In this document: positions 1-64,000 of the stretch, piece after piece | Position numbering within the stretch: position 1 is the stretch's first letter | Layout: each line of letters starts with the position of its first letter | Assembly (NCBI RefSeq): GCF_002355375.1 | Contig: NZ_AP017312.1 | Span: 1,691,001-1,755,000 of the forward strand | DNA from: Aneurinibacillus soli | GTDB taxonomy: Bacteria > Bacillota > Bacilli > Aneurinibacillales > Aneurinibacillaceae | DNA length: 64,000 nt | Reading direction: 5' to 3' | Notes under the pieces: generated by a model | Told to the model about the DNA's origin: nothing | What the model saw: only the letters and a program-made list of their open reading frames with translations | Database searches by the model: none | Position numbers and translations under genes: made by a program

Positions 1-600
1 GGGGGCGCATCTGTAAGGAATTCGAAGCAACTGCTCGATGTCCTGCATCAGTATAAGGCGGGCGATACAGCTAAGCTGACGCTTATGCGTGACGGCAAGC
101 AGATCACCGCTTCTGTGCCGCTCAAGCCGCTTCCGGTAGCGGCCGGGGAGAAGCCGCGTGCCGGAATTGGCATCGCCTATCCGGACCCGGACGGCCCGAT
201 GACAGCGCGGGATGTACGGGTGCCAAAGAAGGTTGAGATTCAATCGGAAAGCATCGGCGGCCCGTCCGCAGGGCTGATGTTTACGCTGGAGATTTTAAGT
301 CAGCTTACACCGGGAGATTTGACAAAAGGCTATCGGATTGCCGGTACGGGTACGATACGCCAGGACGGAACCGTAGGACCGATCGGGGGCGCGTATCATA
401 AAGTGCGGGCGGCCGAGAAGATGAATGCGGATATTTTCTTTGCGCCGAATAACGAAGTAAAGCCGAATTCAAAGATGATTTCCAACTATGTGGAAGCGAA
501 AGAAGAAGCAGAGAAGCTTGGCATGAAGGTTAAAGTCGTGCCTGTGCGCACGGTCGATGATGCCCTGAACTATCTGAAGAGTCTCCCGCCTAAAGCATGA
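1..600 (+). CDS. sepM: SepM/YlbL-type PDZ-Lon serine protease (5' end outside window)
   Basis: The frame is open from base 1, so the gene starts upstream of the window. The first ~40 codons are the end of a PDZ domain; the rest is a Lon-type proteolytic domain. The nucleophile serine lies in GGPSAGLMF (codon about 265-267) and the partner lysine in GGAYHKVRAA (about 400-402), the Ser/Lys dyad of Lon proteases. Without an ATPase domain and with PDZ in front, it matches the membrane-anchored YlbL/SepM family, which trims secreted peptides and small membrane proteins outside the cell. The N-terminal membrane anchor is not visible here. The gene converges on ylbM with an 11-bp overlap. Confidence 0.9.
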   Translation, partial: GGASVRNSKQLLDVLHQYKAGDTAKLTLMRDGKQITASVPLKPLPVAAGEKPRAGIGIAYPDPDGPMTARDVRVPKKVEIQSESIGGPSAGLMFTLEILSQLTPGDLTKGYRIAGTGTIRQDGTVGPIGGAYHKVRAAEKMNADIFFAPNNEVKPNSKMISNYVEAKEEAEKLGMKVKVVPVRTVDDALNYLKSLPPKA

Positions 601-1807
601 TGGGTGTCTGCCAGTATTCTCGCTGCATCTCACGCAGACGCAGTTCAGTCGGATACGCTAGCGCATAAACAGAGGCAGCTCGTATATCAAGTGCAAGCAG
701 CGGATGTTTTTCTTTTGGTACGCGTGTTAGGATCGGCACGCGTGCCGTTTTTTTCATCTGGCGTAATAGTTCACGCCCTGTATCCGAGAAGCCAAGCACC
801 CGGATGTAGGAAGGACCTTCTGCTGTGGCCTGCTTCATTTGATCACGTGTCACATGGAGCATACTATACAGAAGTAGCCGCTGCAGGCGTGTCCAGGTGT
901 ATCGTTTGGTTTTGAGTGATTCCATCAATTCATGGAACGTAGCAGCGTGTGGCAGGGCCGCGAGCAGCCGATGTTCAAGCCCCTCTGTCATTTCGTGCAG
1001 GAGAGCTAACTCCTCTGGTGTCTGGGTAAGCAGGGTGTGCTGCACATGCGGGAAAAAGGCGTCCCATGTAACCGGAAACCGTCCTGAACTCTGCTCGTTT
1101 GCAAGTACTGCCAGTGTGGAAGACGGCACATAAGGCTCGATGGTCATAAGGCTCCCTGATTCAAGCAGGTGCTTGCGCAGGGCGGTGGCGCTGGCGATGC
1201 GTGTATCAGTCATTTCCGTATCATGGTAGCCGGCTTTCTGACGTGTGATGGTAGCAGGAATAATCGAGCTACCTAGGCGGCGGAGTGCCAGACAGTAGTT
1301 CAATCCGAGAATGTTGTTTGGCTCACTTGTGTCTTTCTGTGCGTCTGCATCGCCAAGTAGCTGTGCAGCTGCACGGCCATAGGCAGTTGGATAGCTGACA
1401 CCTCTTGCTAGTTCTCGAGCAAAAACTGTGCGAAATACATCTGGTTCGTCTGTCAGAAGGGAAGCGAGCTTTTGGATGCGCTCAATTTGTCCGCTTTCCG
1501 AACCGAAGCATAGTGTGTCGACGATGCCAGTCGCATCAAGCGTGGCTGTGGCCCCAAATGCGAACTGCTCTGCATTCTGGGCTGCATACGCGAACGGGAT
1601 CTCCAGTACCAGATCGGCGCCCATGCGAAGCGCCATCTCGGTACGGGCCCATTTGCCTGCAATTGCCGGTTCGCCACGCTGAAGAAAATATCCGCTCATC
1701 ACGATAATAGCTGCCTCCGCCTTTGTTTGTTTTTTTGCTTCCGTAAAGTGGTATACATGTCCATTGTGGAGGGGATTGTATTCTACAACGAGCCCAACCG
1801 TTCGCAT
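590..1807 (-). CDS. tmcAL: tRNA(Met) cytidine acetate ligase
   Basis: 405 residues. The N-terminus has VVEYNPLHNGHVYHF, the nucleotidyltransferase HxGH signature of the YlbM/TmcAL family. TmcAL activates acetate with ATP and transfers it to the wobble cytidine of elongator tRNA-Met (ac4C34); that function is known for the Bacillus protein and inferred here. Length is normal for the family. It overlaps the end of the sepM gene tail to tail. The ylbL-ylbM neighbourhood matches Bacillus. Confidence 0.92.
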   Translation of the reverse strand: MRTVGLVVEYNPLHNGHVYHFTEAKKQTKAEAAIIVMSGYFLQRGEPAIAGKWARTEMALRMGADLVLEIPFAYAAQNAEQFAFGATATLDATGIVDTLCFGSESGQIERIQKLASLLTDEPDVFRTVFARELARGVSYPTAYGRAAAQLLGDADAQKDTSEPNNILGLNYCLALRRLGSSIIPATITRQKAGYHDTEMTDTRIASATALRKHLLESGSLMTIEPYVPSSTLAVLANEQSSGRFPVTWDAFFPHVQHTLLTQTPEELALLHEMTEGLEHRLLAALPHAATFHELMESLKTKRYTWTRLQRLLLYSMLHVTRDQMKQATAEGPSYIRVLGFSDTGRELLRQMKKTARVPILTRVPKEKHPLLALDIRAASVYALAYPTELRLREMQREYWQTPIML

Positions 1808-1860
1808 CGCAGATCACTTCCTTTTTCCGATGTATTTATCCTGATTTTAGCATGTTATGA

Positions 1861-1890
1861 TTGACATGACACGTGATAAGCCGATATAAT
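1861..1890 (+). promoter_or_regulatory. Sigma-A promoter for yceD-rpmF
   Basis: TTGACA (1861-1866), an 18-bp spacer, then TATAAT (1885-1890): both boxes match consensus perfectly. It sits in the divergent gap between tmcAL and yceD and reads into yceD 33 bp later. Confidence 0.8.
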
Positions 1891-1922
1891 TATTCTTGTT
1901 GCTCGAAATGAGGTCACAAATT

Positions 1923-2441
1923 ATGAAACTTCAAAAAAATGCACTGATACAGTTGCATGGCAGACACTTACCGCTTGATGAGACGGTTGAATTGAATCTA
2001 ACTCGCCGTCATCTCCAGCTTGTCGAAGCAAAGCCGGCCCATTTTACCGGAGAAGCGTTCGCAGCCACTGGTCTCTTCATTGTAGAAGGCCGGTTGACGG
2101 GTGAACTGACTATGGAGTGTGCCCGCTGTTTAAAACATTTTCCTTATTCCTATACTGTAGGAATCAAGGAGACGTTCATGGACGAGAAAGCGATTGAGTT
2201 TGAAGTCAATGACGAAATGGAGATTCACCCGATCGAAGGCGAAGAGATGGATGTGACGCCTTATCTTGAAGGCGCGGTTCTACTTGAGTTGCCGCATACG
2301 CTCGTTTGCAGTGATGACTGCAAGGGACTATGCCCGGAGTGTGGGACGAATCGGAATGACAAAGATTGCGGCTGCGTTGTCGAACGCATCGACCCGCGTC
2401 TGGCGGTTCTGGGTGAACTTTTTGGAAAGCAGGATAAATAA
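1923..2441 (+). CDS. yceD: YceD/DUF177 family protein
   Basis: 172 residues from the ATG at 1923, chosen because GAGG lies 9 bases before it; in-frame starts at 1896 (TTG) and 1908 (ATG) lack a good ribosome site. It carries the DUF177 cysteine pattern: one CxxC in ECARCLKHF and a second in CKGLCPECG, followed by a C-x-C. DUF177 proteins are almost always encoded just before rpmF, as here, and are linked to 23S rRNA or large-subunit maturation in plants and E. coli. The precise role in Firmicutes is not settled. Confidence 0.9.
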   Translation: MKLQKNALIQLHGRHLPLDETVELNLTRRHLQLVEAKPAHFTGEAFAATGLFIVEGRLTGELTMECARCLKHFPYSYTVGIKETFMDEKAIEFEVNDEMEIHPIEGEEMDVTPYLEGAVLLELPHTLVCSDDCKGLCPECGTNRNDKDCGCVVERIDPRLAVLGELFGKQDK

Positions 2442-2544
2442 AGCTTTTCAAGCTCAGCAAAATCAGGTATGATGATTGTTGTTTTGGTGGACATCCCATC
2501 AAATTGACGATTTTTATTGTAATCCGGTGAAGGGGGTGGGATAA

Positions 2545-2721
2545 ATGGCAGTACCTCAAAGACGTACATCGAAAACTCGCAAAAACAAGCGTCGGACTCA
2601 CTTCAAACTTGAAGTGCCGGGCATGGTAAAATGCCCTGAGTGTGGCGAAATGAAACTGGCTCACCGCGTATGCAAAAGCTGCGGCACATACAAAGGCAAC
2701 CAGGTTGTGAACAATGCGTAA
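2545..2721 (+). CDS. rpmF: Ribosomal protein L32
   Basis: 58 residues, beginning [17 protein letters not shown] and carrying a four-cysteine zinc ribbon (CPEC...CKSC). This is the zinc-binding (C+) form of L32. Ribosome site AGGGGGTGGG lies upstream. It is co-transcribed with yceD and followed at once by a strong terminator. Confidence 0.97.
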
Positions 2722-2730
2722 TGCATCATA

Positions 2731-2767
2731 AGAGACAGGATGATTTCGATCATCCTGTCTCTTTTTG
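2731..2767 (+). terminator. Terminator after rpmF
   Basis: Stem AGAGACAGGATGA with its complement around a 6-base loop, followed by a T run. It closes the yceD-rpmF unit. Confidence 0.9.
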
Positions 2768-2852
2768 TCATGTTTTGGCTGCTTTTCTGTGTATGCAGGA
2801 AACGGACTTTTTAGCACGAAAATGTAGTTCATACACATTTTTAAATTTGTGG

Positions 2853-2881
2853 TTGTTATTTTCTATTTCGTTCTATATACT
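2853..2881 (+). promoter_or_regulatory. Promoter of the fapR-fab operon
   Basis: TTGTTA (2853-2858), 17-bp spacer, TATACT (2876-2881). The FapR box begins 5 bp after the -10 box, so bound repressor would cover the transcription start. Confidence 0.65.
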
Positions 2882-2885
2882 GCTA

Positions 2886-2902
2886 TTAGTAGCTGGTCAT
2901 AA
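2886..2902 (+). promoter_or_regulatory. FapR operator
   Basis: TTAGTAGCTGGTCATAA matches the 17-bp Bacillus FapR box (TTAGTACCTAGTCTTAA, recalled from the literature) at 14 of 17 positions. Its place just downstream of the -10 box of fapR fits autorepression that malonyl-CoA relieves. Confidence 0.65.
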
Positions 2903-2941
2903 GTACGGCAGATACGCACTAGCAGTATGGGTGGTGAAACG

Positions 2942-3535
2942 ATGGCTCGACTTAGTAAGAAGAGCCGCCAGGAAGCGCTCCACATGCTTCTTGCAGAAAG
3001 CCCGTTTTATACGGATGAGGAACTGGCTGAGCATTTTAGAGTGAGCATTCAGACGATCCGGCTTGATCGACTTGAACTGGGAATTCCTGAGGTGCGCGAG
3101 CGTATTAAGAATGTCGCGCAGCAAAATCATGGAGAAGTGAAGTCTCTTCCGATTGAAGAGGTAGTCGGGGAACTGGTTGATCTACAGCTAGACCATTCTG
3201 CTATTTCTCTTCTTGATATTACAGAGGAACATATTTTTTCCCGTACACATGTGGCTCGGGGGCATCATATTTTTGCCCAGGCCAATTCGCTTGCTGTAGC
3301 GGTCATTGATGCAGCTGTCGTGCTTACAGCAGCGGCTCGCATTCGGTATGTGCGGCCAGTGCGACTCGGGGAGCGTCTTGTGGCTAAGGCAGTTGTTCGA
3401 GAGACGCAGGGAGAGCAGAGCAAGGTCAGAGTCGAGACACGCGTGCAGGATGAGCTCGTATTCAGTGGGACATTCCGTGTGTACCGTATGCCAGATTTTG
3501 ATGCGCATGCCAGTGGCAAACAGGAGGACATATGA
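2942..3535 (+). CDS. fapR: Fatty acid biosynthesis transcriptional repressor FapR
   Basis: 197 residues from ATG 2942 (GGGTGGTG before it; the in-frame ATG at 2927 has no ribosome site). The N-terminal ~60 residues form a DeoR-like helix-turn-helix (EELAEHFRVSIQTIRLDRLELGIPE), followed by a hot-dog domain that binds malonyl-CoA in this family. Ligand binding releases DNA and turns on lipid synthesis. It heads the operon that it controls and overlaps plsX by four bases (ATGA). Confidence 0.95.
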   Translation: MARLSKKSRQEALHMLLAESPFYTDEELAEHFRVSIQTIRLDRLELGIPEVRERIKNVAQQNHGEVKSLPIEEVVGELVDLQLDHSAISLLDITEEHIFSRTHVARGHHIFAQANSLAVAVIDAAVVLTAAARIRYVRPVRLGERLVAKAVVRETQGEQSKVRVETRVQDELVFSGTFRVYRMPDFDAHASGKQEDI

Positions 3536-4536
3536 TTATTGCAATAGATGCGATGGGCGGAGATCTCGCTCCGAACTCGAACGTAGAAGGGGCGATTGCG
3601 GCGGCGCGTAAAATGTCGGAAGCGCGTCTTGTGCTTGTTGGAGATGAAGCAAGACTCCGTCCATTGCTTGCAGACGCACCGCAAAATATTGAAATTCGCC
3701 ATGCGGAAGAAGTGATTGCGACTGAGGAAGAGCCGGTAAAGGCGGTTCGACGCAAACGGGACTCTTCTCTCGTGGTCGGTGTCACAATGGTGAAAAACGG
3801 AGAAGCAGATGCGATTATCTCCGCGGGGAATACGGGAGCCTTAATGACAGCTGGACTTCTCATTACCGGACGCATTCCAGGGATTGATCGGCCTGCACTC
3901 AGTCCGATCATCCCGTCGGTCGATGGAGCGGGTGTGATGATTTTAGATGCGGGGGCCAATATGGATGCCCATCCGGAACATCTCCTGCAGTACGCCGTGA
4001 TGGGAAGCATTTATGCAGAGAAGGTCATGGGAGTATCGAGACCGCGCATCGGGCTTTTGAATGTAGGAACCGAAGAGAAGAAAGGGAACGAGTTGACGAA
4101 AGCGACATACGGGTTGCTAACGAATAGTTCTCTGAATTTTGTCGGAAACGTCGAAGGCCGCGACATCATGGAGCATGTGTGTGATGTGGTTGTGTGTGAC
4201 GGCTTTTCCGGTAACATTTTGATCAAAACAATGGAAGGTATGGCGAAGACATTACTCGGCGCGTTGAAAGAAGAATTTACGCGCAGTCTGACGAGCCAGC
4301 TTGGAGCCATGATGCTTCGCTCGGGATTCAAACGAGTGAAAACACAAATGGACTACACCGAGCACGGAGGTGCCCTGCTCATGGGGGTTCAGGGCACCTG
4401 CATTAAAGCGCATGGCTCTTCGAATGCCCTGGCGATTCAGCGTACGATCGAGCAGGCGTGCAAGTTTATCGCGCAAGGTGTCAATGGGCTGATCGCTCAT
4501 GAAATCCAAAAAGAAAGCGGGGATCTACATGCATAG
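3532..4536 (+). CDS. plsX: Phosphate acyltransferase PlsX
   Basis: 334 residues, MIIAIDAMGGDLAPNSNVEGA at the N-terminus, the PlsX signature. It makes acyl-phosphate from acyl-ACP, the donor for PlsY in the first step of phospholipid synthesis; it is a peripheral membrane enzyme. Translationally coupled to fapR (ATGA overlap) and overlaps the start of fabH by 8 bases. Confidence 0.96.
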   Translation: MIIAIDAMGGDLAPNSNVEGAIAAARKMSEARLVLVGDEARLRPLLADAPQNIEIRHAEEVIATEEEPVKAVRRKRDSSLVVGVTMVKNGEADAIISAGNTGALMTAGLLITGRIPGIDRPALSPIIPSVDGAGVMILDAGANMDAHPEHLLQYAVMGSIYAEKVMGVSRPRIGLLNVGTEEKKGNELTKATYGLLTNSSLNFVGNVEGRDIMEHVCDVVVCDGFSGNILIKTMEGMAKTLLGALKEEFTRSLTSQLGAMMLRSGFKRVKTQMDYTEHGGALLMGVQGTCIKAHGSSNALAIQRTIEQACKFIAQGVNGLIAHEIQKESGDLHA

Positions 4537-5548
4537 TACACAGCATGCAGTGGGAATTCTTTCGACTGGTCGTTATTTGCCAGACAAGGTAATTACAAAC
4601 GCAGATTTGGAAAAAATGGTAGATACATCAGATGAGTGGATCGTAACACGTACCGGCATTCGTGAGCGTCGGATGGCAGCAGAAGGAGAGACAACGTCTG
4701 ATCTGGCAGTCAAAGCGGCGCAAAATGCACTGAATAAAGCTGGTGTTTCCGCAGAGCAGCTCGATCTGATTATTATTGCAACAGCTACGCCGGATATGTT
4801 TTTCCCATCGACAGCCTGTCTGGTGCAAGAGCGAATCGGCGCGAAGAAAGCGGCGGCGTTCGATCTGTCGGCAGCGTGTTCGGGCTTTTTGTATGGCACA
4901 TCGGTTGCCGCCCAGTTTATTAAGAATGGAATGTACCGCTATGCGCTCGTCATTGGCGTTGAGACGCTTTCAAAAATTGTCGACTGGACGGACCGGAATA
5001 CATGCGTGCTGTTCGGGGACGGAGCGGGTGCGGTTGTGCTCGGGCCGGTAGAAGAGGGCATGGGTTTTCTATCATTTGAGCTGGGCGCGGACGGAAGCGG
5101 CGCGGAACTGTTGAAACTTGAGGCGGGAGGGTCCCGCAAGCCGGTCGCGACAGTAGAGCCGGGCAGCCGTGATAATTATGTGCATATGGCGGGCAGCGAG
5201 GTGTTCAAGTTCGCTGTTCGTGCGATGAACACAGCTTCAGACAATGCGGTAGCCAAAGCCGGGATTACGAAAGAGCAAGTAGACTTCCTTGTTCCGCATC
5301 AGGCTAACCTGCGCATTATCGATTCAGCGGTAAAACGTCTGGGGCTTCGGGATGATAAAGTAGTTATTAATCTTAATAAGTATGGCAATATGTCTTCTGC
5401 TTCCATTCCGGTAGCGCTTGATGAAGCGGTAAGTGAGGGACGCATCAAAGAAGGTGACACGCTTGTGCTTGTCGGCTTCGGTGGCGGACTTACATGGGGT
5501 GCATCGGTGATGAAATGGAGCACGGCTGAGAAAAAAGAGGTGGAATAA
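4529..5548 (+). CDS. fabH: Beta-ketoacyl-ACP synthase III
   Basis: 339 residues from ATG 4529, preceded by AGCGGGGAT; the in-frame ATG at 4499 would lie inside plsX. Catalytic triad is visible: Cys in DLSAACSGF, His in VPHQANLRI and Asn in NKYGNMSSAS. FabH condenses acetyl- or branched acyl-CoA with malonyl-ACP and so sets the chain start. The fabD start codon follows its stop directly. Confidence 0.96.
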   Translation: MHSTQHAVGILSTGRYLPDKVITNADLEKMVDTSDEWIVTRTGIRERRMAAEGETTSDLAVKAAQNALNKAGVSAEQLDLIIIATATPDMFFPSTACLVQERIGAKKAAAFDLSAACSGFLYGTSVAAQFIKNGMYRYALVIGVETLSKIVDWTDRNTCVLFGDGAGAVVLGPVEEGMGFLSFELGADGSGAELLKLEAGGSRKPVATVEPGSRDNYVHMAGSEVFKFAVRAMNTASDNAVAKAGITKEQVDFLVPHQANLRIIDSAVKRLGLRDDKVVINLNKYGNMSSASIPVALDEAVSEGRIKEGDTLVLVGFGGGLTWGASVMKWSTAEKKEVE

Positions 5549-6508
5549 ATGAGCAAAACCGCATTCTTATTCCCAGGACAGGGATCGCAGTTTGTCGGCA
5601 TGGGAGCTGACTTTTACGAAACAGAAGCATCGGCTAAGGTAGTATTCGATGCCGCAGATGAAGCACTTGGATTCTCACTTTCCGAGCTTTGCTTTAACGG
5701 ACCAGAAGATGAATTGCGCTTAACAGCGAATACGCAGCCAGCGATTTTGACAGCAAGCATTGCGGTACTCCGCGTATTAAATGAGAAGTGTAACATTCGT
5801 CCGGATTTTACCGCCGGACATAGCCTGGGAGAATATTCGGCACTCGTAGCGGCTGATGCGCTTGTGTTTGAAGACGCTGTCCAGATCGTTCGGGCACGTG
5901 GACAGTACATGGAAGAAGCAGTACCGGCCGGACAAGGTGCAATGGCTGCTATTATGGGCATGGAGCGAGATGCACTTGATGCAGTATGCCAGGAAGTAAC
6001 AACAGCCGGATATCCTGTACAGCTAGCGAATCTGAATTCGCCGGGACAGATCGTCATCTCTGGCAGTGCGGAAGGGGTAGCGCGTGCTAGCGAAGCTGCC
6101 AAGGCTGCCGGTGCGAAGCGAGCGATTCCGCTCAATGTAAGCGGGCCATTCCATTCGATGTTGATGAAGCCTGCTGCAGAGAAGCTTGAAGGTAAGCTTG
6201 CGGATTATGCGGTGAACGATGCGTACATTCCGGTTGTGGCCAACGTATCTGCACAGTCCGTACGGGAAGCCGATCATATTCGCCATGCGCTTATTGAGCA
6301 GGTAGCATCGCCTGTGCTATGGGAAGATACGGTGCGCTATTTGCTTGACCAAGGCGTGGACCGCTTTATTGAGATCGGACCAGGCACGGTATTGACCGGA
6401 CTTGTGAAAAAAGTAGACCGTAGTGTGCAAACGCTGTCCATTCAGGATGCGGCAACACTCGAAAAGGCGCTTGCCGTGCTGGCGGAAGCGGAACAGGGGG
6501 AGAACTAG
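5549..6508 (+). CDS. fabD: Malonyl-CoA:ACP transacylase
   Basis: 319 residues. The active-site serine is in the motif [10 protein letters not shown] and the early QPAI element is present (NTQPAIL). FabD loads malonyl groups on ACP. It starts directly after the fabH stop and ends one base before the fabG start codon, so this is a tightly packed operon. Confidence 0.96.
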
Positions 6509-6509
6509 A

Positions 6510-7250
6510 ATGCTGAATGGAAAAGTGGCGCTTGTTACAGGTGGTTCACGTGGCATTGGCCGTGCGATTGCCCTTACGCTCGCAGAAGCCGGAGCGGATG
6601 TAGCGATCAATTATGCAGGCAATGAGGCGGCTGCGCGTGAGACAGCTGATGCAGTAACGGCACTCGGGCGCAAAGCGATCATGATTAAGGCAGACGTGGC
6701 AAATGCCACAGAAGTAGACGCGATGGTGAAACAGACGATTGATGAGCTTGGTAGCGTTGATATTCTCGTCAATAATGCAGGCATTACCCGCGACAACTTG
6801 CTGATGCGTATGAAAGAAGAAGAATTTGACGATGTGATCGCGACCAATCTTAAAGGCGTGTTCAACTGTATCAAAGCGGTAACACGTCCGATGATGAAAG
6901 CACGCAGTGGCCGTATCATCAATATTTCTTCTGTTGTCGGTGTTATGGGGAATCCGGGCCAGGCGAATTACGTTGCAGCGAAAGCGGGCGTGATCGGCAT
7001 GACCAAATCCGTTGCACGTGAGCTGGCAAGTCGTGGCATTACCGTAAATGCGGTAGCACCAGGATTTATTGATACCGATATGACAGCGGTGCTTGGGGAA
7101 GATACGAAAGATACGCTTCTGACACAGATTCCACTCGCCCGTCTTGGCAAGCCGGAAGACGTGGCACATGTCGTCAAATTCGTTGCTTCAGACGAAGCTT
7201 CCTACATGACGGGCCAAGTATTTCATGTTGATGGTGGCATGTACATGTAA
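6510..7250 (+). CDS. fabG: 3-oxoacyl-ACP reductase
   Basis: 246 residues from ATG 6510, preceded by GGGGGAG; an upstream in-frame ATG at 6423 is inside fabD. It is a short-chain dehydrogenase with NADP-binding [14 protein letters not shown] and the Tyr-x3-Lys catalytic pair in NYVAAKAG. It reduces beta-ketoacyl-ACP in each elongation round. Confidence 0.96.
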
Positions 7251-7299
7251 GGCATCGTATAATAGACGAATGACATTTCATTGAGAGGAGGTGAAGCAA

Positions 7300-7533
7300 A
7301 TGGCAGACACATTAGAACGCGTAAAGAAAATCATCGTAGATCGCCTCGGTGTTGACGAATCTGAAATCAAAGAAGAAGCTTCGTTCAAAGATGATCTTGG
7401 TGCGGATTCTCTGGACGTTGTAGAACTCGTTATGGAACTTGAAGACGAATTCGATCTTGAAATTTCTGACGAAGACGCAGAGAAAATCGCAACTGTGGGT
7501 GATGTAATCAAATACATACAGTCCCACAAGTAA
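7300..7533 (+). CDS. acpP: Acyl carrier protein
   Basis: 77 residues from ATG 7300 with the ribosome site GAGAGGAGGTG; a GTG at 7291 lies within that site. The DSL serine ([10 protein letters not shown]) receives the 4'-phosphopantetheine arm. The protein is small and very acidic, as usual. It sits between fabG and fabF as in Bacillus and E. coli. Confidence 0.97.
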
Positions 7534-7556
7534 TATGAGAGTAACTGTTTTAGGAA

Positions 7557-7586
7557 AAAGTCCCGTATGTTTTATGCGGGACTTTC
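7557..7586 (+). terminator. Hairpin between acpP and fabF
   Basis: AAAGTCCCGTAT pairs with ATGCGGGACTTT around a short loop, but the tail (TTTCTCC) is only partly uridine. It probably works as a partial terminator or processing site that raises acpP mRNA relative to fabF. Confidence 0.5.
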
Positions 7587-7616
7587 TCCACATCTAGCTA
7601 TATTTCGAGGTGAACT

Positions 7617-8858
7617 ATGGAAAATCGCGTAGTAGTAACAGGTGTCGGTGCGGTCACACCGCTCGGCAATGACGCCAAAACATTCTGGGAAGCCCTGCTG
7701 GCAGGTAAATCCGGAGTGGGCATGATTACGGCGTTTGACACGACAGAGTATTCGGCGAAAATTGCAGCCGAAGTAAAAGATTTTAACCCGGAAGACTATA
7801 TTGACCGCAAAGACGTGAAGCGTACAGACCGTTTTGTACAGTTTGCGGTAGCGGCAGCTAAGATGGCCGTTGAAGATGCAGGTCTTGAAATTAACGAAGA
7901 AAATTCGGAGCGCATTGGTGTCTATATTGGTTCGGGCATTGGTGGCCTTGGCACGATGGAAGATCAGATCAAAATTTTGATGGAGAAAGGACCGCGCCGT
8001 ATTAGCCCGTTCTTCGTTCCAATGATGATCGCAAACATGGCATCTGGCCAGGCGTCGATTGCACTCGGTGCCAAGGGACCGAACAGTGCGGCGATTACAG
8101 CTTGTGCAAGTGCGACGCACTCGATTGGAGATGCATTCAAAATCATTCAGCGTGGTCACGCTGATGCCATGGTTACAGGCGGTTCGGAAGCATCCATTCG
8201 CCCGGTAGCAGTAGCGGGATTCAGCAATGCCAAGGCACTGTCTACACGTAATGACGAGCCTACGCGTGCAAGCCGACCGTTTGAGAAGGACCGCGATGGC
8301 TTTGTTATGGGCGAGGGTTCTGGCATTATCATTCTTGAATCGCTTGAACATGCGAAGAAACGTGGTGCGACGATTCTTGCAGAAGTCGTTGGCTATGGCA
8401 TGAGCGCGGATGCGTATCATGTGACACAACCGGCTCCGGGTGGAGAAGGTGCAGCACGGGCGATGAATATGGCGATTGCGGATGCAAAAGTGAAGCCGGA
8501 AGATATTAGCTACATTAATGCACACGGAACGTCTACAGGATACAACGACAAGTTTGAAACGATGGCGATTAAAAAATCGCTCGGCGATCATGCATACAAC
8601 GTAGCAATCAGTTCTACGAAGTCGATGACGGGTCACTTGCTCGGTGCAGCAGGCGGAATCGAGGCAATCGCTTCTGTACTTGCATTGCGCGATCAGATCG
8701 TGCCGCCGACGATCAACTATGAAACGCCGGACCCGGAATGTGATCTTGATTATGTGCCGAATGAAGCGAGAAAAATGGATGTAAACGTAGTAATGTCCAA
8801 CTCACTCGGTTTTGGTGGCCATAATGCAACCCTCGTTTTCAAAAAGTTTGTCGAGTAA
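7617..8858 (+). CDS. fabF: Beta-ketoacyl-ACP synthase II
   Basis: 413 residues. Catalytic cysteine in [14 protein letters not shown] and the two histidines in [11 protein letters not shown] and [11 protein letters not shown] are present. It elongates acyl-ACP and shapes membrane fluidity. It is the last fab gene of the cluster; rnc begins 6 bases later and is probably co-transcribed. Confidence 0.96.
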
Positions 8859-8864
8859 GGTGCG

Positions 8865-9572
8865 GTGGTGAGAGCGGTGGACTTTGCACGTTTCCAGAAT
8901 GAAATTGGTGTCCAATTCAAAAATGAAAAACTGCTCCGGCAAGCTTTTACACATTCCTCATATGTAAACGAGCACCGGGGCAAGCCGTTTCAGGATAATG
9001 AGCGGCTTGAATTTCTCGGTGATGCGGTGTTAGAGCTGACGATTTCGCAGTTTTTGTACCATCATTTTCCGAAAATGGCGGAAGGTGAGTTAACTAAATT
9101 ACGGGCTGCTGTCGTATGCGAACCGTCGCTTGTCATGTTTGCTAATCAGCTTCGCTTTGGCGATCTGATTTTGCTTGGCAAGGGTGAGGAGCTAACAGGC
9201 GGACGATTCCGCCCCGCGCTTCTTGCTGATGTGTTCGAAGCCTTCATCGGTGCACTGTATCTCGATCAGGGCATGGACGCCGTATCCCGTTTCCTGGAGA
9301 CATACGTGTATCCGCGTATTAATCGCGGTGAATTTATGCGCGTAACCGACTACAAAAGCCAACTGCAGGAATTCGTACAGCGTGACGGTCTTGGTGAGAT
9401 TCAGTACGCGATCGTTCAGGAACGGGGTCCGGCGCACAGCCGAGAGTTCGTATCTGAAGTCACACTGAATGGCAATGTGCTCGGTCAAGGAAAGGGACGA
9501 TCCAAGAAGGAAGCAGAGCAGCATGCAGCTTCGATGGCGATGAAAGAGCTGGCTGTCAAAAGACAGGCGTGA
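8865..9572 (+). CDS. rnc: Ribonuclease III
   Basis: 235 residues with a GTG start (a second GTG follows at once). The RNase III signature [14 protein letters not shown] (metal-binding Glu/Asp) and a C-terminal double-stranded-RNA-binding domain ([11 protein letters not shown]...[13 protein letters not shown]) are clear. It cuts double-stranded rRNA precursors and antisense pairs. It overlaps the next gene by four bases. Confidence 0.95.
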
Positions 9573-10627
9573 AGCGGCACGTTAACATCGCGCTGTTCGT
9601 TCCTCATCAGGGCTGCCCGAAAGATTGTGTGTTTTGCAATCAGGCACGCATTACCGGGCAGAAGCGGGAGCGTCAGCTGACAGAAGAAGATGTGCGGCAG
9701 TCGATTGAAACACAGCTAGCTACCATTCGTTCGGATCAGACGGTGGAGATTGCATTTTTTGGCGGCAGTTTTACAGGGTTGCCGCGCGGATATCAGACGA
9801 TGCTTCTCAGTATCGCTCATGAATTCGTGGCAGCAGGTAAGGTATCCGGTATTCGCCTGTCCACGCGTCCGGATTATATTGCGCCGCATATTATGGATTT
9901 CTTGTTATCGTATGGCGTGACGTCTATCGAGCTTGGCTGTCAGTCGCTTGACGATGAGGTGCTGGCCCGGGCTAAACGCGGGCATACGGCAGCCCATGTC
10001 GAGCGTGCGGTTGCGATCATTCGTCAGTATCCAACTGTGCAGCTTGGCTTACAGCTTCTGCCGGGTCTTCCGGGAGATACGCGTGCGATTAGTGTGCGTA
10101 CGGCACAGGCGGCTGCCATGCTCCGTCCAGACTTTATGCGGATTTATCCGGCGCTCGTTATTGCGGGTACGGAGCTTGAAGGGATGTACCGTAGCGGAGA
10201 ATATGTGCCGCTGACCGTAGACGAAGCGGTACAGTGGACAGCCGAAGTATGGCTTCCGTTACTGAAAGCGGGCATTCCGGTCATTCGGATGGGGCTTCAC
10301 TCTTCGGATGATTTACGCCAGGCAGGAACTGTGCTTGCCGGTCCTCTCCATCCTTCGTTTCGCCAACTGGTGGAAACGGAATTATTCAGCCGCTTGCTGA
10401 AGCGGATGATGGAGGCGATTGTTCCGGACACACAGGCTTGCCTGAATGTGCGCATTCATCCGGCAGATGAGACAGCAGTGCGGGGTCCTAAGGGAATGGT
10501 ATGGCGGACATTTGCGCAGCAGATGCGGGATGAATCGAAGCTCGTATTGGATCGGGACCACCCTCGCTATACGGTGAGTTGGGAGAGCTCGTCTACAGTC
10601 GGTACACTCTCGTTTACAGATTTGTAG
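9569..10627 (+). CDS. Radical SAM protein, Elp3-like
   Basis: 352 residues, GTG start coupled to the rnc stop (GTGA). The iron-sulfur motif CPKDCVFC (Cx3Cx2C) follows VPHQG near the N-terminus, and AFFGGSFTG matches the SAM-binding GGE-type region. It resembles the radical SAM part of Elp3-like proteins but has no obvious acetyltransferase domain. A gene of this family between rnc and smc is typical of Brevibacillus-like and clostridial genomes. The substrate is unknown. Confidence 0.85.
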
Positions 10628-10647
10628 GGTGGCTGTGCAAGTTTTTG

Positions 10648-10686
10648 CGTCCTGTTCGGCTAAAAAAAGCCGACGGGACGTTTTTT
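10648..10686 (+). terminator. Terminator before smc
   Basis: CGTCC-TGTTCGGC and GCCGACGGGACG form a GC-rich stem around an A-rich loop, followed by six T. It ends the rnc unit. Confidence 0.9.
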
Positions 10687-10745
10687 CTTATGCAATAACA
10701 TGATAAAGTGAAGGAAGCTTTGAATTTTTGGCAGGGAGGCTGGAG

Positions 10746-13700
10746 ATGTTTCTAAAGCGCCTCGAAATTACAGGGTTTAAATCGTTTGCAGACCGGACAG
10801 AATTGGAGTTCGTGCCGGGCATTACAGCCGTCGTAGGTCCGAACGGCAGCGGGAAAAGCAATATTTCGGATGCGATTCGCTGGGTACTAGGGGAGCAGAG
10901 CGCAAAATCACTGCGCGGTGCCAAAATGGAAGATATTATTTTTTCCGGTAGTGATGGCCGCAAGCCAGTGAATTACTGTGAAGTATCGCTCACGCTTGAT
11001 AATGCAGACCAGAAATTGAAAATGGATTTTTCTGAAGTTACGGTTACCCGGCGCGTGTATCGATCGGGAGACAGTGAATATTCCATTAATCGTCAGAGCT
11101 GTCGCCTGCGTGATATTGTCGAACTGTTTATGGATACGGGTGTCGGCAAGGAAGCGTATTCTGTCATCGGCCAGGGGCGAATCGAAGAGATTTTGAGTAC
11201 ACGTTCGGAAGACAGGCGTGTACTGTTTGAAGAAGCGGCTGGGATTGTGAAATACAAAGCACGCAAGAAGGAAGCCGTAAAAAAACTGGACGAAACAGAG
11301 CAAAATCTTGTGCGCGTCCAGGATATTATGAGCGAGATCGCCGAGCAGATCGAGCCACTTGCCGAGCAGGCAGATAAGGCACGCGAGTATGTACGTCTGA
11401 AAGAAGAGCTAGCACGCCACGAGATTGGCCTGTATGTAAAGCAGTTTGATGTGCTGCATGAAGAGTGGGAAGCACTCAAAAAGACAGTAGAGGAACTGAC
11501 GAACGAGCAGGTAGAATGCGCGGCGGAGATTAACCGCATGGATGCGAAAGTGGCCGATTTAAAAGCATATGCATCCGAGCAGGACAGTGTTCTTGAGGAC
11601 CTACAGCAGCGACTGCTTACTGTAACGGAAGAAACAGAGAAAGCAGAAGGGCTGCGCGAGGTGTTGCGCGAGCGTTTGCGCAATTTCAGCCGCAACAAGC
11701 AGGATGCGCGCGGCAAGGCAGTCGGGCTTAGTGAGAAGCAGGAAGCACTGCGACAGGAGCTTGCGCAGATTGATGAGCAGGTTGATACGGCCTCTATCCA
11801 GCTTGCTGAGCTGGAAAAAGAACTGTCTTCTGAGCAGAGACGATACGCGAATTTCACGACGTTTACGGATAAAGATATTGAACGGCTGAAAGCGGATTAT
11901 TTTGAAATTCTCAACCAGATGGCAGCTCTGCGCAATGAAGTGCGCCACCATGAACAAATAATCGAGACGAGCGGGCACAAAGCAGAGCGTCTCGCACAGA
12001 GCAATGAACAGTTGATTGCCCAGAAAGACAGCATTGCGGCCCGCCGTGCTGAATTGGAACAGGAACTCTCGGATGTTCGTGTGCAGCTGGCGAATAGCCT
12101 GGCTGCTTTTCAGGATGAAGCGTCTGCCCGCAAGAAGTATGCGGATGAGCGAACACAGGGGCTTGAGGAACTGCGTCAGGGCGAACATAAGTTGAATGGA
12201 TTCGTGTCACGACGCGATGTGCTGCGCGATATGCAGGCGGAGTTTTCCGGGTTTATGCAGGGTGTTAAGGAGATTTTGAAAGCACGCGAACGCGGATTTG
12301 AAGGCGTAGAAGGCGCTGTGGCGGAACTGATATCGGTCGAGAAACAGTATGAGATTGCGCTGGAGACGGCACTGGGCGGCGCGATGCAGCACGTGGTTGT
12401 TGCCAATGAGTCGGTTGGTCGCCAGGCAATTACCCTTCTCAAAAGTCGACGGGCCGGGCGGGCCACATTTTTGCCGCTTGACGTCATTAAGCCACGTACG
12501 CTTCCGGATTCGGAGCGATCGCGCGTGCTTGCGCTTCCCGGTGTAATCGGTGTTGCTGCCGAGCTTGTGCATGCGGCGGCGCGCTATTCCTCCATTGTGT
12601 ACAACTTGCTAGGTAGCGTTATTGTGACCGAGACATTGGAGCAGGCGAATGCGGCGGCTCGTCAGCTTGGCTATCGCTATCGCATTGTCACGCTGGAAGG
12701 GGATGTAGTGAATCCAGGTGGTTCGATGAGTGGGGGTTCTGTGCAGCAGCGGTCGAATCACTTGCTTGGCCGCCAGCGGGAACTTGAACAGCTTGAAGCT
12801 GCCATTGTCCGTCAGAAGCAGGCGAATGACGAGCAGTATGCACGTCTGGAGGCACTGGAGGAAGAAGCAGCAGCAATCGCCGCGCGGGAAGAAGAACGCC
12901 GGGTGAGCGGTGAGAAGCTTCGCGCACAGGAGCAGGAACTCAGTAGGCTTTTGCGAGAACTGGATTCAGCGGAGAAGAACATCGCGGAACGATGGGAATT
13001 TTTCCGTCATGACCAGTCCATGCTTGAAGGGGAGCAGGATCAGGCGCGGCGTCGGATTGCGATCATTGAAGAAGAGCTAGAAGAGCTTGCGATTGCCGAT
13101 CAGGAAAAGCAGCAGGAAATTGAGCTTGCAGAAGCGAGCCGCAGGGAGAAAGAAACAAGCAAAGAAGCGCTCAGTGCTCGCATCACGGAGCTGAAAGTGG
13201 AAGTCGCAACAAGACGTGAGCAGCATGAGGCACGCCTTGCAGAGCAGCGGCGCTTGAATCAGGAACTTGCGGTTATTTCACAAGATCTCGAAGCGACGAC
13301 AAAAGCGCTGTTTATGCTTGATTCTGATGCCGCTACAAGTGATGAAGAAGAAGAGAAATTTGATGCGAGTATTCGCAGCTTGCGTAGCCAGAAAGAGCAG
13401 TATACCGTACACATTCAGGAGCAACGTCAGAAGCGGCAGGATGTATATGCGAAGCTTGCCCAGCATGAGGCAGATACGAAAGAACGTCGCCGTCATGTAA
13501 AAGATGTCGAAGATAGGCTGCACCGTCATGAGGTACGAAGTGAGCGTATGGATGTCGAGCTTGATACGCTGCTGAATAAGCTGCAGGAAGAGTATGAACT
13601 GAGCTATGAGATGGCGAAGGTAAAGTTTCCACTTCCGGATAATCTGGAAGAAACTGCAACAATCGTCAAGCAAACCCGTCAGCAGATGGCAGCGCTTGGC

Positions 13701-14303
13701 ACGGTGAATCTTGGTTCGATTGAAGAATATGAGCGGCTGCATGACCGCCAGGAATTCCTCCTAACCCAGCACCGTGATTTGAGTGAGGCAAAAGCAACGC
13801 TCTATCAGGTGATCGGAGATATCGAAAGCGAGATGTCGCGCCGCTTCAAGGAATCATTCGAAGCGATTCGTGAACAGTTCCAGATGGTATTTACTCAGCT
13901 GTTTGGAGGTGGACGGGCGGATCTGCAGCTGTCCAACCCAGACAATCTGCTTGAGACAGGCATTGAGATCGTCGCCCAGCCACTGGGTAAGAAGCTTCAG
14001 TATTTAGCGCTTCTGTCTGGCGGGGAGAAGGCGTTAACAGCAATTGCGCTTCTGTTCTCGATTCTGCGCGTCAAGCCGGTGCCGTTTTGCGTACTGGATG
14101 AGGTCGAAGCCGCGCTTGACGAAGCGAACGTCAAGCGTTTTGCTGAGTACTTGCGCGAGTTTTGTGCCAACACCCAGTTTATTGTTGTGACCCATCGCAA
14201 AGGCACGATGGAAGGCGCAGACGTGCTCTATGGGGTAACGATGCAGGAATCAGGTGTTTCTAAATTAGTTTCTGTACGCTTAGAAGAAGAGGCGGCTACA
14301 TAG
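10746..14303 (+). CDS. smc: Chromosome segregation protein SMC
   Basis: 1185 residues from ATG 10746 (GGAG upstream), the usual length. Walker A is GPNGSGKSN near residue 32; two long coiled coils flank a hinge at about residues 510-660; the ABC signature LSGGEKALTAIAL and Walker B CVLDEVEAALDEANV are near the C-terminus. It forms the condensin ring with ScpA and ScpB and compacts and separates chromosomes. The rnc-smc-ftsY order is that of Bacillus. Confidence 0.97.
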   Translation: MFLKRLEITGFKSFADRTELEFVPGITAVVGPNGSGKSNISDAIRWVLGEQSAKSLRGAKMEDIIFSGSDGRKPVNYCEVSLTLDNADQKLKMDFSEVTVTRRVYRSGDSEYSINRQSCRLRDIVELFMDTGVGKEAYSVIGQGRIEEILSTRSEDRRVLFEEAAGIVKYKARKKEAVKKLDETEQNLVRVQDIMSEIAEQIEPLAEQADKAREYVRLKEELARHEIGLYVKQFDVLHEEWEALKKTVEELTNEQVECAAEINRMDAKVADLKAYASEQDSVLEDLQQRLLTVTEETEKAEGLREVLRERLRNFSRNKQDARGKAVGLSEKQEALRQELAQIDEQVDTASIQLAELEKELSSEQRRYANFTTFTDKDIERLKADYFEILNQMAALRNEVRHHEQIIETSGHKAERLAQSNEQLIAQKDSIAARRAELEQELSDVRVQLANSLAAFQDEASARKKYADERTQGLEELRQGEHKLNGFVSRRDVLRDMQAEFSGFMQGVKEILKARERGFEGVEGAVAELISVEKQYEIALETALGGAMQHVVVANESVGRQAITLLKSRRAGRATFLPLDVIKPRTLPDSERSRVLALPGVIGVAAELVHAAARYSSIVYNLLGSVIVTETLEQANAAARQLGYRYRIVTLEGDVVNPGGSMSGGSVQQRSNHLLGRQRELEQLEAAIVRQKQANDEQYARLEALEEEAAAIAAREEERRVSGEKLRAQEQELSRLLRELDSAEKNIAERWEFFRHDQSMLEGEQDQARRRIAIIEEELEELAIADQEKQQEIELAEASRREKETSKEALSARITELKVEVATRREQHEARLAEQRRLNQELAVISQDLEATTKALFMLDSDAATSDEEEEKFDASIRSLRSQKEQYTVHIQEQRQKRQDVYAKLAQHEADTKERRRHVKDVEDRLHRHEVRSERMDVELDTLLNKLQEEYELSYEMAKVKFPLPDNLEETATIVKQTRQQMAALGTVNLGSIEEYERLHDRQEFLLTQHRDLSEAKATLYQVIGDIESEMSRRFKESFEAIREQFQMVFTQLFGGGRADLQLSNPDNLLETGIEIVAQPLGKKLQYLALLSGGEKALTAIALLFSILRVKPVPFCVLDEVEAALDEANVKRFAEYLREFCANTQFIVVTHRKGTMEGADVLYGVTMQESGVSKLVSVRLEEEAAT

Positions 14304-14332
14304 ACGTACTTTGCATAGAAAGGATACATGCC

Positions 14333-15331
14333 ATGAGTTTCTTTAAGAAATTGAAAGAAAAAATTTCCGGCCAGGCTGAGGTCATTACAAACAAGTTTAA
14401 AGAAGGTCTAACGAAAACACGGGGCGCATTTGAGAAAGTCGAAGACCTCGTCCGCCGCTACAAGCGAATTGATGATGAGTTTTATGATGAGCTAGAAGAA
14501 ATCCTCATCGGAGCCGATGTCGGCGTAACAACCGTTATGGAGTTAGTTGACGATCTACGTTCCGAAGCGCGGAAGCAAAAAATTGAAAATGCACACGACT
14601 TGCAGCCGCTTCTGTCTGAAAAACTGGTCGGCTTGTTGAAAAATAAAGAGGAAGACCTGTCACTTAACATTGAAGAGGACCGGATGAATGTCATCCTATT
14701 CGTCGGTGTTAATGGGGTAGGGAAAACGACAACGATCGGCAAAATGGCACACATGTTCAAAAGTCAGGGGAAGAATGTAGTCATGGCAGCAGGCGATACG
14801 TTTCGTGCCGGAGCGATTGAGCAGTTGGAAGTATGGGGCGAGCGTGTAGGCGTTGAAGTTGTGAAGCAGCAGCAGGGATCAGACCCGGCGGCGGTCATTT
14901 ATGATGGCATCCAGGCAGCCCGTACGAAAAAAGCGGATGTGTTACTGTGCGACACTGCAGGCCGCCTGCAGAATAAAGTCAATCTGATGGAAGAACTCGC
15001 AAAAATCAAGCGGGTTATTTCCCGGGAGATTCCAGGTGCACCGCATGAAACGCTGCTCGTGCTCGATGCGACAACCGGTCAGAATGCACTCAGCCAGGCC
15101 AAAGCGTTTAGTGAATCGGCTGACTTGTCCGGCCTTGTGCTCACAAAGCTTGATGGTACGGCAAAAGGTGGCATTGTGATCGCCATTCGCAACGAGTTGA
15201 ATGTGCCAGTAAAATACGTCGGGCTCGGTGAGAAAATGGACGATCTACAACCGTTTGATCCAGAGCAGTTCGTTCACGCGCTGTTTGCGGGCGCAATTGA
15301 AAAAGAAGAGGAAGAAAATCTCGGGGAGTAA
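14333..15331 (+). CDS. ftsY: Signal recognition particle receptor FtsY
   Basis: 332 residues. SRP GTPase NG domain: G1 GVNGVGKTTTIGK, DTAGRLQNK and TKLDGTAKGG. The short N-terminal segment lacks the long acidic domain of E. coli, as usual in Firmicutes. It docks Ffh-bound ribosomes at the membrane. Starts 29 bases after smc. Confidence 0.97.
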   Translation: MSFFKKLKEKISGQAEVITNKFKEGLTKTRGAFEKVEDLVRRYKRIDDEFYDELEEILIGADVGVTTVMELVDDLRSEARKQKIENAHDLQPLLSEKLVGLLKNKEEDLSLNIEEDRMNVILFVGVNGVGKTTTIGKMAHMFKSQGKNVVMAAGDTFRAGAIEQLEVWGERVGVEVVKQQQGSDPAAVIYDGIQAARTKKADVLLCDTAGRLQNKVNLMEELAKIKRVISREIPGAPHETLLVLDATTGQNALSQAKAFSESADLSGLVLTKLDGTAKGGIVIAIRNELNVPVKYVGLGEKMDDLQPFDPEQFVHALFAGAIEKEEEENLGE

Positions 15332-15342
15332 AGACAAAATAC

Positions 15343-15371
15343 TTGACACTTGTTTCAGCGTTCGGTATGAT
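15343..15371 (+). promoter_or_regulatory. Sigma-A promoter for ylxM-ffh
   Basis: TTGACA (15343-15348), 17-bp spacer, TATGAT (15366-15371). It separates ylxM-ffh transcription from ftsY. Confidence 0.8.
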
Positions 15372-15430
15372 TAGTTCCTGTAAAGGATTCAAGCTTTACA
15401 CCGAACGTCTGGACACGGGAGATGAATCCG

Positions 15431-15775
15431 ATGCTTGAAGAAACGACACGCATTCATCTGATGTACGACATGTACGGCCCGCTGTTGAAAGAGAGGCAGC
15501 GCCAGTATTTTGAACTGTACTACCGGGACGATTTATCGCTTGGTGAGATTGCCGAACTGCAGAACATTAGCCGTCAGGCGGTGTTTGAACAGGTTAAGCG
15601 GGTGGCGAAGATGCTCGAGGAGTACGAAAGCAAGCTCGGGTTGCTTGGTCGCTATGAGAAGCGACAGGCGCTTCTTGTGGAATTGAAAGAAGAATTGTGT
15701 CCGACAGGCAGTGGCGATTCGCGTGCCTGTGAGATCACCCGCAAGCTTCTGGCATTAGAAATGGAGATAGATTAG
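15431..15775 (+). CDS. ylxM: YlxM family SRP-associated DNA-binding-like protein
   Basis: 114 residues from ATG 15431; the ATG at 15422 touches the GGGAG ribosome site and is too close. The fold is a sigma-70 region-4-like helix-turn-helix (SLGEIAELQNISRQAVFEQVKRV). The UPF0122/YlxM family is encoded next to ffh throughout Firmicutes and binds SRP components in Streptococcus. Ffh follows 10 bases later. Confidence 0.92.
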   Translation: MLEETTRIHLMYDMYGPLLKERQRQYFELYYRDDLSLGEIAELQNISRQAVFEQVKRVAKMLEEYESKLGLLGRYEKRQALLVELKEELCPTGSGDSRACEITRKLLALEMEID

Positions 15776-15785
15776 GAGGCGGATT

Positions 15786-17135
15786 ATGGCGTTCGAAAGT
15801 TTAGCCAGCCGACTGCAATCAACATTTGACAAACTTCGCGGCAAAGGTAAAGTAAGCGAAGAAGATGTAACGAAAGCGATGCGCGAGGTGCGCCTAGCCC
15901 TCCTCGAAGCAGACGTTAACTTTAAAGTCGTCAAAGATTTTGTGAACCGTGTCAAAGAACGGGCCATCGGACAAGATGTATTGAAGAGCTTGACACCGGG
16001 TCAGCATGTTATTAAAGTCGTAAACGATGAGTTGACGGAACTGATGGGCGGCGGCCAGAGCAAGCTCGCTGTATCGAATCGTCCGCCGACAGTCGTCATG
16101 ATGGTCGGGCTGCAAGGGGCCGGTAAGACAACAACCACCGGTAAGCTTGCTAATTACTTGCGTGGCAAACAGAACCGTAAGCCACTTCTTGTCGCATGTG
16201 ACGTATATCGTCCAGCCGCGATCAAGCAGCTTCAAGTGCTTGGCAATCAATTGGATATTCCGGTGTTTGAGATGGGTAACCAGACAAGTCCGGTCGAGAT
16301 TGCGCGTGCGGCGATTGAACATGCAAAAGAACAGCACCTTGATTATGTGCTGATCGATACGGCAGGCCGCCTGCACATTGATGAAGCGCTTATGGGTGAG
16401 TTACAAGAGATTAAAGCGATCACCAAGCCGAACGAGATTCTGCTTGTCGTCGATGCGATGACCGGGCAGGATGCGGTGAATGTAGCAGAGAGCTTCAACA
16501 ATCAGCTTGAACTGACCGGCGTTGTCCTCACTAAGCTTGACGGGGATACAAAAGGCGGGGCCGCGCTTTCTGTTAAAGCCGTAACCGGCACACCAATCAA
16601 ATTCGCCGGTATGGGTGAGAAGATGGATGCGCTTGAGCCGTTCTATCCAGAGCGGATGGCGAGCCGGATTCTTGGTATGGGTGATGTGCTGACGCTCATC
16701 GAAAAAGCGCAAGTAGATGTGGATGTCGAGAAGGCAAAGGAATTGGAACGGAAAATGCGTAATGCGGAATTTACGTTCGAAGACTTCCTGGAGCAGATGG
16801 CACAGGTGCGCAAGATGGGACCGCTTGATGAACTGCTTAACATGATGCCTGGCATGAACAAAATGAAAGGTCTGAAAGATGTCAAGATTGACGATGGGGC
16901 GATTGGCCGCGTCGAAGCGATCATTCGCTCAATGACGATTGTGGAGAAGCAGCAGCCGGAGCTTATTAACTCCAGCCGTCGCAAACGCATCGCCAAGGGC
17001 AGCGGCACGACCATTCAGGAAGTCAATCGGCTGATCAAGCAGTTTGATGACATGCGGAAGATGATGAAGCAGTTCACGAAGATGACCGACAAAGCCAAGA
17101 AAAAAGGCGGGTTCAAATTCCCGTTTATGGGATGA
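15786..17135 (+). CDS. ffh: Signal recognition particle protein Ffh
   Basis: 449 residues. N-terminal four-helix bundle, GTPase domain (GLQGAGKTTTTGKL, DTAGRLHID, TKLDGD) and a methionine-rich M domain from about residue 300 that binds 4.5S RNA and signal peptides. Strong AGGAGG upstream. Part of ylxM-ffh. Confidence 0.97.
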   Translation: MAFESLASRLQSTFDKLRGKGKVSEEDVTKAMREVRLALLEADVNFKVVKDFVNRVKERAIGQDVLKSLTPGQHVIKVVNDELTELMGGGQSKLAVSNRPPTVVMMVGLQGAGKTTTTGKLANYLRGKQNRKPLLVACDVYRPAAIKQLQVLGNQLDIPVFEMGNQTSPVEIARAAIEHAKEQHLDYVLIDTAGRLHIDEALMGELQEIKAITKPNEILLVVDAMTGQDAVNVAESFNNQLELTGVVLTKLDGDTKGGAALSVKAVTGTPIKFAGMGEKMDALEPFYPERMASRILGMGDVLTLIEKAQVDVDVEKAKELERKMRNAEFTFEDFLEQMAQVRKMGPLDELLNMMPGMNKMKGLKDVKIDDGAIGRVEAIIRSMTIVEKQQPELINSSRRKRIAKGSGTTIQEVNRLIKQFDDMRKMMKQFTKMTDKAKKKGGFKFPFMG

Positions 17136-17153
17136 CAAATGCTAAATGAAGTC

Positions 17154-17182
17154 TTTTCATTAAGGGATGACTTTGTTATAAT
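17154..17182 (+). promoter_or_regulatory. Probable promoter for rpsP
   Basis: TTTTCA, 17-bp spacer, TATAAT (17177-17182), in the 88-bp gap between ffh and rpsP. The -10 box is perfect, the -35 box weak. Confidence 0.5.
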
Positions 17183-17223
17183 AATTAATTAGTGTGTAAA
17201 CACAATCATGGAGGGAATAACAA

Positions 17224-17496
17224 ATGGCAGTAAAAATTCGCTTAAAACGTATGGGTCAAAAGAAAGCTCCGTTCTACCGTGTAGTAGTAGCAGATTCCCG
17301 CGCACCGCGCGATGGCCGTTTCATTGAAGAAATCGGCACATACAATCCAGTAGCTCAACCGGCTATCGTTGAAATCAACGAAGAGAAAGCTATGCAATGG
17401 CTTTCTACAGGTGCACAGCCGACTGATACAGTTCGCACCCTGTTCCGCAAGCACGGTCTGCTTCAGAAGTTCCACGAAGCAAAACGCCAGAAGTAA
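17224..17496 (+). CDS. rpsP: Ribosomal protein S16
   Basis: 90 residues, [20 protein letters not shown] at the N-terminus, the S16 signature, with [20 protein letters not shown] following. Ribosome site GGAGGG. First gene of rpsP-khpA-ylqD-rimM-trmD, as in Bacillus. Confidence 0.98.
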
Positions 17497-17525
17497 TGGC
17501 ATAAACAGGCGGGAGGATAAACAGC

Positions 17526-17753
17526 GTGAAATCATTACTTGAAGTGATTGCAAAAGCTCTTGTCGACCATCCCGATTCTGTTGTGATTGAAGAAGTGGCG
17601 CAGGAGCGCGGCAAGACGTATCGCTTGTCTGTTCATCCTGATGATATGGGCAAGGTGATCGGCAAGCAGGGCCGTATTGCCCGCGCTTTGCGTACGGTTG
17701 TTGGTGCGAAGGCTCTCAAAGAGAACGAACGTGTCACAATCGAAATAGGATAA
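17526..17753 (+). CDS. khpA: KH-domain RNA-binding protein KhpA
   Basis: 75 residues with GTG start after GGGAGGAT. A single KH domain with the GxxG loop in GKVIGKQGRIA. KhpA (YlqC) pairs with KhpB/Jag and binds many RNAs; in streptococci it affects cell size and division. Standard location after rpsP. Confidence 0.93.
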   Translation: MKSLLEVIAKALVDHPDSVVIEEVAQERGKTYRLSVHPDDMGKVIGKQGRIARALRTVVGAKALKENERVTIEIG

Positions 17754-17767
17754 CAGCTGACAGATAA

Positions 17768-17798
17768 GTCGGGAGCGGAAACGTTCCCGGCTTTTCTT
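17768..17798 (+). terminator. Terminator-like hairpin after khpA
   Basis: Ten-base stem GTCGGGAGCG / CGTTCCCGGC with a GAAA tetraloop and TTTTCTT tail. It lies inside the rpsP-trmD gene string, so it probably attenuates rather than ends transcription. Confidence 0.7.
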
Positions 17799-17833
17799 CC
17801 ATTTAGCGCCTGACTTCTGACGGGAGGATGAGC

Positions 17834-18256
17834 ATGCTAACAATTAAGCGGGAAATTAAAGTGCTGATGGTGCTGACCGAAGCAGCACGGCAGAAGCTAA
17901 ACACAGAGCTTTGCGGCATGCAGGAGCGATATCGACTAGAACTTGAACAGCTCGATTTTCAAGCCAAGAAGCTGATGCATGAAGCGCAGCGTAAGGGCCG
18001 TGATGCTATCGCTATTGTGGAGCGTCGCCTGAGCCAGGAAAAAGCCGCCCGTGAAGAGAAGCTTGCGGGGATTGCAAACCAGCTTGAACACATCGCATCA
18101 CTTGCGGACGGAAGCGAAATTCCGTATACAACGGTGCAGAGCGAAGTGGAAATTCGTGTCGGAGATCGGTGGGACGATCGGATGAGTGGGGCGGAAATTG
18201 TGCTCGTCGATGGTTTGGTAGCCGAAATTCGTGAAGGAGGAAAACGTGGTGAGTGA
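17834..18256 (+). CDS. ylqD: YlqD family protein
   Basis: 140 residues from ATG 17834, which is better spaced from GGGAGG than the ATG at 17828. The middle is a charged coiled coil (about residues 20-90). YlqD is conserved at this place in Bacillales; its function is unknown. It overlaps the start of rimM by 8 bases. Confidence 0.85.
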   Translation: MLTIKREIKVLMVLTEAARQKLNTELCGMQERYRLELEQLDFQAKKLMHEAQRKGRDAIAIVERRLSQEKAAREEKLAGIANQLEHIASLADGSEIPYTTVQSEVEIRVGDRWDDRMSGAEIVLVDGLVAEIREGGKRGE

Positions 18257-18764
18257 GTTTTATACAGTAGGCAAGCTTGTTAACACACAGGGAATTCGCG
18301 GGGAAGTGCGGATTATCTCAGAAACAGATTTTCCGGAAGAGCGGTACAAAAAAGGGCAAGTATTGTATTTGTTCCATCCGTCGTTTTCGCAGCCGAAGCC
18401 ACTGACGGTTGCTTCCGCTCGCCCTCACAAAAACTTCTATATTCTTTTGTTTGAAGGAATTACATCAATCAATGAGGCCGAGAAGTTTAAAGGCGGGGTG
18501 CTTAAAGTGCGTGCCGAAGACCGGGGTGAGCTTGACAAAGGGGAATTTTATTTCCAGGACATTATCGGTTGTGAGGTCTTTACAGACGAAGGGGAACGCC
18601 TTGGGGCAATCAAAGAGATTTTGCAGCCAGGCGCGAACGATGTATGGGTTGTGAAGCCAGATAAAGGACCCGACATCCTGCTTCCATACATTGATGACGT
18701 CGTGCGTGAGATCAACATCGCAGATAAACGGATTACAGTCTACCTTCTGCCGGGGCTGATCTAG
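18249..18764 (+). CDS. rimM: Ribosome maturation factor RimM
   Basis: 171 residues from GTG 18249, 8 bases after AAGGAGG; GTG 18246 is an alternative. The N-terminal RimM fold (YTVGKLVNTQGIRGEVRI) is followed by a PRC-barrel domain. It binds S19 and helps to form the 30S head. It precedes trmD by 9 bases. Confidence 0.95.
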   Translation: MSEFYTVGKLVNTQGIRGEVRIISETDFPEERYKKGQVLYLFHPSFSQPKPLTVASARPHKNFYILLFEGITSINEAEKFKGGVLKVRAEDRGELDKGEFYFQDIIGCEVFTDEGERLGAIKEILQPGANDVWVVKPDKGPDILLPYIDDVVREINIADKRITVYLLPGLI

Positions 18765-18773
18765 GAGGATCAT

Positions 18774-19535
18774 ATGCAGATTGATGTGTTAACACTGTTT
18801 CCGGAAATGTTTACAGGCGTGCTCGGGACAAGCATCGTTGGTAAGGCACAGCAAAAAGGGCTCGTCTCGTTCCGTCTTGTGAATTTCCGGGAGTTTTCAG
18901 GCAATAAGCATGGGCAGGTAGACGATATGCCGTATGGCGGTGGCGGCGGCATGGTGCTGAAGGCCGAGCCGATTTTCCGCGCGGTTGAATCACTGATCGA
19001 GCCGTCAGTGGAGGGATCAGGGGCAGAAGAGCCTGGGAAACGTCCGCGTGTCATTCTCATGTGTCCACAGGGGCAGCGCTACGACCAGAAGCTGGCTGAG
19101 GAGCTGGCGGAAGAGGATCACCTTATTTTTATTTGTGGTCATTATGAAGGCTATGACGAGCGCATTCGCGAACATCTGGTTACCGACGAGATTTCAATTG
19201 GGGATTATGTGCTGACGGGTGGAGAGCTTGCTTCGATGGTCATTATTGATAGCGTCGTACGTCTGCAACCGGGAGCGCTTGGCAATGCCCAGTCTGCGGT
19301 GTCAGATTCGTACAGTACGGGACTTTTGGAGCATCCGCACTATACACGCCCGGCTGAGTTCAGGGGATGGACCGTACCGGATATTCTTTTGTCCGGTCAC
19401 CATGAGAATATCGAGCAGTGGCGTCTTGAAGAAGCGGTGCGTCGAACACTCGAACGCCGTCCGGACTTGCTAGAAGCCGAAGGGATTAGTGAGGAAGTAA
19501 AAAAAATTGCCAAACGGCTGAAACAGCAGTTGTAA
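18774..19535 (+). CDS. trmD: tRNA (guanine-N1)-methyltransferase
   Basis: 253 residues; trefoil-knot SPOUT enzyme with [12 protein letters not shown] and [13 protein letters not shown] forming the SAM pocket. It makes m1G37 in tRNAs reading CNN codons and prevents frameshifting. AGGAGG ribosome site. Its 3' end overlaps the rplS promoter. Confidence 0.97.
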
Positions 19536-19558
19536 CAGGAAAGCCGTTATGATATTAT
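19530..19558 (+). promoter_or_regulatory. Probable rplS promoter
   Basis: TTGTAA (19530-19535), 17-bp spacer, TATTAT (19553-19558), starting within the last trmD codons. It gives rplS a separate transcript with a leader of about 115 bases. Confidence 0.5.
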
Positions 19559-19564
19559 ACTTTT

Positions 19565-19682
19565 TGTGGGCTTAATCGGCCCTCTGAATAAGATGGTCCT
19601 CTTCCTATTTTGAGGTTGCGGCTGATATAAGACCGTGGACTTCGCATACGGAATGAACATCTGTTGGAAGGAGTTGAACAGA
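19565..19682 (+). promoter_or_regulatory. Candidate L19 leader
   Basis: A long untranslated leader before rplS holds short hairpins such as GGGC-ttaatcg-GCCC and CCGT-N11-ACGG. Firmicutes are known to have an autoregulatory L19 leader RNA at this place. I cannot align it to that model, so the call rests on position and structure. Confidence 0.4.
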
Positions 19683-20030
19683 ATGCAACAGATTCTTCGT
19701 GAAATTACACAAGCGAGCCTTAAAACTGACGTCCCTAGCTTCCGCCCGGGCGATACAGTACGTGTTCACCTGAAAGTAGTCGAGGGTCAGCGCGAACGTA
19801 TCCAGGTGTTTGAAGGTGTCGTGATCAGACGTCGTGGAGGCGGTATTAGCGAAACATTCACCGTTCGTAAGATTTCTTACGGCGTAGGTGTTGAGCGTAC
19901 ACTTCCGCTGAACTCCCCGAAAATCGAAAAAATCGAACTCGTCCGTTACGGTAAAGTTCGCCGTGCGAAGCTTTACTACCTCCGCGATCGCGTGGGTAAA
20001 GCAGCACGTATTAAAGAAATTCGTCGCTAA
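19683..20030 (+). CDS. rplS: Ribosomal protein L19
   Basis: 115 residues from ATG 19683, with ribosome site TTGGAAGGAG; an in-frame GTG at 19635 lies in the leader. Contains [16 protein letters not shown] and the basic C-terminus [20 protein letters not shown] of L19. It sits at the 30S-50S interface. Confidence 0.97.
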
Positions 20031-20034
20031 TGCG

Positions 20035-20064
20035 AAAAGGAGCTTGTATACAAGCTCCTTTTTT
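20035..20064 (+). terminator. Terminator after rplS
   Basis: AAAAGGAGCTTG / CAAGCTCCTTTT perfect stem with TATA loop, followed by more T. Confidence 0.93.
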
Positions 20065-20101
20065 GCAGTGCAGCGATAATAAAAAAGCGAGGAGGATGTC
20101 C

Positions 20102-20659
20102 ATGACAGAGCAGTCTTCGCCAAACGGAGAAAAGAAAAATGAAGCATGGGAATGGATTAAAGCGCTCGGTATCGCTATCATTCTTGCACTGATCATTCGC
20201 TCGTTTTTATTCGCTCCGTTTCTCGTTGATGGTTCGTCTATGATGCCGACCTTAGAAAATGGCGAGCGTCTGATTGTCAACAAGCTTGTCTATCATCTGA
20301 ATGGACCGAAACGTGGAGAGATTGTCGTGTTTCATGCCTCCGCTACGAAAGACTACATTAAGCGGGTCATCGCTACAGAAGGTGAAACGGTAGAGATGAA
20401 GAACGACCAGCTGTACATAAATGACAAGCCGGTGGATGAACCGTATCTTGCCCAGTATAAACTACAGGCAAAGCAGCAAGGCTATAAGTTGACGGATGAT
20501 TTTCCGAAACAAAAAATACCTGCGGGTCATGTTTTTGTAATGGGAGATAACCGTCAGAACAGCCAGGACAGTCGCATCATCGGTCCGGTTGCCATAAAAG
20601 AAATGGTTGGCCGGTCCGAGGTCGTAATCTGGCCGTATACTAAAATTCGATTCCACTAA
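20102..20659 (+). CDS. lepB: Signal peptidase I
   Basis: 185 residues from ATG 20102 (GAGGAGG six bases before). One membrane helix (about residues 18-38) is followed by the catalytic Ser in VDGSSMMPTLE and Lys in DYIKRVIATEGE, with MGDNRQNSQDSR as the conserved box E. It cuts secretory signal peptides outside the membrane, and is of the Bacillus SipS type. Placement after rplS and before rbgA is common in Bacillales. Confidence 0.95.
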   Translation: MTEQSSPNGEKKNEAWEWIKALGIAIILALIIRSFLFAPFLVDGSSMMPTLENGERLIVNKLVYHLNGPKRGEIVVFHASATKDYIKRVIATEGETVEMKNDQLYINDKPVDEPYLAQYKLQAKQQGYKLTDDFPKQKIPAGHVFVMGDNRQNSQDSRIIGPVAIKEMVGRSEVVIWPYTKIRFH

Positions 20660-20681
20660 TGAGAAATGTAGGTGATGTCAT

Positions 20682-21581
20682 ATGACAATTCAATGGTTTC
20701 CGGGTCATATGGCCAAAGCGCGTCGTCAGGTAACAGAGAAACTTAAATTGATTGATGTTGTCATTGAACTTTTAGATGCGCGTCTCCCGCTTTCGAGCCG
20801 CAATCCGATGATTGATGAGATTGTCTCAGGTAAGCCGCGTCTAATTCTGCTCAATAAATCGGATCTGGCCGATGAAGCGGTAACGAAAGCATGGGTACAG
20901 CACTTCTCCGATCAGGGGATTCGAGCTCTTCCGCTTGATGCACTATCGGGTCGCGGAGTGAATAAACTGCCGCAGGAGTGCCAGGCGCTTGTCGAAGAGA
21001 TGATGGAGAAGCGCCGTGCCAAAGGGATGCAGGATCGAGCCATTCGCGCGATGATTCTTGGCATTCCGAATGTGGGTAAATCATCGCTTATGAACCGCCT
21101 GGCTGGGCGCAAAGTAGCGCAGACAGGAGATCGCCCGGCTGTGACGAAGGCGCAGCAGTGGGTGAAAGTTGGCAAAGTACTCGAATTGCTTGATACGCCG
21201 GGGATTCTGTGGCCGAAGTTTGAAGATCCGCTTGTCGGATTGCGTCTTGCGGCGAGCGGCGCGATTAAAGATGAAATTATTGATTTTCAGGAAGTCGCAT
21301 TGTTTGTGGTTGCGTATTTGCAGATGCACTATCCGGGTGCGCTCGCTTCACGTTACCAGCTTACGGACATTCCAGAGAATAAGCTTGATGTGCTCGATGC
21401 GATCGGACGGCGTCGGGGCTGCGTCGTGAGCGGTGGCTATATTGATTACGATAAAGTGTCGGAACTGATTCTACGCGAGCTACGTAGCGGAAAGATCGGC
21501 ACCATATCCCTCGAACGTCCGAATGATCCGTTCACCGTTGATATGGCGCGTGTGAATATGGACGATATTACGCCGTACTAA
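20682..21581 (+). CDS. rbgA: Ribosome biogenesis GTPase RbgA
   Basis: 299 residues. Circularly permuted GTPase: G4 LLNKSDL (about residue 58) precedes G1 [13 protein letters not shown] (about residue 128) and G3 DTPGILWP. RbgA (YlqF) is needed for a late step in 50S assembly. AGGTGATG upstream. Confidence 0.96.
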
Positions 21582-21668
21582 ACAGCATACATCTCGTAAA
21601 ACGCGCGGCCTGGCTGCGCGTTTTTGTTATAAATGGGAACAGGAGAGCAAGAAGGGGGCTTATCAGAC

Positions 21669-22436
21669 ATGAAGGCAATGACGATAACAGAAGTAAAACA
21701 GTGGCTTGCGGAACGGAAAGAGCTGACGCCCGATGAACAGGCGCACATTCAAGCAGATAGCCGTTCCGGGGTGCAGAATGCATATAAGCAGTGGCAGCGT
21801 GCTCGCGCGCGTGTAGAAGCAGACCGAATGCGCTGGCAAGAGATGAGTGTAATGGAGCGGGAGCTGTGGGCGCAAGGATACAGCTATATTGCCGGTGTTG
21901 ATGAAGTTGGACGTGGCCCGCTTGCCGGTCCTGTCGTCACAGCAGCTGTTATTCTCCCCGCTGATTTTTATTTGCCGGGATTGAACGATTCGAAGAAAGT
22001 TCCGGCTGCCCGGCGTGAGGCGATGTACGAAGTCATCATGGAGGGTGCGCTTGCGGTTTCGGTTGCTGGCAAAGACAGCGGGGTGATTGATGAGATTAAC
22101 ATTTATCAGGCCACACTTGCAGCGATGCGCGAAGCGGTGCTGAATTTGTCACCAGCGCCCCAGATTACGCTCAATGATGCGGTCACCATTCCAGGACTTA
22201 CAATTGAGCAGAAAAGCATCATTGGTGGAGACGGAAAAAGCATCTCGATTGCAGCCGCTTCGATTATTGCCAAAGTGGAGCGTGACCGGATGATGAAATC
22301 GTACGATGAGCAATATCCGGGGTATGGATTTGCCGCTAATATGGGATATGGAACAGCCGAGCACTTAGCCGGTCTGCGCAAGCTTGGTCCGTGTCCAATT
22401 CACCGGCTAAGCTTTGGTGGTGTGCTGCTGGATTAA
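21669..22436 (+). CDS. rnhB: Ribonuclease HII
   Basis: 255 residues from ATG 21669, the same length as the Bacillus protein. Catalytic motif GVDEVGRGPLAGPVV and the downstream Glu/Asp residues (LNDSKK, LNDAV) are present. It removes ribonucleotides from DNA. It has an N-terminal extension of about 70 residues before the catalytic domain, normal for Bacillales RnhB. Confidence 0.95.
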   Translation: MKAMTITEVKQWLAERKELTPDEQAHIQADSRSGVQNAYKQWQRARARVEADRMRWQEMSVMERELWAQGYSYIAGVDEVGRGPLAGPVVTAAVILPADFYLPGLNDSKKVPAARREAMYEVIMEGALAVSVAGKDSGVIDEINIYQATLAAMREAVLNLSPAPQITLNDAVTIPGLTIEQKSIIGGDGKSISIAAASIIAKVERDRMMKSYDEQYPGYGFAANMGYGTAEHLAGLRKLGPCPIHRLSFGGVLLD

Positions 22437-22457
22437 CATGGGGAGGGAGGACTGGCT

Positions 22458-23930
22458 ATGATTCAAAATATGTTGATTGGGCAAATGCTGGATCAGATTC
22501 AACAGGTTCGTTCATCTGTTATCGAGCTGAAATCAGGTCAGGTGTTTTCCGGTAAGGTGCTGAAGCTGTTTCCGGACAATATGGCTACGGTTCAACTGGG
22601 TGGACTTACGGTAACCGCGCGCCTAGAAACACCGCTTGAACTGGGCCAGCGGACATGGTTACAGGTGCAGCCAGGCGGTCAGCCTGTTACGCTCAAGGTC
22701 ATCAATCAGCCCGGCCAGCCAAACGTGGCGGCTGACCCTGGCCTTGAGGGGCTGGCACGCGGTCTGGGTGCATCGGTAAATGAAGAAAATATGAAACTGC
22801 TAAAAACATTGGTGGATCAGAATGTTCCCCTGAAAGCAGATTCGCTACGTGCGTTTCAACAGGTAATGAGCGAGGCTGGAAACAATCAAGAGACGCTCGA
22901 TGCTGCCCTACTGGCGTTTAAGAAAGGGCTCCCGGTTACGAAAGAAACCGTGCTGTCATTGCGTGCATTTGTGGCTAATACAAGCATTGGAAGCTCGCTT
23001 ACGGGCCTGGCTGATTCGCTTGAGCAGGCGGTACAGCAGCCACAGAGCCTACTTTCGCCATCACTGAAGCAAGCCGTGGAGCAGGCGCTTCCAGCGCTCC
23101 GTAGCACCCGTGCAGTTCTGGAGCAGACAGCGGAGATACTCGCCGGGAATCGTGGTGAGGCGGCGGATACTGATGAACACACTGCGTGGCAATCCACTCG
23201 TCCGCAGACAGATGCTTCGGCAGCAAAGACGATCGTGATGGAATTATTTGATCGCCTTGGATTGCGCCATGAGCGGGAGCTGGCTTCTTCTCAGCTTGCT
23301 ATGCCGTCTGCTTCTATCAATACGGAGAATGAGTCGCAGCAGGCGGTGTCGCAAAATGTGAAAGCAGCCCTGCTTCACTTATTGCAGCATGAAGATGCCC
23401 AGCTGCTGCCGCAGGGAGTGCGTGAGCAAGTACAGCTGGCAATACACCAACTTACTGGTCAGCAGTTGATGACAGCAAATGCGCCTGATTCAGCTTTTGT
23501 CCAGGTGGCACTTCAACTCCCGATGCCAGGTAATCCAGATGGAGAAAATGCACTCATTCAAGTGGAGTCGCGCCGCAAAAGGAATGGAGAGCTTGACCCT
23601 GATAACTGTCGCCTGTTTTTTTATTTATCCATGCAAAACATGGGTGAGACGATGCTTGATGTTTCGGTTGTCAACCGAATTTTATCTGTTCATCTGTATA
23701 ATGACGGAGAGCAGATCCCGGAGATGGTGAGTGCACTGCGTGGCCCGCTGGAAGCTCGTCTGGCTGAACAGGGTTATAGGCTTTCTTCGATACGTGTGTC
23801 ACCTATACCAGATGAGGGTGTAGCAAGTACAGCGAGTTCGGAGCCAACTGCTTCGCAGGGGAAATCCAAACCGTTTGCCACTCCACCGTCGAGTCTGGCA
23901 AATTATAAAGGAGTGGATTTCCGCATATGA
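22458..23930 (+). CDS. YlqG-like protein, FliK-like
   Basis: 490 residues; GGGAGGGAGG ribosome site. Gln/Ala/Ser/Leu-rich low-complexity central part and a more compact C-terminal domain (about residues 330-470) recall flagellar hook-length control proteins. Position between rnhB and the FlhB-like ylqH matches ylqG of Bacillus, whose function is unknown. It overlaps the next gene by four bases (ATGA), which suggests a working pair. Confidence 0.7.
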   Translation: MIQNMLIGQMLDQIQQVRSSVIELKSGQVFSGKVLKLFPDNMATVQLGGLTVTARLETPLELGQRTWLQVQPGGQPVTLKVINQPGQPNVAADPGLEGLARGLGASVNEENMKLLKTLVDQNVPLKADSLRAFQQVMSEAGNNQETLDAALLAFKKGLPVTKETVLSLRAFVANTSIGSSLTGLADSLEQAVQQPQSLLSPSLKQAVEQALPALRSTRAVLEQTAEILAGNRGEAADTDEHTAWQSTRPQTDASAAKTIVMELFDRLGLRHERELASSQLAMPSASINTENESQQAVSQNVKAALLHLLQHEDAQLLPQGVREQVQLAIHQLTGQQLMTANAPDSAFVQVALQLPMPGNPDGENALIQVESRRKRNGELDPDNCRLFFYLSMQNMGETMLDVSVVNRILSVHLYNDGEQIPEMVSALRGPLEARLAEQGYRLSSIRVSPIPDEGVASTASSEPTASQGKSKPFATPPSSLANYKGVDFRI

Positions 23931-24211
23931 GAGAGCCGGCGAAATATCCGCGTAAAAGCGCTGTCGCCCTTCGTTATAATTTGCAGGAAGCGGACGCGCC
24001 GCGTGTGATTGCAAAAGGAAAAGGGCTGGTTGCTGATAAGATTGTCGAGCAGGCAAAAGAGAATGGGATTCCGGTTCAGGAAGATCCGTCTCTTGTGCAG
24101 GTACTCGCAGGCCTTGAATTAAACGAACAGATTCCCGTTGAGTTGTATCAGGTTGTCGCGGAGTTGCTGGCGTTTGTTTATCGGACAGACCGCCAGAGTC
24201 GTTCGTCATGA
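23927..24211 (+). CDS. ylqH: YlqH, stand-alone FlhB C-terminal-like protein
   Basis: 94 residues resembling only the cytoplasmic domain of FlhB/EscU export-switch proteins: AVALRYNLQEADAPRVIAKG and IPVELYQVVAELLAFVY. The autocleavage NPTH that precedes this block in FlhB is absent; the protein begins just after it. No membrane helices. Coupled to the FliK-like gene before it and overlapping yraN (ATGA). Confidence 0.85.
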   Translation: MREPAKYPRKSAVALRYNLQEADAPRVIAKGKGLVADKIVEQAKENGIPVQEDPSLVQVLAGLELNEQIPVELYQVVAELLAFVYRTDRQSRSS

Positions 24212-24570
24212 GTGGGTCAAACAGCAGAAGGGAGCTTGGTCTGGAAGGGGAAGAAGCGGCTTGCCGTTATCTTGAGTCATGCGGGTATGAGATTGTGGCG
24301 CGTAATTATCGCATACGTACGGCCGAGATTGATCTTGTGATGTGCGACGGAGATGAGCTTGTGTTTGTCGAGGTAAAAACTCGTCGTACGACCCGTTTTG
24401 GGCATGGGAGCGAGGCGATCACCCCGCATAAACAGCGGAAAATACACGGCGCAGCCCTTGCTTACATGCAGCAGTATGGAGGGGGACGACGGTTCCGGTT
24501 TGATGCCGTCATCATCACGAAATCCTATAGTGGGGCGATGGACATCGTTCATATGCGGAATGCCTTCTGA
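24208..24570 (+). CDS. yraN: YraN/UPF0102 nuclease-fold protein
   Basis: 120 residues. Restriction-endonuclease-like fold with the conserved E-x-D...ExK pattern: TAEIDLVMCD and LVFVEVKTRR. Family members are predicted nucleases linked to recombination and transformation; the function is unproven. Usually next to comM, as here. Confidence 0.9.
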   Translation: MSGSNSRRELGLEGEEAACRYLESCGYEIVARNYRIRTAEIDLVMCDGDELVFVEVKTRRTTRFGHGSEAITPHKQRKIHGAALAYMQQYGGGRRFRFDAVIITKSYSGAMDIVHMRNAF

Positions 24571-24672
24571 AAAAGGGCCGTAAAATGGGTGCGCCTGCAA
24601 GGCACCTGTCCATGAAAAAAGAAAATACACCGCATACTGTAATAGTGTACTCGATGTGAAACACCTCCATCT

Positions 24673-24700
24673 TACCCTGCTGCTCCTGGCAGGGTTTTTT
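24673..24700 (+). terminator. Terminator between yraN and comM
   Basis: CCCTGC-N8-GCAGGG followed by six T. It isolates comM from the rnhB-yraN unit. Confidence 0.88.
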
Positions 24701-24738
24701 ATGTTTTTTTACAACTTCCACAATCCTGACAGCAGGCA

Positions 24739-24767
24739 TATACACAGCGGATACACCATAGTATAAT
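24739..24767 (+). promoter_or_regulatory. Probable comM promoter
   Basis: TATACA, 17-bp spacer, TATAAT (24762-24767), 25 bp before the comM start codon. The -35 box is weak. Confidence 0.45.
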
Positions 24768-24792
24768 TATGGTAAAAAAAGGAAGTGTAAAT

Positions 24793-25869
24793 ATGTTCGC
24801 CAGTGTAAAAAGTGCGGTTGTATACGGGGTGGAAGGAAAATGTATTGAGGTAGAAGCAGATATTACAAATGGTCTGCCGCATTTTGATATTAGTGGACTG
24901 GCGGCGTCTTCGGTACGAGAAGCACGGGAGCGGGTAAAGGCGGCGATCAAAAACAGCGGATTTACCTTTCCATTGCAGCGAATTACGGTTAACCTTGCGC
25001 CTGCTGATATGCGGAAAGCAGGCTCCATGCTTGATTGTGCCATCGCGGTAGCGATCCTGCTTGCAAGCGGGCAGATTGAAGTTCGCAATCGTCTTGCGGA
25101 CTGGCTGTTTGTTGGAGAGTTGTCGCTAGAAGGACGTTTGCGCTCGGTTCCGGGTCTTTTGCCTATGCTTTTAGATGCGCGTAAACAGAATGGATCTGGG
25201 GCTGTTGTACCATTAGAGACAGGGGAGGAAGTCGGGCGTGTTCGGCTTCCGCTTTTGCGGGCGGCCACCTTGCGGGAATGTGTAGATCTTTTTGCCTGTC
25301 CGGATGAAGAGTTGGCACAAATCAGTAAACTGGATAGCTTACGTGTAGGCCAGATGGAATCTCAAATTTCTCATCTTTGTTTTTCAGAGGTAAGGGGGCA
25401 GCGGCACGTCAAGCGGGCGATGGAAGTGGCAGCTGCCGGACGGCATCATTTGTGTATGGTTGGTCCACCGGGAACAGGGAAAACCATGATGGCCTATCGA
25501 TTCCCCACGATTTTGCCGTTGCTTGATGAAGAAGAAGAGCTGGAAGTGGATGCGATATATAGTGCCTGTGGCTTGTTAGAAGAAAGATTTAAGCAGCGAG
25601 GTCAACCCCCATTCCGTGCTCCTCATACTTCGATTACGCCAGCTGGAATAGCGGGAGGAGGGACCTGGCCTAAGCCAGGGGAGATGAGTTTGGCTCATCT
25701 TGGCGTGCTGTTTCTTGATGAATGGGCAGAGTTTTCTCGGCCTGTACTGGAATCGATGCGCCAGCCACTTGAAGATGGGAAGATTGTATTAATTCGAAGC
25801 GGTCGAAAGCTCACCCTGCCCTCACGCTTTCTTTTACTGTCCGCATTTAATCCGTGCCCATGTGGATAG
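24793..25869 (+). pseudogene. comM: ComM/YifB-type Mg-chelatase-like helicase, truncated by prophage
   Basis: 358 codons remain of a protein normally near 510. Start at ATG 24793 (AAGGAAG before it). Lon-like N-terminal domain (residues 1-190), Walker [10 protein letters not shown], Walker [13 protein letters not shown]. The frame runs through SAFNPCPCG, the conserved zinc-like motif of the family, and then hits TAG directly. Homologous C-terminal sequence is absent; it should lie on the far side of the prophage. ComM is a branch-migration helicase that widens heteroduplex in natural transformation, so the lysogen probably lacks a full ComM. Confidence 0.9.
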
Positions 25870-27445
25870 GAGTTTGCATAAAAAGATACCTGATTGCAAC
25901 CTCAGCTTTGTCGCGTCCTTCTGGGTTTTTGATCGTATGAACCTTTACTTCTTTTACGAGGGAATGGACGATTCTAAACTTTGCTTCGAAATCTATATCC
26001 TGGCTTACCTTCGTCTGTAACTCGTTCAATACAGATTCTGCATTTTGCAACTGAGTTTCTACAACCTGCTCATTCTCGATCAGGAAGGATAGGTTCTTTT
26101 CTTCTTGTTGCAGTTGCTTTGTTTCCTTTTCGATTTTCCCCAGTTGAATCTCCACATCTATACTGGAAATAAATTTCTTCCGGAACAAATCTAAAATCGA
26201 CTGCTTTTCCGTTTCCTTTTCCTTCAGCGCCTTACGCAGAAGATTGCGCTGCTGCTGAAGCCTTTCTCGGTTATCTTGTTGTTTCTCCACATCCGGTTTC
26301 AGTTCCTCTAAGATATTTCCGGGATTGGCGGCGAAGTTCAGAATGTCATTCCACACCATGGAATCTAACCATTCACGTGGGACATTTTTGGAAGAGCATC
26401 GCCCTCCGTTTCTTGTGTGATGCGTTGTTTTCCCTAGACATACATAATAGTAAAGCGTTTTTCCTTTTTGGCCGTAAGAGTGCAAGTAATAACTTCTGCC
26501 ACACTCTCCACACTTCACTAATCCTTTGAGTATATTATTCAGCGAGCCGACTTGAGACTCAATACGGTGGCGTTTCAAGGCTCTCTGAGCCTCTTCCCAT
26601 TGTTCTTCTGAGATAACGGCCGGTACAGTACGTTCTATTAGCTCACGCTGGCGAGAGGCACGTTTCCCGTAGAAGTGAATCCCTTTGTATACCTCATTCT
26701 TTAGAATCCCTAGAATCCGACTTTGTTGCCAGATACCTGATGTTTTTTCTCGTCTCTTTCCATCACCTCGTTTTACTTTCCGTTTATCTTTCGTGTATGC
26801 CGTAGGAATTCCGAGGGCATCCAGATGCTCACCTATTTTGATGGAGCCGTAGTCTTGGTTGGTTATGAGGTCAAAGATCAGGCGAATGACACCAGCCTCC
26901 GAGAGATCAAGTCCAGGTAAAGGATCTTCGTTTATTTCCAAGTACCCATCTTCATTGACGCGGTAGCCGTAAGGTACAATGCCACCAATCCATTTTCCGT
27001 CCCGTGCTGCACGGTTAGCACCTTGCCAGAGACGATCTAAGATAGTGGAGCGCTCAAGGTCGGCTACACCGGCCAGAATGGTCAGCAGGAAGCGTCCAGA
27101 AGGGTCAGAGGTATCGAATGGTTCTGTCATGGATTTGATTTTGATACCGTAGCCCTCCAGCTCGTGTACGGCGTTCAGGATGACGCGGGCAGCTCGGCCA
27201 AGCCTGTCCAAGCGGTAGATCAGCAGCAGATCAAACTTTTTGTCTTTGCCATCTTGGATGAGCTGCTTTCCAGCTTCGCGTTGTTCTAGTGGAATTGTAC
27301 CGGATATACCATCGTCTTTGTACCACTCGGTGATTTCGAGCTTGTGCAGGTCACAATATTTTGTAGCAAATTCAATTTGGTTTTCGATTGTACCGCGCTC
27401 GACTTGTTCTTCGGTGGAAACGCGGATGTAGACGGCGACCCTCAT
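25847..27445 (-). CDS. Large serine integrase
   Basis: 532 residues, ATG start with AGGAGG. N-terminal resolvase domain with catalytic Ser10 in YIRVSTEEQ and the arginines of RLDRLGRAA; recombinase domain (about 160-260); zinc ribbon ([11 protein letters not shown] ... CSSKNV); then a long coiled coil (about 380-470). This is the phage integrase type that needs no host factor and uses a separate directionality factor for excision. Its last ~6 codons and stop lie in DNA shared with comM, so the reading frame crosses attL. Confidence 0.95.
25850..25868. other. attL: comM/prophage junction
   Basis: comM homology stops at the NPCPCG codons (about 25849-25866) and prophage sequence follows. The large serine integrase next to it makes a short core (usually 2-12 bp of identity) likely here. 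The exact crossover cannot be placed without attR, which lies outside the window. Confidence 0.75.
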
Positions 27446-27518
27446 GTATAGCCCTCCTGTGAATAGTGTGGGTAAAACTGCGAATAATAGGAATGTATGT
27501 TCTGTTTAGTGGTGAAAA

Positions 27519-27546
27519 AGAAGAGCCCTGGGAGGGCTTCTTTTAT
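27519..27546 (-). terminator. Terminator of the leftward lysogeny genes
   Basis: On the minus strand GAAGCCC-TCCCA-GGGCTCTTC ends in TTTTT. It lies between the gene at 27557 and the integrase. Confidence 0.8.
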
Positions 27547-27556
27547 TGAGTAAGGT

Positions 27557-28135
27557 TTATTTAAATCCAAAACGGACAATTGCAAGAACGATAGCGAAAA
27601 TAATAGAACCTACAATCCAAAGTTTCGCACTAGTGACCTGCTCTTTCACATAGGTCTTTTTTGCAACATCATCATCTTTTATTACATCCCGTATAACGGT
27701 TTTAATCCGATCCTCTGTAGGCACGCTTTTAATTGCATCGGTGATAGCGTTAGTTATTCTCATCTCAGTATTTAACAGATCAGCAGAAGTCGGTATATTA
27801 TTAAGGCGTTCTTGGATGACAGAAACCTTGGAGTCAATCCCCCTGATGGATTCTTCCATCTTGTCTGTTTTCTTTTCAAGGTTCTCAACCCTTCTTTTCA
27901 GATCATCCATATTACCGCCACCTCCTCCGTTTGATGAACCATGAAGTCCCGATGCTATTTCCTGGAAGGACTCGTTCAGCCCATTTAGGTTCTCTACAAT
28001 CATTGTAATATATTCGGGAGGGAATTGTGCAACATTCTTTCTCTGGGCACTCATTGATGAGCTGCTTCCTTTAAATGAAGAAGATAGGGATGTATTGGGA
28101 GTGGGATTGAAAGAAGCGGCGTTCTCGTTACTCAT
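27557..28135 (-). CDS. Unknown tail-anchored coiled-coil protein
   Basis: 192 residues. Ser/Asn-rich N-terminus, a Gly run near residue 70, a coiled coil (about 74-115: MDDLKRRVENLEKKTDKMEE) and one C-terminal membrane helix (about 168-188: LWIVGSIIFAIVLAIVRFGF). The body should face the cytoplasm. Coupled to the gene at 28128 by an 8-base overlap. Its place between integrase and repressor is where prophages keep superinfection-exclusion and defence genes, but no family was recognised. XhlA-like proteins share the coiled coil plus terminal helix but are about half the size. Confidence 0.7.
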   Translation of the reverse strand: MSNENAASFNPTPNTSLSSSFKGSSSSMSAQRKNVAQFPPEYITMIVENLNGLNESFQEIASGLHGSSNGGGGGNMDDLKRRVENLEKKTDKMEESIRGIDSKVSVIQERLNNIPTSADLLNTEMRITNAITDAIKSVPTEDRIKTVIRDVIKDDDVAKKTYVKEQVTSAKLWIVGSIIFAIVLAIVRFGFK

Positions 28136-28727
28136 CTGTGCTTACCCTTTCAGAGAGGGACTTAGAGATTTTTTGTAGGTCTTCAAAGTATTGACTATCT
28201 AAATGTTTATTGTATCTTACTAAGTCTCCAGGTATTTGATTTAACATGAACAGAATAAATCTAATTTTTTGGTCAAGATCAAAGTGCAATTCGAGACTTT
28301 CTCCATCTGCACGTAGAAAGTTAAGAACTAAATTCTCATAATCACTCCAGCTGGTATCAATATACGCTAATGAAAATGGATTTCTTGATGCCGTTGTGGT
28401 TCTACTGAGAAAAGCGCGGTGTTTATGTGCAAATAAACCTAGTTCTGCTTGTTTATTAGGTGCTAATAGATGATTTAGATTAGGTAATTGTCCGTCCAGA
28501 ATATTAATTAAAAAGTTGGTTGCATGTGATCCATAGTGTTTATTCAAGAAGTGATCTCGAAAGAAGTACCAACCAGGAAGAAATTGTTTGCTATTGCTAA
28601 TTCGTGTAAGTTCATTAGAGATGTAAGTGAGTTCTCCTTCTTTATCTAATATATTTGCTTTAAAATGTATGTAATCTTGTTCTGGATCAGCTTGATTACT
28701 TGCAGAGTTAGTAATTGAATCACTCAT
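28128..28727 (-). CDS. Unknown protein, partner of the tail-anchored protein
   Basis: 199 residues, AT-rich gene, ATG start after a GAAGGTGAAAT-type ribosome site. Mostly helical, with no signal or membrane helix; motifs such as YISNELTRISN and LPGWYFFRDHF are not ones I know. First gene of a two-gene unit with 27557. Its base composition differs from the structural genes, which suggests separate acquisition. Confidence 0.7.
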   Translation of the reverse strand: MSDSITNSASNQADPEQDYIHFKANILDKEGELTYISNELTRISNSKQFLPGWYFFRDHFLNKHYGSHATNFLINILDGQLPNLNHLLAPNKQAELGLFAHKHRAFLSRTTTASRNPFSLAYIDTSWSDYENLVLNFLRADGESLELHFDLDQKIRFILFMLNQIPGDLVRYNKHLDSQYFEDLQKISKSLSERVSTDE

Positions 28728-28839
28728 TTATTTCACCTTCTATTTCTGTTTTTTTTGTTAAAAAGAAGGGCCTTTTAGTAAGCAAAGGCACTCATGGATA
28801 TGCTGTTATTAAAAATAAAAAGCGAAAGGAATAAGTATA

Positions 28840-29268
28840 TTGAATATCACTCGTTTTATTCCTTCTGAAACCACTAAAGAAGGTTATGTGTCTCCTCGCT
28901 TTTTTGGCAAGTGCGAAGTTTGCGGAAATGAATTTCAAGGAACACCTTCCGACCCTGATTTGTGTCATGAACATAGAGAAATTAAGGATATAAAATTTAG
29001 AATATTATATACGTGTCCGTTCTGCGATACAGAAACCGATAATCAAGAAAGCTGCCCTGATTGTGGAGCAAAGTTTGAAATCTTGGGATACATTGATGAA
29101 GCGTATGCGACAAAAACAAAAACCAGTAGGCGTATCAGCAATGACATGCTTATTTTTATGCTAAATAATCATTCCATTTATCATCTAATATCAAGGTATC
29201 TATTTCTTCTAACTGGCTTGATTCAAATTGCCATTTGCGCACGACATCACCCTCTTGTACATGAATAA
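28840..29268 (+). CDS. Zinc-ribbon protein, doubtful 3' end
   Basis: 142 residues with TTG start and AAAGGAAT upstream. Three CxxC knuckles: CEVCGNEF, CPFCDTET and CPDCGAKF, plus CHEH. The last ~38 codons overlap the converging gene at 29156 by 113 bases and look like antisense rather than a designed domain, so the true gene may have been cut and run on. It is the only rightward gene in the lysogeny block. Confidence 0.5.
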   Translation: MNITRFIPSETTKEGYVSPRFFGKCEVCGNEFQGTPSDPDLCHEHREIKDIKFRILYTCPFCDTETDNQESCPDCGAKFEILGYIDEAYATKTKTSRRISNDMLIFMLNNHSIYHLISRYLFLLTGLIQIAICARHHPLVHE

Positions 29269-30064
29269 AGATGGTAAATGAAAAAGGATGTCCTGGATCA
29301 TTACGATCTAACCTTTTTCGAATGAACTTTAAATCAATTTCTGGTATATCCTCCGTCTTAATATTTGTTCTATGTATTACGTTATAGTGAGCGGGTTTTC
29401 CAATATTAAAGGGCTCGACACCGTGAAATGTTTGCAGATGGTCAAGTAGCCACTTGATTGTATTTATGATGTAAGGATGTCCATTTGGAGATATTAATTC
29501 ACTCGAAAGCAAACTCATTGCATTTGAGAAGGATATAACTTGTTTAAGAGTAATTTCTTTGTTTGTTATTTTTGGTTTCTCAACAGTAAAATGCAAGTTT
29601 CCCTTTTCGATATTACCCCAACCGTGATGTACTAGCGCATTTCTGTAAGGACGTAAAGTGTCATATAACGCAACAAGAGTCTGTATTAAATGCTCTTCGT
29701 TTTCAAGAGAGGGAGGGGGAGTAAATAAATCGGTTCTTAATTTTTGGATTTTACCTGTAAATCCACCATCGCGACTGATTTGATTTTGGGCTAACAACCA
29801 CTCGAAAATCATATCTAGCACTTTGTAAGAAGTTGTAAACATCAAAGGGCTGAGTTTTTCAATAGCTTTTGAAACGGCATCACTGCATAAAGAAGATTCG
29901 ACATACATACAGACAGTAGTAATTGGAGAATCATCAAATTCAAAATCTATGCGGTCTGATACATTGCCTAAATATTCTCCGACAGCTAATACGCACTCTT
30001 TTAATACGAAACGCTCGTACCCAACTTTGTCTGCTAGTTTTTCTCTAGCGGTAGCATTGAACAT
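29156..30064 (-). CDS. HEPN-motif protein, candidate abortive-infection effector
   Basis: 302 residues from ATG 30064 (GGGGGGA six bases before; an in-frame TTG upstream lies in that site). All-helical; the stretch YRNALVHHG (about 140-147) has the R-N-x3-H arrangement of HEPN ribonucleases used in abortive infection and toxin-antitoxin systems. Helices on both sides (IEKLSPLMFTTSYKVLDMIF) fit a HEPN bundle. The C-terminal ~130 residues are not recognised. AT-rich, in the prophage lysogeny block. HEPN-fold proteins without RNase activity also exist, so the effector role is inference. Confidence 0.65.
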   Translation of the reverse strand: MFNATAREKLADKVGYERFVLKECVLAVGEYLGNVSDRIDFEFDDSPITTVCMYVESSLCSDAVSKAIEKLSPLMFTTSYKVLDMIFEWLLAQNQISRDGGFTGKIQKLRTDLFTPPPSLENEEHLIQTLVALYDTLRPYRNALVHHGWGNIEKGNLHFTVEKPKITNKEITLKQVISFSNAMSLLSSELISPNGHPYIINTIKWLLDHLQTFHGVEPFNIGKPAHYNVIHRTNIKTEDIPEIDLKFIRKRLDRNDPGHPFSFTIFIHVQEGDVVRKWQFESSQLEEIDTLILDDKWNDYLA

Positions 30065-30153
30065 TTTATTTCCCCCCAACCAAAAAATATATTCTGAAAA
30101 AGAAGGGTCTGGATATGTAGGGATTTTCTGAGGTGATTAAAATGCTTAGTTTG

Positions 30154-30711
30154 TCATTGAGCAACAGTACGATCAAACAAAATCATTTGATCTTCTCGCT
30201 CTATGTAACGTTGAAATTCTTCATCAAGCCGAGCCTGAAAAATCCGGCGCTCGATCTGCTCCCACCGACGCCAAGCGAGTGAGTAGGGAAGATCGAAGCT
30301 TTCAGCAATCGTCGCAGCTACTTGTCTGCCTGTAAAGTCTAATTGCTCAACCATATAGAAAGGCGCAGAAGCATAGAGTTGAAACTGACTTGCTTGCATC
30401 TCCTGCCATTCTTCCACACCGCGTAAAGCAGGCACCCTTTCGTGCTGGCGAGCTGTATGGCGTAATGGATGGCAAAGTTCGTGAAAGAAGGCAGCGCGCT
30501 GCTCACGGACTGAGAGAGTGCGATCAAGGTACACCATAGCTAGTTCGTCATCCCATACAGCAGCACTTCGTCCAGATGTATAGTCAATATAGATTCCAAA
30601 TACATCGCAAAGTTCCGACAGTGACAGATGTGCAGGAGATACGATGCCTGCTTGTTGGTATTGTTCTTCAATCCATGATTCGAGGTCTGTTTTTGTGTAG
30701 TAATGAAGCAT
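30154..30711 (-). CDS. ImmA/IrrE-type metallopeptidase
   Basis: 185 residues. Zinc-protease HExxH in FFHELCHPLRH (about residues 75-85). In ICEBs1 ImmA cleaves the phage-type repressor ImmR to induce the element; here it lies in the leftward block with the repressor at 31324, so a similar induction route is likely. AGGAGAGG ribosome site; ATG start. Confidence 0.88.
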   Translation of the reverse strand: MLHYYTKTDLESWIEEQYQQAGIVSPAHLSLSELCDVFGIYIDYTSGRSAAVWDDELAMVYLDRTLSVREQRAAFFHELCHPLRHTARQHERVPALRGVEEWQEMQASQFQLYASAPFYMVEQLDFTGRQVAATIAESFDLPYSLAWRRWEQIERRIFQARLDEEFQRYIEREDQMILFDRTVAQ

Positions 30712-30755
30712 AGTTCCTCTCCTGCATACAAGCGTACGTTCGTATCTAGGTGTAA

Positions 30756-30780
30756 AAGAAGAGCCCGGTGGGGGCTTTAA
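30756..30780 (-). terminator. Terminator after the SHOCT gene
   Basis: On the minus strand AAAGCCCCC-ACC-GGGCTC then TTCTTTT, directly after the stop at 30777. It resembles the one at 27519. Confidence 0.75.
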
Positions 30781-31229
30781 ATACCAAGTAGTTGTTTTTT
30801 CTTTGTTTGAAATTCTTCTTCGGTTAAAATTCCTGCATCGCGTAGTTCAGCAAATTTTTTGATTTGTTCTGCTGTATCAATTGGAGCGGAAGGAGTTGCT
30901 GCGGTAGTAGCCTCCTCCATTTTTTCCTCAATTAATGCTTTGATTTTTTCAAAATCTGGCTGCTGTTTTTTATTGAACATGACGGTATTTTCATCTTTGG
31001 TAGCATCAAATAATCCACCTTTGTTTTCTGATCCGCCTGAAAACGCGAATTGCATATATCCATTTGTAAACGTCCCCGGGGCTTTGAACTGAATAGAGGT
31101 TATTTGCTTAATCAGAATTTCCTTATCACCTTTTAAACCTTGTGTCATCTTAGCAAGCATGCCTTTTCTTTTGATTATCACTTTGTTTTGTGTCACTTCG
31201 ATCTGACCGTTTACGCCTAGTGCCTCCAT
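30777..31229 (-). CDS. PH-like/SHOCT-domain protein
   Basis: 150 residues. An N-terminal bacterial PH-like beta domain (about 1-85) and a C-terminal SHOCT motif (about 120-150: IKKFAELRDAGILTEEEF). Such proteins are common beside prophage repressors in Firmicutes; the function is unknown, though SHOCT modules act in oligomer or membrane binding. Good GGGAGG site. Confidence 0.8.
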   Translation of the reverse strand: MEALGVNGQIEVTQNKVIIKRKGMLAKMTQGLKGDKEILIKQITSIQFKAPGTFTNGYMQFAFSGGSENKGGLFDATKDENTVMFNKKQQPDFEKIKALIEEKMEEATTAATPSAPIDTAEQIKKFAELRDAGILTEEEFQTKKKQLLGI

Positions 31230-31291
31230 AGAAACCTCCCGTTTTATATAGATTTACTTTTATGTAATAAATTTCTGAGATATCTATAATA

Positions 31292-31330
31292 AAGCCCTGC
31301 TTGTCCAAGTGGTTCAGGCAGGGTTATTTT
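31292..31330 (-). terminator. Hairpin after repressor gene
   Basis: CCCTGC (31295-31300) pairs with GCAGGG (31318-31323). The minus-strand tail is CTTTATTAT and the plus-strand tail TTATTTTTT, so it may work both ways. Confidence 0.55.
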
Positions 31331-31698
31331 TTCTTCGCTCGAAGTTCCTCTTTCTTCTTCTTGAACCGGGCGATCATGTCAGCAACTGTATCCATGACGA
31401 TTTCCTGTTCTTCTGGGTCCAGTTTGTCGAAATCTTTGAATCCGTCGGAAAAGGCGACATTGATAGTAGTATCATTTTGAGTCATTGACTCAGAAGGATC
31501 GTTTATACGACCTGTAAGATAATCAGTAGTAGTTAATAATAAATCAGCCAAATTCCTAAGATTATCAGCATCAGGTTGGTAAGTGTCGGACTCCCATTTA
31601 GAGATTGTAGTATTATCAACCCCAAGCTTTTTTGCTACATCAGCTTGTGTCATTTTCAGTTCTTTACGCTTTTGTTTTAGTCTTTCACCGAGAGTCAA
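31324..31698 (-). CDS. CI-like XRE-family repressor
   Basis: 124 residues with TTG start behind a very strong AAAGGAGG. N-terminal helix-turn-helix (MTQADVAKKLGVDNTTISKWE) and an acidic then lysine-rich C-terminus; no autoproteolysis domain, so it resembles ImmR/Xre-type repressors that an ImmA peptidase inactivates. It diverges from the Cro-like gene across the operator region. Confidence 0.9.
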   Translation of the reverse strand: MTLGERLKQKRKELKMTQADVAKKLGVDNTTISKWESDTYQPDADNLRNLADLLLTTTDYLTGRINDPSESMTQNDTTINVAFSDGFKDFDKLDPEEQEIVMDTVADMIARFKKKKEELRAKKK

Positions 31699-31786
31699 CG
31701 GTCTACCTCCTTTGCTGTTTCATCAAATCAAATATAACATTTTCTGAGATTATTAAAAATAAATTTGATTAATTAGCAATAAATGA

Positions 31787-31815
31787 TTGACATTTGAGCA
31801 AAACTCAAATAATAT
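31787..31815 (+). promoter_or_regulatory. Rightward early promoter (PR-like) with operator in spacer
   Basis: TTGACA (31787-31792), 17-bp spacer, TAATAT (31810-31815). The spacer is filled exactly by the palindrome at 31793-31809, so repressor binding would shut off the promoter. Confidence 0.75.
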
Positions 31816-31842
31816 CTAGATATAAAGTTGAGCAAACATCAA
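31792..31842. promoter_or_regulatory. Repressor operators O1 and O2
   Basis: O1: TTTGAG-CAAAA-CTCAAA (31793-31809), a perfect inverted repeat. O2: TTGAG-CAAAC-ATCAA (31828-31842), the same half-site with one change. They overlap the rightward promoter and the region just after its start. Confidence 0.75.
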
Positions 31843-31861
31843 TAAAAAGGTGGTGAAATAA

Positions 31862-32110
31862 ATGAACTATAGCAAACTGAGAGGGTTAAGGGTTTCTCGG
31901 AAAATTTCTTTACAAGAAATGGCTGATGCTATCGGTTTGAAAACAGCAGGCGGCTATCTTCGTATCGAGACAGGTGAGAACAAACTGGATGCGAAACATC
32001 TTCCTGTTATCGCTAAAATGTTTGACATCGATTTGAATGATCTAACCAGAGAAATTTTTTTTGAAGATAAAGTTGAGCAATGCTCAAATAAATCGTATCA
32101 CTCAGCCTAA
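31862..32110 (+). CDS. Cro-like XRE-family regulator
   Basis: 82 residues; helix-turn-helix (LQEMADAIGLKTAGGYLRIETG) spans most of the protein. AAGGTGG upstream. First rightward gene across from the repressor. A third operator palindrome sits inside its last codons. Confidence 0.88.
   Translation: MNYSKLRGLRVSRKISLQEMADAIGLKTAGGYLRIETGENKLDAKHLPVIAKMFDIDLNDLTREIFFEDKVEQCSNKSYHSA
32073..32087. promoter_or_regulatory. Operator O3 inside the end of the Cro-like gene
   Basis: TTGAGCA-A-TGCTCAA, a perfect 15-bp palindrome with the TTGAG/CTCAA half-sites of O1, about 280 bp downstream. The spacing could allow DNA looping by a repressor. Confidence 0.65.
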
Positions 32111-32139
32111 CCACACACTTCACGAAAGGGGGTGAGAGT

Positions 32140-32259
32140 ATGAGCATCGAGCAACGCTTTGCCGATCTGGAAGCGCGGGTTGAGAAGTTGGAAGCCGCCG
32201 AACAGGCGACGGCTCAAATAATTATCAACGAACTAAAAAGAAGAGGCATCAATCTTTAA
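32140..32259 (+). CDS. Small coiled-coil protein
   Basis: 39 residues; strong GAAAGGGGGTGAG site. One amphipathic charged helix (RFADLEARVEKLEAAE). Function unknown. Its stop overlaps the converging gene at 32249. Confidence 0.6.
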   Translation: MSIEQRFADLEARVEKLEAAEQATAQIIINELKRRGINL

Positions 32260-32476
32260 TTTCATCAACAACCTTTTGAATTAATTGAATTGTAAATTGC
32301 TCAGAGTGATCTCTAAGTCTTGTTGCTACATCTAAAAGGAAACTGATATGAATGTTGCTGTTAGTAGGGTTATTTTGCAGTTCACTTTTCATGGCTTTAA
32401 CAGCTTCTGAAAATAATTCATTGTTATCAATCTTTAATTCAGCTGCAAGCTTTTGTACATCGATTTTTTTGCTCAT
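32249..32476 (-). CDS. Hypothetical small phage protein, leftward
   Basis: 75 residues with AGGAGG and ATG on the minus strand. Helical; AAELKIDNNELFSEAVKAMK may form a small helix-turn-helix-like unit. It is an isolated leftward gene inside the rightward early region, so it has its own promoter or is a lysogenic gene. Confidence 0.65.
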   Translation of the reverse strand: MSKKIDVQKLAAELKIDNNELFSEAVKAMKSELQNNPTNSNIHISFLLDVATRLRDHSEQFTIQLIQKVVDEIKD

Positions 32477-32613
32477 ATTTACACCTCCTGTCTATCTGGG
32501 CTGGGAAGAACGCGCCGACCAAAGCAAACGCTCTTCCTACAACCAAAATTCGACAGGAGATAGGAAAATCCTACAAATAAATAACGCTCCTACTGGGAGA
32601 GGAGGCGAACCAC

Positions 32614-32757
32614 TTGGATAAAAAACCAATCAGACAACCGACTGGAATCACGGTTCGACGCATCTATGAACCTGATCCAGAAGCGATGAAAGAAGGGCTT
32701 ACGCACTTCATAAAAGCTCCGGTTAAGAAAGATTCCAAGAAGGAGGAAACCGCATGA
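32614..32757 (+). CDS. Hypothetical small phage protein
   Basis: 47 residues, TTG start after GAGAGGAGG. Basic, Pro/Lys-rich (GITVRRIYEPDPEA). Its TGA overlaps the next ATG (ATGA), which supports translation. Function unknown. Confidence 0.6.
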   Translation: MDKKPIRQPTGITVRRIYEPDPEAMKEGLTHFIKAPVKKDSKKEETA

Positions 32758-32960
32758 CCAAAACCAAACCACGCACCGCTGATGACTTCCGAAGCGTTGT
32801 GAATGCGACTCTCTATGTCAACGATGTGCTCAACCAACTTGTTCCACAGCCAGCTTCTGAAGCGAAGAACAAGGCGTTACAAGAGGTGGATGAGCTCCTC
32901 AAAACCGTGACGGATCGCATCCAGCGCGAGAACGGCCTGATAGGGGGTGAGTCAGCTTGA
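32754..32960 (+). CDS. Hypothetical small phage protein
   Basis: 68 residues, AAGGAGG within the previous gene. Helical, possible coiled coil (NKALQEVDELLKTVTDRI). Coupled on both sides by four-base overlaps. Function unknown. Confidence 0.65.
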   Translation: MTKTKPRTADDFRSVVNATLYVNDVLNQLVPQPASEAKNKALQEVDELLKTVTDRIQRENGLIGGESA

Positions 32961-33214
32961 AAATCACAACCCTTCGTTATTGCGCCGCAACTGGTGAAGA
33001 CTTCGAGCCATTCCAGAAAGTTGTGTATGTCCACGCCGACAACAACTGCGTAACAGTCGAAGTTGCTGAGTCGATCCGGGGAAAGAAAGAAGATCGCTTG
33101 TTTATCCCAGCTAACCGGCTTGAGCAGCACATCAAAGACTGCGTGAGAAAGTACGAAGAGCAGTATGGCGCTGTTGCCAAGATGGATTTGCTTAACGACC
33201 TGGAATGCGAATAG
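32957..33214 (+). CDS. Hypothetical phage protein
   Basis: 85 residues, TTG start in TTGA overlap, AGGGGGTGAG upstream. Mixed alpha/beta; no motif recognised. Last gene before the boxA-like gap. Confidence 0.6.
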   Translation: MKITTLRYCAATGEDFEPFQKVVYVHADNNCVTVEVAESIRGKKEDRLFIPANRLEQHIKDCVRKYEEQYGAVAKMDLLNDLECE

Positions 33215-33233
33215 GTCCTTGAAAACTGAATAG
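33214..33233 (+). promoter_or_regulatory. boxA-like antitermination element
   Basis: GGTCCTTGAAAACTGAATAG closely resembles the boxA of Firmicutes rRNA operons (TGTTCTTTGAAAACTGAATA type, from memory). It lies in the 107-bp gap of the early operon. A role in NusA/NusB-dependent antitermination is an inference. Confidence 0.45.
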
Positions 33234-33321
33234 AAAGGATGATCTATGTGTTCAAACGCAAGTCGTATCATCAGGACCATGTACCTCACATCCATTTTCT
33301 CACAGGGAGGGAGAGCGAGCC

Positions 33322-33843
33322 ATGTTCCGAGATGCACGAAAATGCGCTGGTTTAAGTAGAGAAGAGGCAGCTTTTCGTATAAAAGTGGCAACAAAATCCC
33401 TTTCCAACTATGAGGATGGCAAGACGGTTCCAGGGCCTGATGTAGTAATCGGAATGAGCCGAGAATACGGCAGGCCGGATATCACTCAGCGCTACTGCCG
33501 GGAATACTGCCCGATCGGTGCTCGATACGGATACATACACCTAGATAACATCAGCATGAATCTGTCGGACATTTGGATGAAGTTGCGACAGGAATTGAAA
33601 GAAGCATTAGCTGCTATTGAAGCAGGGGAGGACATCGTGATTAACAAGCGCGGTCCAGAAGATTTCACACCGGCAGAATGGGATGAATTGATGCTTCACA
33701 CAGACCAGTTTATGGATGTGGAGCACAACATTGAAATATTGAAGATTCGGCTAGGTGAGATGACGGATGTGTCGCAGTTGGTAAGCCAACATAACCAAAA
33801 GATGATTGATCGCGGATATGCGAGGAAGGGAGTAAGTGTATGA
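33322..33843 (+). CDS. XRE-family phage regulator
   Basis: 173 residues. N-terminal helix-turn-helix (LSREEAAFRIKVATKSLSNYEDGKTVPGPDVV), followed by a cysteine pair (YCREYCPIG) and a helical C-terminal half. GGGAGGGAG site. It is probably an early-gene regulator; its target is unknown. Overlaps the next gene by four bases. Confidence 0.75.
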   Translation: MFRDARKCAGLSREEAAFRIKVATKSLSNYEDGKTVPGPDVVIGMSREYGRPDITQRYCREYCPIGARYGYIHLDNISMNLSDIWMKLRQELKEALAAIEAGEDIVINKRGPEDFTPAEWDELMLHTDQFMDVEHNIEILKIRLGEMTDVSQLVSQHNQKMIDRGYARKGVSV

Positions 33844-34067
33844 CCAAACAACTACAACAACGCATGGACAAGCTCAAAGAGCGTGCAGAGACAGCAGATG
33901 ATCACGCTGTGATGGAAACAGCATACGGACTGGCAGCGGCACAACGTCACAGAGAGCATGCGCAACAGTGCTGGACTGAATACGGGTGTTTGATGGCAGA
34001 TTTAGAAACGTTCGAAGAGTGGACGGAAGAACGTACTGTGATCTTGAAAGGGAGGGTAATGCGATGA
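33840..34067 (+). CDS. Hypothetical small phage protein
   Basis: 75 residues, ATG in ATGA overlap. Helical, ends in basic ILKGRVMR. Coupled to the next gene through another ATGA. Function unknown. Confidence 0.6.
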   Translation: MTKQLQQRMDKLKERAETADDHAVMETAYGLAAAQRHREHAQQCWTEYGCLMADLETFEEWTEERTVILKGRVMR

Positions 34068-34216
34068 GCCAGATTGTATATGTCAGCCGACTCATGACAG
34101 CTCGCGAAATGCGTAAAGCATGCGCCATGACAAAATTGGTGCCAGATCGCTTGCTGATCGGCGGGATGATAGCAAATAAAAAAGCTGCCGAGTGTGGGGA
34201 CACTCAAACAGCTTAA
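34064..34216 (+). CDS. Hypothetical small phage protein
   Basis: 50 residues from ATG 34064, AGGGAGG upstream. Its 3' part encodes a strong hairpin (see 34178). Function unknown. Confidence 0.5.
   Translation: MSQIVYVSRLMTAREMRKACAMTKLVPDRLLIGGMIANKKAAECGDTQTA
34178..34214 (-). terminator. Minus-strand terminator at gene end
   Basis: AAGCTG..GAGTGT-GGGG-ACACTC..CAGCTT forms a two-part stem; on the minus strand it ends in TTTTTT. It faces against the early operon, so it would stop antisense transcripts. Confidence 0.6.
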
Positions 34217-34259
34217 AGAAGAAATTCTTTTCAGAAAAAGCATAACACACGTTCGTATA

Positions 34260-34440
34260 AACAGCAAGCCTTCGGGCCTGCTGACAGAGTTGCGGGTTGC
34301 CTACCACCCCAGGTGCTCATGGCTCTGTCAGCACTTCCGAGTGCTACAACAACCAGAATTACATAGGCGCAGCTAAAGGGCTGTAACGTCAGCGTAGGGG
34401 CAGGGGCGCTGGCACTAACAAAGACAAGTGAGGTGAACAT
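34260..34440 (+). ncRNA. Structured non-coding stretch, candidate RNA
   Basis: A 227-bp gap with no open frame that holds a row of strong hairpins: AGCAAGCC-ttcg-GGCCTGCT (34263-34282, closed by a cUUCGg loop), CTGACAGAG/CTCTGTCAG (34281-34289 with 34323-34331), GCACT-TCCG-AGTGC (34331-34344), and later CAGCG/CGCTG. Arms abut one another, as in folded RNAs. No known riboswitch fits. It could also be a DNA-binding or leader element for the next gene. Confidence 0.5.
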
Positions 34441-34443
34441 GTA

Positions 34444-34740
34444 ATGTACCAAACTATCGACATTGATGCCGTAACCGAGAAGGTAGCTGACTTCCTGATG
34501 CAACGCCAAGATCGCGGCCTGCTGATTAATGAAGAAGTGTTCAAGCGAATCCTCGCTGATGAAGTTGGTGTTGATCGGGTGGATGAGCTGTACGACCGGA
34601 TCTGGGCACAGCCAGTGATTCGAGACACGTTGGAAGTTGCAGCTATGACGTTTGATCTTAATAAGCAGGTTGTAAGTTGTGGTGGGAAGTATTTCGAGAT
34701 TCCAGGCGGTACGCGGGATTATATGCGAGATGTGCTGTGA
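34444..34740 (+). CDS. Hypothetical phage protein
   Basis: 98 residues; GTGAGGTG upstream. Acidic, N-terminal half helical. It follows the structured non-coding stretch and may be controlled by it. Function unknown. Confidence 0.65.
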   Translation: MYQTIDIDAVTEKVADFLMQRQDRGLLINEEVFKRILADEVGVDRVDELYDRIWAQPVIRDTLEVAAMTFDLNKQVVSCGGKYFEIPGGTRDYMRDVL

Positions 34741-34755
34741 GGGGAGGTGAACAGG

Positions 34756-34959
34756 GTGAAGAATAGCACAACAGCGGTTGAGGTATGCACAGTACAGTGT
34801 AGTGTGTGCGAGAACAAGTTCTATGAGTTTGATGACAATGATCTGACTAAGTGCCCACATTGTAATGCTGATTTCATTGAAGTCGAAGCTAATGTTATCA
34901 AGACAGAACAGATGCTTATCGGAATCGACTATGCAACTGGTGAGATTCGTAGGCAATAA
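34756..34959 (+). CDS. Small zinc-ribbon protein
   Basis: 67 residues from GTG 34756, eight bases after GGGGAGG; GTG 34747 is too close to that site. CSVCENKF and CPHCNADF form a CxxC-CxxC zinc ribbon. Function unknown. Confidence 0.65.
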   Translation: MKNSTTAVEVCTVQCSVCENKFYEFDDNDLTKCPHCNADFIEVEANVIKTEQMLIGIDYATGEIRRQ

Positions 34960-34987
34960 AAAAGCGACCGGCGGCAACCGGTCACTC
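34958..34987 (-). terminator. Minus-strand terminator-like hairpin
   Basis: GACCGG (34966-34971) pairs with CCGGTC (34978-34983); the plus side is preceded by AAAAAA, so the minus transcript would end in TTTTTT. Same arrangement as at 34178. Confidence 0.55.
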
Positions 34988-35055
34988 ATAGTTTCAAAAA
35001 TAGTTACTGAAATCTTATCACGGTGTTCATTGAAAATCAAATAGGAGGAAGTCGG

Positions 35056-35229
35056 ATGACGGAAGAACAGCGCACGGCAACTAAAATGCTGTTGGCAAAC
35101 CTGTCTAGCAGCCTGTATGACAAGGGCTTCCTAGCTGGCATGAAAGACATGGCTGACATCGTTGGCATCGACATGAATGCTATTATCCGTGAGTTTGAGC
35201 AAGAACAATACGGCGAGGAAATCGCATAG
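35056..35229 (+). CDS. Hypothetical small phage protein
   Basis: 57 residues from ATG 35056, TAGGAGGAA upstream. Mostly helical and acidic. Function unknown. Confidence 0.6.
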   Translation: MTEEQRTATKMLLANLSSSLYDKGFLAGMKDMADIVGIDMNAIIREFEQEQYGEEIA

Positions 35230-35240
35230 GAGGAATTAGG

Positions 35241-35825
35241 ATGGCAGTACCAGTTGAACGATTAGACGACATGCTAGCAGAAGCGATGGAAGTACAGGAA
35301 GGGTGGCAGGTAACGGACCTGAAAGGCGCGATGTGGGCAGATGAGCGCATTAACGAAGCGCAGCTCAAAGTCGATGAGATCGATGTACTGGCTGAGGAAC
35401 GGATTGAGTCATTACAGCGCAAGATCGATATCGTGAACCAGTGGAAAGAGGAGGCGAAAAAGCCATACCTCGATACCATTTCCTTCTTCGCAGGTAAGCT
35501 GATGCTGTATCTTCAGCAAACTATTCAGGAGCAGATCGAAGCTGGTAAGAAGAAAATCACGAAGTCGCTCAAGCTTCCATTCAGCAAGCCTTCATTCAAG
35601 AAGAAGCAGCCAGAAGTGAAGCGCGACGATGAGCAGCTCCTGACATGGTTGGAAGCGAATCACCCGGAATTTATCGAGCGCAAGCCTACCGTGAAGTGGG
35701 GCGATTTCAAAAAGGTGCTCACGCAAACGGAAGTGGACGGGAAGCTAGTCTATGTAGACGAATGTGGCCAAGTGGTTCCGCATGTGGAGCTAAACGAACG
35801 GCCAGATGAATTCTCGCTGAGGTAG
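35241..35825 (+). CDS. Gam-like host-nuclease inhibitor
   Basis: 194 residues. Long N-terminal coiled coil (about 40-75) and a C-terminal part with KLPFSKPSFKKKQPEVKRDDEQLLTWLEANHP, typical of Gam-family proteins of Gram-positive phages. Gam shields linear phage DNA from RecBCD/AddAB. It precedes the annealing protein, the usual recombination cassette. AGGAGG site. Confidence 0.75.
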   Translation: MAVPVERLDDMLAEAMEVQEGWQVTDLKGAMWADERINEAQLKVDEIDVLAEERIESLQRKIDIVNQWKEEAKKPYLDTISFFAGKLMLYLQQTIQEQIEAGKKKITKSLKLPFSKPSFKKKQPEVKRDDEQLLTWLEANHPEFIERKPTVKWGDFKKVLTQTEVDGKLVYVDECGQVVPHVELNERPDEFSLR

Positions 35826-35830
35826 CCTAC

Positions 35831-35953
35831 ATGGAACAGTGCGCGATATGCACAGCTCCGATTGAGCCGGGGGAACGGACTCTCCCGGTTCATGACGGGG
35901 CTACGAAGCAGCAAGACGGTGTGGTGTGTTCGGGATGCAGAAACGATGTGTAA
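35831..35953 (+). CDS. Tiny zinc-finger protein
   Basis: 40 residues with CAICTAP and CSGCRND (CxxC pairs). Weak ribosome site (GAGGTAG). It fits neatly between its neighbours. Function unknown. Confidence 0.5.
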   Translation: MEQCAICTAPIEPGERTLPVHDGATKQQDGVVCSGCRNDV

Positions 35954-35965
35954 GGAGGAAGTACA

Positions 35966-36799
35966 GTGGAGCAGGTAGCCACCAATTACTTTGCTGAGTT
36001 AGCCAAAATCGATGTGAGCGCCCATACAGAGAAAAAAGGAAAGTTTACGTACTTATCATGGGCGTGGGCAGTGGATGTACTACGGAAGCACGATCCGACA
36101 GCCACCTGGGAAGTGATTCGGTTCAACGGGGTGCCGTTCATGAGTACTGACTGCGGTTACTTTGTAGAAGTGGCTGTAACGTGTCACGGGATCACACTTT
36201 CACAGATCCACCCGGTTCTGGATAACTCGAATAAGCCTATAGCGAAGCCAAACACGTTTCAAATCAATACCAGTATTCAGCGGTGCCTGGTTAAAGCCAT
36301 CGCGCTTCACGGGCTAGGATTATACATCTACGCTGGCGAGGACTTACCGGATGGGGAGACAACTAAAGAAACGCCGCAAGAGTCAGTACTAAAACCGACT
36401 CCGGCCATTCGAGCTAAGTGGGAAACAGGTGGTGGAAATCCAGATGCGTTGGAATCTTGGTTTGCAAATTGTATCAAAGACGGGAAATCGATTGAGGAAA
36501 TTGATCAATTTTTAACAGAAAAGATTAAAGAAATGAACGGAAATACAAACAGCTCCCAAGGTAAGCCAGCCACAGATAACCAACGTAAAGCCATCTTTGC
36601 TACGGCGAAGGATAAAGGGCTGGACAATGACGGGATCAAACGTCTAGTTGAGTATCTAACCAAGAAGCAGAGTACAACTGAGCTGACGTCAAAAGAGGCA
36701 AGCGATGTGATCAAGCTACTTAAAGAAACACCGCAAGAGGATATACACGCAATGATCAGTCCACCTATTGATATATCGGATGATGACTTGCCCTTTTGA
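35966..36799 (+). CDS. DUF1071-family single-strand annealing protein
   Basis: 277 residues. N-terminal ~125 residues match DUF1071 (YLSWAWAVDVLRKHDP, NTSIQRCLVKAIALHGLGLYIYAGEDLP), a phage annealing-recombinase family related to the Rad52/Sak group. The C-terminus ends in DISDDDLPF, the acidic tip of SSB proteins that recruits replication and repair enzymes. No separate SSB gene is visible. TAAGGAGG site. Confidence 0.8.
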   Translation: MEQVATNYFAELAKIDVSAHTEKKGKFTYLSWAWAVDVLRKHDPTATWEVIRFNGVPFMSTDCGYFVEVAVTCHGITLSQIHPVLDNSNKPIAKPNTFQINTSIQRCLVKAIALHGLGLYIYAGEDLPDGETTKETPQESVLKPTPAIRAKWETGGGNPDALESWFANCIKDGKSIEEIDQFLTEKIKEMNGNTNSSQGKPATDNQRKAIFATAKDKGLDNDGIKRLVEYLTKKQSTTELTSKEASDVIKLLKETPQEDIHAMISPPIDISDDDLPF

Positions 36800-36872
36800 C
36801 GAGCAGAATGACCCGTTAGGCTACGTGGATCGGATGCCAAATACAAAGCGTCAGAGTCGAAAAGGAGCGTAA
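36780..36872 (+). CDS. Possible tiny phage protein
   Basis: 30 codons overlapping the end of the annealing gene by 20 bases. Contains YVDRMPNTKRQSRKG. Weak start region; listed only because it fills the gap before the initiator gene. Confidence 0.28.
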   Translation: MMTCPFDEQNDPLGYVDRMPNTKRQSRKGA

Positions 36873-36927
36873 TACAGGGCGCAGTACGAGCCCAATTCTA
36901 TCAATCTAGCAAAGGGGATGTCGGGGC

Positions 36928-37932
36928 ATGGAAGAACAGAAAGGCATGGAGACATCGGGGTTTGTAGTCCTGCCCCGGCTCTCTATTAGGAATTTGCGGG
37001 ACAAACTCCTTTTTTATCATTTGCTTGAAAAGGCAGATTGGAACACAGGAGTAGCACGAATCAATGTTTCGGAACTGGGACGAGAAACAGGATGGTCACG
37101 GAAGGAGATCGACAATTCACTTTCTCGCCTTCAAAAAAGTGGTGTGATTCAGACGGAAACGTTGAAAGGGAAGCGTGGTGTAAGGATAGAGCTTGTTCAT
37201 TATTTCGATTATCAAAACCTATCAAAATACAAAAAAACGGCGCAAGCAAACGGAAAAATGGCGCAAGCAGAGGAACAAGCGAACGAAGAAATGGCGCAAG
37301 CCAGTAATAACGAAAACCCTTGTCCTGCTTGGGATTCACTCGCTAACAAAAGTGAAGTGGCGCAAGCAGATGAAGAAATGGTGCAAGCGATGGCACAAGC
37401 AAGCGAAGAAAAGGGAAAACCTTTATTTATTAACAGCATTATAAACAGCAATAGTAACAGCAATAAGAACAATAAACCTAATACGTCACTCGCTCCTGAG
37501 AAAAAGCAACTGGCTTCGGAAGCCGATACGATTTCTTTTGTCGATGAGAACATCGACGTACTGCCTTCAGGTGTAAGTAAAAAGCTGTTGATCAAGTATT
37601 GCGAAACCATTCGTCTCACGAGAAATACTTGCAAGGTCGCCAGTAGCGTCTTACTTCAAGTTTTCGTGAAGATGAAAAAGTACACCTCAAACCAAATCAA
37701 TTATGCGGTTTGGAATCATGCTGAAAAGCATGATGACAAGCGAGAGAAATACACGCTAGGGATTTTGCGGAATACCAGCAATGACGAAGCGTACCGAAAG
37801 CTCATGTTGATGCTGAACCGTCAGAACCAAGATGATCTCAAAATCGAAAAAACGAAGGAGGATGTATTACATGCAGGCAGCAGAGAACTTGATCCAGCGC
37901 TCCGTGACGAGCTTAATGCCCTCTCTCACTGA
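36928..37932 (+). CDS. Phage replication initiator, DnaD/winged-helix type
   Basis: 334 residues. N-terminal winged helix (about 25-90: VSELGRETGWSRKEIDNSLSRL), a repetitive middle rich in AQA units (about 103-160), an Asn/Ser-rich linker, and a C-terminal domain (about 210-300) of DnaD-like character. It overlaps the loader gene by 62 bases, the usual initiator-loader pair. The repetitive middle coincides with DNA iterons. GGGGATG site. Confidence 0.8.
   Translation: MEEQKGMETSGFVVLPRLSIRNLRDKLLFYHLLEKADWNTGVARINVSELGRETGWSRKEIDNSLSRLQKSGVIQTETLKGKRGVRIELVHYFDYQNLSKYKKTAQANGKMAQAEEQANEEMAQASNNENPCPAWDSLANKSEVAQADEEMVQAMAQASEEKGKPLFINSIINSNSNSNKNNKPNTSLAPEKKQLASEADTISFVDENIDVLPSGVSKKLLIKYCETIRLTRNTCKVASSVLLQVFVKMKKYTSNQINYAVWNHAEKHDDKREKYTLGILRNTSNDEAYRKLMLMLNRQNQDDLKIEKTKEDVLHAGSRELDPALRDELNALSH
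37237..37403 (+). repeat. Iterons of the putative phage replication origin
   Basis: Six copies of TGGCGCAAGC or a one-base variant; GGCGC/GGTGC/GGCAC begins at 37239, 37260, 37293, 37359, 37380 and 37392. Spacings of 21, 33, 66, 21 and 12 bp put most copies on one DNA face. They lie within the initiator gene, where many temperate phages place their origin. Confidence 0.75.
37432..37479 (+). repeat. AT-rich 12-bp tandem repeats, likely unwinding element
   Basis: Four tandem 12-mers beginning AACAGCA or AACAATA, about 30 bp after the last iteron and within an AT-rich stretch (37420-37490). Iterons followed by AT-rich tandem repeats is the classic layout of a replicon origin. Confidence 0.65.
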
Positions 37933-38734
37933 GGATGCAAAAGGAGAGCACCATTGTCCGATATGTGGTCGGCATGTTCCGAAGACAAGCATTGAGCTGT
38001 TTGGCAAACCGCGTATTGTACAGAGTCGTTGCCAATGCGAGATTGATCGATTTGTCTATCAGCAGAAACAAGCAGAGGAGCTGATTGCGAAAAAGGTAAT
38101 TGAGCGCAAATTCGATATTTCTGAGCTTGGAAAACGGTTTGAAGAATGCAGGTTCTCAGCGTTTGCACAGCGTCAAGGTAACGAGAAAGCCTATCGGATG
38201 GCGATTGACTATGTACGAGAATTCGAGACAACGGAGGAGCTTGGGTTGCTTCTATGGGGGATACCTGGTAACGGAAAATCACATCTGGCCGCAGCTGTAG
38301 CACACGAAGTAAAAGCTGACGGAAAAACAGTTGTCTTTCAGACGATGGCTGAACTGCTGGAACGCATTCGAAATACCTTTAACAAGCGAGAGAAGGAGAC
38401 GGAGAGCGAAGTCATGGCTGCGCTTCGGGATTGCGATCTGTTGGTGCTAGATGACATAGGAGCGGAGCGCATTAATGACTGGGTACTAGACGTGATGTTC
38501 CGGGTGATCGATGGCCGGTATCGGAAGAAAAAGCCGGTGCTGTACACGACGAATTTTTCTCCAGCTGATCTACTAGTTCGGTTTATGCCATCAAATCCTG
38601 CTAAAGAAGACGAGATCAAGGCACAGCGTATTCATGACCGGATTATTGGGACAAGCATCATCGTGAAGAACGAGGCGCAAAGCTATCGGCGCGAACAAGC
38701 GGCGCAACGCTTTCGGGAGATGAATGGGGCATGA
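37871..38734 (+). CDS. DnaC/DnaI-type helicase loader
   Basis: 287 residues from ATG 37871 (AAGGAGG ten bases before). N-terminal zinc site (CPICGRH, SRCQCE), AAA+ domain with Walker A WGIPGNGKSHLA, Walker B LLVLDDIGAE and a sensor/arginine region (TTNFSP). It loads the host replicative helicase at the phage origin. Confidence 0.93.
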   Translation: MQAAENLIQRSVTSLMPSLTEDAKGEHHCPICGRHVPKTSIELFGKPRIVQSRCQCEIDRFVYQQKQAEELIAKKVIERKFDISELGKRFEECRFSAFAQRQGNEKAYRMAIDYVREFETTEELGLLLWGIPGNGKSHLAAAVAHEVKADGKTVVFQTMAELLERIRNTFNKREKETESEVMAALRDCDLLVLDDIGAERINDWVLDVMFRVIDGRYRKKKPVLYTTNFSPADLLVRFMPSNPAKEDEIKAQRIHDRIIGTSIIVKNEAQSYRREQAAQRFREMNGA

Positions 38735-38922
38735 GGAGTTTTTACGAACGGGGCCGTGGCAGGACGCTGATTCCGAGGGAAAAGCTTGAGACAAATACAC
38801 CAGGGGAAGTCGCTACATACTGTCTCTCGCCTGAGGAGTTGGCAAAGTACCAGGCGCTGCCGTTGGATATCGGGAGATACAAGAAGCCTATTAGCATACC
38901 AAGACGGAGGAAGAAGGCATGA
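38731..38922 (+). CDS. Hypothetical small phage protein
   Basis: 63 residues, ATG in ATGA overlap with the loader and again with the RusA gene. Basic ends (RGRGRTLIPRE, IPRRRKKA). Function unknown; it may work with loader or resolvase. Confidence 0.65.
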   Translation: MRSFYERGRGRTLIPREKLETNTPGEVATYCLSPEELAKYQALPLDIGRYKKPISIPRRRKKA

Positions 38923-39359
38923 TTCAATTTACGATATATGGGGAGCCGGTCGCACAAGGCAGACCGAGAGCGACCATGATCGCCGGAAAAGCCCGCATGT
39001 ATGACCCGAGCAAGTCCCGGGGCTACAAAGAGTACGTCAAGCTGGCAGCAGCCGATCACGCGCCAGCAGCGCTTTTAGAAGGACCATTGGTGCTCACAGT
39101 GAATGTGTATCGGTCCATCCCGAAAAGCTACAGCAACAAGAAAAAAACGCAGGCAGAAGCCGGAGAGATTAGGCCAACAAGCAAGCCGGACGTGGACAAC
39201 TATGTAAAGGGCATCAAGGATGCGCTGAACAAAGTGATCTGGAAGGATGACAGCCAGGTCGTAAGCATAACAGCCGGGAAGTTCTACAGCCAGAAGCCGC
39301 GTATTGAGGTGAAGGTGCAGGTGCTGGAAGAACAGACACAGCAGTTATCGGTTATCTAA
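38919..39359 (+). CDS. RusA-family Holliday junction resolvase
   Basis: 146 residues. IYGEPVAQGRPRATMI at the N-terminus and the metal-binding aspartates in SKPDVDNYVKGIKDAL and WKDDSQV. It resolves recombination intermediates before packaging. It follows replication genes as in many siphophages. Confidence 0.93.
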   Translation: MIQFTIYGEPVAQGRPRATMIAGKARMYDPSKSRGYKEYVKLAAADHAPAALLEGPLVLTVNVYRSIPKSYSNKKKTQAEAGEIRPTSKPDVDNYVKGIKDALNKVIWKDDSQVVSITAGKFYSQKPRIEVKVQVLEEQTQQLSVI

Positions 39360-39377
39360 AACAAGGGGGAAACAATC

Positions 39378-40298
39378 ATGCCATACATGGAATTTGACGG
39401 CGAAGTAAAGAAAATGGTCACAAAGCCAACTGGAGAGAAAGAAATCGTCCTGATCGTACAAAGAGAGCAACTGCGGGGTAAGTTGGACTCACTGGACGAC
39501 ATTCTTGCTGGTGGCAAGGCGTCCATCACACTTGATTCACTGGTGGTCAACTACAATATCACGATCAATGCACAAACCAACAAGCCAATCAAGGAGTACA
39601 AGGTCGATGACAAAGGCATTGTGTCTGAGGTGAAGCCGGAAGGAGAGCAACTGGAAGCGAATCTTGGTCTGCCGGCTGCCAAGATCCCAACGAAAGAAGA
39701 ACAGGAGCAGGCCGAGCGTGAGGTCATTGACGAGTTCATTCTCAGCGGTATGGCACCAAGCTATGATGAGTTACCGTATGACTTCGCTAATATCGTCAAG
39801 CGCCGTCTGGAGGGTGAGACATACATGAAGCTGGCATCAGAGTTGGAAATGTCGTCCGGTAAGATCGTGGAGCTGGTGGACGAGTATCGAAAGCGTGTCG
39901 CACCACTGGCAGCCAAGTGGTGGGAGTGGAAGCAGGGTCAGGAGCAACCGGAGTCTGAGGGGGAAGTGCAAGAGCCTGAAAGTGATGAGGAACCAGACAC
40001 AGCCGGACAAGATGAGGACAAGACCGATGCTGTCGGAGAAGAACAAGTAGAAGATTCAGGGACTACTGAACAGGTACCGTCTGATGAAGAGATCGAAGAG
40101 TACATTCTCGGTGGGAAAGCTCCTGTGTTCCCGGATATTGAGTTCGATTTCCCGAACCTGTTGGACAAGAAGAAAAAACGTGGTAGCTGGACAAAGATTG
40201 CGACAGAGATGAATCTACCTCTCGGGAAGATGCAACGCCAGTGGAGAGAGTACAAGCAGCGCATTGCCCGTGAGATGCGTGGTGGCGATACGGCGTGA
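39378..40298 (+). CDS. Hypothetical phage protein with internal duplication
   Basis: 306 residues, AGGGGG site. Two related ~60-residue units: residues about 118-178 (DEFILSGMAPSYDELPYDF ... LVDEYRKRVA) and about 236-296 (EEYILGGKAPVFPDIEFDF ... QWREYKQRIA). Each ends in a helix-turn-helix-like stretch (YMKLASELEMSSGKI; WTKIATEMNLPLGKM). An acidic spacer separates them. The first ~85 residues are a distinct beta-rich domain. Function unknown. Confidence 0.7.
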   Translation: MPYMEFDGEVKKMVTKPTGEKEIVLIVQREQLRGKLDSLDDILAGGKASITLDSLVVNYNITINAQTNKPIKEYKVDDKGIVSEVKPEGEQLEANLGLPAAKIPTKEEQEQAEREVIDEFILSGMAPSYDELPYDFANIVKRRLEGETYMKLASELEMSSGKIVELVDEYRKRVAPLAAKWWEWKQGQEQPESEGEVQEPESDEEPDTAGQDEDKTDAVGEEQVEDSGTTEQVPSDEEIEEYILGGKAPVFPDIEFDFPNLLDKKKKRGSWTKIATEMNLPLGKMQRQWREYKQRIAREMRGGDTA

Positions 40299-40432
40299 GA
40301 AAAGCTCGCTACTACCTGCTCAGTCGCAAAGAGCAAGGGTTCGGCACGGTTCAGGTGATCTATCGGTACGAGCGTATCCGGTGGAGTGAATTGAAGCGCT
40401 GGAAAAAGCGTGGGTGGAAAGTGATTGCATAG
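40295..40432 (+). CDS. Tiny basic phage protein
   Basis: 45 residues, GTG in GTGA overlap. Very basic and aromatic (RWSELKRWKKRGWK), perhaps nucleic-acid binding. Function unknown. Confidence 0.5.
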   Translation: MRKARYYLLSRKEQGFGTVQVIYRYERIRWSELKRWKKRGWKVIA

Positions 40433-40466
40433 ACGGTTGCCTGCGAACCAGAGGGAGTGAATAAAC

Positions 40467-40586
40467 ATGGGTGAAATTTCAGACATGATCTTGAAAGGTA
40501 TTTTGTGTGAAGTGTGCGGCTCTTATATGGAGGACTGGGAAGAGCCAGGATATCCTCGCAAATGTGAGGATTGTCTTCAAGGGTAG
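40467..40586 (+). CDS. Tiny zinc-finger protein
   Basis: 39 residues with CEVC and CEDC. GAGGGAGTG upstream, ATG start. Another of the CxxC-CxxC micro-proteins of this prophage. Confidence 0.5.
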   Translation: MGEISDMILKGILCEVCGSYMEDWEEPGYPRKCEDCLQG

Positions 40587-40677
40587 TTTTAACAGAATCG
40601 GTTGCCTGCTGGTGCTGAGTGTGCTGGCAGGTGGCTCACAATGCGGTGATTTTGTAGGGAAAGGAGACAGGAACAGA

Positions 40678-40977
40678 ATGGATCAGATCAGCATTTTCGA
40701 TTTCGTTGAAGTAACTCAGGTAACTAAACCTTCAGCCCACGGTTGCAAAGCCCATGTGTACGGTCCAATTCCTTTCTGGGAGTTGAAATCACCTGTGGAG
40801 TGTCGTAGTCGTAGCGCATCACATGAAGGCAAGTACAACCATATGGTTAGAACGTGGGGGAAAGCCGTTCATCTATATTTCAAATATCCTGTCTCGTGGT
40901 TCGAGGCAATCAAACTATTCGAGAAGGAGCGAGCCAAGCAACTTGAACAAAAAGGAAGTGGTGAGGGGAATGGATGA
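40678..40977 (+). CDS. Hypothetical phage protein
   Basis: 99 residues from ATG 40678 (AAAGGAGA upstream). C-terminal half has aromatic and basic residues (KAVHLYFKYPVSWFEAIKLF). It overlaps the next gene by eight bases. Function unknown. Confidence 0.6.
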   Translation: MDQISIFDFVEVTQVTKPSAHGCKAHVYGPIPFWELKSPVECRSRSASHEGKYNHMVRTWGKAVHLYFKYPVSWFEAIKLFEKERAKQLEQKGSGEGNG

Positions 40978-41383
40978 GGTAGAACAGCTTGATCTATTCC
41001 CGGCTATTCCAGATATATCACCACCTCAGTTACCTGTACAGAGACTGAAAAAGGAACGACGTAAACAGCTGATCGGCAACCAGTGTACTCTTGACTTCGA
41101 GGCTCCAAAAGTAGACAAGCCAGATGAACAGGCAGATTCTGTTCTGCAAGCGATCAGGGAGTCAATCATTGGTCGGAGTAGAACAGGTGACAGGTTCGGT
41201 AAGCACATCGATCAGGGATTTAAAATCACGAAATGTGAGAAGCACTTCGTTTGGAGTACAGAAATTACGTACATGGTGAAAGGCTGTTCTGATACAGCGA
41301 CATTCACTATGTTAGGAGTCAATCTTACACATCGGAATGAGCCGATTCCAAGGCAGATGATATTCGGTTATGTGAGAGACTGA
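40970..41383 (+). CDS. Hypothetical phage protein
   Basis: 137 residues from ATG 40970, GTGAGGGG upstream; no better start earlier. Acidic N-terminus (EQLDLFPAIPDI), beta-rich C-terminus. Function unknown. Confidence 0.6.
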   Translation: MDEVEQLDLFPAIPDISPPQLPVQRLKKERRKQLIGNQCTLDFEAPKVDKPDEQADSVLQAIRESIIGRSRTGDRFGKHIDQGFKITKCEKHFVWSTEITYMVKGCSDTATFTMLGVNLTHRNEPIPRQMIFGYVRD

Positions 41384-41396
41384 AAGGAGAGATAGA

Positions 41397-41765
41397 ATGC
41401 GAGAGGTTAAGTTTCGTGGAAAGAGCATTGATGAAGAAAAAGAAGGTTGGTTTTACGGAGATTATTGTTCTGTACCAAGCCCAAACATCTTATTTGAAAA
41501 TTCAAATAAAGAAATAGATTGCGAGCCTGTTATTCCGGAAACAGTTGGACAATACACAGGTCTACGTGATCGGAATGGTCGGAAGATTTATGAGGGGGAT
41601 ATTGTTCGTTGGCCCGGATCAGGAGACAAAGTGTACGTAAGAGTCGTCACTTTTGAAAAATACACATTCCATGTAGGAAATATATTAGACGGTCTGTGTG
41701 ACTACCGTGACTTCGTGGTCATCGGCAACATCTACGATAACCAGGAGCTGCTGGAAGGTAACTAA
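41397..41765 (+). CDS. YopX-family protein
   Basis: 122 residues. REVKFRGKSID at the start and the family core VGQYTGLRDRNGRKIYEGDIV. YopX proteins occur in many Firmicutes phages; role unknown. AAAGGAGA site. Confidence 0.85.
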   Translation: MREVKFRGKSIDEEKEGWFYGDYCSVPSPNILFENSNKEIDCEPVIPETVGQYTGLRDRNGRKIYEGDIVRWPGSGDKVYVRVVTFEKYTFHVGNILDGLCDYRDFVVIGNIYDNQELLEGN

Positions 41766-41902
41766 CGGTTGCTTAGCATCGTGGCTATGTTGCGTAATGC
41801 TTGAATTAAATCACCAAATTGAAACGATATATTCCCAATGCTAATAGCGATGATAATCAAGGATGTGATTTTTACTATTTTATAAAGTTTATCTATCTCC
41901 AT
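41762..41902 (-). CDS. Micro-membrane protein, leftward
   Basis: 46 residues on the minus strand with AAAAGGAG and ATG. One hydrophobic segment (about residues 9-26, TSLIIIAISIGNISF region). It touches the end of the yopX gene tail to tail. Function unknown; size and topology recall small phage toxins or holin-like peptides, but nothing specific is seen. Confidence 0.5.
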   Translation of the reverse strand: MEIDKLYKIVKITSLIIIAISIGNISFQFGDLIQALRNIATMLSNR

Positions 41903-41931
41903 CTAAAAGAACTCCTTTTCATATAAAAATG

Positions 41932-41961
41932 CCCCTCGCCAGTCTGCCAACTGTTGAGGGG
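41932..41961 (-). terminator. Nested hairpin, minus-strand terminator-like
   Basis: CCCCTC and GAGGGG enclose an inner CAGT/ACTG stem; the minus-strand side runs into TTTTT. It lies between the micro-protein start and the next rightward gene. Confidence 0.5.
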
Positions 41962-42014
41962 ATTCCCTGTTCTTGACTCACAAGAATATTTTACCATGAG
42001 CAGGGGGAGTAGTC

Positions 42015-42677
42015 ATGAATAATCAGTATTTCTTGGAGAAAGTTTGCGCGAAGTGTCCAGGTTCACAGTGGGGTAAGTCAAGCATGTGCCGCATTCATGA
42101 CATGCATATCGGTAAGGTGCAGGGATGCCCACAGTGGGAGGAGCACCAGGCGGCGCAGTTGAAGGATCATGACGGGCAGGTAGCGTTCTTGGATCTAGAG
42201 CCAGCAATTGAGGCTGTGCAACGGGTAGAGCAAGACTTACGCGACTATCGTTGGATGGCTGAGAAAATCGATGCGATTCAAGCTTATGAGGATAGGAACA
42301 AAGAGAAGTCCCGTGAAGTTTGGGAGGGCATGCTTGGAGCTGGTACAGCTCAGTATGGAATTGAGTCGTCGCTACCAAAGGCGCAAGGTGTAAACTCGGA
42401 TGTAACGTATAGAGAGGCGCAAAAGCTCCTACGGAACTGGGAGCGTATGAAACGATATGAGCGCAAGGTAAAGAAGCTGGAAGAGGCTGTGGCGGCGTTA
42501 CGTGACGAGCGTGAGCGTACAGTAGCCGAGGGAATACTAGACGGTATGAAGATGTATGAGATTGCTCAGCAGCTTGATGTGAGTCGGACAACAGTTGATA
42601 CGATTCGTCGGTCAATGGTGCGAAATCTGGCTTGGATTATGTATGAAGAGGAAATGAGGGAAGGCCTGTCAGCGTAG
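42015..42677 (+). CDS. Late-gene transcription regulator, sigma-like HTH
   Basis: 220 residues, GGGGGAG site. N-terminal cysteine-rich part (CAKCPGSQW ... CRIHDMH ... CPQW) may bind zinc, then a coiled coil, then a C-terminal sigma-70 region-4-like HTH (ILDGMKMYEIAQQLDVSRTTVDTIRR). The type and position, last of the early block and just before the late genes, match ArpU/RinA-like activators. Followed by a terminator. Confidence 0.7.
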   Translation: MNNQYFLEKVCAKCPGSQWGKSSMCRIHDMHIGKVQGCPQWEEHQAAQLKDHDGQVAFLDLEPAIEAVQRVEQDLRDYRWMAEKIDAIQAYEDRNKEKSREVWEGMLGAGTAQYGIESSLPKAQGVNSDVTYREAQKLLRNWERMKRYERKVKKLEEAVAALRDERERTVAEGILDGMKMYEIAQQLDVSRTTVDTIRRSMVRNLAWIMYEEEMREGLSA

Positions 42678-42689
42678 ACAGGCTTTTTG
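42664..42689 (+). terminator. Terminator of the early operon
   Basis: GCCTGTC-AGCGTA-GACAGGC then TTTTT; it overlaps the stop codon of the regulator gene. Confidence 0.9.
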
Positions 42690-42789
42690 CTTTACATTCT
42701 GGACATTGCTTTACATGTCAGCATCTACTTTGCACTTTGTACGTTTTTTGCGAGTCAAAAGCGCAGCGTGGTATGCTGGATGCAGGAAA

Positions 42790-42832
42790 GATAAGCGAAG
42801 GGGCCGTTCCGAGGGGAGCGATCTTTTGTTTT
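42790..42832 (+). repeat. Terminator-like direct repeat, left copy
   Basis: Starts GATAAGCGAAGGGGCCGTTC and ends in a T-rich tail. Closely similar to the copy at 44047. The two copies flank the cohesin-dockerin gene. Confidence 0.6.
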
Positions 42833-42861
42833 TGGAAGATATTCATCTCTAAAAATATAAA
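42832..42861 (+). promoter_or_regulatory. Probable promoter of the cohesin-dockerin gene
   Basis: TTGGAA, 18-bp spacer, TATAAA (42856-42861), just after the left repeat and 75 bp before the start codon. It would allow expression in the lysogen. Confidence 0.4.
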
Positions 42862-42935
42862 GTATTACCAAATATATAAAAATAATGTTATTCTATATAT
42901 TGGGAGTAAGAATCTATTTTTATTGGGGGATGCAT

Positions 42936-44024
42936 ATGAAAAGGGTAAAGGTTTTGCTGTTTTTAACTTCTTTAATGCTAGTGATGACCGCATTTGTATC
43001 TAGCGTAAGTGCTGCGACGATTGGTCAACAGTTGTTAAACCCAGAAAGTGGATGGAAAAGGTTTCAAGATAATGATCCTAATATTAAATATGGAGGAAGT
43101 GGTTGGTTTAGAAATGATAGTATTGATATGATAACTCCTACTTCAGGGGATCATACAGTAAGATTTAATTTCAGTGGTGATAAAATCAGAATACTTGCAT
43201 ATAGTTGGTCTAACAGAGCTAAACATAAGATTTCTATCGATGGAGGAACTCCTGTAGAATACGCAAATAACCTAACTGGTGGTAGTATGGTAGTAGATGC
43301 TCTTGCTTATGAAAAAACAGGATTGTCTAAAGGGGTACATACGGTAGAAATTACTAGGGGTTCTACAGGTATTATGACAATTTCCGCTATCGATATTGAC
43401 CAAAACAGTGAGCTGTCAAAATATGATCCAACAGTTTTGCAAAAAGATATTGCTATGGATATCCAAGCCCCACAAACAACTGTAGCTGGTGGAACAACGT
43501 TTACCACATACGCTATCGTTAAAAATGCTAAAGACCTGTACGCTGAAGATGTAAAAGTTAAGTACGATACAAATCTGTTCGAATTCGTAAAGGCAGAACC
43601 AGCAAGCACTGGCTTACATATTTACTATGAAAAACAAGAAGCACCGGGAGACTTGCGATTTATCGTAGCAAGTAATGGTGAAAAGTACGGAGTGAACGGA
43701 GAAGCACAACTACTGAAGCTGACGTTCAAAGCGAAGAATACACCAGGAAAAGGCAAGATTGACATTGCTACCGGTCTAGTAGCAGACTCGAAAGGTACCG
43801 AGGTAGAAGCAACAGTTGATGGTGAGGAGATTACAGTAACAGGTGGATTTGATGCTGACGTAAACGGAGACGGCAAGTACAGCCTGGGTGACGTAGCTAT
43901 TGCCGGATTTCACCACTCCAAAGACAAAGCGCAGTGGACAAACCCGAAATCCGACGTCGATAAAAACGATAAAGTAGAAGATGGTGATCTGGCGCTGATC
44001 GTACAGAAAATCTTGAATCCGTAA
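42936..44024 (+). CDS. Secreted cohesin plus dockerin protein (prophage cargo)
   Basis: 362 residues from ATG 42936 (GGGGGA before it). Signal peptide (MKRVKVLLFL...SSVSAA, cut near residue 29). Residues about 30-155: beta-sandwich carbohydrate-binding-like domain (GWKRFQDNDPNIKYGGSGW, DGGTPVEY, GVHTVEITRG). Residues about 170-300: cohesin-type domain (YAIVKNAKDLYAEDVKVKYD). C-terminus: dockerin with two calcium loops (DVNGDGKYSLGD and DVDKNDKVEDGD). Not needed for virion building, so a lysogenic conversion gene. Partner and substrate are unknown. Confidence 0.8.
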   Translation: MKRVKVLLFLTSLMLVMTAFVSSVSAATIGQQLLNPESGWKRFQDNDPNIKYGGSGWFRNDSIDMITPTSGDHTVRFNFSGDKIRILAYSWSNRAKHKISIDGGTPVEYANNLTGGSMVVDALAYEKTGLSKGVHTVEITRGSTGIMTISAIDIDQNSELSKYDPTVLQKDIAMDIQAPQTTVAGGTTFTTYAIVKNAKDLYAEDVKVKYDTNLFEFVKAEPASTGLHIYYEKQEAPGDLRFIVASNGEKYGVNGEAQLLKLTFKAKNTPGKGKIDIATGLVADSKGTEVEATVDGEEITVTGGFDADVNGDGKYSLGDVAIAGFHHSKDKAQWTNPKSDVDKNDKVEDGDLALIVQKILNP

Positions 44025-44046
44025 TTAGATAATAAGAGTATCAGGA

Positions 44047-44088
44047 GATAAGAGAAGGGCTGTTCCAAGGGAGCGGCCTTTCTTTAAT
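44047..44088 (+). terminator. Terminator, right copy of the direct repeat
   Basis: GGCTGTTCC-AAG-GGAGCGGCC (two GU pairs) with T-rich tail. Begins GATAAGAGAAGGG, like the left copy at 42790. Confidence 0.8.
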
Positions 44089-44170
44089 TGATAACTTTGG
44101 GAGTGGTATAGTTTTGGGCGATATACACGATAGTGTGAAATGACGAATTTTATATTTTGTTATTTAGATA

Positions 44171-44205
44171 AAACTCACGTAAGGCTAATTACCCTACGTG
44201 AGTAA
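44171..44205 (-). terminator. Terminator of the cysteine-rich gene
   Basis: ACTCACGTA (44173-44181) and TACGTGAGT (44195-44203), perfect 9-bp stem; the minus-strand tail is TTTTATC. Confidence 0.85.
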
Positions 44206-44225
44206 AGGTAAGGGTCACAAATAAT

Positions 44226-44480
44226 CTAACGTCGTCCTGGACCATGATTACATCGTATGACAGGACATGTCCCAACCCTTCCTGATGCACTTGCGATATC
44301 TGAGTTAGGATCAGGCAACGACATACAGGGTTCCGTTTCTATATGACACACAGACGTGTCTGGACCTAAAGGGACTCGATACCCTCCACCATTACATCCT
44401 CCATTATCATATCGATACGGATACCTAGCATCTAATTCATCGCCAGCCCTGACTTCAAGAAGAGGACGGTTACAACTCAT
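44226..44480 (-). CDS. Cysteine- and glycine-rich small protein
   Basis: 84 residues from ATG 44480 with AAGGAGG. Six cysteines (SC, GC, VC, PC, TC, RC), many Gly/Pro/Asp, and a basic GPGRR end. No signal peptide or membrane helix. It has its own terminator and is opposite in direction to the late genes, so it is likely expressed in the lysogen. It could be disulfide- or metal-bound, or a modified peptide precursor, but no maturation genes are near. Function unknown. Confidence 0.6.
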   Translation of the reverse strand: MSCNRPLLEVRAGDELDARYPYRYDNGGCNGGGYRVPLGPDTSVCHIETEPCMSLPDPNSDIASASGRVGTCPVIRCNHGPGRR

Positions 44481-44563
44481 GAGTAGTACCTCCTTATTTT
44501 CGTAGTGCAATAATATTGTTCCACAAAGCGTAAGGATCAATCAGTAAATATATGTAAACCATT

Positions 44564-44590
44564 AAAGCGCCGCTTGGGTGCTTTTTCTTT
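44564..44590 (-). terminator. Terminator between the two leftward cargo genes
   Basis: AAAGCGCC pairs with GGTGCTTT around a short loop with A/T-rich tails on both sides, so it may act in either direction. A second small hairpin (AACCC/GGGTT) directly abuts it. Confidence 0.6.
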
Positions 44591-44618
44591 TGCAAACAAA
44601 ACCCCGCATCTCGTAGGG

Positions 44619-44810
44619 TTAAATACTTTTCTTCATGCCGCACTCTCTGCATTCTCTAGTGAAAATCGTATCCTTAACAGAACTTTTGAAATGGGCGTTA
44701 CCACAATTATCACAGCGCCCACTGACAGTATCAGGGTACTCTTTGTAGTCGTAAACGATGGTTGTGTCATAACCGTTGTATTCTTTGTTGGCTTCGGTCA
44801 AGGTGATCAC
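44619..44810 (-). CDS. Small zinc-ribbon protein, leftward
   Basis: 63 residues. Cysteine pairs CDNCGNAHF and CRECGMKKS form a zinc ribbon at the C-terminal half, which is a TFIIS/topoisomerase-like arrangement. The start is a GTG at 44810 or a TTG at 44801. Function unknown. Confidence 0.6.
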   Translation of the reverse strand: MITLTEANKEYNGYDTTIVYDYKEYPDTVSGRCDNCGNAHFKSSVKDTIFTRECRECGMKKSI

Positions 44811-44977
44811 CCTTATGTTGGATTTAACTTTTATATCATAGCAGATAAACAGTAGAGTATGGCACTGTATTCAGCGTTGCCTGGTAGTAGGTGATCGTGA
44901 AGAAAGTAATTCATAACGCTACAGTTGCAGGATAATACTTCTTATTGTCGAATTATGATGGCTAGGGAGGATGAACT

Positions 44978-45724
44978 ATGTCTAATAAACTAGATGATTG
45001 TAAACAACTTACGATGCCACGAAGAGATTTTATTTATTTGTGTATTATTTTGGTAATCATATTGATATCAGTCTGTTCTTTTTTCTTCGGTGGTTCTACG
45101 CGAGCTGGAGAGAGCTTAAATTTCGGGGCGACCCTCGTGTCAATTATTTTAGCCGTACTTGCGATTGTTATAACCCTAATTGATATAGGTGGACAAAAAA
45201 ATAATGTCCTGGACTTAAAAGAATCTGTAGAAAAAATCAACAAAGCATTGTCGCAGTCACAATTATTAATAGAAAGTACTAAGGAACAAGTGTTTGAAAT
45301 CAATTCTTTAAAGGAGCAACTACTTGGAAGGATAGAAGAGAGCATAAAATTTCAGGAAGAAATTAAAGAAATGATTCGAGGTTCAGAAGGTGAAGAAATT
45401 GATAAGGAAGCGATATTAAAAGCGCTTGAAGAACGAGAGAAACAAAAACAGGAGAATGTTTTTATAGAAGCTTCTAACATGTATCAAAATAACAATGCTA
45501 TAACAGAAATGATTGAAAGTGTTATAAAAGAAAGTTATGCAATAGGGCAAGAATTTACATTCAAAGATTTACGAGAAAAACTGGATGAAAAATATATTAA
45601 ATTATCTTCTTCAGTATTAGTGTTTACGATGAAAAAATTAGAAAAAATGGGTGTTTTATCTCGTATTACCTCTGCGAATTCAGGAGCAGTAAGGTTTCAA
45701 AGGAACCCGAGTTTATTTGACTGA
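44978..45724 (+). CDS. Membrane coiled-coil protein with winged-helix-like C-terminus
   Basis: 248 residues; TAGGGAGGAT site. Two membrane helices (about 19-38 and 48-68), a long coiled coil (about 75-160), and a C-terminal domain (about 175-240) that looks like a winged helix (EFTFKDLREKLDEKYIKLSSSVLVFTMKKLEKMGVLSRI). AT-rich, between cargo genes and the late operon and closed by its own terminator, so likely a cargo gene. A membrane sensor, exclusion or defence role is possible; no family recognised. Confidence 0.65.
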   Translation: MSNKLDDCKQLTMPRRDFIYLCIILVIILISVCSFFFGGSTRAGESLNFGATLVSIILAVLAIVITLIDIGGQKNNVLDLKESVEKINKALSQSQLLIESTKEQVFEINSLKEQLLGRIEESIKFQEEIKEMIRGSEGEEIDKEAILKALEEREKQKQENVFIEASNMYQNNNAITEMIESVIKESYAIGQEFTFKDLREKLDEKYIKLSSSVLVFTMKKLEKMGVLSRITSANSGAVRFQRNPSLFD

Positions 45725-45731
45725 TATAACC

Positions 45732-45757
45732 GCGTCCATGTTGGACGCTTTTTCTTT
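45732..45757 (+). terminator. Terminator before the late operon
   Basis: GCGTCC-ATGTT-GGACGC followed by TTTTT. Confidence 0.9.
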
Positions 45758-45788
45758 TACCCTAAAACGGAGGTGGGTGATGATGTAG

Positions 45789-46148
45789 ATGGCACGTAAC
45801 CATGAACAAGACCGATACTATGACAAGCACAAACGAAACAGGGAAGCTAAGCGATTCTATGATAGTGCTGCTTGGCGTAAGTGCAGGGACTATGTATTAA
45901 AGCGCGACAACTACCTGTGTCAGCCATGTTTCAGGCACGGCATGAAGCTCAAGCCAGCTGACACAGTACACCACATCGAACACTTCGATGAAGCACCAGA
46001 GCGTGCGCTTGATCCAGACAACCTGGAAAGTGTATGCAATGCCTGTCATAACAAGTTGCATCCAGAGAAGGGACAGAGTAAGGATAAACCAAAGAAGAGG
46101 CGTAAGGTGAAAGTGATACGATCGCAAGCGAATCAAGAAGTGTGGTGA
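45789..46148 (+). CDS. HNH endonuclease (packaging)
   Basis: 119 residues. HNH fold with zinc: YLCQPCFRHG, VHHIEHFDEAP, NLESVCNACHNKLH. In cos phages of HK97 type an HNH protein is encoded just before terminase and works with it in cos cleavage. GGAGGTGGGTG upstream; start of the late operon. Confidence 0.92.
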   Translation: MARNHEQDRYYDKHKRNREAKRFYDSAAWRKCRDYVLKRDNYLCQPCFRHGMKLKPADTVHHIEHFDEAPERALDPDNLESVCNACHNKLHPEKGQSKDKPKKRRKVKVIRSQANQEVW

Positions 46149-46194
46149 TGGTCGCATGAAGTAATATAGAATTTATAAAAAATAGCAAAGGGTG

Positions 46195-46524
46195 ATGAAG
46201 ACTTTGGAAGCACAACATACAATGGTTAATTGCGATGATTGCAAGCAAGACTTTTCGCTAACTTCTATCGAACAGAAGAAGCTTGATAATGGAGTAGAGC
46301 GAAATTACTTTATCTGTCCACATTGCCAAAGGCAGTATACAGCTTTCTATACCAATCAGAAGGTAAGACGTAACCAGGCCAAGATTACCGCATTAGGACG
46401 AGAGGTACAGCATGCCACTACGTTAAACAAATCTAATCGCTTGCGTAAGCAGATAGAAGAATTGTCGGAGGATAATAAGCGTGAGATGGATCGTTTAAAA
46501 CGAGAGTTTGATAGCGAAGAGTAA
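46195..46524 (+). CDS. Zinc-finger coiled-coil protein before terminase
   Basis: 109 residues from ATG 46195 (GTG 46192 and TTG 46204 are alternatives). CDDCKQDF and CPHCQRQY make an N-terminal zinc knuckle, followed by a charged coiled coil (about 60-108). Commonly located between HNH and small terminase in Firmicutes phages; role unknown. Confidence 0.65.
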   Translation: MKTLEAQHTMVNCDDCKQDFSLTSIEQKKLDNGVERNYFICPHCQRQYTAFYTNQKVRRNQAKITALGREVQHATTLNKSNRLRKQIEELSEDNKREMDRLKREFDSEE

Positions 46525-46527
46525 GTA

Positions 46528-46630
46528 AGCCCCCCTACCCTGCAAGTTGGAAAGGGATATGGCTACAGACCGGCGTGGCCCTTCGCTTGTACCACGCATA
46601 AAATTTTAGATTAAGGGGGGTGCCCTGGAA
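46528..46630. other. Candidate cos region
   Basis: Non-coding 120-bp gap before the small terminase with a C6 run (46530-46535), a G6 run (46615-46620) and a GCGTGG/CCACGC inverted repeat (46573-46578 and 46592-46597). Position between HNH and terS and GC-rich symmetric runs fit a cos site. The cut positions cannot be read from sequence. Confidence 0.45.
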
Positions 46631-46644
46631 GGGAGTGTTGTGAT

Positions 46645-46968
46645 ATGGCGGTACCCACTGCGAAGAAGATTCGGGAGTATCTCGGTGATAACTACCAAGA
46701 ATCAGACGAGGAGTTAATTCAGCTCTATATCGAGACACACAAATATTACCGGAGACTTAAAAAAGAGGTGGAGAAAACCCCGTTGATGCTTGAACATACT
46801 AACAAATCCGGGGCTACGAACACCGTTAAAAATCCGCTGGCAATCGAGGTTACAAAGACCGTTCAAACACTCAATAATCTTCTGAAATCACTTGGACTCA
46901 CACCAGCTCAACGTAAGAAAGTAGGGGTGGCTGGGGACGACGATGACGACGATTTCGATAACTTCTAG
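46645..46968 (+). CDS. Terminase small subunit, P27 family
   Basis: 107 residues. Helical; LYIETHKYYRRLKKEVE and NPLAIEVTKTVQTLNNLLKSLGLTPAQRKK are the P27-type core, with an acidic end (DDDDDDFDNF). It recognises phage DNA for packaging. Overlaps the large subunit by 26 bases. Confidence 0.9.
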   Translation: MAVPTAKKIREYLGDNYQESDEELIQLYIETHKYYRRLKKEVEKTPLMLEHTNKSGATNTVKNPLAIEVTKTVQTLNNLLKSLGLTPAQRKKVGVAGDDDDDDFDNF

Positions 46969-48724
46969 TCCGAAAGAGATTGAAAAATGGTATAGAAAAT
47001 GGCACGAAAAACAGGTTAAAAAGCGTCATATTCTCAATGATTTCTCACCAAAATTGCTTACAACTTGGTATACAGAGCGTGTGATCAACGGGGAAATCGT
47101 GGCTGGTAAAAAGGTTGTACAAGCTTGTCAGCGGCACTTAAACGATTTGGAGCGACAAGGCACAGAAGACTTTCCGTACATCTTTGATGAGGATCGCGCA
47201 CACCGTCCGATCAAATTCATTGAGCAATACTGTCGACCATCAAAAGGTGATTATCAAAAACTTGTCCTGCAACCGTGGCAGCACTTCACAATCGGATCGT
47301 TGTATGGCTGGGTGCATAAAGATACTGGAGTCCGTCGCTTCCGTGAGGGGCTTATTTTCATTGGTCGGAAGAACGGGAAGACAACAAAGATTAGTGGTCT
47401 GTCGTTGTACTCCTTATCGAAAGACAACGAGAGAGGCGCAAAGGTGTATGTACTTGCCAACACTAAGCAGCAGGCGGGGGAGCTTTTCAATGAGAGTCGG
47501 GCAATGGTCCAGAAATCTCCGTCTCTGCGCAAGAGAGTGCGCGAGAATCAGAAAGGGATATATTTTGACAAGACCTTCAGCTCCATAGAAGCCCGTGCAT
47601 CTGATAGCGAGAAGTTGGATGGCCTGAATACTCATCTTGGCATCTTTGATGAGATCCATGAATTCAAGGATTTTAAACTGATCAATGTCATCAAACGTTC
47701 GTGGTCGGCTCGTAAGCAACCAATGGTCGTATACATTACAACAGCAGGATACCAGCTTGACGGCCCACTGATAGAGTATTACGAGATTGCTGCGGATGTT
47801 CTGAACGGGGCATTGGAACAAGAGCGCAAATTCTACTTTATGGCCGAGCTCGACGATGAAAATGAGATCGAGAATCCGGCCATGTGGATTAAAGCTAATC
47901 CGAACGTCGGGGTTACGCTCAACCTCCCGGAACTGGTGCAGGACTTCAATACGGATCGTCATGTGCCGCAAGAGTACAATGACTGGGTGACGAAGCAATT
48001 CAATCTCTTTGTAGACAATAGTGAGCAGTCATTCCTGTCGTTTGAAGTGCTTAAGCGGAATGACAGCGTGATTGATGAGAAACTGCTTGAAGGAAAAGGA
48101 TGCATCGGCTCGTTTGACCTTTCTGACAGTGAAGATTTTACGAGTGCATGCCTTGAATTCCCTCTTGATGATGGGCGAGTATTTGTGCTATCTCATACGT
48201 GGATACCGGAAGCTAAAGTGAAGAAGGAAAATGAGAATATCCCGTATCGCGTATATGAGAAAGAGGGGCTTTTAACCATTATTCCGGGAGAATACGTGAA
48301 AAAAGAGTACATTTTCGACTGGTTCGTAGAAAAATCTGAGCGTTTTCCAATCGAAAATATTATGTATGATCCGGCGAAAGCGTTCGGTCTTGTCGAGTCA
48401 TTGAAGGCACATGGATTCGAATGCGAAGTGGTGCGACAGGGATTTCTTACGCTTGGTCCGGCATTGGACAATGCCAAAGAATTGTTCTTGGATGGGAAAG
48501 TAGTATTCAACAATAATCGGCTATTTCGTTGGTACATCAACAACGTGAAGTTGGTTGAGGACCGTAATCGCAATAAAATGCCTACCAAACAAGGTCGCTA
48601 CCGTAAAATTGACGGTTTTGCGGCCTTTTTGAATGCGCACACCGTGGTTATGAAGAAACTGGCCGTTCCAACTGCGAGTGGCAACGTTGACTTTGTATCG
48701 ATCAAAGACCTGCTAAGGGGGTGA
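46943..48724 (+). CDS. Terminase large subunit
   Basis: 593 residues. ATPase with Walker A-like GRKNGKTT (about residue 140) and Walker B LGIFDEIHEF; nuclease domain with acidic residues in GSFDLSDSEDF and near ENIMYDPAKAF. This is the Terminase_1 type used by HK97-like cos phages. It cuts cos and pumps DNA into the head. Confidence 0.95.
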   Translation: MTTISITSSPKEIEKWYRKWHEKQVKKRHILNDFSPKLLTTWYTERVINGEIVAGKKVVQACQRHLNDLERQGTEDFPYIFDEDRAHRPIKFIEQYCRPSKGDYQKLVLQPWQHFTIGSLYGWVHKDTGVRRFREGLIFIGRKNGKTTKISGLSLYSLSKDNERGAKVYVLANTKQQAGELFNESRAMVQKSPSLRKRVRENQKGIYFDKTFSSIEARASDSEKLDGLNTHLGIFDEIHEFKDFKLINVIKRSWSARKQPMVVYITTAGYQLDGPLIEYYEIAADVLNGALEQERKFYFMAELDDENEIENPAMWIKANPNVGVTLNLPELVQDFNTDRHVPQEYNDWVTKQFNLFVDNSEQSFLSFEVLKRNDSVIDEKLLEGKGCIGSFDLSDSEDFTSACLEFPLDDGRVFVLSHTWIPEAKVKKENENIPYRVYEKEGLLTIIPGEYVKKEYIFDWFVEKSERFPIENIMYDPAKAFGLVESLKAHGFECEVVRQGFLTLGPALDNAKELFLDGKVVFNNNRLFRWYINNVKLVEDRNRNKMPTKQGRYRKIDGFAAFLNAHTVVMKKLAVPTASGNVDFVSIKDLLRG

Positions 48725-48731
48725 TGACAAT

Positions 48732-49964
48732 TTGAATCTATGGCAGCGAACCAAGATGGCTTGGAAGGTGATCCGAAACAAGGCAACTCAGGTTGATGAG
48801 AACTTTTCGAAGTGGTTTCGTGGAGGTCGGTCTATATTTCTAAGCGGTAATAATAGCAAGCTCGCTTCCAACGAAACGATATTTGCGGCAGTTTCGCGTC
48901 TATCGAACTCGATGGCGACTCTTCCACTCAAATTTTTTAAGGAGTTCAGCCCTGTTTATACGGAGCTATCTGATTTGATCTCCAATTCACCTAACAACAA
49001 CATGACGAGCTTTGATTTCATTCGGATACTTGAGACACACAGGAACGTGCATGGTAATGGTTATGCACTGAAGATGTACGGTAGACACTACAGTGTTACA
49101 TCCCTGGTCATACTCGACCCGACATGTGTCGAGCCTGTTGTTGAGCAGGAAACGGGTGAACTTTGGTATGAGATCAATGGCGAAAAAGGCCGTTATTACG
49201 TCCACAATCTCGATATGATCCATATTAAACACATTCATACCACGCAAAACGGTTATAAAGGGATCAGCCCAATTGATGTGTTGCGCAACACTATCGATTT
49301 TGACAGAGAGGTCCGTGAGTTCAGTCTTAGTCAGATGGAGGGTGGCATTCATGCCTCGTTTATTTTGAAGTACGCTGCTCATATCGGTAAAGAGAAGAAA
49401 GCTGAGATTTTGGAAAACTTCAAGTCGTTTTACAAGGACAACGGCGGTGTTCTGATCCAGGAGTCAGGCGTTGAAATTGACCCAATCACACGAAATTTTA
49501 TTGATACAAAGGTGTTTGAAGTTGAAAAAATAACGCGCACGCGGGTCGCAACAGTGTTCAATATGCCAGTTAGCATGCTGGGGGAAACGGATGGAGCCAG
49601 CTACTCCAGCATGGAGCAGATGAGTCTTGAGTTTGTGACCTACACGCTGTTGCCGATTGTCCGGCAATACGAGCAGGAATTCAATCGAAAATTATTGACG
49701 CCACAGGAGCGCCAGAGAGGACTGTATTTCAAGTTCAATCTGAGCGCTCTTTTACGTGGGGATACATCCACCAGGGGCGAGTTCTACTTCAAGATGGTGC
49801 GTTCGGGTGTGTTTAAGCCGAATGAGATTCGGGCGTGGGAGGAGCTACCACCGGAAGTAGGTGGAGAGAAGCTTTATATCAGTGGTGATTTGTATCCAAT
49901 TGATACGCCGCCAAGTGAACGGAAGGGGGTGAAAGCAAGTGAGCAAGAAGTTTTGGGAATTTAA
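48732..49964 (+). CDS. Portal protein, HK97 family
   Basis: 410 residues, TTG start after GGGGGTGATG. Contains NETIFAAVSRLSNSMATLPLK, HRNVHGNGYALKM and the C-terminal stem/wing region (ARVATVFNMPVSMLG-like, SMEQMSLEF). Forms the dodecameric DNA gate at the head vertex. Overlaps the protease gene by 26 bases. Confidence 0.94.
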   Translation: MNLWQRTKMAWKVIRNKATQVDENFSKWFRGGRSIFLSGNNSKLASNETIFAAVSRLSNSMATLPLKFFKEFSPVYTELSDLISNSPNNNMTSFDFIRILETHRNVHGNGYALKMYGRHYSVTSLVILDPTCVEPVVEQETGELWYEINGEKGRYYVHNLDMIHIKHIHTTQNGYKGISPIDVLRNTIDFDREVREFSLSQMEGGIHASFILKYAAHIGKEKKAEILENFKSFYKDNGGVLIQESGVEIDPITRNFIDTKVFEVEKITRTRVATVFNMPVSMLGETDGASYSSMEQMSLEFVTYTLLPIVRQYEQEFNRKLLTPQERQRGLYFKFNLSALLRGDTSTRGEFYFKMVRSGVFKPNEIRAWEELPPEVGGEKLYISGDLYPIDTPPSERKGVKASEQEVLGI

Positions 49965-50685
49965 AAACCAAACGAGTACTGAGGCTGACCTTTATTTGTA
50001 CATCGAGATTGCGTCATGGGGTGGCGGCTATTATGCGCACTCAGCTAAGAGTTTCAAAGGCGAGTTGGATTCGCTCGGTGAGATCAAGACACTGAACGTA
50101 TACGTCAATTCGCCAGGCGGTGATGTGTTTGAGGGTGTAGCGATATACAACATGCTCAAGCGTCATAAAGCTCATGTAAACGTGCATGTAGATGGACTGG
50201 CTGCTTCTATTGCTTCGGTGATTGCGATGGCTGGAGATACGATTTATATGCCTTCTAACGCCATGCTGATGATTCATAATGCGTGGATGTATACAGCTGG
50301 TGATTCGAATGCGCTTAGAGAAGCTGCAGACATGCTGGATAAGGTGAACACTTCTCTACGACAGTCATACCTCGACAAAGCTGGTGACGCGCTCTCTGAA
50401 GAGGACTTGACTACACTCATGGACAATGAGACGTGGCTAACGGCTCAGGAGGCTTTTGACTACGGTCTATGCGATGTGGTAGGCGAATCGAAGCAAGTTG
50501 CGGCTTCTATCAGTAAGGACCTGTTTGCTAAATACCGGAATGTCCCGGAGGAAGTGGCTGAAATGGCCGAGCCAGCACCGCAACCTGCTGCTTTTACGGA
50601 CGAAAACCGCCAAAAAATCATTCAAAACACAAAATCTGAGCTTGAAAATTTAAACTCATACCTGGGAGGTATATTGAATGCCTAA
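49939..50685 (+). CDS. ClpP-like head maturation protease
   Basis: 248 residues, GTG start. ClpP fold: VNSPGGDVFEGVAIYN, nucleophile serine in GLAASIASVIAMAG and histidine in AMLMIHNAW. It removes the capsid delta domain and itself during assembly. Overlaps the capsid gene by 8 bases. Confidence 0.94.
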   Translation: MSKKFWEFKNQTSTEADLYLYIEIASWGGGYYAHSAKSFKGELDSLGEIKTLNVYVNSPGGDVFEGVAIYNMLKRHKAHVNVHVDGLAASIASVIAMAGDTIYMPSNAMLMIHNAWMYTAGDSNALREAADMLDKVNTSLRQSYLDKAGDALSEEDLTTLMDNETWLTAQEAFDYGLCDVVGESKQVAASISKDLFAKYRNVPEEVAEMAEPAPQPAAFTDENRQKIIQNTKSELENLNSYLGGILNA

Positions 50686-51817
50686 AACACTGTTTGATCT
50701 CAAAAATGACCTGGTAACACTCGGAAAAGCACTTGCTGCAGCTAAGGAACAAAAGATCGCAGAAGCATCGAAACCAGATGCTGACATTGAAACAATTAAG
50801 GCCTTGGAAACGAAAGAAGTGAATCTGAAAGCTCGGTTCGACATCTTGCAAAGAGAACACGACGAAATGGAAGCCGAGCAACTGAAAAATTTGCAACGTA
50901 ACCCAATCAAAGGGGCTGCCGATCCGAAAGCAAAGATTACGGCTGCGAAGGCAGAACTGTACCGTGCAACGGTTCGGGGCCGCAACATTTCGAGCGACGT
51001 AAAAGCTGCACTCGGTGATAACAATACAACTGGCGGCGAGAAAATACTGCCGACAACGATGACGAATGAATTGCTGCACGAACCTTTCGTTAAGAACCCG
51101 TTGCGCGACCATTCGACGTTCACAAGTGTGACGAATCTTGAAATTCCTAAGATCGACTTCACACTTGACGACGATGATTTTATTGCGGATACAGAAACAG
51201 CAAAAGAGATTAAGGCCGAAGGTGATGTTGTCACTTTTGGGCGTCACAAATTCAAGGTGTTTGTTCCGATCTCCGAAACGATCCTGACTGCAACAGATAC
51301 GAACCTTGTCCAAACGGTAGATCAAGCCTTGCAAAGCGGGTTGGCTGCTAAGGAGAAGAAAGTGGCGTTTGCTACTACACCTAAGGCGGGTGAGGAGCAC
51401 ATGTCCTTCTACTCGGTACAAAACGGTATCAAGGAAGTTACAGGTGCTGATCTGTACAAGGCAATCAAAGCTGCTTTAGCTGACCTGCACGAAGATTACC
51501 GCGAGAATGCCAAAATCACTATGCGCTATGCGGATTATCTGGACATCATCGAGACACTGGCGAACGGCAGTACGGCTCTTTACAGCGCGCAACCTGAACA
51601 AGTTCTCGGAAAACCAGTTGTATTTTGCGATGCAGCAGTCAATCCGGTCGTTGGTGATCTGCGCTATTCACACTTCAATTATGATCCACAAGCGCTGTAT
51701 GACCGCGACAAAGATGTGAAAACAGGTATTGAATTGTTTGCACTAACTGCATGGGTGGACCACAAGATCAAGCTAAAATCAGCATTCCGCATTGCGAAAA
51801 AAGCACCGACTGTATAA
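50678..51817 (+). CDS. Major capsid protein, HK97 fold
   Basis: 379 residues. N-terminal ~85 residues form a coiled-coil delta/scaffold domain (LVTLGKALAAAKEQKIAEAS ...), followed by the HK97 body (GGEKILPTTMTNELLHE, FKVFVPISETILTAT). The expected cut is near residue 90-100. AGGAGG-type site (GGGAGGT). Confidence 0.94.
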   Translation: MPKTLFDLKNDLVTLGKALAAAKEQKIAEASKPDADIETIKALETKEVNLKARFDILQREHDEMEAEQLKNLQRNPIKGAADPKAKITAAKAELYRATVRGRNISSDVKAALGDNNTTGGEKILPTTMTNELLHEPFVKNPLRDHSTFTSVTNLEIPKIDFTLDDDDFIADTETAKEIKAEGDVVTFGRHKFKVFVPISETILTATDTNLVQTVDQALQSGLAAKEKKVAFATTPKAGEEHMSFYSVQNGIKEVTGADLYKAIKAALADLHEDYRENAKITMRYADYLDIIETLANGSTALYSAQPEQVLGKPVVFCDAAVNPVVGDLRYSHFNYDPQALYDRDKDVKTGIELFALTAWVDHKIKLKSAFRIAKKAPTV

Positions 51818-51831
51818 CGGAGGGATGCTGA

Positions 51832-52095
51832 ATGGCAGGTCCGGCATTGGATGAGTTGAAAACATATCTACGTATCGATGGAAGCGAGGATGATATGATT
51901 CTGGAGCTTCTTACACAGGGGGCGATAGAATACCTTGCGAATGCAGGTGTGCCAGAATCAGAGAGTGCATTGTACAAGCTCGGTGTCATGCTCTACGTGG
52001 CACTTCACTATGAGAATCGTGATCCAAGCATGAGAATGGATAAGTTCAGCTTTGCGCTCGAAAGTATCATTCTTCAGCTGGAAGATTACAGGTAA
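51832..52095 (+). CDS. Head-tail connector, gp6-like
   Basis: 87 residues. LDELKTYLRIDGSEDDMILELLTQGAIEYL is the gp6/QLRG connector signature. It forms a ring under the portal. GGAGG site. Confidence 0.9.
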   Translation: MAGPALDELKTYLRIDGSEDDMILELLTQGAIEYLANAGVPESESALYKLGVMLYVALHYENRDPSMRMDKFSFALESIILQLEDYR

Positions 52096-52108
52096 GGCGG
52101 TGAGGAAA

Positions 52109-52333
52109 ATGGCAAAGTATCCGGTACTGAATGCTTTTGTGGATAAGAATACAGCAGCCTATTACGAGTCTGGTAGTGTTTACGAAACGAAAGATGAGGA
52201 AAGAGCTTCCGATCTGCAAGATATGGAGTTTATTGGAGAAGAGATGAAGCCACAGCGGAAGGGGCGGGCCACGGATGAACATCGGAAGACTGCGGCACCG
52301 GGTGATGTTGCAAAGTCGGACAACCATTCGTAA
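52109..52333 (+). CDS. Hypothetical connector-region protein
   Basis: 74 residues from ATG 52109 (GGTGAGG upstream). VLNAFVDKNTAAYYESGSVYET in a beta-hairpin-like N-terminus and a basic, unstructured end. It overlaps the next gene by 59 bases. Function unknown. Confidence 0.6.
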   Translation: MAKYPVLNAFVDKNTAAYYESGSVYETKDEERASDLQDMEFIGEEMKPQRKGRATDEHRKTAAPGDVAKSDNHS

Positions 52334-52637
52334 TGAAGAGGGATTTGAGGATGAATCTTGGACAGACGTTGCGACTGTCTGGGCTGCTGTCGAACCCCTG
52401 CGCGGACGAGAATACTTTGCTGCGGCAGCAGTAAATGCCGAGAATACCGTGCGGATTCGGATGCGGTATCGTCTTGGTATAACGCCGGACATGCGCTTGT
52501 TGTACGGGATGCGAATCTTTGAGATTCAATCTATGATTGATCCGGATGAGCGGCACCGGGAGCTGCACTTAATGTGCAAGGAGGTGGCGAGTCATGGCGA
52601 CGATGGAAGTGCAGGGGATGCAGCAACTACTGGATAA
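52275..52637 (+). CDS. Head closure protein (head-tail joining)
   Basis: 120 residues. MNIGRLRHRVMLQSRT and the beta-barrel core (WAAVEPLRGREYFAAAAVNAE) match the phage head-tail joining family (HK97/SPP1 gp16 type). Confidence 0.88.
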   Translation: MNIGRLRHRVMLQSRTTIRNEEGFEDESWTDVATVWAAVEPLRGREYFAAAAVNAENTVRIRMRYRLGITPDMRLLYGMRIFEIQSMIDPDERHRELHLMCKEVASHGDDGSAGDAATTG

Positions 52638-53022
52638 ACTTCAGTCTTTGGGGAACAAAGCTAAGACGGTAGAAAGCCGAGCGCTTAAAGAGGGGGCCGA
52701 AGTGCTTCGGAGTGAAATCGAAGCGAGAGCTCCACGTAGCCCATCTCCTCGACAACCAAAGGGGAAAACGCAGACGTGGCGTACTGGAAAGCACGCAGCT
52801 GACAATATCAAAATAGGTCCGGTTAAAGTCATCAACGGTGCAAAACTGTTGGAGATTGGGATTCAGAAAAATGATAACTCTCACTATTTCTACATGAAGT
52901 TCAAGGAATGGGGAACCAGCAAAATGTCTGCTGAACCATTTATGGAGCCAGCTGTTACAGAGAAGCAAAGCGAAGCAGTGCAAAGAGTAAAAGAAGTAAT
53001 CCTAGGAGCGCTTGGCATATGA
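52594..53022 (+). CDS. Tail completion/neck protein, HK97 gp10 family
   Basis: 142 residues. MQQLLDKLQSLGNKAKTVESRALKEGAEVL and the C-terminal YYFMKFKEWGTSKMSAEPFMEPA-like region are typical of HK97 gp10. It overlaps the previous gene by 44 bases. Confidence 0.88.
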   Translation: MATMEVQGMQQLLDKLQSLGNKAKTVESRALKEGAEVLRSEIEARAPRSPSPRQPKGKTQTWRTGKHAADNIKIGPVKVINGAKLLEIGIQKNDNSHYFYMKFKEWGTSKMSAEPFMEPAVTEKQSEAVQRVKEVILGALGI

Positions 53023-53387
53023 TTAACTTGAAACCGAAGATTGTACAAGCACTTGAGTCGAATCAGGTGCTTGTTTCTCTTTTAGGAGGCAAGCGTATTT
53101 ATCCATTAAAGGCGCCTCGCCCGAATGAATTTCCCCGGATCACATTTTTTGAATTGAATAATGCGGACGATCAGTATGCAGATGATGCGGCTATATCCAG
53201 TGAAATTCGCGTGCAGATTGATGTTTGGGCAAAGACCCCTTCTTCAGAGGTGTCGCAAGAGGTCGCACGAACGATGAAGGAGTTAGGTTTTCAGCGCTAC
53301 TCTGCTCAGGATTTATATGAAGAAGACACGGAGATATTCCACAAAGGAATGCGTTATAAAACAACAGTGGTACATGAGGAGGAATGA
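53019..53387 (+). CDS. Tail completion protein, DUF3168-like
   Basis: 122 residues. Position between gp10 and tail tube and the sequence LGGKRIYPLKAPRPNEFPRI fit the tail terminator/DUF3168 group. ATGA coupled on both sides. Confidence 0.78.
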   Translation: MINLKPKIVQALESNQVLVSLLGGKRIYPLKAPRPNEFPRITFFELNNADDQYADDAAISSEIRVQIDVWAKTPSSEVSQEVARTMKELGFQRYSAQDLYEEDTEIFHKGMRYKTTVVHEEE

Positions 53388-53953
53388 AGATGGCAGGAGT
53401 ACAGATAGGCCTGAAGGATTTGTATTTTGCTCTTCTGGTAGCGGATGACAACACGGGTACAGTATACGAAACACCAGAGAAAATCGCGGGCGCAATTAAC
53501 GCCAAAATTAAACCGAAGTCAAACACGGAGACGTTGTATGCCGATGATGGTCCATCTGAGACGGCAACAGCGCTGGGTGAGATTGAAGTCGAAATTGAGG
53601 TGAAAGATTTACCGCTGGCTGTACAGGCTAAGTTGTTTGGGCACAAGTTGGAAAAGGGTGTGCTCATTAAGAGTGCGGACGATACAGCGCCGTATGTAGC
53701 GCTTGGGTTCCGCAGTAAGAAAAGTAACGGGAATTATCGCTTTGTCTGGATGTACAAAGGGAAATTCGAACTTCCTGAGCAGGAATATCAAACGGGAGAG
53801 GACAAACCGAAGTTCCAGACACCAAAAGCCAAGGCGACGTTTATCAAGCGAGAGTTTGATAATGCTTGGCAGGCAATTGGCGATGAAGATGAAACTGGAT
53901 TTACAGCCAAGGCGACCTGGTTTACTGAAGTGTACGAAAAGCCAGCTGCCTAG
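53384..53953 (+). CDS. Major tail tube protein
   Basis: 189 residues. VQIGLKDLYFALLVADDN and the beta-rich body (LGEIEVEIEVKDLPL, YVALGFRSKKSNGNYRFVWMY) match the phi13-type major tail proteins of Firmicutes siphophages. Strong GAGGAATG region at the coupled start. Confidence 0.88.
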   Translation: MKMAGVQIGLKDLYFALLVADDNTGTVYETPEKIAGAINAKIKPKSNTETLYADDGPSETATALGEIEVEIEVKDLPLAVQAKLFGHKLEKGVLIKSADDTAPYVALGFRSKKSNGNYRFVWMYKGKFELPEQEYQTGEDKPKFQTPKAKATFIKREFDNAWQAIGDEDETGFTAKATWFTEVYEKPAA

Positions 53954-54021
53954 ACAAATAAAAACGGCGTAGATGGGGATGCGATCAGCATCTCCTTTTT
54001 TAACATAAAGGAGGAATTGAT

Positions 54022-54336
54022 ATGGAAATCACATTGCGTATAAATGGTGAGACAAAGACATTCTCGACAGGATTTATTTCAGGGCGTATGTTTCGGCGTG
54101 CTATTGCGATAGAAAAGTTAATGAAAAGTGGAATCGTAACAGAAGAAAGTTTGGATGAAATCATTGACTATGTTGTAGGAGTTTTTGATGGGAAATTTAG
54201 TAGAGACGAATTTTACGATGGGGTTGAAGCGGATAAGCTTCTTCCGACTGTTTTGGAAACGATTAATCAGGTAGTCGGGAAAGTGAGCAAGGTTACAGGT
54301 ACAGGTGTGGACCCAAACTCCCCGATGAAGGGATAA
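54022..54336 (+). CDS. Tail assembly chaperone gpG-like
   Basis: 104 residues; AAGGAGG site. Beta N-terminus (ITLRINGETKTFSTG) then helical. Zero-frame product of the chaperone pair that coats the tape measure. Its end carries a -1 frameshift signal (see next entries). Confidence 0.88.
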   Translation: MEITLRINGETKTFSTGFISGRMFRRAIAIEKLMKSGIVTEESLDEIIDYVVGVFDGKFSRDEFYDGVEADKLLPTVLETINQVVGKVSKVTGTGVDPNSPMKG

Positions 54337-54497
54337 CCCCTTCCGACTTTATTAAAGAATTGTATCTTAATCTCATGAATCAGGGATGGACCATGTGCGA
54401 TATCGACAACATGGACATCCTTTTTTACTTTGAACTGCTGTTCTATAAGCGGAAAGAGAAAGAAGAACCGATGGGCTACATTGATCAGGTGATATAG
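54022..54497 (+). CDS. Tail assembly chaperone gpGT-like, -1 frameshift fusion
   Basis: Joining bases 54022-54318 with 54318-54497 gives about 158 residues. The T part (PSDFIKELYLNLMNQGWTMC ... FYFELLFYKRKEKEE) has no start with a ribosome site of its own. Frame check: the slip from CCA AAC to CCC AAA passes the zero-frame TAA and runs open to TAG 54495. This is the conserved G/GT arrangement of siphophages. The fusion is a minor product in lambda; its ratio here is unknown. Confidence 0.85.
54312..54343 (+). promoter_or_regulatory. Programmed -1 frameshift signal
   Basis: Slippery heptamer C CCA AAC (54312-54318) in the correct frame, an 8-base spacer, then stem GAAGGG / CCCTTC (54327-54332 with 54338-54343) around ATAAC. 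The zero-frame stop TAA lies in the loop. Confidence 0.85.
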
Positions 54498-54512
54498 AGA
54501 GGGGGTGAAGGA

Positions 54513-57500
54513 ATGTCAGATTTCGGGGATATTATCGTTCGGTTTGGATTAGATAGCGACCAGTTTACACGCGGTATTTCACAGTTGAACAGACAAATGA
54601 AGCTAGTTCAGAGCGAGTTTCAAGCGGCGAGCTCTCGATTAGATATCTTCGGGAATACAACCGAACAGCTTCGGCTAAAAGCCAGCATGTTGTCGCAACA
54701 AATTGACGTGCAGCGACAAAAGATGGATACGCATAAGAATGCCGTGCAGGATTCGGTTGCCAAGCTGGAACGTCATGCCCAGGCTACAGCGGAAGTAAAG
54801 ACGAGGCTAGATCAAGCAAAGGCAGCTTATGAAGCGAGTACGGCATCAGTCGGGCGCAATGCAGCGGAAACGCAACGTTTGGAACAAGAGGTCAAACAGC
54901 TTGAGCAACAGTACCGACAGAGCGTGCAGGCTGTCGAAAATGCCAATCAGAAGCTGGAGAACAACAAGATCAAGGCAAACCAAGCAGAAGCTGCATTGAA
55001 CCGAATGGAAAACGAGCTCAAACAGGTGAATGAAGAGGCGAAGAAAAGTGCCTCGGTTTTCAATCGGATGAGCGAACAATTACAGCATGTTGGTCAGCGT
55101 ATGCAAAGTGTAGGTTCAGAGATTGCCCAGCCGTTCGCAATAGCGGCTACAGCGATTAGCGGAGCCATCGGGCTTGCGGTGAAAAAATCGATGGACTTCG
55201 GAGCGGAGATGTCGCGTGTCGGGGCGATTGCAGATGCTTCTGGAAGTGATCTGGAAAGGTTGAAACAGAAGGCGCTCGAACTTGGTGCCAGCACGTCGAA
55301 ATCAGCGACAGAAGTGGCACAAGGCATGGAAATGATGGCGACGAAAGGATATAACACGAATCAAATCATCGCGGCTATGCCGGGTGTTATCGCGGCAGCT
55401 GAAGCATCTGGTGAAGATATGGCACTCGTAGCGGACACGGTCTCGTCGGCTCTTAATGCATTTGGTTTGGAAGCCTCTAAATCTACGCATGTGGCAGATG
55501 TGCTGGCGATGGCGGCCAATAAGACAGCTGCTGGTGTCGAAGATATGCAGTACACATTCAAGTATGCCGCACCAGTAGCGAAGACGCTAGGAATGTCGCT
55601 TGAAGAACTAGCAGCATCTGCGGGGATTATGAGTAATGCTGGGATTAAAGGAGAAACGGCAGGTACAACATTGCGCGGAGCTTTGCTCAATCTGGTAGAC
55701 CCGTCTAAAGAAGTATCGAAGGTTATGGATGGATTGAATTTAAAAGTGACTGATTCAAAAGGGAATATGCTTCCATTCGTAAGCATTATCGAACAGTTAA
55801 AAACAAAAACACAAGGGATGGGCAATGCACAGCGTGATGCTGCACTTGCAACGTTATTTGGAAAAGAAGCTGTATCCGGAATGATTGCGCTCATCGAGGC
55901 AGGATCTGCTAAGATTCAAGAACTTACCCGATCACTCGAAAATTCTGGCGGAGCATCTAAAGAAGCTGCTGATAAGATGAAAGATAACTTGGCGGGTGCC
56001 CTTCAAGAGTTACAGGGAGCATTTGAAACGGCGCAAATTAGTATCGGAGATGCGCTTGCCCCGGCAGTTCGCGTTGTAGCAGAGCACATACAGAAAATCA
56101 TGGATGCGTTTAATAATCTTTCACCAGCCACACAGAAATTCATTGCGATAGGCGCGGCTATTTCTGCGGCGGTATTGGGAATCGTAGCTGTATTTGGTCT
56201 TGTTGTTGCTGGAATCGGAACGTTTATCTCTGCATTTGGTGCGATATCTGGCGTGATAGCGAGTGTTACAGGAGCGATTGCAGGGATCTCATTTGCTCCA
56301 ATTATTGCCGGGGTTGCTGCTGTTGTTGCGGTGGGTGTTCTGTTGTATAAGAACTGGGACATCGTGAAAGCAAAAGCGATGGAAGTGTGGGGGATTATCG
56401 GTCCTTACGTTACCAGTGCCATGACCACGATAAAGTCAGCCATTACGCAAGCTATGACAGCGGTAAATACATTTGTTGCGGAGAAGCTGAACGAACTGAA
56501 AACGTTTTGGTCCCAAAATGGTACGCAAATCATGCAGGCGGCTACAAATGTTTGGAATGGAATCAAAACGGTTATCTCTACGGTCATGACAGTCTTGGCT
56601 CCTGTGGTATCAGCTGGATGGGCAGTTATCAAGGTGATTATTCAGTCTGTCTGGGAGAATATCAAGGGTGTCATCTCTGGTGCAATGAGCGTGATTCAAG
56701 GGCTGATCAAAGTCTTTGCTGGAGTGTTTACAGGCGATTGGGGCAAAGCTTGGGAAGGCGTCAAGCAGGCGACAGTGGGAGCGGTGCAGTTCCTCTGGAA
56801 CATGATTCAGCTAACGCTGTTTGGTCGGGCACTATCGGCAGCTAAGGTTTTTGTGACAGGCTTTAAAGCGGCCATCACGACAGGATGGACCGCCATCAAG
56901 GGTGTGTTTACTAGCTCTATCAGTGCTGTGCAGGGAGTCGTGACGCGAGGATGGAGTCTGATCCAATCCACCAGTGCAGCGGTCATGAATGGAATACGTT
57001 CGATCATTTCCTCGGCTTGGAATGGGATTCGAACCGTCATCACTTCGGTGATGAATGGAATTCGTGCTGTCATTTCATCCGTATGGAATGGGATTAGAAG
57101 CACCATTTCTTCCGTGGTAAATGCGATCAAAACATACGTAGTCAATGCCTTCAACGCACTGAAAACGGCGGTTTCGACAGCCATGAATGCAGTCAAAACA
57201 ACCATCGTCAATATCTGGAACAGTATTCTCACCTTCTTCCGGGGAATTAATCTGACTGAAATCGGACGGAACATCATCGAAGGATTAGTAAACGGGATCT
57301 CATCGATGACGAATACCGTGATTGAAAAGGCACGCCAGCTTGCCGATTTGGTCAAGACGACCATTCAAACGGCATTGGATATTCATTCTCCTTCGCGAGA
57401 GACAGAAAAGCTTGGAAAATGGACCGGGGAAGGTCTGGCGAAGGGGATTGAAGGCAAGAAAGACCGCGTGAAAAAGGCGTCCAAAACCCTGGGTGAAAAA

Positions 57501-59723
57501 GCGCTTGAAGGTATGAAAGAAGCTACAGATAAACTGGAAACCAAACTCAGCGGCTTGAAAGCACAATTTGAACTGGGGGAAATCATCAACGCGAAGAATC
57601 CGAAGGGACTGCTGGATTTCGAACTGAAGAACTTAAATGAGCAGTTCAAGATTCAACAGGAGCTGGTGAACCGGGTACGTGGCACGTATGAGAAGCTGAC
57701 GAAAACGAAAGGGGTACTGTCGAAGGAAACGGCAGAAGCCGCCAATAAGTACGCCCAAGAAGCCAAAACGCTGAGTGAGCTGGCCGGGAAGATTTCAGAT
57801 GTGCGCCTGGAGCTGGCGACCAATCAGAGTGCAACAGCACGGGCAAAAGAAGATATCGAACGTTTGAACGCCGAGCATGAACGCGAACTCGCCAATCTGG
57901 ATGCAGAAGCTGGGGATCTGGCTGAACTGGAATTGAAGCGTCGGCAGACGAGCGAGAGTATTGCGGCCCAGCAGAAGCTGGTGGCTGAACTGAATCGGGA
58001 ATATGAAGCAGCCCGCAAGGTAAAAGGTGCAGATGCGGAAGAAACGCGGAAAGCCTATATGGAGTACATTCAGGCCCAAACCGAGCAGGCCAAGCTGGAA
58101 AAAGAGCTACGCAATACGAACAAAGCGATTATCGAACAGAAAAACGAGTTGGAAGCTGCCAATAAAAAAGTGCAGAAAGAATCGGATAAGACCAACGCCA
58201 AACTTCGGGAACAGCAGGACGAAATCAAAAGCACCGTAGAGAAGGTTGGAGAGCTGGCAGACAAATACCGTGATGATCTGGCCAAAGCGCAAGAAGACTA
58301 TGCTAAGAAGGTAGAGGATACCAATCGCAAGCTGCTAGAAGACGAGCAGAAGTTGACGGATCAGTATGAGAATGAGCTGGCAAGCCGGGCCAAAGCGCTG
58401 CGGGATTTCACGGGGCTGTTTGATGCGGTGCAGATGAAAGATGTATCCGGCCAGCAGTTACTTGATAACCTGCGCGGACAGGTCGATACCTTTGCAGGTT
58501 GGCAGGGGAATATGACTGCGCTGGAAGGTCGCGGTTTGGACAACGGACTGCTGCAAGAACTTCGCGATATGGGACCGAAGGCAGCGGGTGAGATTGAGGC
58601 ACTGAACAGTCTGTCTGATGTGGAGCTGACGCAGTATGTGTCGCTTTGGCGAGAAAAGAATCAGTTGGCAAAGAATGAAGCTACGGTGCAGCTTCAGGAA
58701 ACGAAGCAGGAAATGTACAGCAAGATGGCTAATCTTCGTGTGCAAGCAGCCCAACAGCTTCAACAGTATGCGGATGAGTGGAAGACAAAGAATGAGGAAA
58801 TCACAAAAAACACCACGGATGAGCTGAAGAAGATGGTGGAAGAGGCAGACAAGAAAGGCGCAGAGATGGTCACACGCCTAGCAGAATCCATCACGAAGGC
58901 ACTTCCAGGATTGAAAGGCGCATTTGCTGGTATGCCGGGATTCCCGGCTATGGGTGGCACAACAGATGCAAGTACGATTGTTCAACAGGCACAGCAGGCA
59001 TCTGGTGTGATTCAGGCCAGCGTCCAGCAGAAAACAGCCGTGGTACAGAACACACAAGACATGACGCAAAACGTGCTGTTCACCTGGCAGCAAGCGGGCA
59101 TGAATATGGCGCAAGAACAGGAAAGTATCCGAACCAAAACCGTTACGCTTTGGCAGTCATTAACTACGCAGTTGCAAACGTTGTGGAACAAGATGGACGC
59201 GGATCTGAAGAAAACATGGAACGACATGAAGAAATTTCTGTTTGAAACGACAGATTCTATTAAACAGCGTTTTGACTTTCTTGTAGATGCAGCGAACAAC
59301 TGGGGCATTAATTTAATGACCAATTTTATCAGTGCTGTACAAAGTCAGTTCGGTCGCTTGCATGATGTTATGTTCAACATGACACAGATTGTAGATAGCT
59401 ACATGCCGCATAGTCCGGCAAAGGTCGGCCCTCTCAGTACATTAGATGAGTGGGGACCTGGCATGATGGGGGCTTTTATCGATGGCATTCAAGATGGTAT
59501 GCCAGCTTTACGTCGAGTGGTAAATCAGGTGGCGGCTGTATCGGCTATGGCCCAGCCGGATGATGCATCGGAGTTCGTATTTGGGATTGGCGGTGTAGGC
59601 GGGCGCTCTACTACGAATCAGTACGGCGGCAATACGATTAACATTAATCTTCCACGGGGAAGCGCAGCAGATCAGGTAGATGACTTGTTACGAGAGTTGA
59701 GGAAGCGGAGGGTGACGATATAA
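54513..59723 (+). CDS. Tail tape measure protein
   Basis: 1736 residues; GAGGGGGTG site. N-terminal coiled coil (to ~190), TP901-type core (about 200-530: SMDFGAEMSRVGAIADASGSD, SASKSTHVADVL), hydrophobic stretch (about 545-612), repeated WNGIRxxI units (about 820-880), an HSPSRETEKLGKWTGEGLAKG motif (about 955), a second long coiled coil (about 985-1450) and a C-terminal HSPAKVGPLSTLDEWG motif. Tail length should be about 0.15 nm per residue, near 260 nm. It measures tail length and is ejected with DNA. Confidence 0.95.
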   Translation: MSDFGDIIVRFGLDSDQFTRGISQLNRQMKLVQSEFQAASSRLDIFGNTTEQLRLKASMLSQQIDVQRQKMDTHKNAVQDSVAKLERHAQATAEVKTRLDQAKAAYEASTASVGRNAAETQRLEQEVKQLEQQYRQSVQAVENANQKLENNKIKANQAEAALNRMENELKQVNEEAKKSASVFNRMSEQLQHVGQRMQSVGSEIAQPFAIAATAISGAIGLAVKKSMDFGAEMSRVGAIADASGSDLERLKQKALELGASTSKSATEVAQGMEMMATKGYNTNQIIAAMPGVIAAAEASGEDMALVADTVSSALNAFGLEASKSTHVADVLAMAANKTAAGVEDMQYTFKYAAPVAKTLGMSLEELAASAGIMSNAGIKGETAGTTLRGALLNLVDPSKEVSKVMDGLNLKVTDSKGNMLPFVSIIEQLKTKTQGMGNAQRDAALATLFGKEAVSGMIALIEAGSAKIQELTRSLENSGGASKEAADKMKDNLAGALQELQGAFETAQISIGDALAPAVRVVAEHIQKIMDAFNNLSPATQKFIAIGAAISAAVLGIVAVFGLVVAGIGTFISAFGAISGVIASVTGAIAGISFAPIIAGVAAVVAVGVLLYKNWDIVKAKAMEVWGIIGPYVTSAMTTIKSAITQAMTAVNTFVAEKLNELKTFWSQNGTQIMQAATNVWNGIKTVISTVMTVLAPVVSAGWAVIKVIIQSVWENIKGVISGAMSVIQGLIKVFAGVFTGDWGKAWEGVKQATVGAVQFLWNMIQLTLFGRALSAAKVFVTGFKAAITTGWTAIKGVFTSSISAVQGVVTRGWSLIQSTSAAVMNGIRSIISSAWNGIRTVITSVMNGIRAVISSVWNGIRSTISSVVNAIKTYVVNAFNALKTAVSTAMNAVKTTIVNIWNSILTFFRGINLTEIGRNIIEGLVNGISSMTNTVIEKARQLADLVKTTIQTALDIHSPSRETEKLGKWTGEGLAKGIEGKKDRVKKASKTLGEKALEGMKEATDKLETKLSGLKAQFELGEIINAKNPKGLLDFELKNLNEQFKIQQELVNRVRGTYEKLTKTKGVLSKETAEAANKYAQEAKTLSELAGKISDVRLELATNQSATARAKEDIERLNAEHERELANLDAEAGDLAELELKRRQTSESIAAQQKLVAELNREYEAARKVKGADAEETRKAYMEYIQAQTEQAKLEKELRNTNKAIIEQKNELEAANKKVQKESDKTNAKLREQQDEIKSTVEKVGELADKYRDDLAKAQEDYAKKVEDTNRKLLEDEQKLTDQYENELASRAKALRDFTGLFDAVQMKDVSGQQLLDNLRGQVDTFAGWQGNMTALEGRGLDNGLLQELRDMGPKAAGEIEALNSLSDVELTQYVSLWREKNQLAKNEATVQLQETKQEMYSKMANLRVQAAQQLQQYADEWKTKNEEITKNTTDELKKMVEEADKKGAEMVTRLAESITKALPGLKGAFAGMPGFPAMGGTTDASTIVQQAQQASGVIQASVQQKTAVVQNTQDMTQNVLFTWQQAGMNMAQEQESIRTKTVTLWQSLTTQLQTLWNKMDADLKKTWNDMKKFLFETTDSIKQRFDFLVDAANNWGINLMTNFISAVQSQFGRLHDVMFNMTQIVDSYMPHSPAKVGPLSTLDEWGPGMMGAFIDGIQDGMPALRRVVNQVAAVSAMAQPDDASEFVFGIGGVGGRSTTNQYGGNTININLPRGSAADQVDDLLRELRKRRVTI

Positions 59724-61141
59724 TGGCACGACATCTTTATATCGCTGGGGTAGATCGATGGCGTGACTATGAACGAGATACCTTACAGATTGAGAGTGTT
59801 CTGACGTATCAGATTGATACCTGCTCCTTCCAAGTACGCGGTAAAAAACCGGCACAGGGAGAGGAAGCAATCATCGAGGATGACTCGCTTGGTCGCCTTT
59901 TTGGCGGCACCATTGTGAAAGTTACGCTCGGTAAGACACTTCCTGATCGATCGAATCGTTTGTGGCAGGTAGAATGTGATGATTATACAGATCGAGTTGA
60001 TCAAAAGCTTGTGGTGGAAACGTATGAAGATCAACCAGCAGACGCGATTTTTCGCGATATCGTGTCAAAATACTGTCCGGGTTTCACTGTAAAAGGGATT
60101 CGAGCCGGTGCTCCCACGATTGAAAGTATCGTATTCAACTATCGACAACCGTCTGATTGTTTTAAGGAACTCTGTGACTATATCGGCTGGCACTGGATGG
60201 TGGACTATCAGCAGAATATCAGTTTTTTTAGCGCCGATGAACTTGTACAGCCAGCGCCCCTAAAACTGGTGTCGGGTGGGCGATTCAGAAGTATGAAGTA
60301 TACGATAGATACACAAGGGCTACGTAATCGTGTATATGTCCGAGGTGGCACGATGCTGTCCGACTTCTTTACCTACGAAATTAAATCTGATGGTACGGCC
60401 AGAACATGGATTTTACCCCACCAACCCCATGAATTGAGTTTTACAGTGGGTGGAATTTCGGTTTCAGTAGGAATTGAAAATGTTGATAAGGAAGAGGATT
60501 ACCCATACCTTGTGAATGTTCAGGAGAAGTACGTGAAGGCATCCAATCAGGTCGCAACCATACCAGCAGGTACGACGATATCTTGGACATACAAGTATGA
60601 TGTTGATGTCATCACGATGGTCGAAGATTTAGAGAGTCAACAGAAACTTACAGCTGTGCAGGGTGGTGACGGCGTTTATGAGCATGTGATCACGGATGAT
60701 TCGCTCGTAACGATTGAAGCAGCAGAAGCGGCCGGTAATGCGGACCTGCGTGAGAATGCCAATCCCAAAGTCAAAGGATCATTTGAAACGGAAGTAAATG
60801 GCTGGCAACCAGGACAACTAGTGGAGATCTCTCTGTCGGATCGAGGCATTGAAGGAACTTTTCTCGTACAAAAAGTAACGATAGAGCCAACAATAGGCGG
60901 TAAGCTTTGGACATACCGAGTGGAATACGGTGGGCGTCTTCTCGGTATCGCAGACTTCCTGAAAGCCTTGGTCAGCGCGCAACAAAAGAAGAAGGTTGGG
61001 GAAACGGAACTACTTCACAAGTTTTCCTACGGGCAGGATGCAGTCGGCATTACAGATGAAATACAGGCAGTACCTCGGACGCTCCCATACCGGATCGGGG
61101 ACCCGGATGCTTTGATTGGATTTACGGAGGTAGGCGCATGA
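59723..61141 (+). CDS. Baseplate hub/tail-associated protein, gp27-like
   Basis: 472 residues starting at the tape-measure stop (TAATG). Beta-rich with the hub pattern of late-control-D/gp27 proteins: DDYTDRVDQKLVVETYEDQPADAIFRDIV and ELCDYIGWHWMVDYQQNISFF. No peptidase domain was seen. A separate distal-tail (Dit) gene is not found between tape measure and this gene. Confidence 0.75.
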   Translation: MARHLYIAGVDRWRDYERDTLQIESVLTYQIDTCSFQVRGKKPAQGEEAIIEDDSLGRLFGGTIVKVTLGKTLPDRSNRLWQVECDDYTDRVDQKLVVETYEDQPADAIFRDIVSKYCPGFTVKGIRAGAPTIESIVFNYRQPSDCFKELCDYIGWHWMVDYQQNISFFSADELVQPAPLKLVSGGRFRSMKYTIDTQGLRNRVYVRGGTMLSDFFTYEIKSDGTARTWILPHQPHELSFTVGGISVSVGIENVDKEEDYPYLVNVQEKYVKASNQVATIPAGTTISWTYKYDVDVITMVEDLESQQKLTAVQGGDGVYEHVITDDSLVTIEAAEAAGNADLRENANPKVKGSFETEVNGWQPGQLVEISLSDRGIEGTFLVQKVTIEPTIGGKLWTYRVEYGGRLLGIADFLKALVSAQQKKKVGETELLHKFSYGQDAVGITDEIQAVPRTLPYRIGDPDALIGFTEVGA

Positions 61142-61578
61142 ACGAAGGGATCAATATTATGGGTGATTGGACGTTTGAGTATGAAAACGGCACGGTCATC
61201 GAAGAAAAAAATATAGTGGTATTGAGCGGCCTGTCGTTCCTGGCCGCTCTTTTTATTGGGGAAAAGCCGAGTATCATTCCTTTCCATCTAGCGATGGGGA
61301 CAGGGACAACAGCAGCGGCTTCCACAGACACAATGCTGCACGAGGAAGTATTCCGAAAGCCAGTTAGTGCGAAGACGCGCCAGGCGAATATGCTGCGTTT
61401 GCGCACGTATCTACTTTCCAGTGAAGCGAATGGCGATTGGAAAGAGTTCGGGATCGTATTGGCCGGAACGGATCAGATCGGAAGCGGTACGCTGTTTAAT
61501 CGGCTGGTCACTCCTATTTCAAAAGCGTCGAATATGGCACTGACGATTGAGTGTCGGTTGACATTGGCAGCAGGATAG
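61138..61578 (+). CDS. Tail/baseplate protein
   Basis: 146 residues in ATGA overlap. IPFHLAMGTGTTAAASTDTML and IVLAGTDQIGSGTLFNRLV recall small baseplate/fibre-connector proteins that occur before fibre genes in Firmicutes phages. Role inferred from place. Confidence 0.6.
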   Translation: MNEGINIMGDWTFEYENGTVIEEKNIVVLSGLSFLAALFIGEKPSIIPFHLAMGTGTTAAASTDTMLHEEVFRKPVSAKTRQANMLRLRTYLLSSEANGDWKEFGIVLAGTDQIGSGTLFNRLVTPISKASNMALTIECRLTLAAG

Positions 61579-61589
61579 GAGGATGCAGA

Positions 61590-62330
61590 ATGACACTTTA
61601 CGCATTTAAAAATGGCGATCCTATTGAGGAACGTCTTATGAATAGCATTTTTACAGCACAGTCCTCTACGCTTATTTTTGATGGAGACCAGGCAGCAGTC
61701 AAGACTGGCAGCGGTGCGGTAGAGAACAATCTTTCCCTTGCGTCCTATGCGGTCCGGTTTGTACTGACTGGACAGACAAGCATCGGGCGCATTGAGTTGG
61801 ATCTGAAGAAGTACGGGGCCGGGGCTGACATGACCGTCGAGATCAGGGATGCAAGTTTTAATCCGAATGGAAGTAGCGAAGGAGTTTTACTTAAATCGGT
61901 TACGTTTCCGGCAAAAATATTTGGCTCTGGATACATTAGTTTGCCAATTGACCTTTCAGGTCTGACAGCAGGAGCTCAATATTGGCTTGTGATGAAAAAG
62001 GCGGGTGATTCCATCAATCATATTCGATGGGTAGGCGAGACAACGCAAGATGTCTCTTACCCAGCTTATTCCCGTTCCGGTGTGACAGGGGGGTGGAGCA
62101 TTGGCAATGCGTTGCATGTCAAAGTGTTTGCCAAAACCCCTGGAACCTATCTTTTGAAGCATGGGATTTACGGAGAGAACGGGAAGACGATTATAGAGTA
62201 TCGGGCTGATGGATTAGTCAATTATATTTGGCGCTGGCTTCCTGCTGCGGATAAAACATGGAAGATTGTCGAGAAGATGACGCCTGTCTATGACATAAAC
62301 GGCGTAGCAACAGATTGGGGGATAGCATAA
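61590..62330 (+). CDS. Tail fibre/receptor-binding module, beta-sandwich
   Basis: 246 residues from ATG 61590 (GATAGGAGG upstream). Beta-sandwich pattern with SYAVRFVLTGQTSIGRIELDL, VEIRDASFNPNGSSEGVLL and GAQYWLVMKKAGDS, as in carbohydrate-binding and choice-of-anchor-type domains. Likely a host-surface binding part of the tail tip. Confidence 0.6.
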   Translation: MTLYAFKNGDPIEERLMNSIFTAQSSTLIFDGDQAAVKTGSGAVENNLSLASYAVRFVLTGQTSIGRIELDLKKYGAGADMTVEIRDASFNPNGSSEGVLLKSVTFPAKIFGSGYISLPIDLSGLTAGAQYWLVMKKAGDSINHIRWVGETTQDVSYPAYSRSGVTGGWSIGNALHVKVFAKTPGTYLLKHGIYGENGKTIIEYRADGLVNYIWRWLPAADKTWKIVEKMTPVYDINGVATDWGIA

Positions 62331-63277
62331 TGTTCGGCATGATGGAAGGAGTCTATGCGTTCCTGACCCGAATGGTAGGGAACAGGATGGAAACAGGGGA
62401 TCCAGATGGAAGTTTACATGCGAAGATCAGGGCAGGTCAGGGGATCGTATTTCCTTTCTTGAAACGATTCGGAGATGGGGCAGATGGCGATCTGACCGTA
62501 GCTGCAAACACGACTTTAACGAGTGGATTGTATCGGTATAATAATCTGACGGTAAATGCAGGTAAAACTCTCACATGTACGAGAGGAAAGAATACAGGCG
62601 TTTTGGTTTTGCTAGTAAAAGGAACATTGACCGTAAATGGATTGATAACGGTGAGCGGGCTAGGAGCACCAGGTGGAATGTATGGGAATGATCCAGGCGG
62701 AACTGGTGCGAACGGAAGCCCCGGACAAAACGGATTTATAGGTGGCAGTGGGGGCGCAGGTGGGGGCTCTTATGTCTATGGAATAAAAGGAGGAGGGGAT
62801 GGAGGAAACACAGGCGTCCTCGGAGGGATCGGTGTTTCCCAAGGTCCTTCTACTTCTGGCACAACAGATAATCTAATCGCTAAGTTACTAGGAAATATGG
62901 ATGCTGGAGGCGGAGCAGGCGGTGGAGGCGGCGCTGCGTATGGTAGAACGAGAGGAGGGATGGGTGGCGCAGGAGGCGGTGTCATTATCATCGAAGCGAG
63001 GAATATCATCATTAACTCTGGTGGAGCGATCAGGGCCGATGGAGTGAATGGGGAAAATGGTAGCTATGATAGCTCAACAACCGACTCACGAAGCGGAGGC
63101 GGTGGAGGAGGCGGTGGAGGTTGCATTGTTTTGCTTTCACTAAACACAACAAATAACGGGATTGTTTCCGCAGCAGGTGGGATCGGTGGTTCGTATGGAA
63201 AGATTCCTTCCGGAAACGTTATTCCTTATAATGGAGCAGGCGGCGGGAATGGAGTAATCGCACAGGTGGTGTTATAG
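62330..63277 (+). CDS. Glycine-rich tail fibre adhesin
   Basis: 315 residues from ATG 62330 (GGGGGAT before it). A beta part (about 50-110, TLTVNGLITVSGLGAPGG) is followed by several Gly-rich runs (GGSGGAGGG, GGGAGGGGG, GGGGGGGGG) separated by short hydrophobic strands (GVIIIEARNIIINSG; IVLLSL). This is the arrangement of polyglycine-II sandwich adhesins such as gp38 of Salmonella phage S16. Probable receptor-binding tip; the ligand is unknown. Confidence 0.65.
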   Translation: MFGMMEGVYAFLTRMVGNRMETGDPDGSLHAKIRAGQGIVFPFLKRFGDGADGDLTVAANTTLTSGLYRYNNLTVNAGKTLTCTRGKNTGVLVLLVKGTLTVNGLITVSGLGAPGGMYGNDPGGTGANGSPGQNGFIGGSGGAGGGSYVYGIKGGGDGGNTGVLGGIGVSQGPSTSGTTDNLIAKLLGNMDAGGGAGGGGGAAYGRTRGGMGGAGGGVIIIEARNIIINSGGAIRADGVNGENGSYDSSTTDSRSGGGGGGGGGCIVLLSLNTTNNGIVSAAGGIGGSYGKIPSGNVIPYNGAGGGNGVIAQVVL

Positions 63278-63526
63278 ATGGCACGTATTGAACAACAGGG
63301 AAACGAATTATGGATGATTGAAGAGGAAGGCGAATGGTTATATGGAATGGTGGAGGAGAAGCAAGAAGAAACATCTGTAGATCAACAACAGGAAGCGCTG
63401 GATGCCATTATGTCTGGTCTGATGGATACGAGCGTCCAAAGTGCAGATGCGAATGAAGCAATCATGAGTGCACTCATTGATATTCAAGCACAAATTGACG
63501 AAATAAAAAATGGAGGTGGCGTCTGA
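63278..63526 (+). CDS. Small tail-region protein
   Basis: 82 residues starting right after the adhesin stop. Acidic, helical end with two similar units (QQEALDAIMSGLMD; ANEAIMSALIDI). Position suggests a fibre chaperone or tip part. Overlaps the next gene by one base. Confidence 0.6.
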   Translation: MARIEQQGNELWMIEEEGEWLYGMVEEKQEETSVDQQQEALDAIMSGLMDTSVQSADANEAIMSALIDIQAQIDEIKNGGGV

Positions 63527-63681
63527 TGGCTTCAATTTACGCTTATAAAATCAATTATTCCGGTATGACATGGGCAGAAGTTCCGGTGCGGTATAAGGCA
63601 GACACCGAGCGAATCTTGCGCGAGAAATATAGCTGGATAGATGAACAACTGAACACTTTGAAAGATTCAGTTGCAGCATAA
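63526..63681 (+). CDS. XkdX-like small phage protein
   Basis: 51 residues, ATG in TGATG. Ends with RILREKYSWIDEQLNTLKDS. Small proteins of this type close tail operons in PBSX-like prophages; the match is by size and position more than by sequence. Confidence 0.5.
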   Translation: MASIYAYKINYSGMTWAEVPVRYKADTERILREKYSWIDEQLNTLKDSVAA

Positions 63682-63682
63682 C

Positions 63683-63717
63683 AAACGGCTTTCTTATATG
63701 AGAAGGTCGTTTTTATT
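63683..63717 (+). terminator. Terminator of the tail operon
   Basis: AAACGGCTTTCT and AGAAGGTCGTTT (two GU pairs) around TATATG, with a T-rich tail. Confidence 0.88.
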
Positions 63718-63763
63718 TTGCCTAACCTACAAATTTAAGTTTTGTAAGATAAATAAATCAAAA

Positions 63764-63792
63764 GTTGGCAGGAACTCATCCTGCCAACACTG
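63764..63792 (-). terminator. Terminator of the leftward gene at the window edge
   Basis: GTTGGCAGG (63764-63772) and CCTGCCAAC (63780-63788), perfect stem; the minus-strand tail is TTTTGATTT. Confidence 0.85.
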
Positions 63793-63806
63793 CTTCTGAC
63801 TGTAAG

Positions 63807-64000
63807 TTATTGTGGAAAAAAGCTTGGATTAGATTCAATCATAATAACTATCTCATCGGCTTTGTTTCTATTTTTTACAAGTTCATGTTTTAATGCCTTT
63901 CCTGAGTATTTTACTGCTTCACCAGCATACATCTTTGCTGCTCTTTTGTAACAACCTGGGTGTTCCTCTAGGAAAGCTTTCGTCGCTTCAGGAAACAAAA
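63807..64000 (-). CDS. Hypothetical leftward protein (5' end outside window)
   Basis: At least 64 codons visible; a TTG at 63998 is possible but the real start is probably beyond the window. Helical, basic (YKRAAKMYAGEAVKYSGKALKHELVKNRNKA). It opposes the late operon, so it is likely a lysogenic cargo gene. Function unknown. Confidence 0.5.
   Translation of the reverse strand, partial: LFPEATKAFLEEHPGCYKRAAKMYAGEAVKYSGKALKHELVKNRNKADEIVIMIESNPSFFPQ

Follow-up and report, generated by a model that had tools for sequence, protein, structure and literature searches.

The window is a stretch of 64,000 nucleotides (G000:C1:1691001-1755000) in a genome of one contig of 4.12 Mb. It contains a gene for an integrase with invertase similarity (25847-27445, phrog_95) and genes for a repressor-like regulator, replication initiation, and a DnaC-like loader. 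From 42015 onward, the order is an ArpU-like regulator, the gene described here, two further ORFs, HNH, TerS, and TerL, followed by portal, protease, major head protein, and tape measure. This phage gene set, extending from integrase to tape measure, indicates that the region is a prophage and that the gene lies between the late regulator and the terminase. The gene, at 42936-44024 (+), encodes a 362-aa protein with a cohesin and a dockerin (Coh-Doc), with its ATG start at 42936, GGGGGA upstream, and its stop codon at 44022-44024. The longer listed ORF starting at 42885 was discarded because no N-terminal signal peptide is obtained from that start. No tRNA was found in the window, and an Rfam scan of 41500-46500 gave one match, far under the gathering score. 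The features of the locus are as follows.

42015..42677 (+), ArpU-like late transcription regulator, directly upstream of the gene (phrog_1058, 8e-26; phrog_36 'transcriptional regulator', 6.4e-7)
42690..42746 (+), three direct repeats (CTTTACAT, CTTTACAT, CTTTGCAC) starting at 42690, 42709, and 42728 with an exact 19-bp period (read in the sequence); probable activator sites
42769..42777 (+), putative extended -10 promoter TGGTATGCT of the element in its long form (conserved in copies)
42788..42832 (+), putative hairpin terminator half of the upstream element (fold z -2.5; terminator scan 42805-42820)
42936..44024 (+), predicted secreted head-cohesin-dockerin protein, 362 aa (ORF, Pfam, PHROG)
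42936..43013 (+), predicted signal peptide, residues 1-26 (read in the sequence; two crude rules agree)
43014..43436 (+), head, residues 27-167, a phrog_10059/CE2-N/CBM35-like beta-sandwich
43464..43811 (+), cohesin, residues 177-292 (Pfam PF00963; 2vo8 fold match)
43851..44021 (+), dockerin, residues 306-362 (Pfam, class profiles, sequence)
43857-43892 and 43953-43988 (+), Ca2+ loops of the dockerin (sequence)
44046..44085 (+), putative downstream hairpin terminator, a hairpin-only copy of the element (fold z -5.8; model R1, E 6.8e-8 at 44006-44088)
45732..45758 (+), further putative terminator hairpin (45732-45748 and a T-run), directly before the late-gene RBS (fold)
45789..48724 (+), late block: HNH at 45789, zinc-ribbon-like ORF at 46192, TerS at 46645, TerL at 46943 (Pfam, PHROG)

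The earlier note had described a signal peptide, a carbohydrate-binding-like domain, a cohesin, and a dockerin joined in one chain in a prophage, and Pfam, PHROG, fold comparisons, and the sequence itself bore this out. The signal peptide was called by reading the sequence and by crude rules, not by SignalP. The cohesin scored 35 bits against PF00963, above the cut-off of 24.1. The dockerin scored 19.2 bits against PF00404 (Dockerin_1) as a single match, under the cut-off of 22.9, and 24.8 bits with both loops summed; both loops, DVNGDGKYSLGD and DVDKNDKVEDGD, read as the full D-x-N/D-x-D/N-xxx-S/E-xx-D pattern. The linker between cohesin and dockerin is at most about a dozen residues (292 to 306 by Pfam and 303 to 307 by class profiles). 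The model of the Coh-Doc half had a pLDDT of 91.2 and a pTM of 0.71 and, being of a single chain, is silent on docking between chains; its top solved match was 2vo8, a C. perfringens cohesin (rmsd 1.4, TM 0.90 by target). A single-sequence search of the PDB with the protein gave weak matches, the best at E 0.16. Pfam identified one cohesin and no enzyme domain in the 362-aa protein, and whole-protein searches of phages, viral_contigs, and genome_contigs gave no match.

By its place between conserved phage modules, the gene reads as prophage cargo (a moron). It is absent at the matching site in the relatives L059, L048, L061, L047, and L050. As for signals of its own, it is followed by the putative terminator at 44046-44085, and a sigma-70 scan of 42833-42935 detected no promoter-like site. 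Behind it, a hairpin at 44173-44203 and a 104-aa Cys- and Pro-containing ORF (44226-44540, -) were seen; this ORF had no Pfam or PHROG match. The 3' half of the hairpin at 45732-45758, together with the RBS, recurs in ten other loci and lies before TerS in L061. The late-gene RBS stretch is fused to the element described below in places (L042 11840, L043 12839, and L046 12645).

Relatives of the head and of the cohesin-dockerin half

The head matched phrog_10059 with an E value of 6.5e-35 (residues 6-175 on profile positions 15-195 of 345). The match comprised the head half alone; a full-length match to phrog_10059 including the C-terminal half was not obtained. The head also matched phrog_15881 'tail protein' (E 2e-4) and scored 21.8 bits against Pfam CE2_N, under the cut-off of 27.9. 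In the model of the head (pLDDT 91.7, pTM 0.86), the closest solved folds were CE2 esterases (2waa, E 1.1e-5), with CBM35/36 modules lower. The closest viral model was a phage CE2-N protein (TM 0.88 by query), and the viral matches after it include minor tail and tail fiber proteins. The head family is thus one known from phage tail-type proteins and from secreted prophage proteins. The head would bind a glycan, probably one displayed at the surface of the host or of related bacteria.

A head of the same type is present in a 753-aa protein from another prophage-like region of the same genome, with 43% identity over residues 25-174 and 52% of aligned columns in a second alignment. Its gene comes third among the ORFs that follow a phrog_248 activator and a copy of the element. 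A search of phages with the head of the 753-aa protein gave no match.

The search of viral contigs for the head covered 77 loci from the best 80 of 94 relatives, several of them near-duplicates, and the counts that follow are not of independent events. The 77 loci contained 91 head frames, 37 of which carried a signal peptide by a crude rule; by the same rule, a secreted head frame was found in 27 of the 77 loci and two or more such frames in 7. None of these 77 loci combined a secreted head with a tail-type head inside a span of about 6 kb, and a homology search of the window phage's own tail genes found no recognizable head. These results therefore give no sign of a link between the secreted head and the tail of the same phage. 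Secreted twins of tail-type domains, at 27/77 viral loci among the best 80 of 94 relatives, are a wider pattern worth study.

Secreted prophage proteins of the phrog_10059 type share the signal peptide and the head with the window protein and often contain Big_2, but their C-terminus is other than Coh-Doc, with the exception of one in the viral contig L121. Their genes lie before terS (L121 and L142) or, by ORF reading, between tail-type and lysis-type genes (L118, L126, and L174). In L121, five secreted head proteins are encoded upstream of TerS and TerL (phrog_509 and phrog_3717), in an array spanning 1142-8157. The third of them, after one change of frame, contains Big_2, a cohesin (43.5 bits), and a dockerin-like end. 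Its Coh-Doc end covers positions 9-191 of the 192 in the Coh-Doc profile (E 1e-32); the loops of its dockerin-like end are more irregular than in the window protein, and Pfam lists no dockerin there.

At E 1e-8, 11 of the 398 genomes searched from the class contained relatives of the Coh-Doc half, a count that includes the host genome and G006, a genome from another species of the genus. The genome_contigs search gave at least 31 loci; among the matches listed, 29 were from Paenibacillus, and the others were one Thermoanaerobacterium MAG and one weak Archaeoglobus MAG. Two viral contigs carry a truncated cohesin end and a dockerin (L226 4209-4487 and L227 6001-6279; Pfam 29 bits), located, by reading of ORFs, between tail-type and holin-like genes.

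G006 encodes the same Coh-Doc half at 88% nucleotide identity over 567 nt, and homology begins at the Coh-Doc boundary. There were 69 nucleotide differences over these 567 nt, yet amino acid identity was 94% over 188 aa, indicating that the change is mostly synonymous. The head of the G006 protein is a different one, F5/8 (Pfam 32 bits; phrog_17517 'tail protein', E 1.7e-29). Around the G006 gene, the following were found in the order of the window: 46 bp with the last DnaC-like codons (93%), the element (39/40 bp), and the late-gene leader (26/26 bp). The element is present upstream of the gene only. The view of the G006 gene as an ordinary chromosomal gene was dropped because of the collinear prophage relic pieces around it, and the locus appears to be a prophage relic that retained its cargo. 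Since the head has a relative in the 753-aa protein and is replaced in G006, a joining or an exchange of head and Coh-Doc between prophage-like islands is probable. In literature searches on cohesin-dockerin in prophages, moron cassettes, and prophage carbohydrate binding, the titles and abstract starts among the matches listed named no such protein or array.

The putative promoter-hairpin element and its copies among cargo genes

The period-19 score of the repeats upstream of the gene was reached by 12 of 1,000 shuffles (window alone). A period of 19 or 38 was among the two best in six of nine promoters located behind the regulator, the others being L044, L045, and L046. The extended -10 motif at 42769..42777 is one of five on the + strand of the window. 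The long form of the element has an extended -10 (GTGTTATGCTGGA or GTGTTATGATGA) and the leader AGATAAGCGAAGGGG, and many copies also carry the hairpin. The earlier note had described related repeats on both sides of the gene, each a terminator. Repeats and hairpins were both recovered: 42789-42826 and 44046-44081 are 82% identical over 38 columns, and both hairpins were beyond shuffles. The two copies are, however, unequal, with promoter sequence in the upstream copy only and a hairpin alone downstream, and the description as a bare terminator gave way, for the upstream copy, to a putative promoter plus hairpin. The use of the element as promoter and terminator is predicted from sequence features.

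At E 0.01, the element gave 63 matches in all seven genomes of the genus, and at E 0.001, 3 of the 8 genomes taken from elsewhere in the order also contained it. The profile used, R1, was built from 27 of 48 copies; RNAalifold on the element alignment A6 gave only 4 pairs and no compensatory change, so this covariance model is in effect a sequence profile. Hairpins were found in 20 of the 48 copies by a strict script rule, and 35 of the 48 had a z of -2 or lower against mononucleotide shuffles. The initial view of the 40-bp repeat as a two-copy curiosity was dropped when further copies were found in siblings, and a claim that several element loci are non-prophage places was cut back when L059 proved to be a close sibling prophage.

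The ArpU-like regulator of the window has a copy right behind it, as do the regulator homologues in 8 of the 10 sibling loci that encode one; in L053 and L054, two fragments, the regulator homologue has no element right behind it. A hairpin (z -2 or lower) was present in five of these nine copies (the window, L061, L044, L045, and L048) and was not detected in L042, L046, L047, and L050. The early terminator is therefore not constant. In L047 and L050, promoter and leader run straight into the RBS of the next gene; the gene behind the L047 promoter had no PHROG match, which gave no support for its being TerS. TerS comes after one element in both L048 and L061, in the latter with two short opposite-strand genes in between. 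The available portion of a study of S. aureus phage Phi13 (PMC13123087) describes a late promoter, P23, that is activated by Ltr, lies between regulator and terminase genes, and has four direct repeats. The putative promoter in the window resembles such Ltr/RinA-type late promoters, as far as described there, in its place and in the direct repeats upstream; it differs in that a hairpin follows at once in 5/9 cases here and in that the promoter is copied between cargo genes.

We compared the locus with that of the nearest sibling, L059 in G004 (amino acid identities of 76% for HNH, 65% for TerL, and 67% for portal). L059 has no Coh-Doc gene and one element (9825-9919), and its late-gene leader (10167) is located 253 bp behind the matched hairpin. 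The same interval in the window is 2.9 kb and contains the Coh-Doc gene between two element copies, each of which matches the one element of L059 (at 92.5% over 40 bp and 78% over 54 bp). L059 also has another regulator type and, before the element, a secreted-looking 208-aa ORF on the opposite strand; it is therefore not a clean empty site. This ORF (9069-9695, -) occupies the slot of the Coh-Doc gene.

In the cargo arrays of another genome of the genus, G003, the element occurs in seven (L042), six (L043), three (L044), five (L045), and four (L046) copies, and small genes, several with signal peptides, lie between them. Ends of homology blocks (blocks of ≥250 bp and ≥80%) fell inside an element copy in 13 of 47 cases compared with 1.33 expected (p 5e-5, the floor of this test with 20,000 circular shifts), the other 34 lying elsewhere; the 47 clustered ends are partly dependent, each block counting in both loci. 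This count covered six loci (L042-L046 and L053) with hand-set array borders and left the window out. Signal peptides after the element numbered 6/29 versus 55/478 by a first rule (p 0.12) and 8/28 versus 26/478 by a second rule, which was written after the misses of the first and gave p values from 0.012 to 2e-4 over four thresholds, 2e-4 being at the best one. The first count took 48 of the 63 element matches, those in fetched loci. This enrichment depends on the rule and is suggestive only. A secreted-looking family of 288-307 aa (MKKVATAF...LTVDEIMAQ...) is repeated in the cargo arrays (L044 9824-11840, L045 10524, L046 10938, and L053 2272); the one member tested had no Pfam match.

The earlier note had suggested that the gene came as a cassette by recombination between terminators and had proposed a look at other cargo between the same repeats in sibling phages. 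The siblings did contain such cargo, with the element punctuating arrays of small genes. The cassette origin is supported by the single element and missing gene in L059, by the arrays, and by the breakpoints in element copies. Against it for this particular gene stand the upstream-only element in G006, the unequal window pair at 82% identity, and the other regulator type in L059.

Cohesin-dockerin class and candidate docking partners

Known settings of cohesin-dockerin pairs are the cellulosomes and the glycosidase complexes of clostridia. The best structure matches of the window cohesin were 2vo8, 2jh2, and 2w1n, all of the C. perfringens class. A Coh-Doc profile that included the window protein matched 2w1n at 2.9e-12 in the cohesin and 2jnk/2ozn at 1.3e-8 in the dockerin.

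The host was searched for other cohesins and dockerins, as the earlier note had proposed, and this search found an SLH-anchored double cohesin, a third cohesin, and one dockerin protein. The gene for the dockerin protein (535 aa) immediately precedes that for a 744-aa protein, in which two cohesins are combined with three SLH domains. The pair is located at L022 8280-12122 (G000:C1:1260279-1264121); the dockerin protein is secreted-looking, and the pair reads as a small non-cellulosomal scaffold. Profile searches found no such pair in six other genomes of the genus. The third cohesin lies in a 1749-aa protein, the end of which reads as SLH by eye.

The class test relied on a Coh-Doc profile made without the window, from 16 other sequences. 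The prophage protein scored 147 bits against it and the G006 protein 150, compared with 19.0 and 17.5 bits for the cohesins of the 744-aa host protein and 16.0 for the host dockerin; the third host cohesin did not match this profile. Separate module profiles, also without the window, gave 105 bits for the prophage cohesin and 35.5 for its dockerin versus 16.9-18.4 and 11.3 for those of the host. With the window contained in the Coh-Doc profile, the scores were 208 bits for the prophage protein versus 12-19 for the host cohesins and dockerin. Profile scores place the cohesin and dockerin in the C. perfringens/Paenibacillus class, apart from the S-layer cohesins and the dockerin of the host. In the G006 genome, no cohesin match beyond the Coh-Doc half and no other dockerin above the cut-off were found, and the other five genomes of the genus gave no cohesin match.

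The earlier note had suggested that the protein could self-assemble or hook to host surface proteins. We favor the former, homotypic docking, over hooking onto host proteins because of the gap in class scores and because the Coh-Doc half is the sole cohesin found in G006; hooking is disfavored since the host cohesins are of another class, although the host SLH cohesins may also act as partners. In the available part of one report (PMC12997984), a C. perfringens GH31 protein likewise has cohesin and dockerin in one chain; its cohesin bound no dockerin protein in ELISA, and its pairing with its own dockerin was predicted by AlphaFold3. By analogy, the ELISA result would count against homotypic docking.

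Proposed function and alternative explanations

Our leading explanation, held tentatively and at a little less than even chance, is that the gene is cargo and that module exchange produced the protein it encodes, a surface lectin that docks homotypically and depends on Ca2+ to do so. The moron product would be exported from the lysogen, and its N-terminal beta-sandwich head, of the phage tail-type kind, would recognize a glycan, most likely at the surface of the host or of related bacteria. Cohesin and dockerin would form a cognate pair, the dockerin of one molecule docking, with calcium, in the cohesin of the next; docking is placed between molecules because no more than about a dozen residues link the two domains. 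The result would be a multivalent head-to-tail lectin on the lysogen surface or in the matrix. The likely gain would be superinfection exclusion, with the lectin hiding surface glycans from other phages, or else adhesion. A tail-type head makes such masking attractive, and it would act against other phages since the tail of the window phage has no recognizable head; adhesion is equally possible. The upstream element would serve as a late promoter with an early terminator, and its copies, which separate cargo genes in sibling prophages, would serve as exchange sites for cargo segments.

We consider it unlikely that the protein is instead a heterotypic adaptor, with its dockerin plugged into the SLH-anchored cohesin of the host and its cohesin taking host dockerins, so that a head is added to an existing scaffold. 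The host does encode the 535-aa dockerin protein beside the protein with two cohesins and three SLH domains, plus the third cohesin in the 1749-aa protein, but these modules are of another class, with at most 19 bits on the Coh-Doc profile. Moreover, G006 has a Coh-Doc protein without another cohesin match, and searches of the other five genomes of the genus gave no cohesin match. It is less likely still that cohesin and dockerin of the same chain close up as an inert stalk, leaving a plain monomeric secreted lectin. The two domains are adjacent in one chain and the pLDDT is high over both, yet a linker of no more than about a dozen residues probably cannot bring the dockerin to the usual face of the cohesin. 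We give a similarly small probability to a hitch-hiking module from host glycan-degrading secretomes that brings the phage no benefit, with Coh-Doc and head as remnants. Such an origin would fit the 29/31 named Coh-Doc relatives that are Paenibacillus loci among the matches listed, as well as the truncated Coh-Doc ends in L226 and L227 and the change of frame in the L121 protein. The intact 362-aa frame with full calcium loops and a predicted signal peptide argues against decay, as do the mostly synonymous change relative to G006 and the recurrence of head plus Coh-Doc in another prophage (L121).

The role of the repeats in cargo exchange has an alternative of its own, namely that they are ordinary dispersed promoter-terminators of the genus, unrelated to such exchange. 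Copies in L029, L051, L052, L055, L056, L057, L058, L060, and L063 with no ORF resembling any protein encoded in the window would be expected in that case, as would the one-sided element in G006. We regard this as improbable in view of the copy behind the regulator in the window and in 8/10 siblings with a homologue, the clustering of breakpoints in copies, and the nearest sibling pair, with one copy and no gene versus two copies and the gene. Returning to the self-docking lectin, a broader form of this explanation is conceivable, if doubtful: prophages of the genus would keep cargo arrays on late promoter-terminator copies that provide punctuation, insulation, and a homologous joint for genes and domains; the cargo here would be a self-polymerizing lectin coating the lysogen, and the same design would have arisen in, or passed to, the L121 lineage. 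If the hairpins insulate, late transcription from the element's promoter would pass several terminators and must read through them, implying antitermination in the lytic phase.

With regard to known systems, the window cohesin and dockerin are similar by structure and profile to the cohesin (X82) and dockerin modules of C. perfringens glycosidases and toxins (NagJ, NagH, and NanJ). In contrast to those modules, the window protein has no enzyme domain, its head is of the phage tail type, and it is carried by a prophage. Secreted Paenibacillus proteins have the same C-terminal Coh-Doc tandem; these are mostly large proteins, whereas a small enzyme-free head is present here. With the cellulosome, the protein has in common the cohesin and dockerin domains and the predicted secretion, but there is no scaffoldin with repeated cohesins and no enzyme, the two hallmarks of that system, and the cohesin is of another class. 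A phage-borne Coh-Doc that lacks an enzyme and bears a tail-type head would amount to a natural self-assembling coat, and as such would offer a way to superinfection exclusion or adhesion that can be tested. For the old question of how phage genomes gain and lose morons, the element provides a concrete joint at the level of sequence, at which breakpoints can be counted. Another form of the element precedes the same 261-271-aa gene in three genomes (L029 10751, L043 6897, and L058 5399), and several copies of that form have GGCGTGA-type repeats in front with an 11-bp period.
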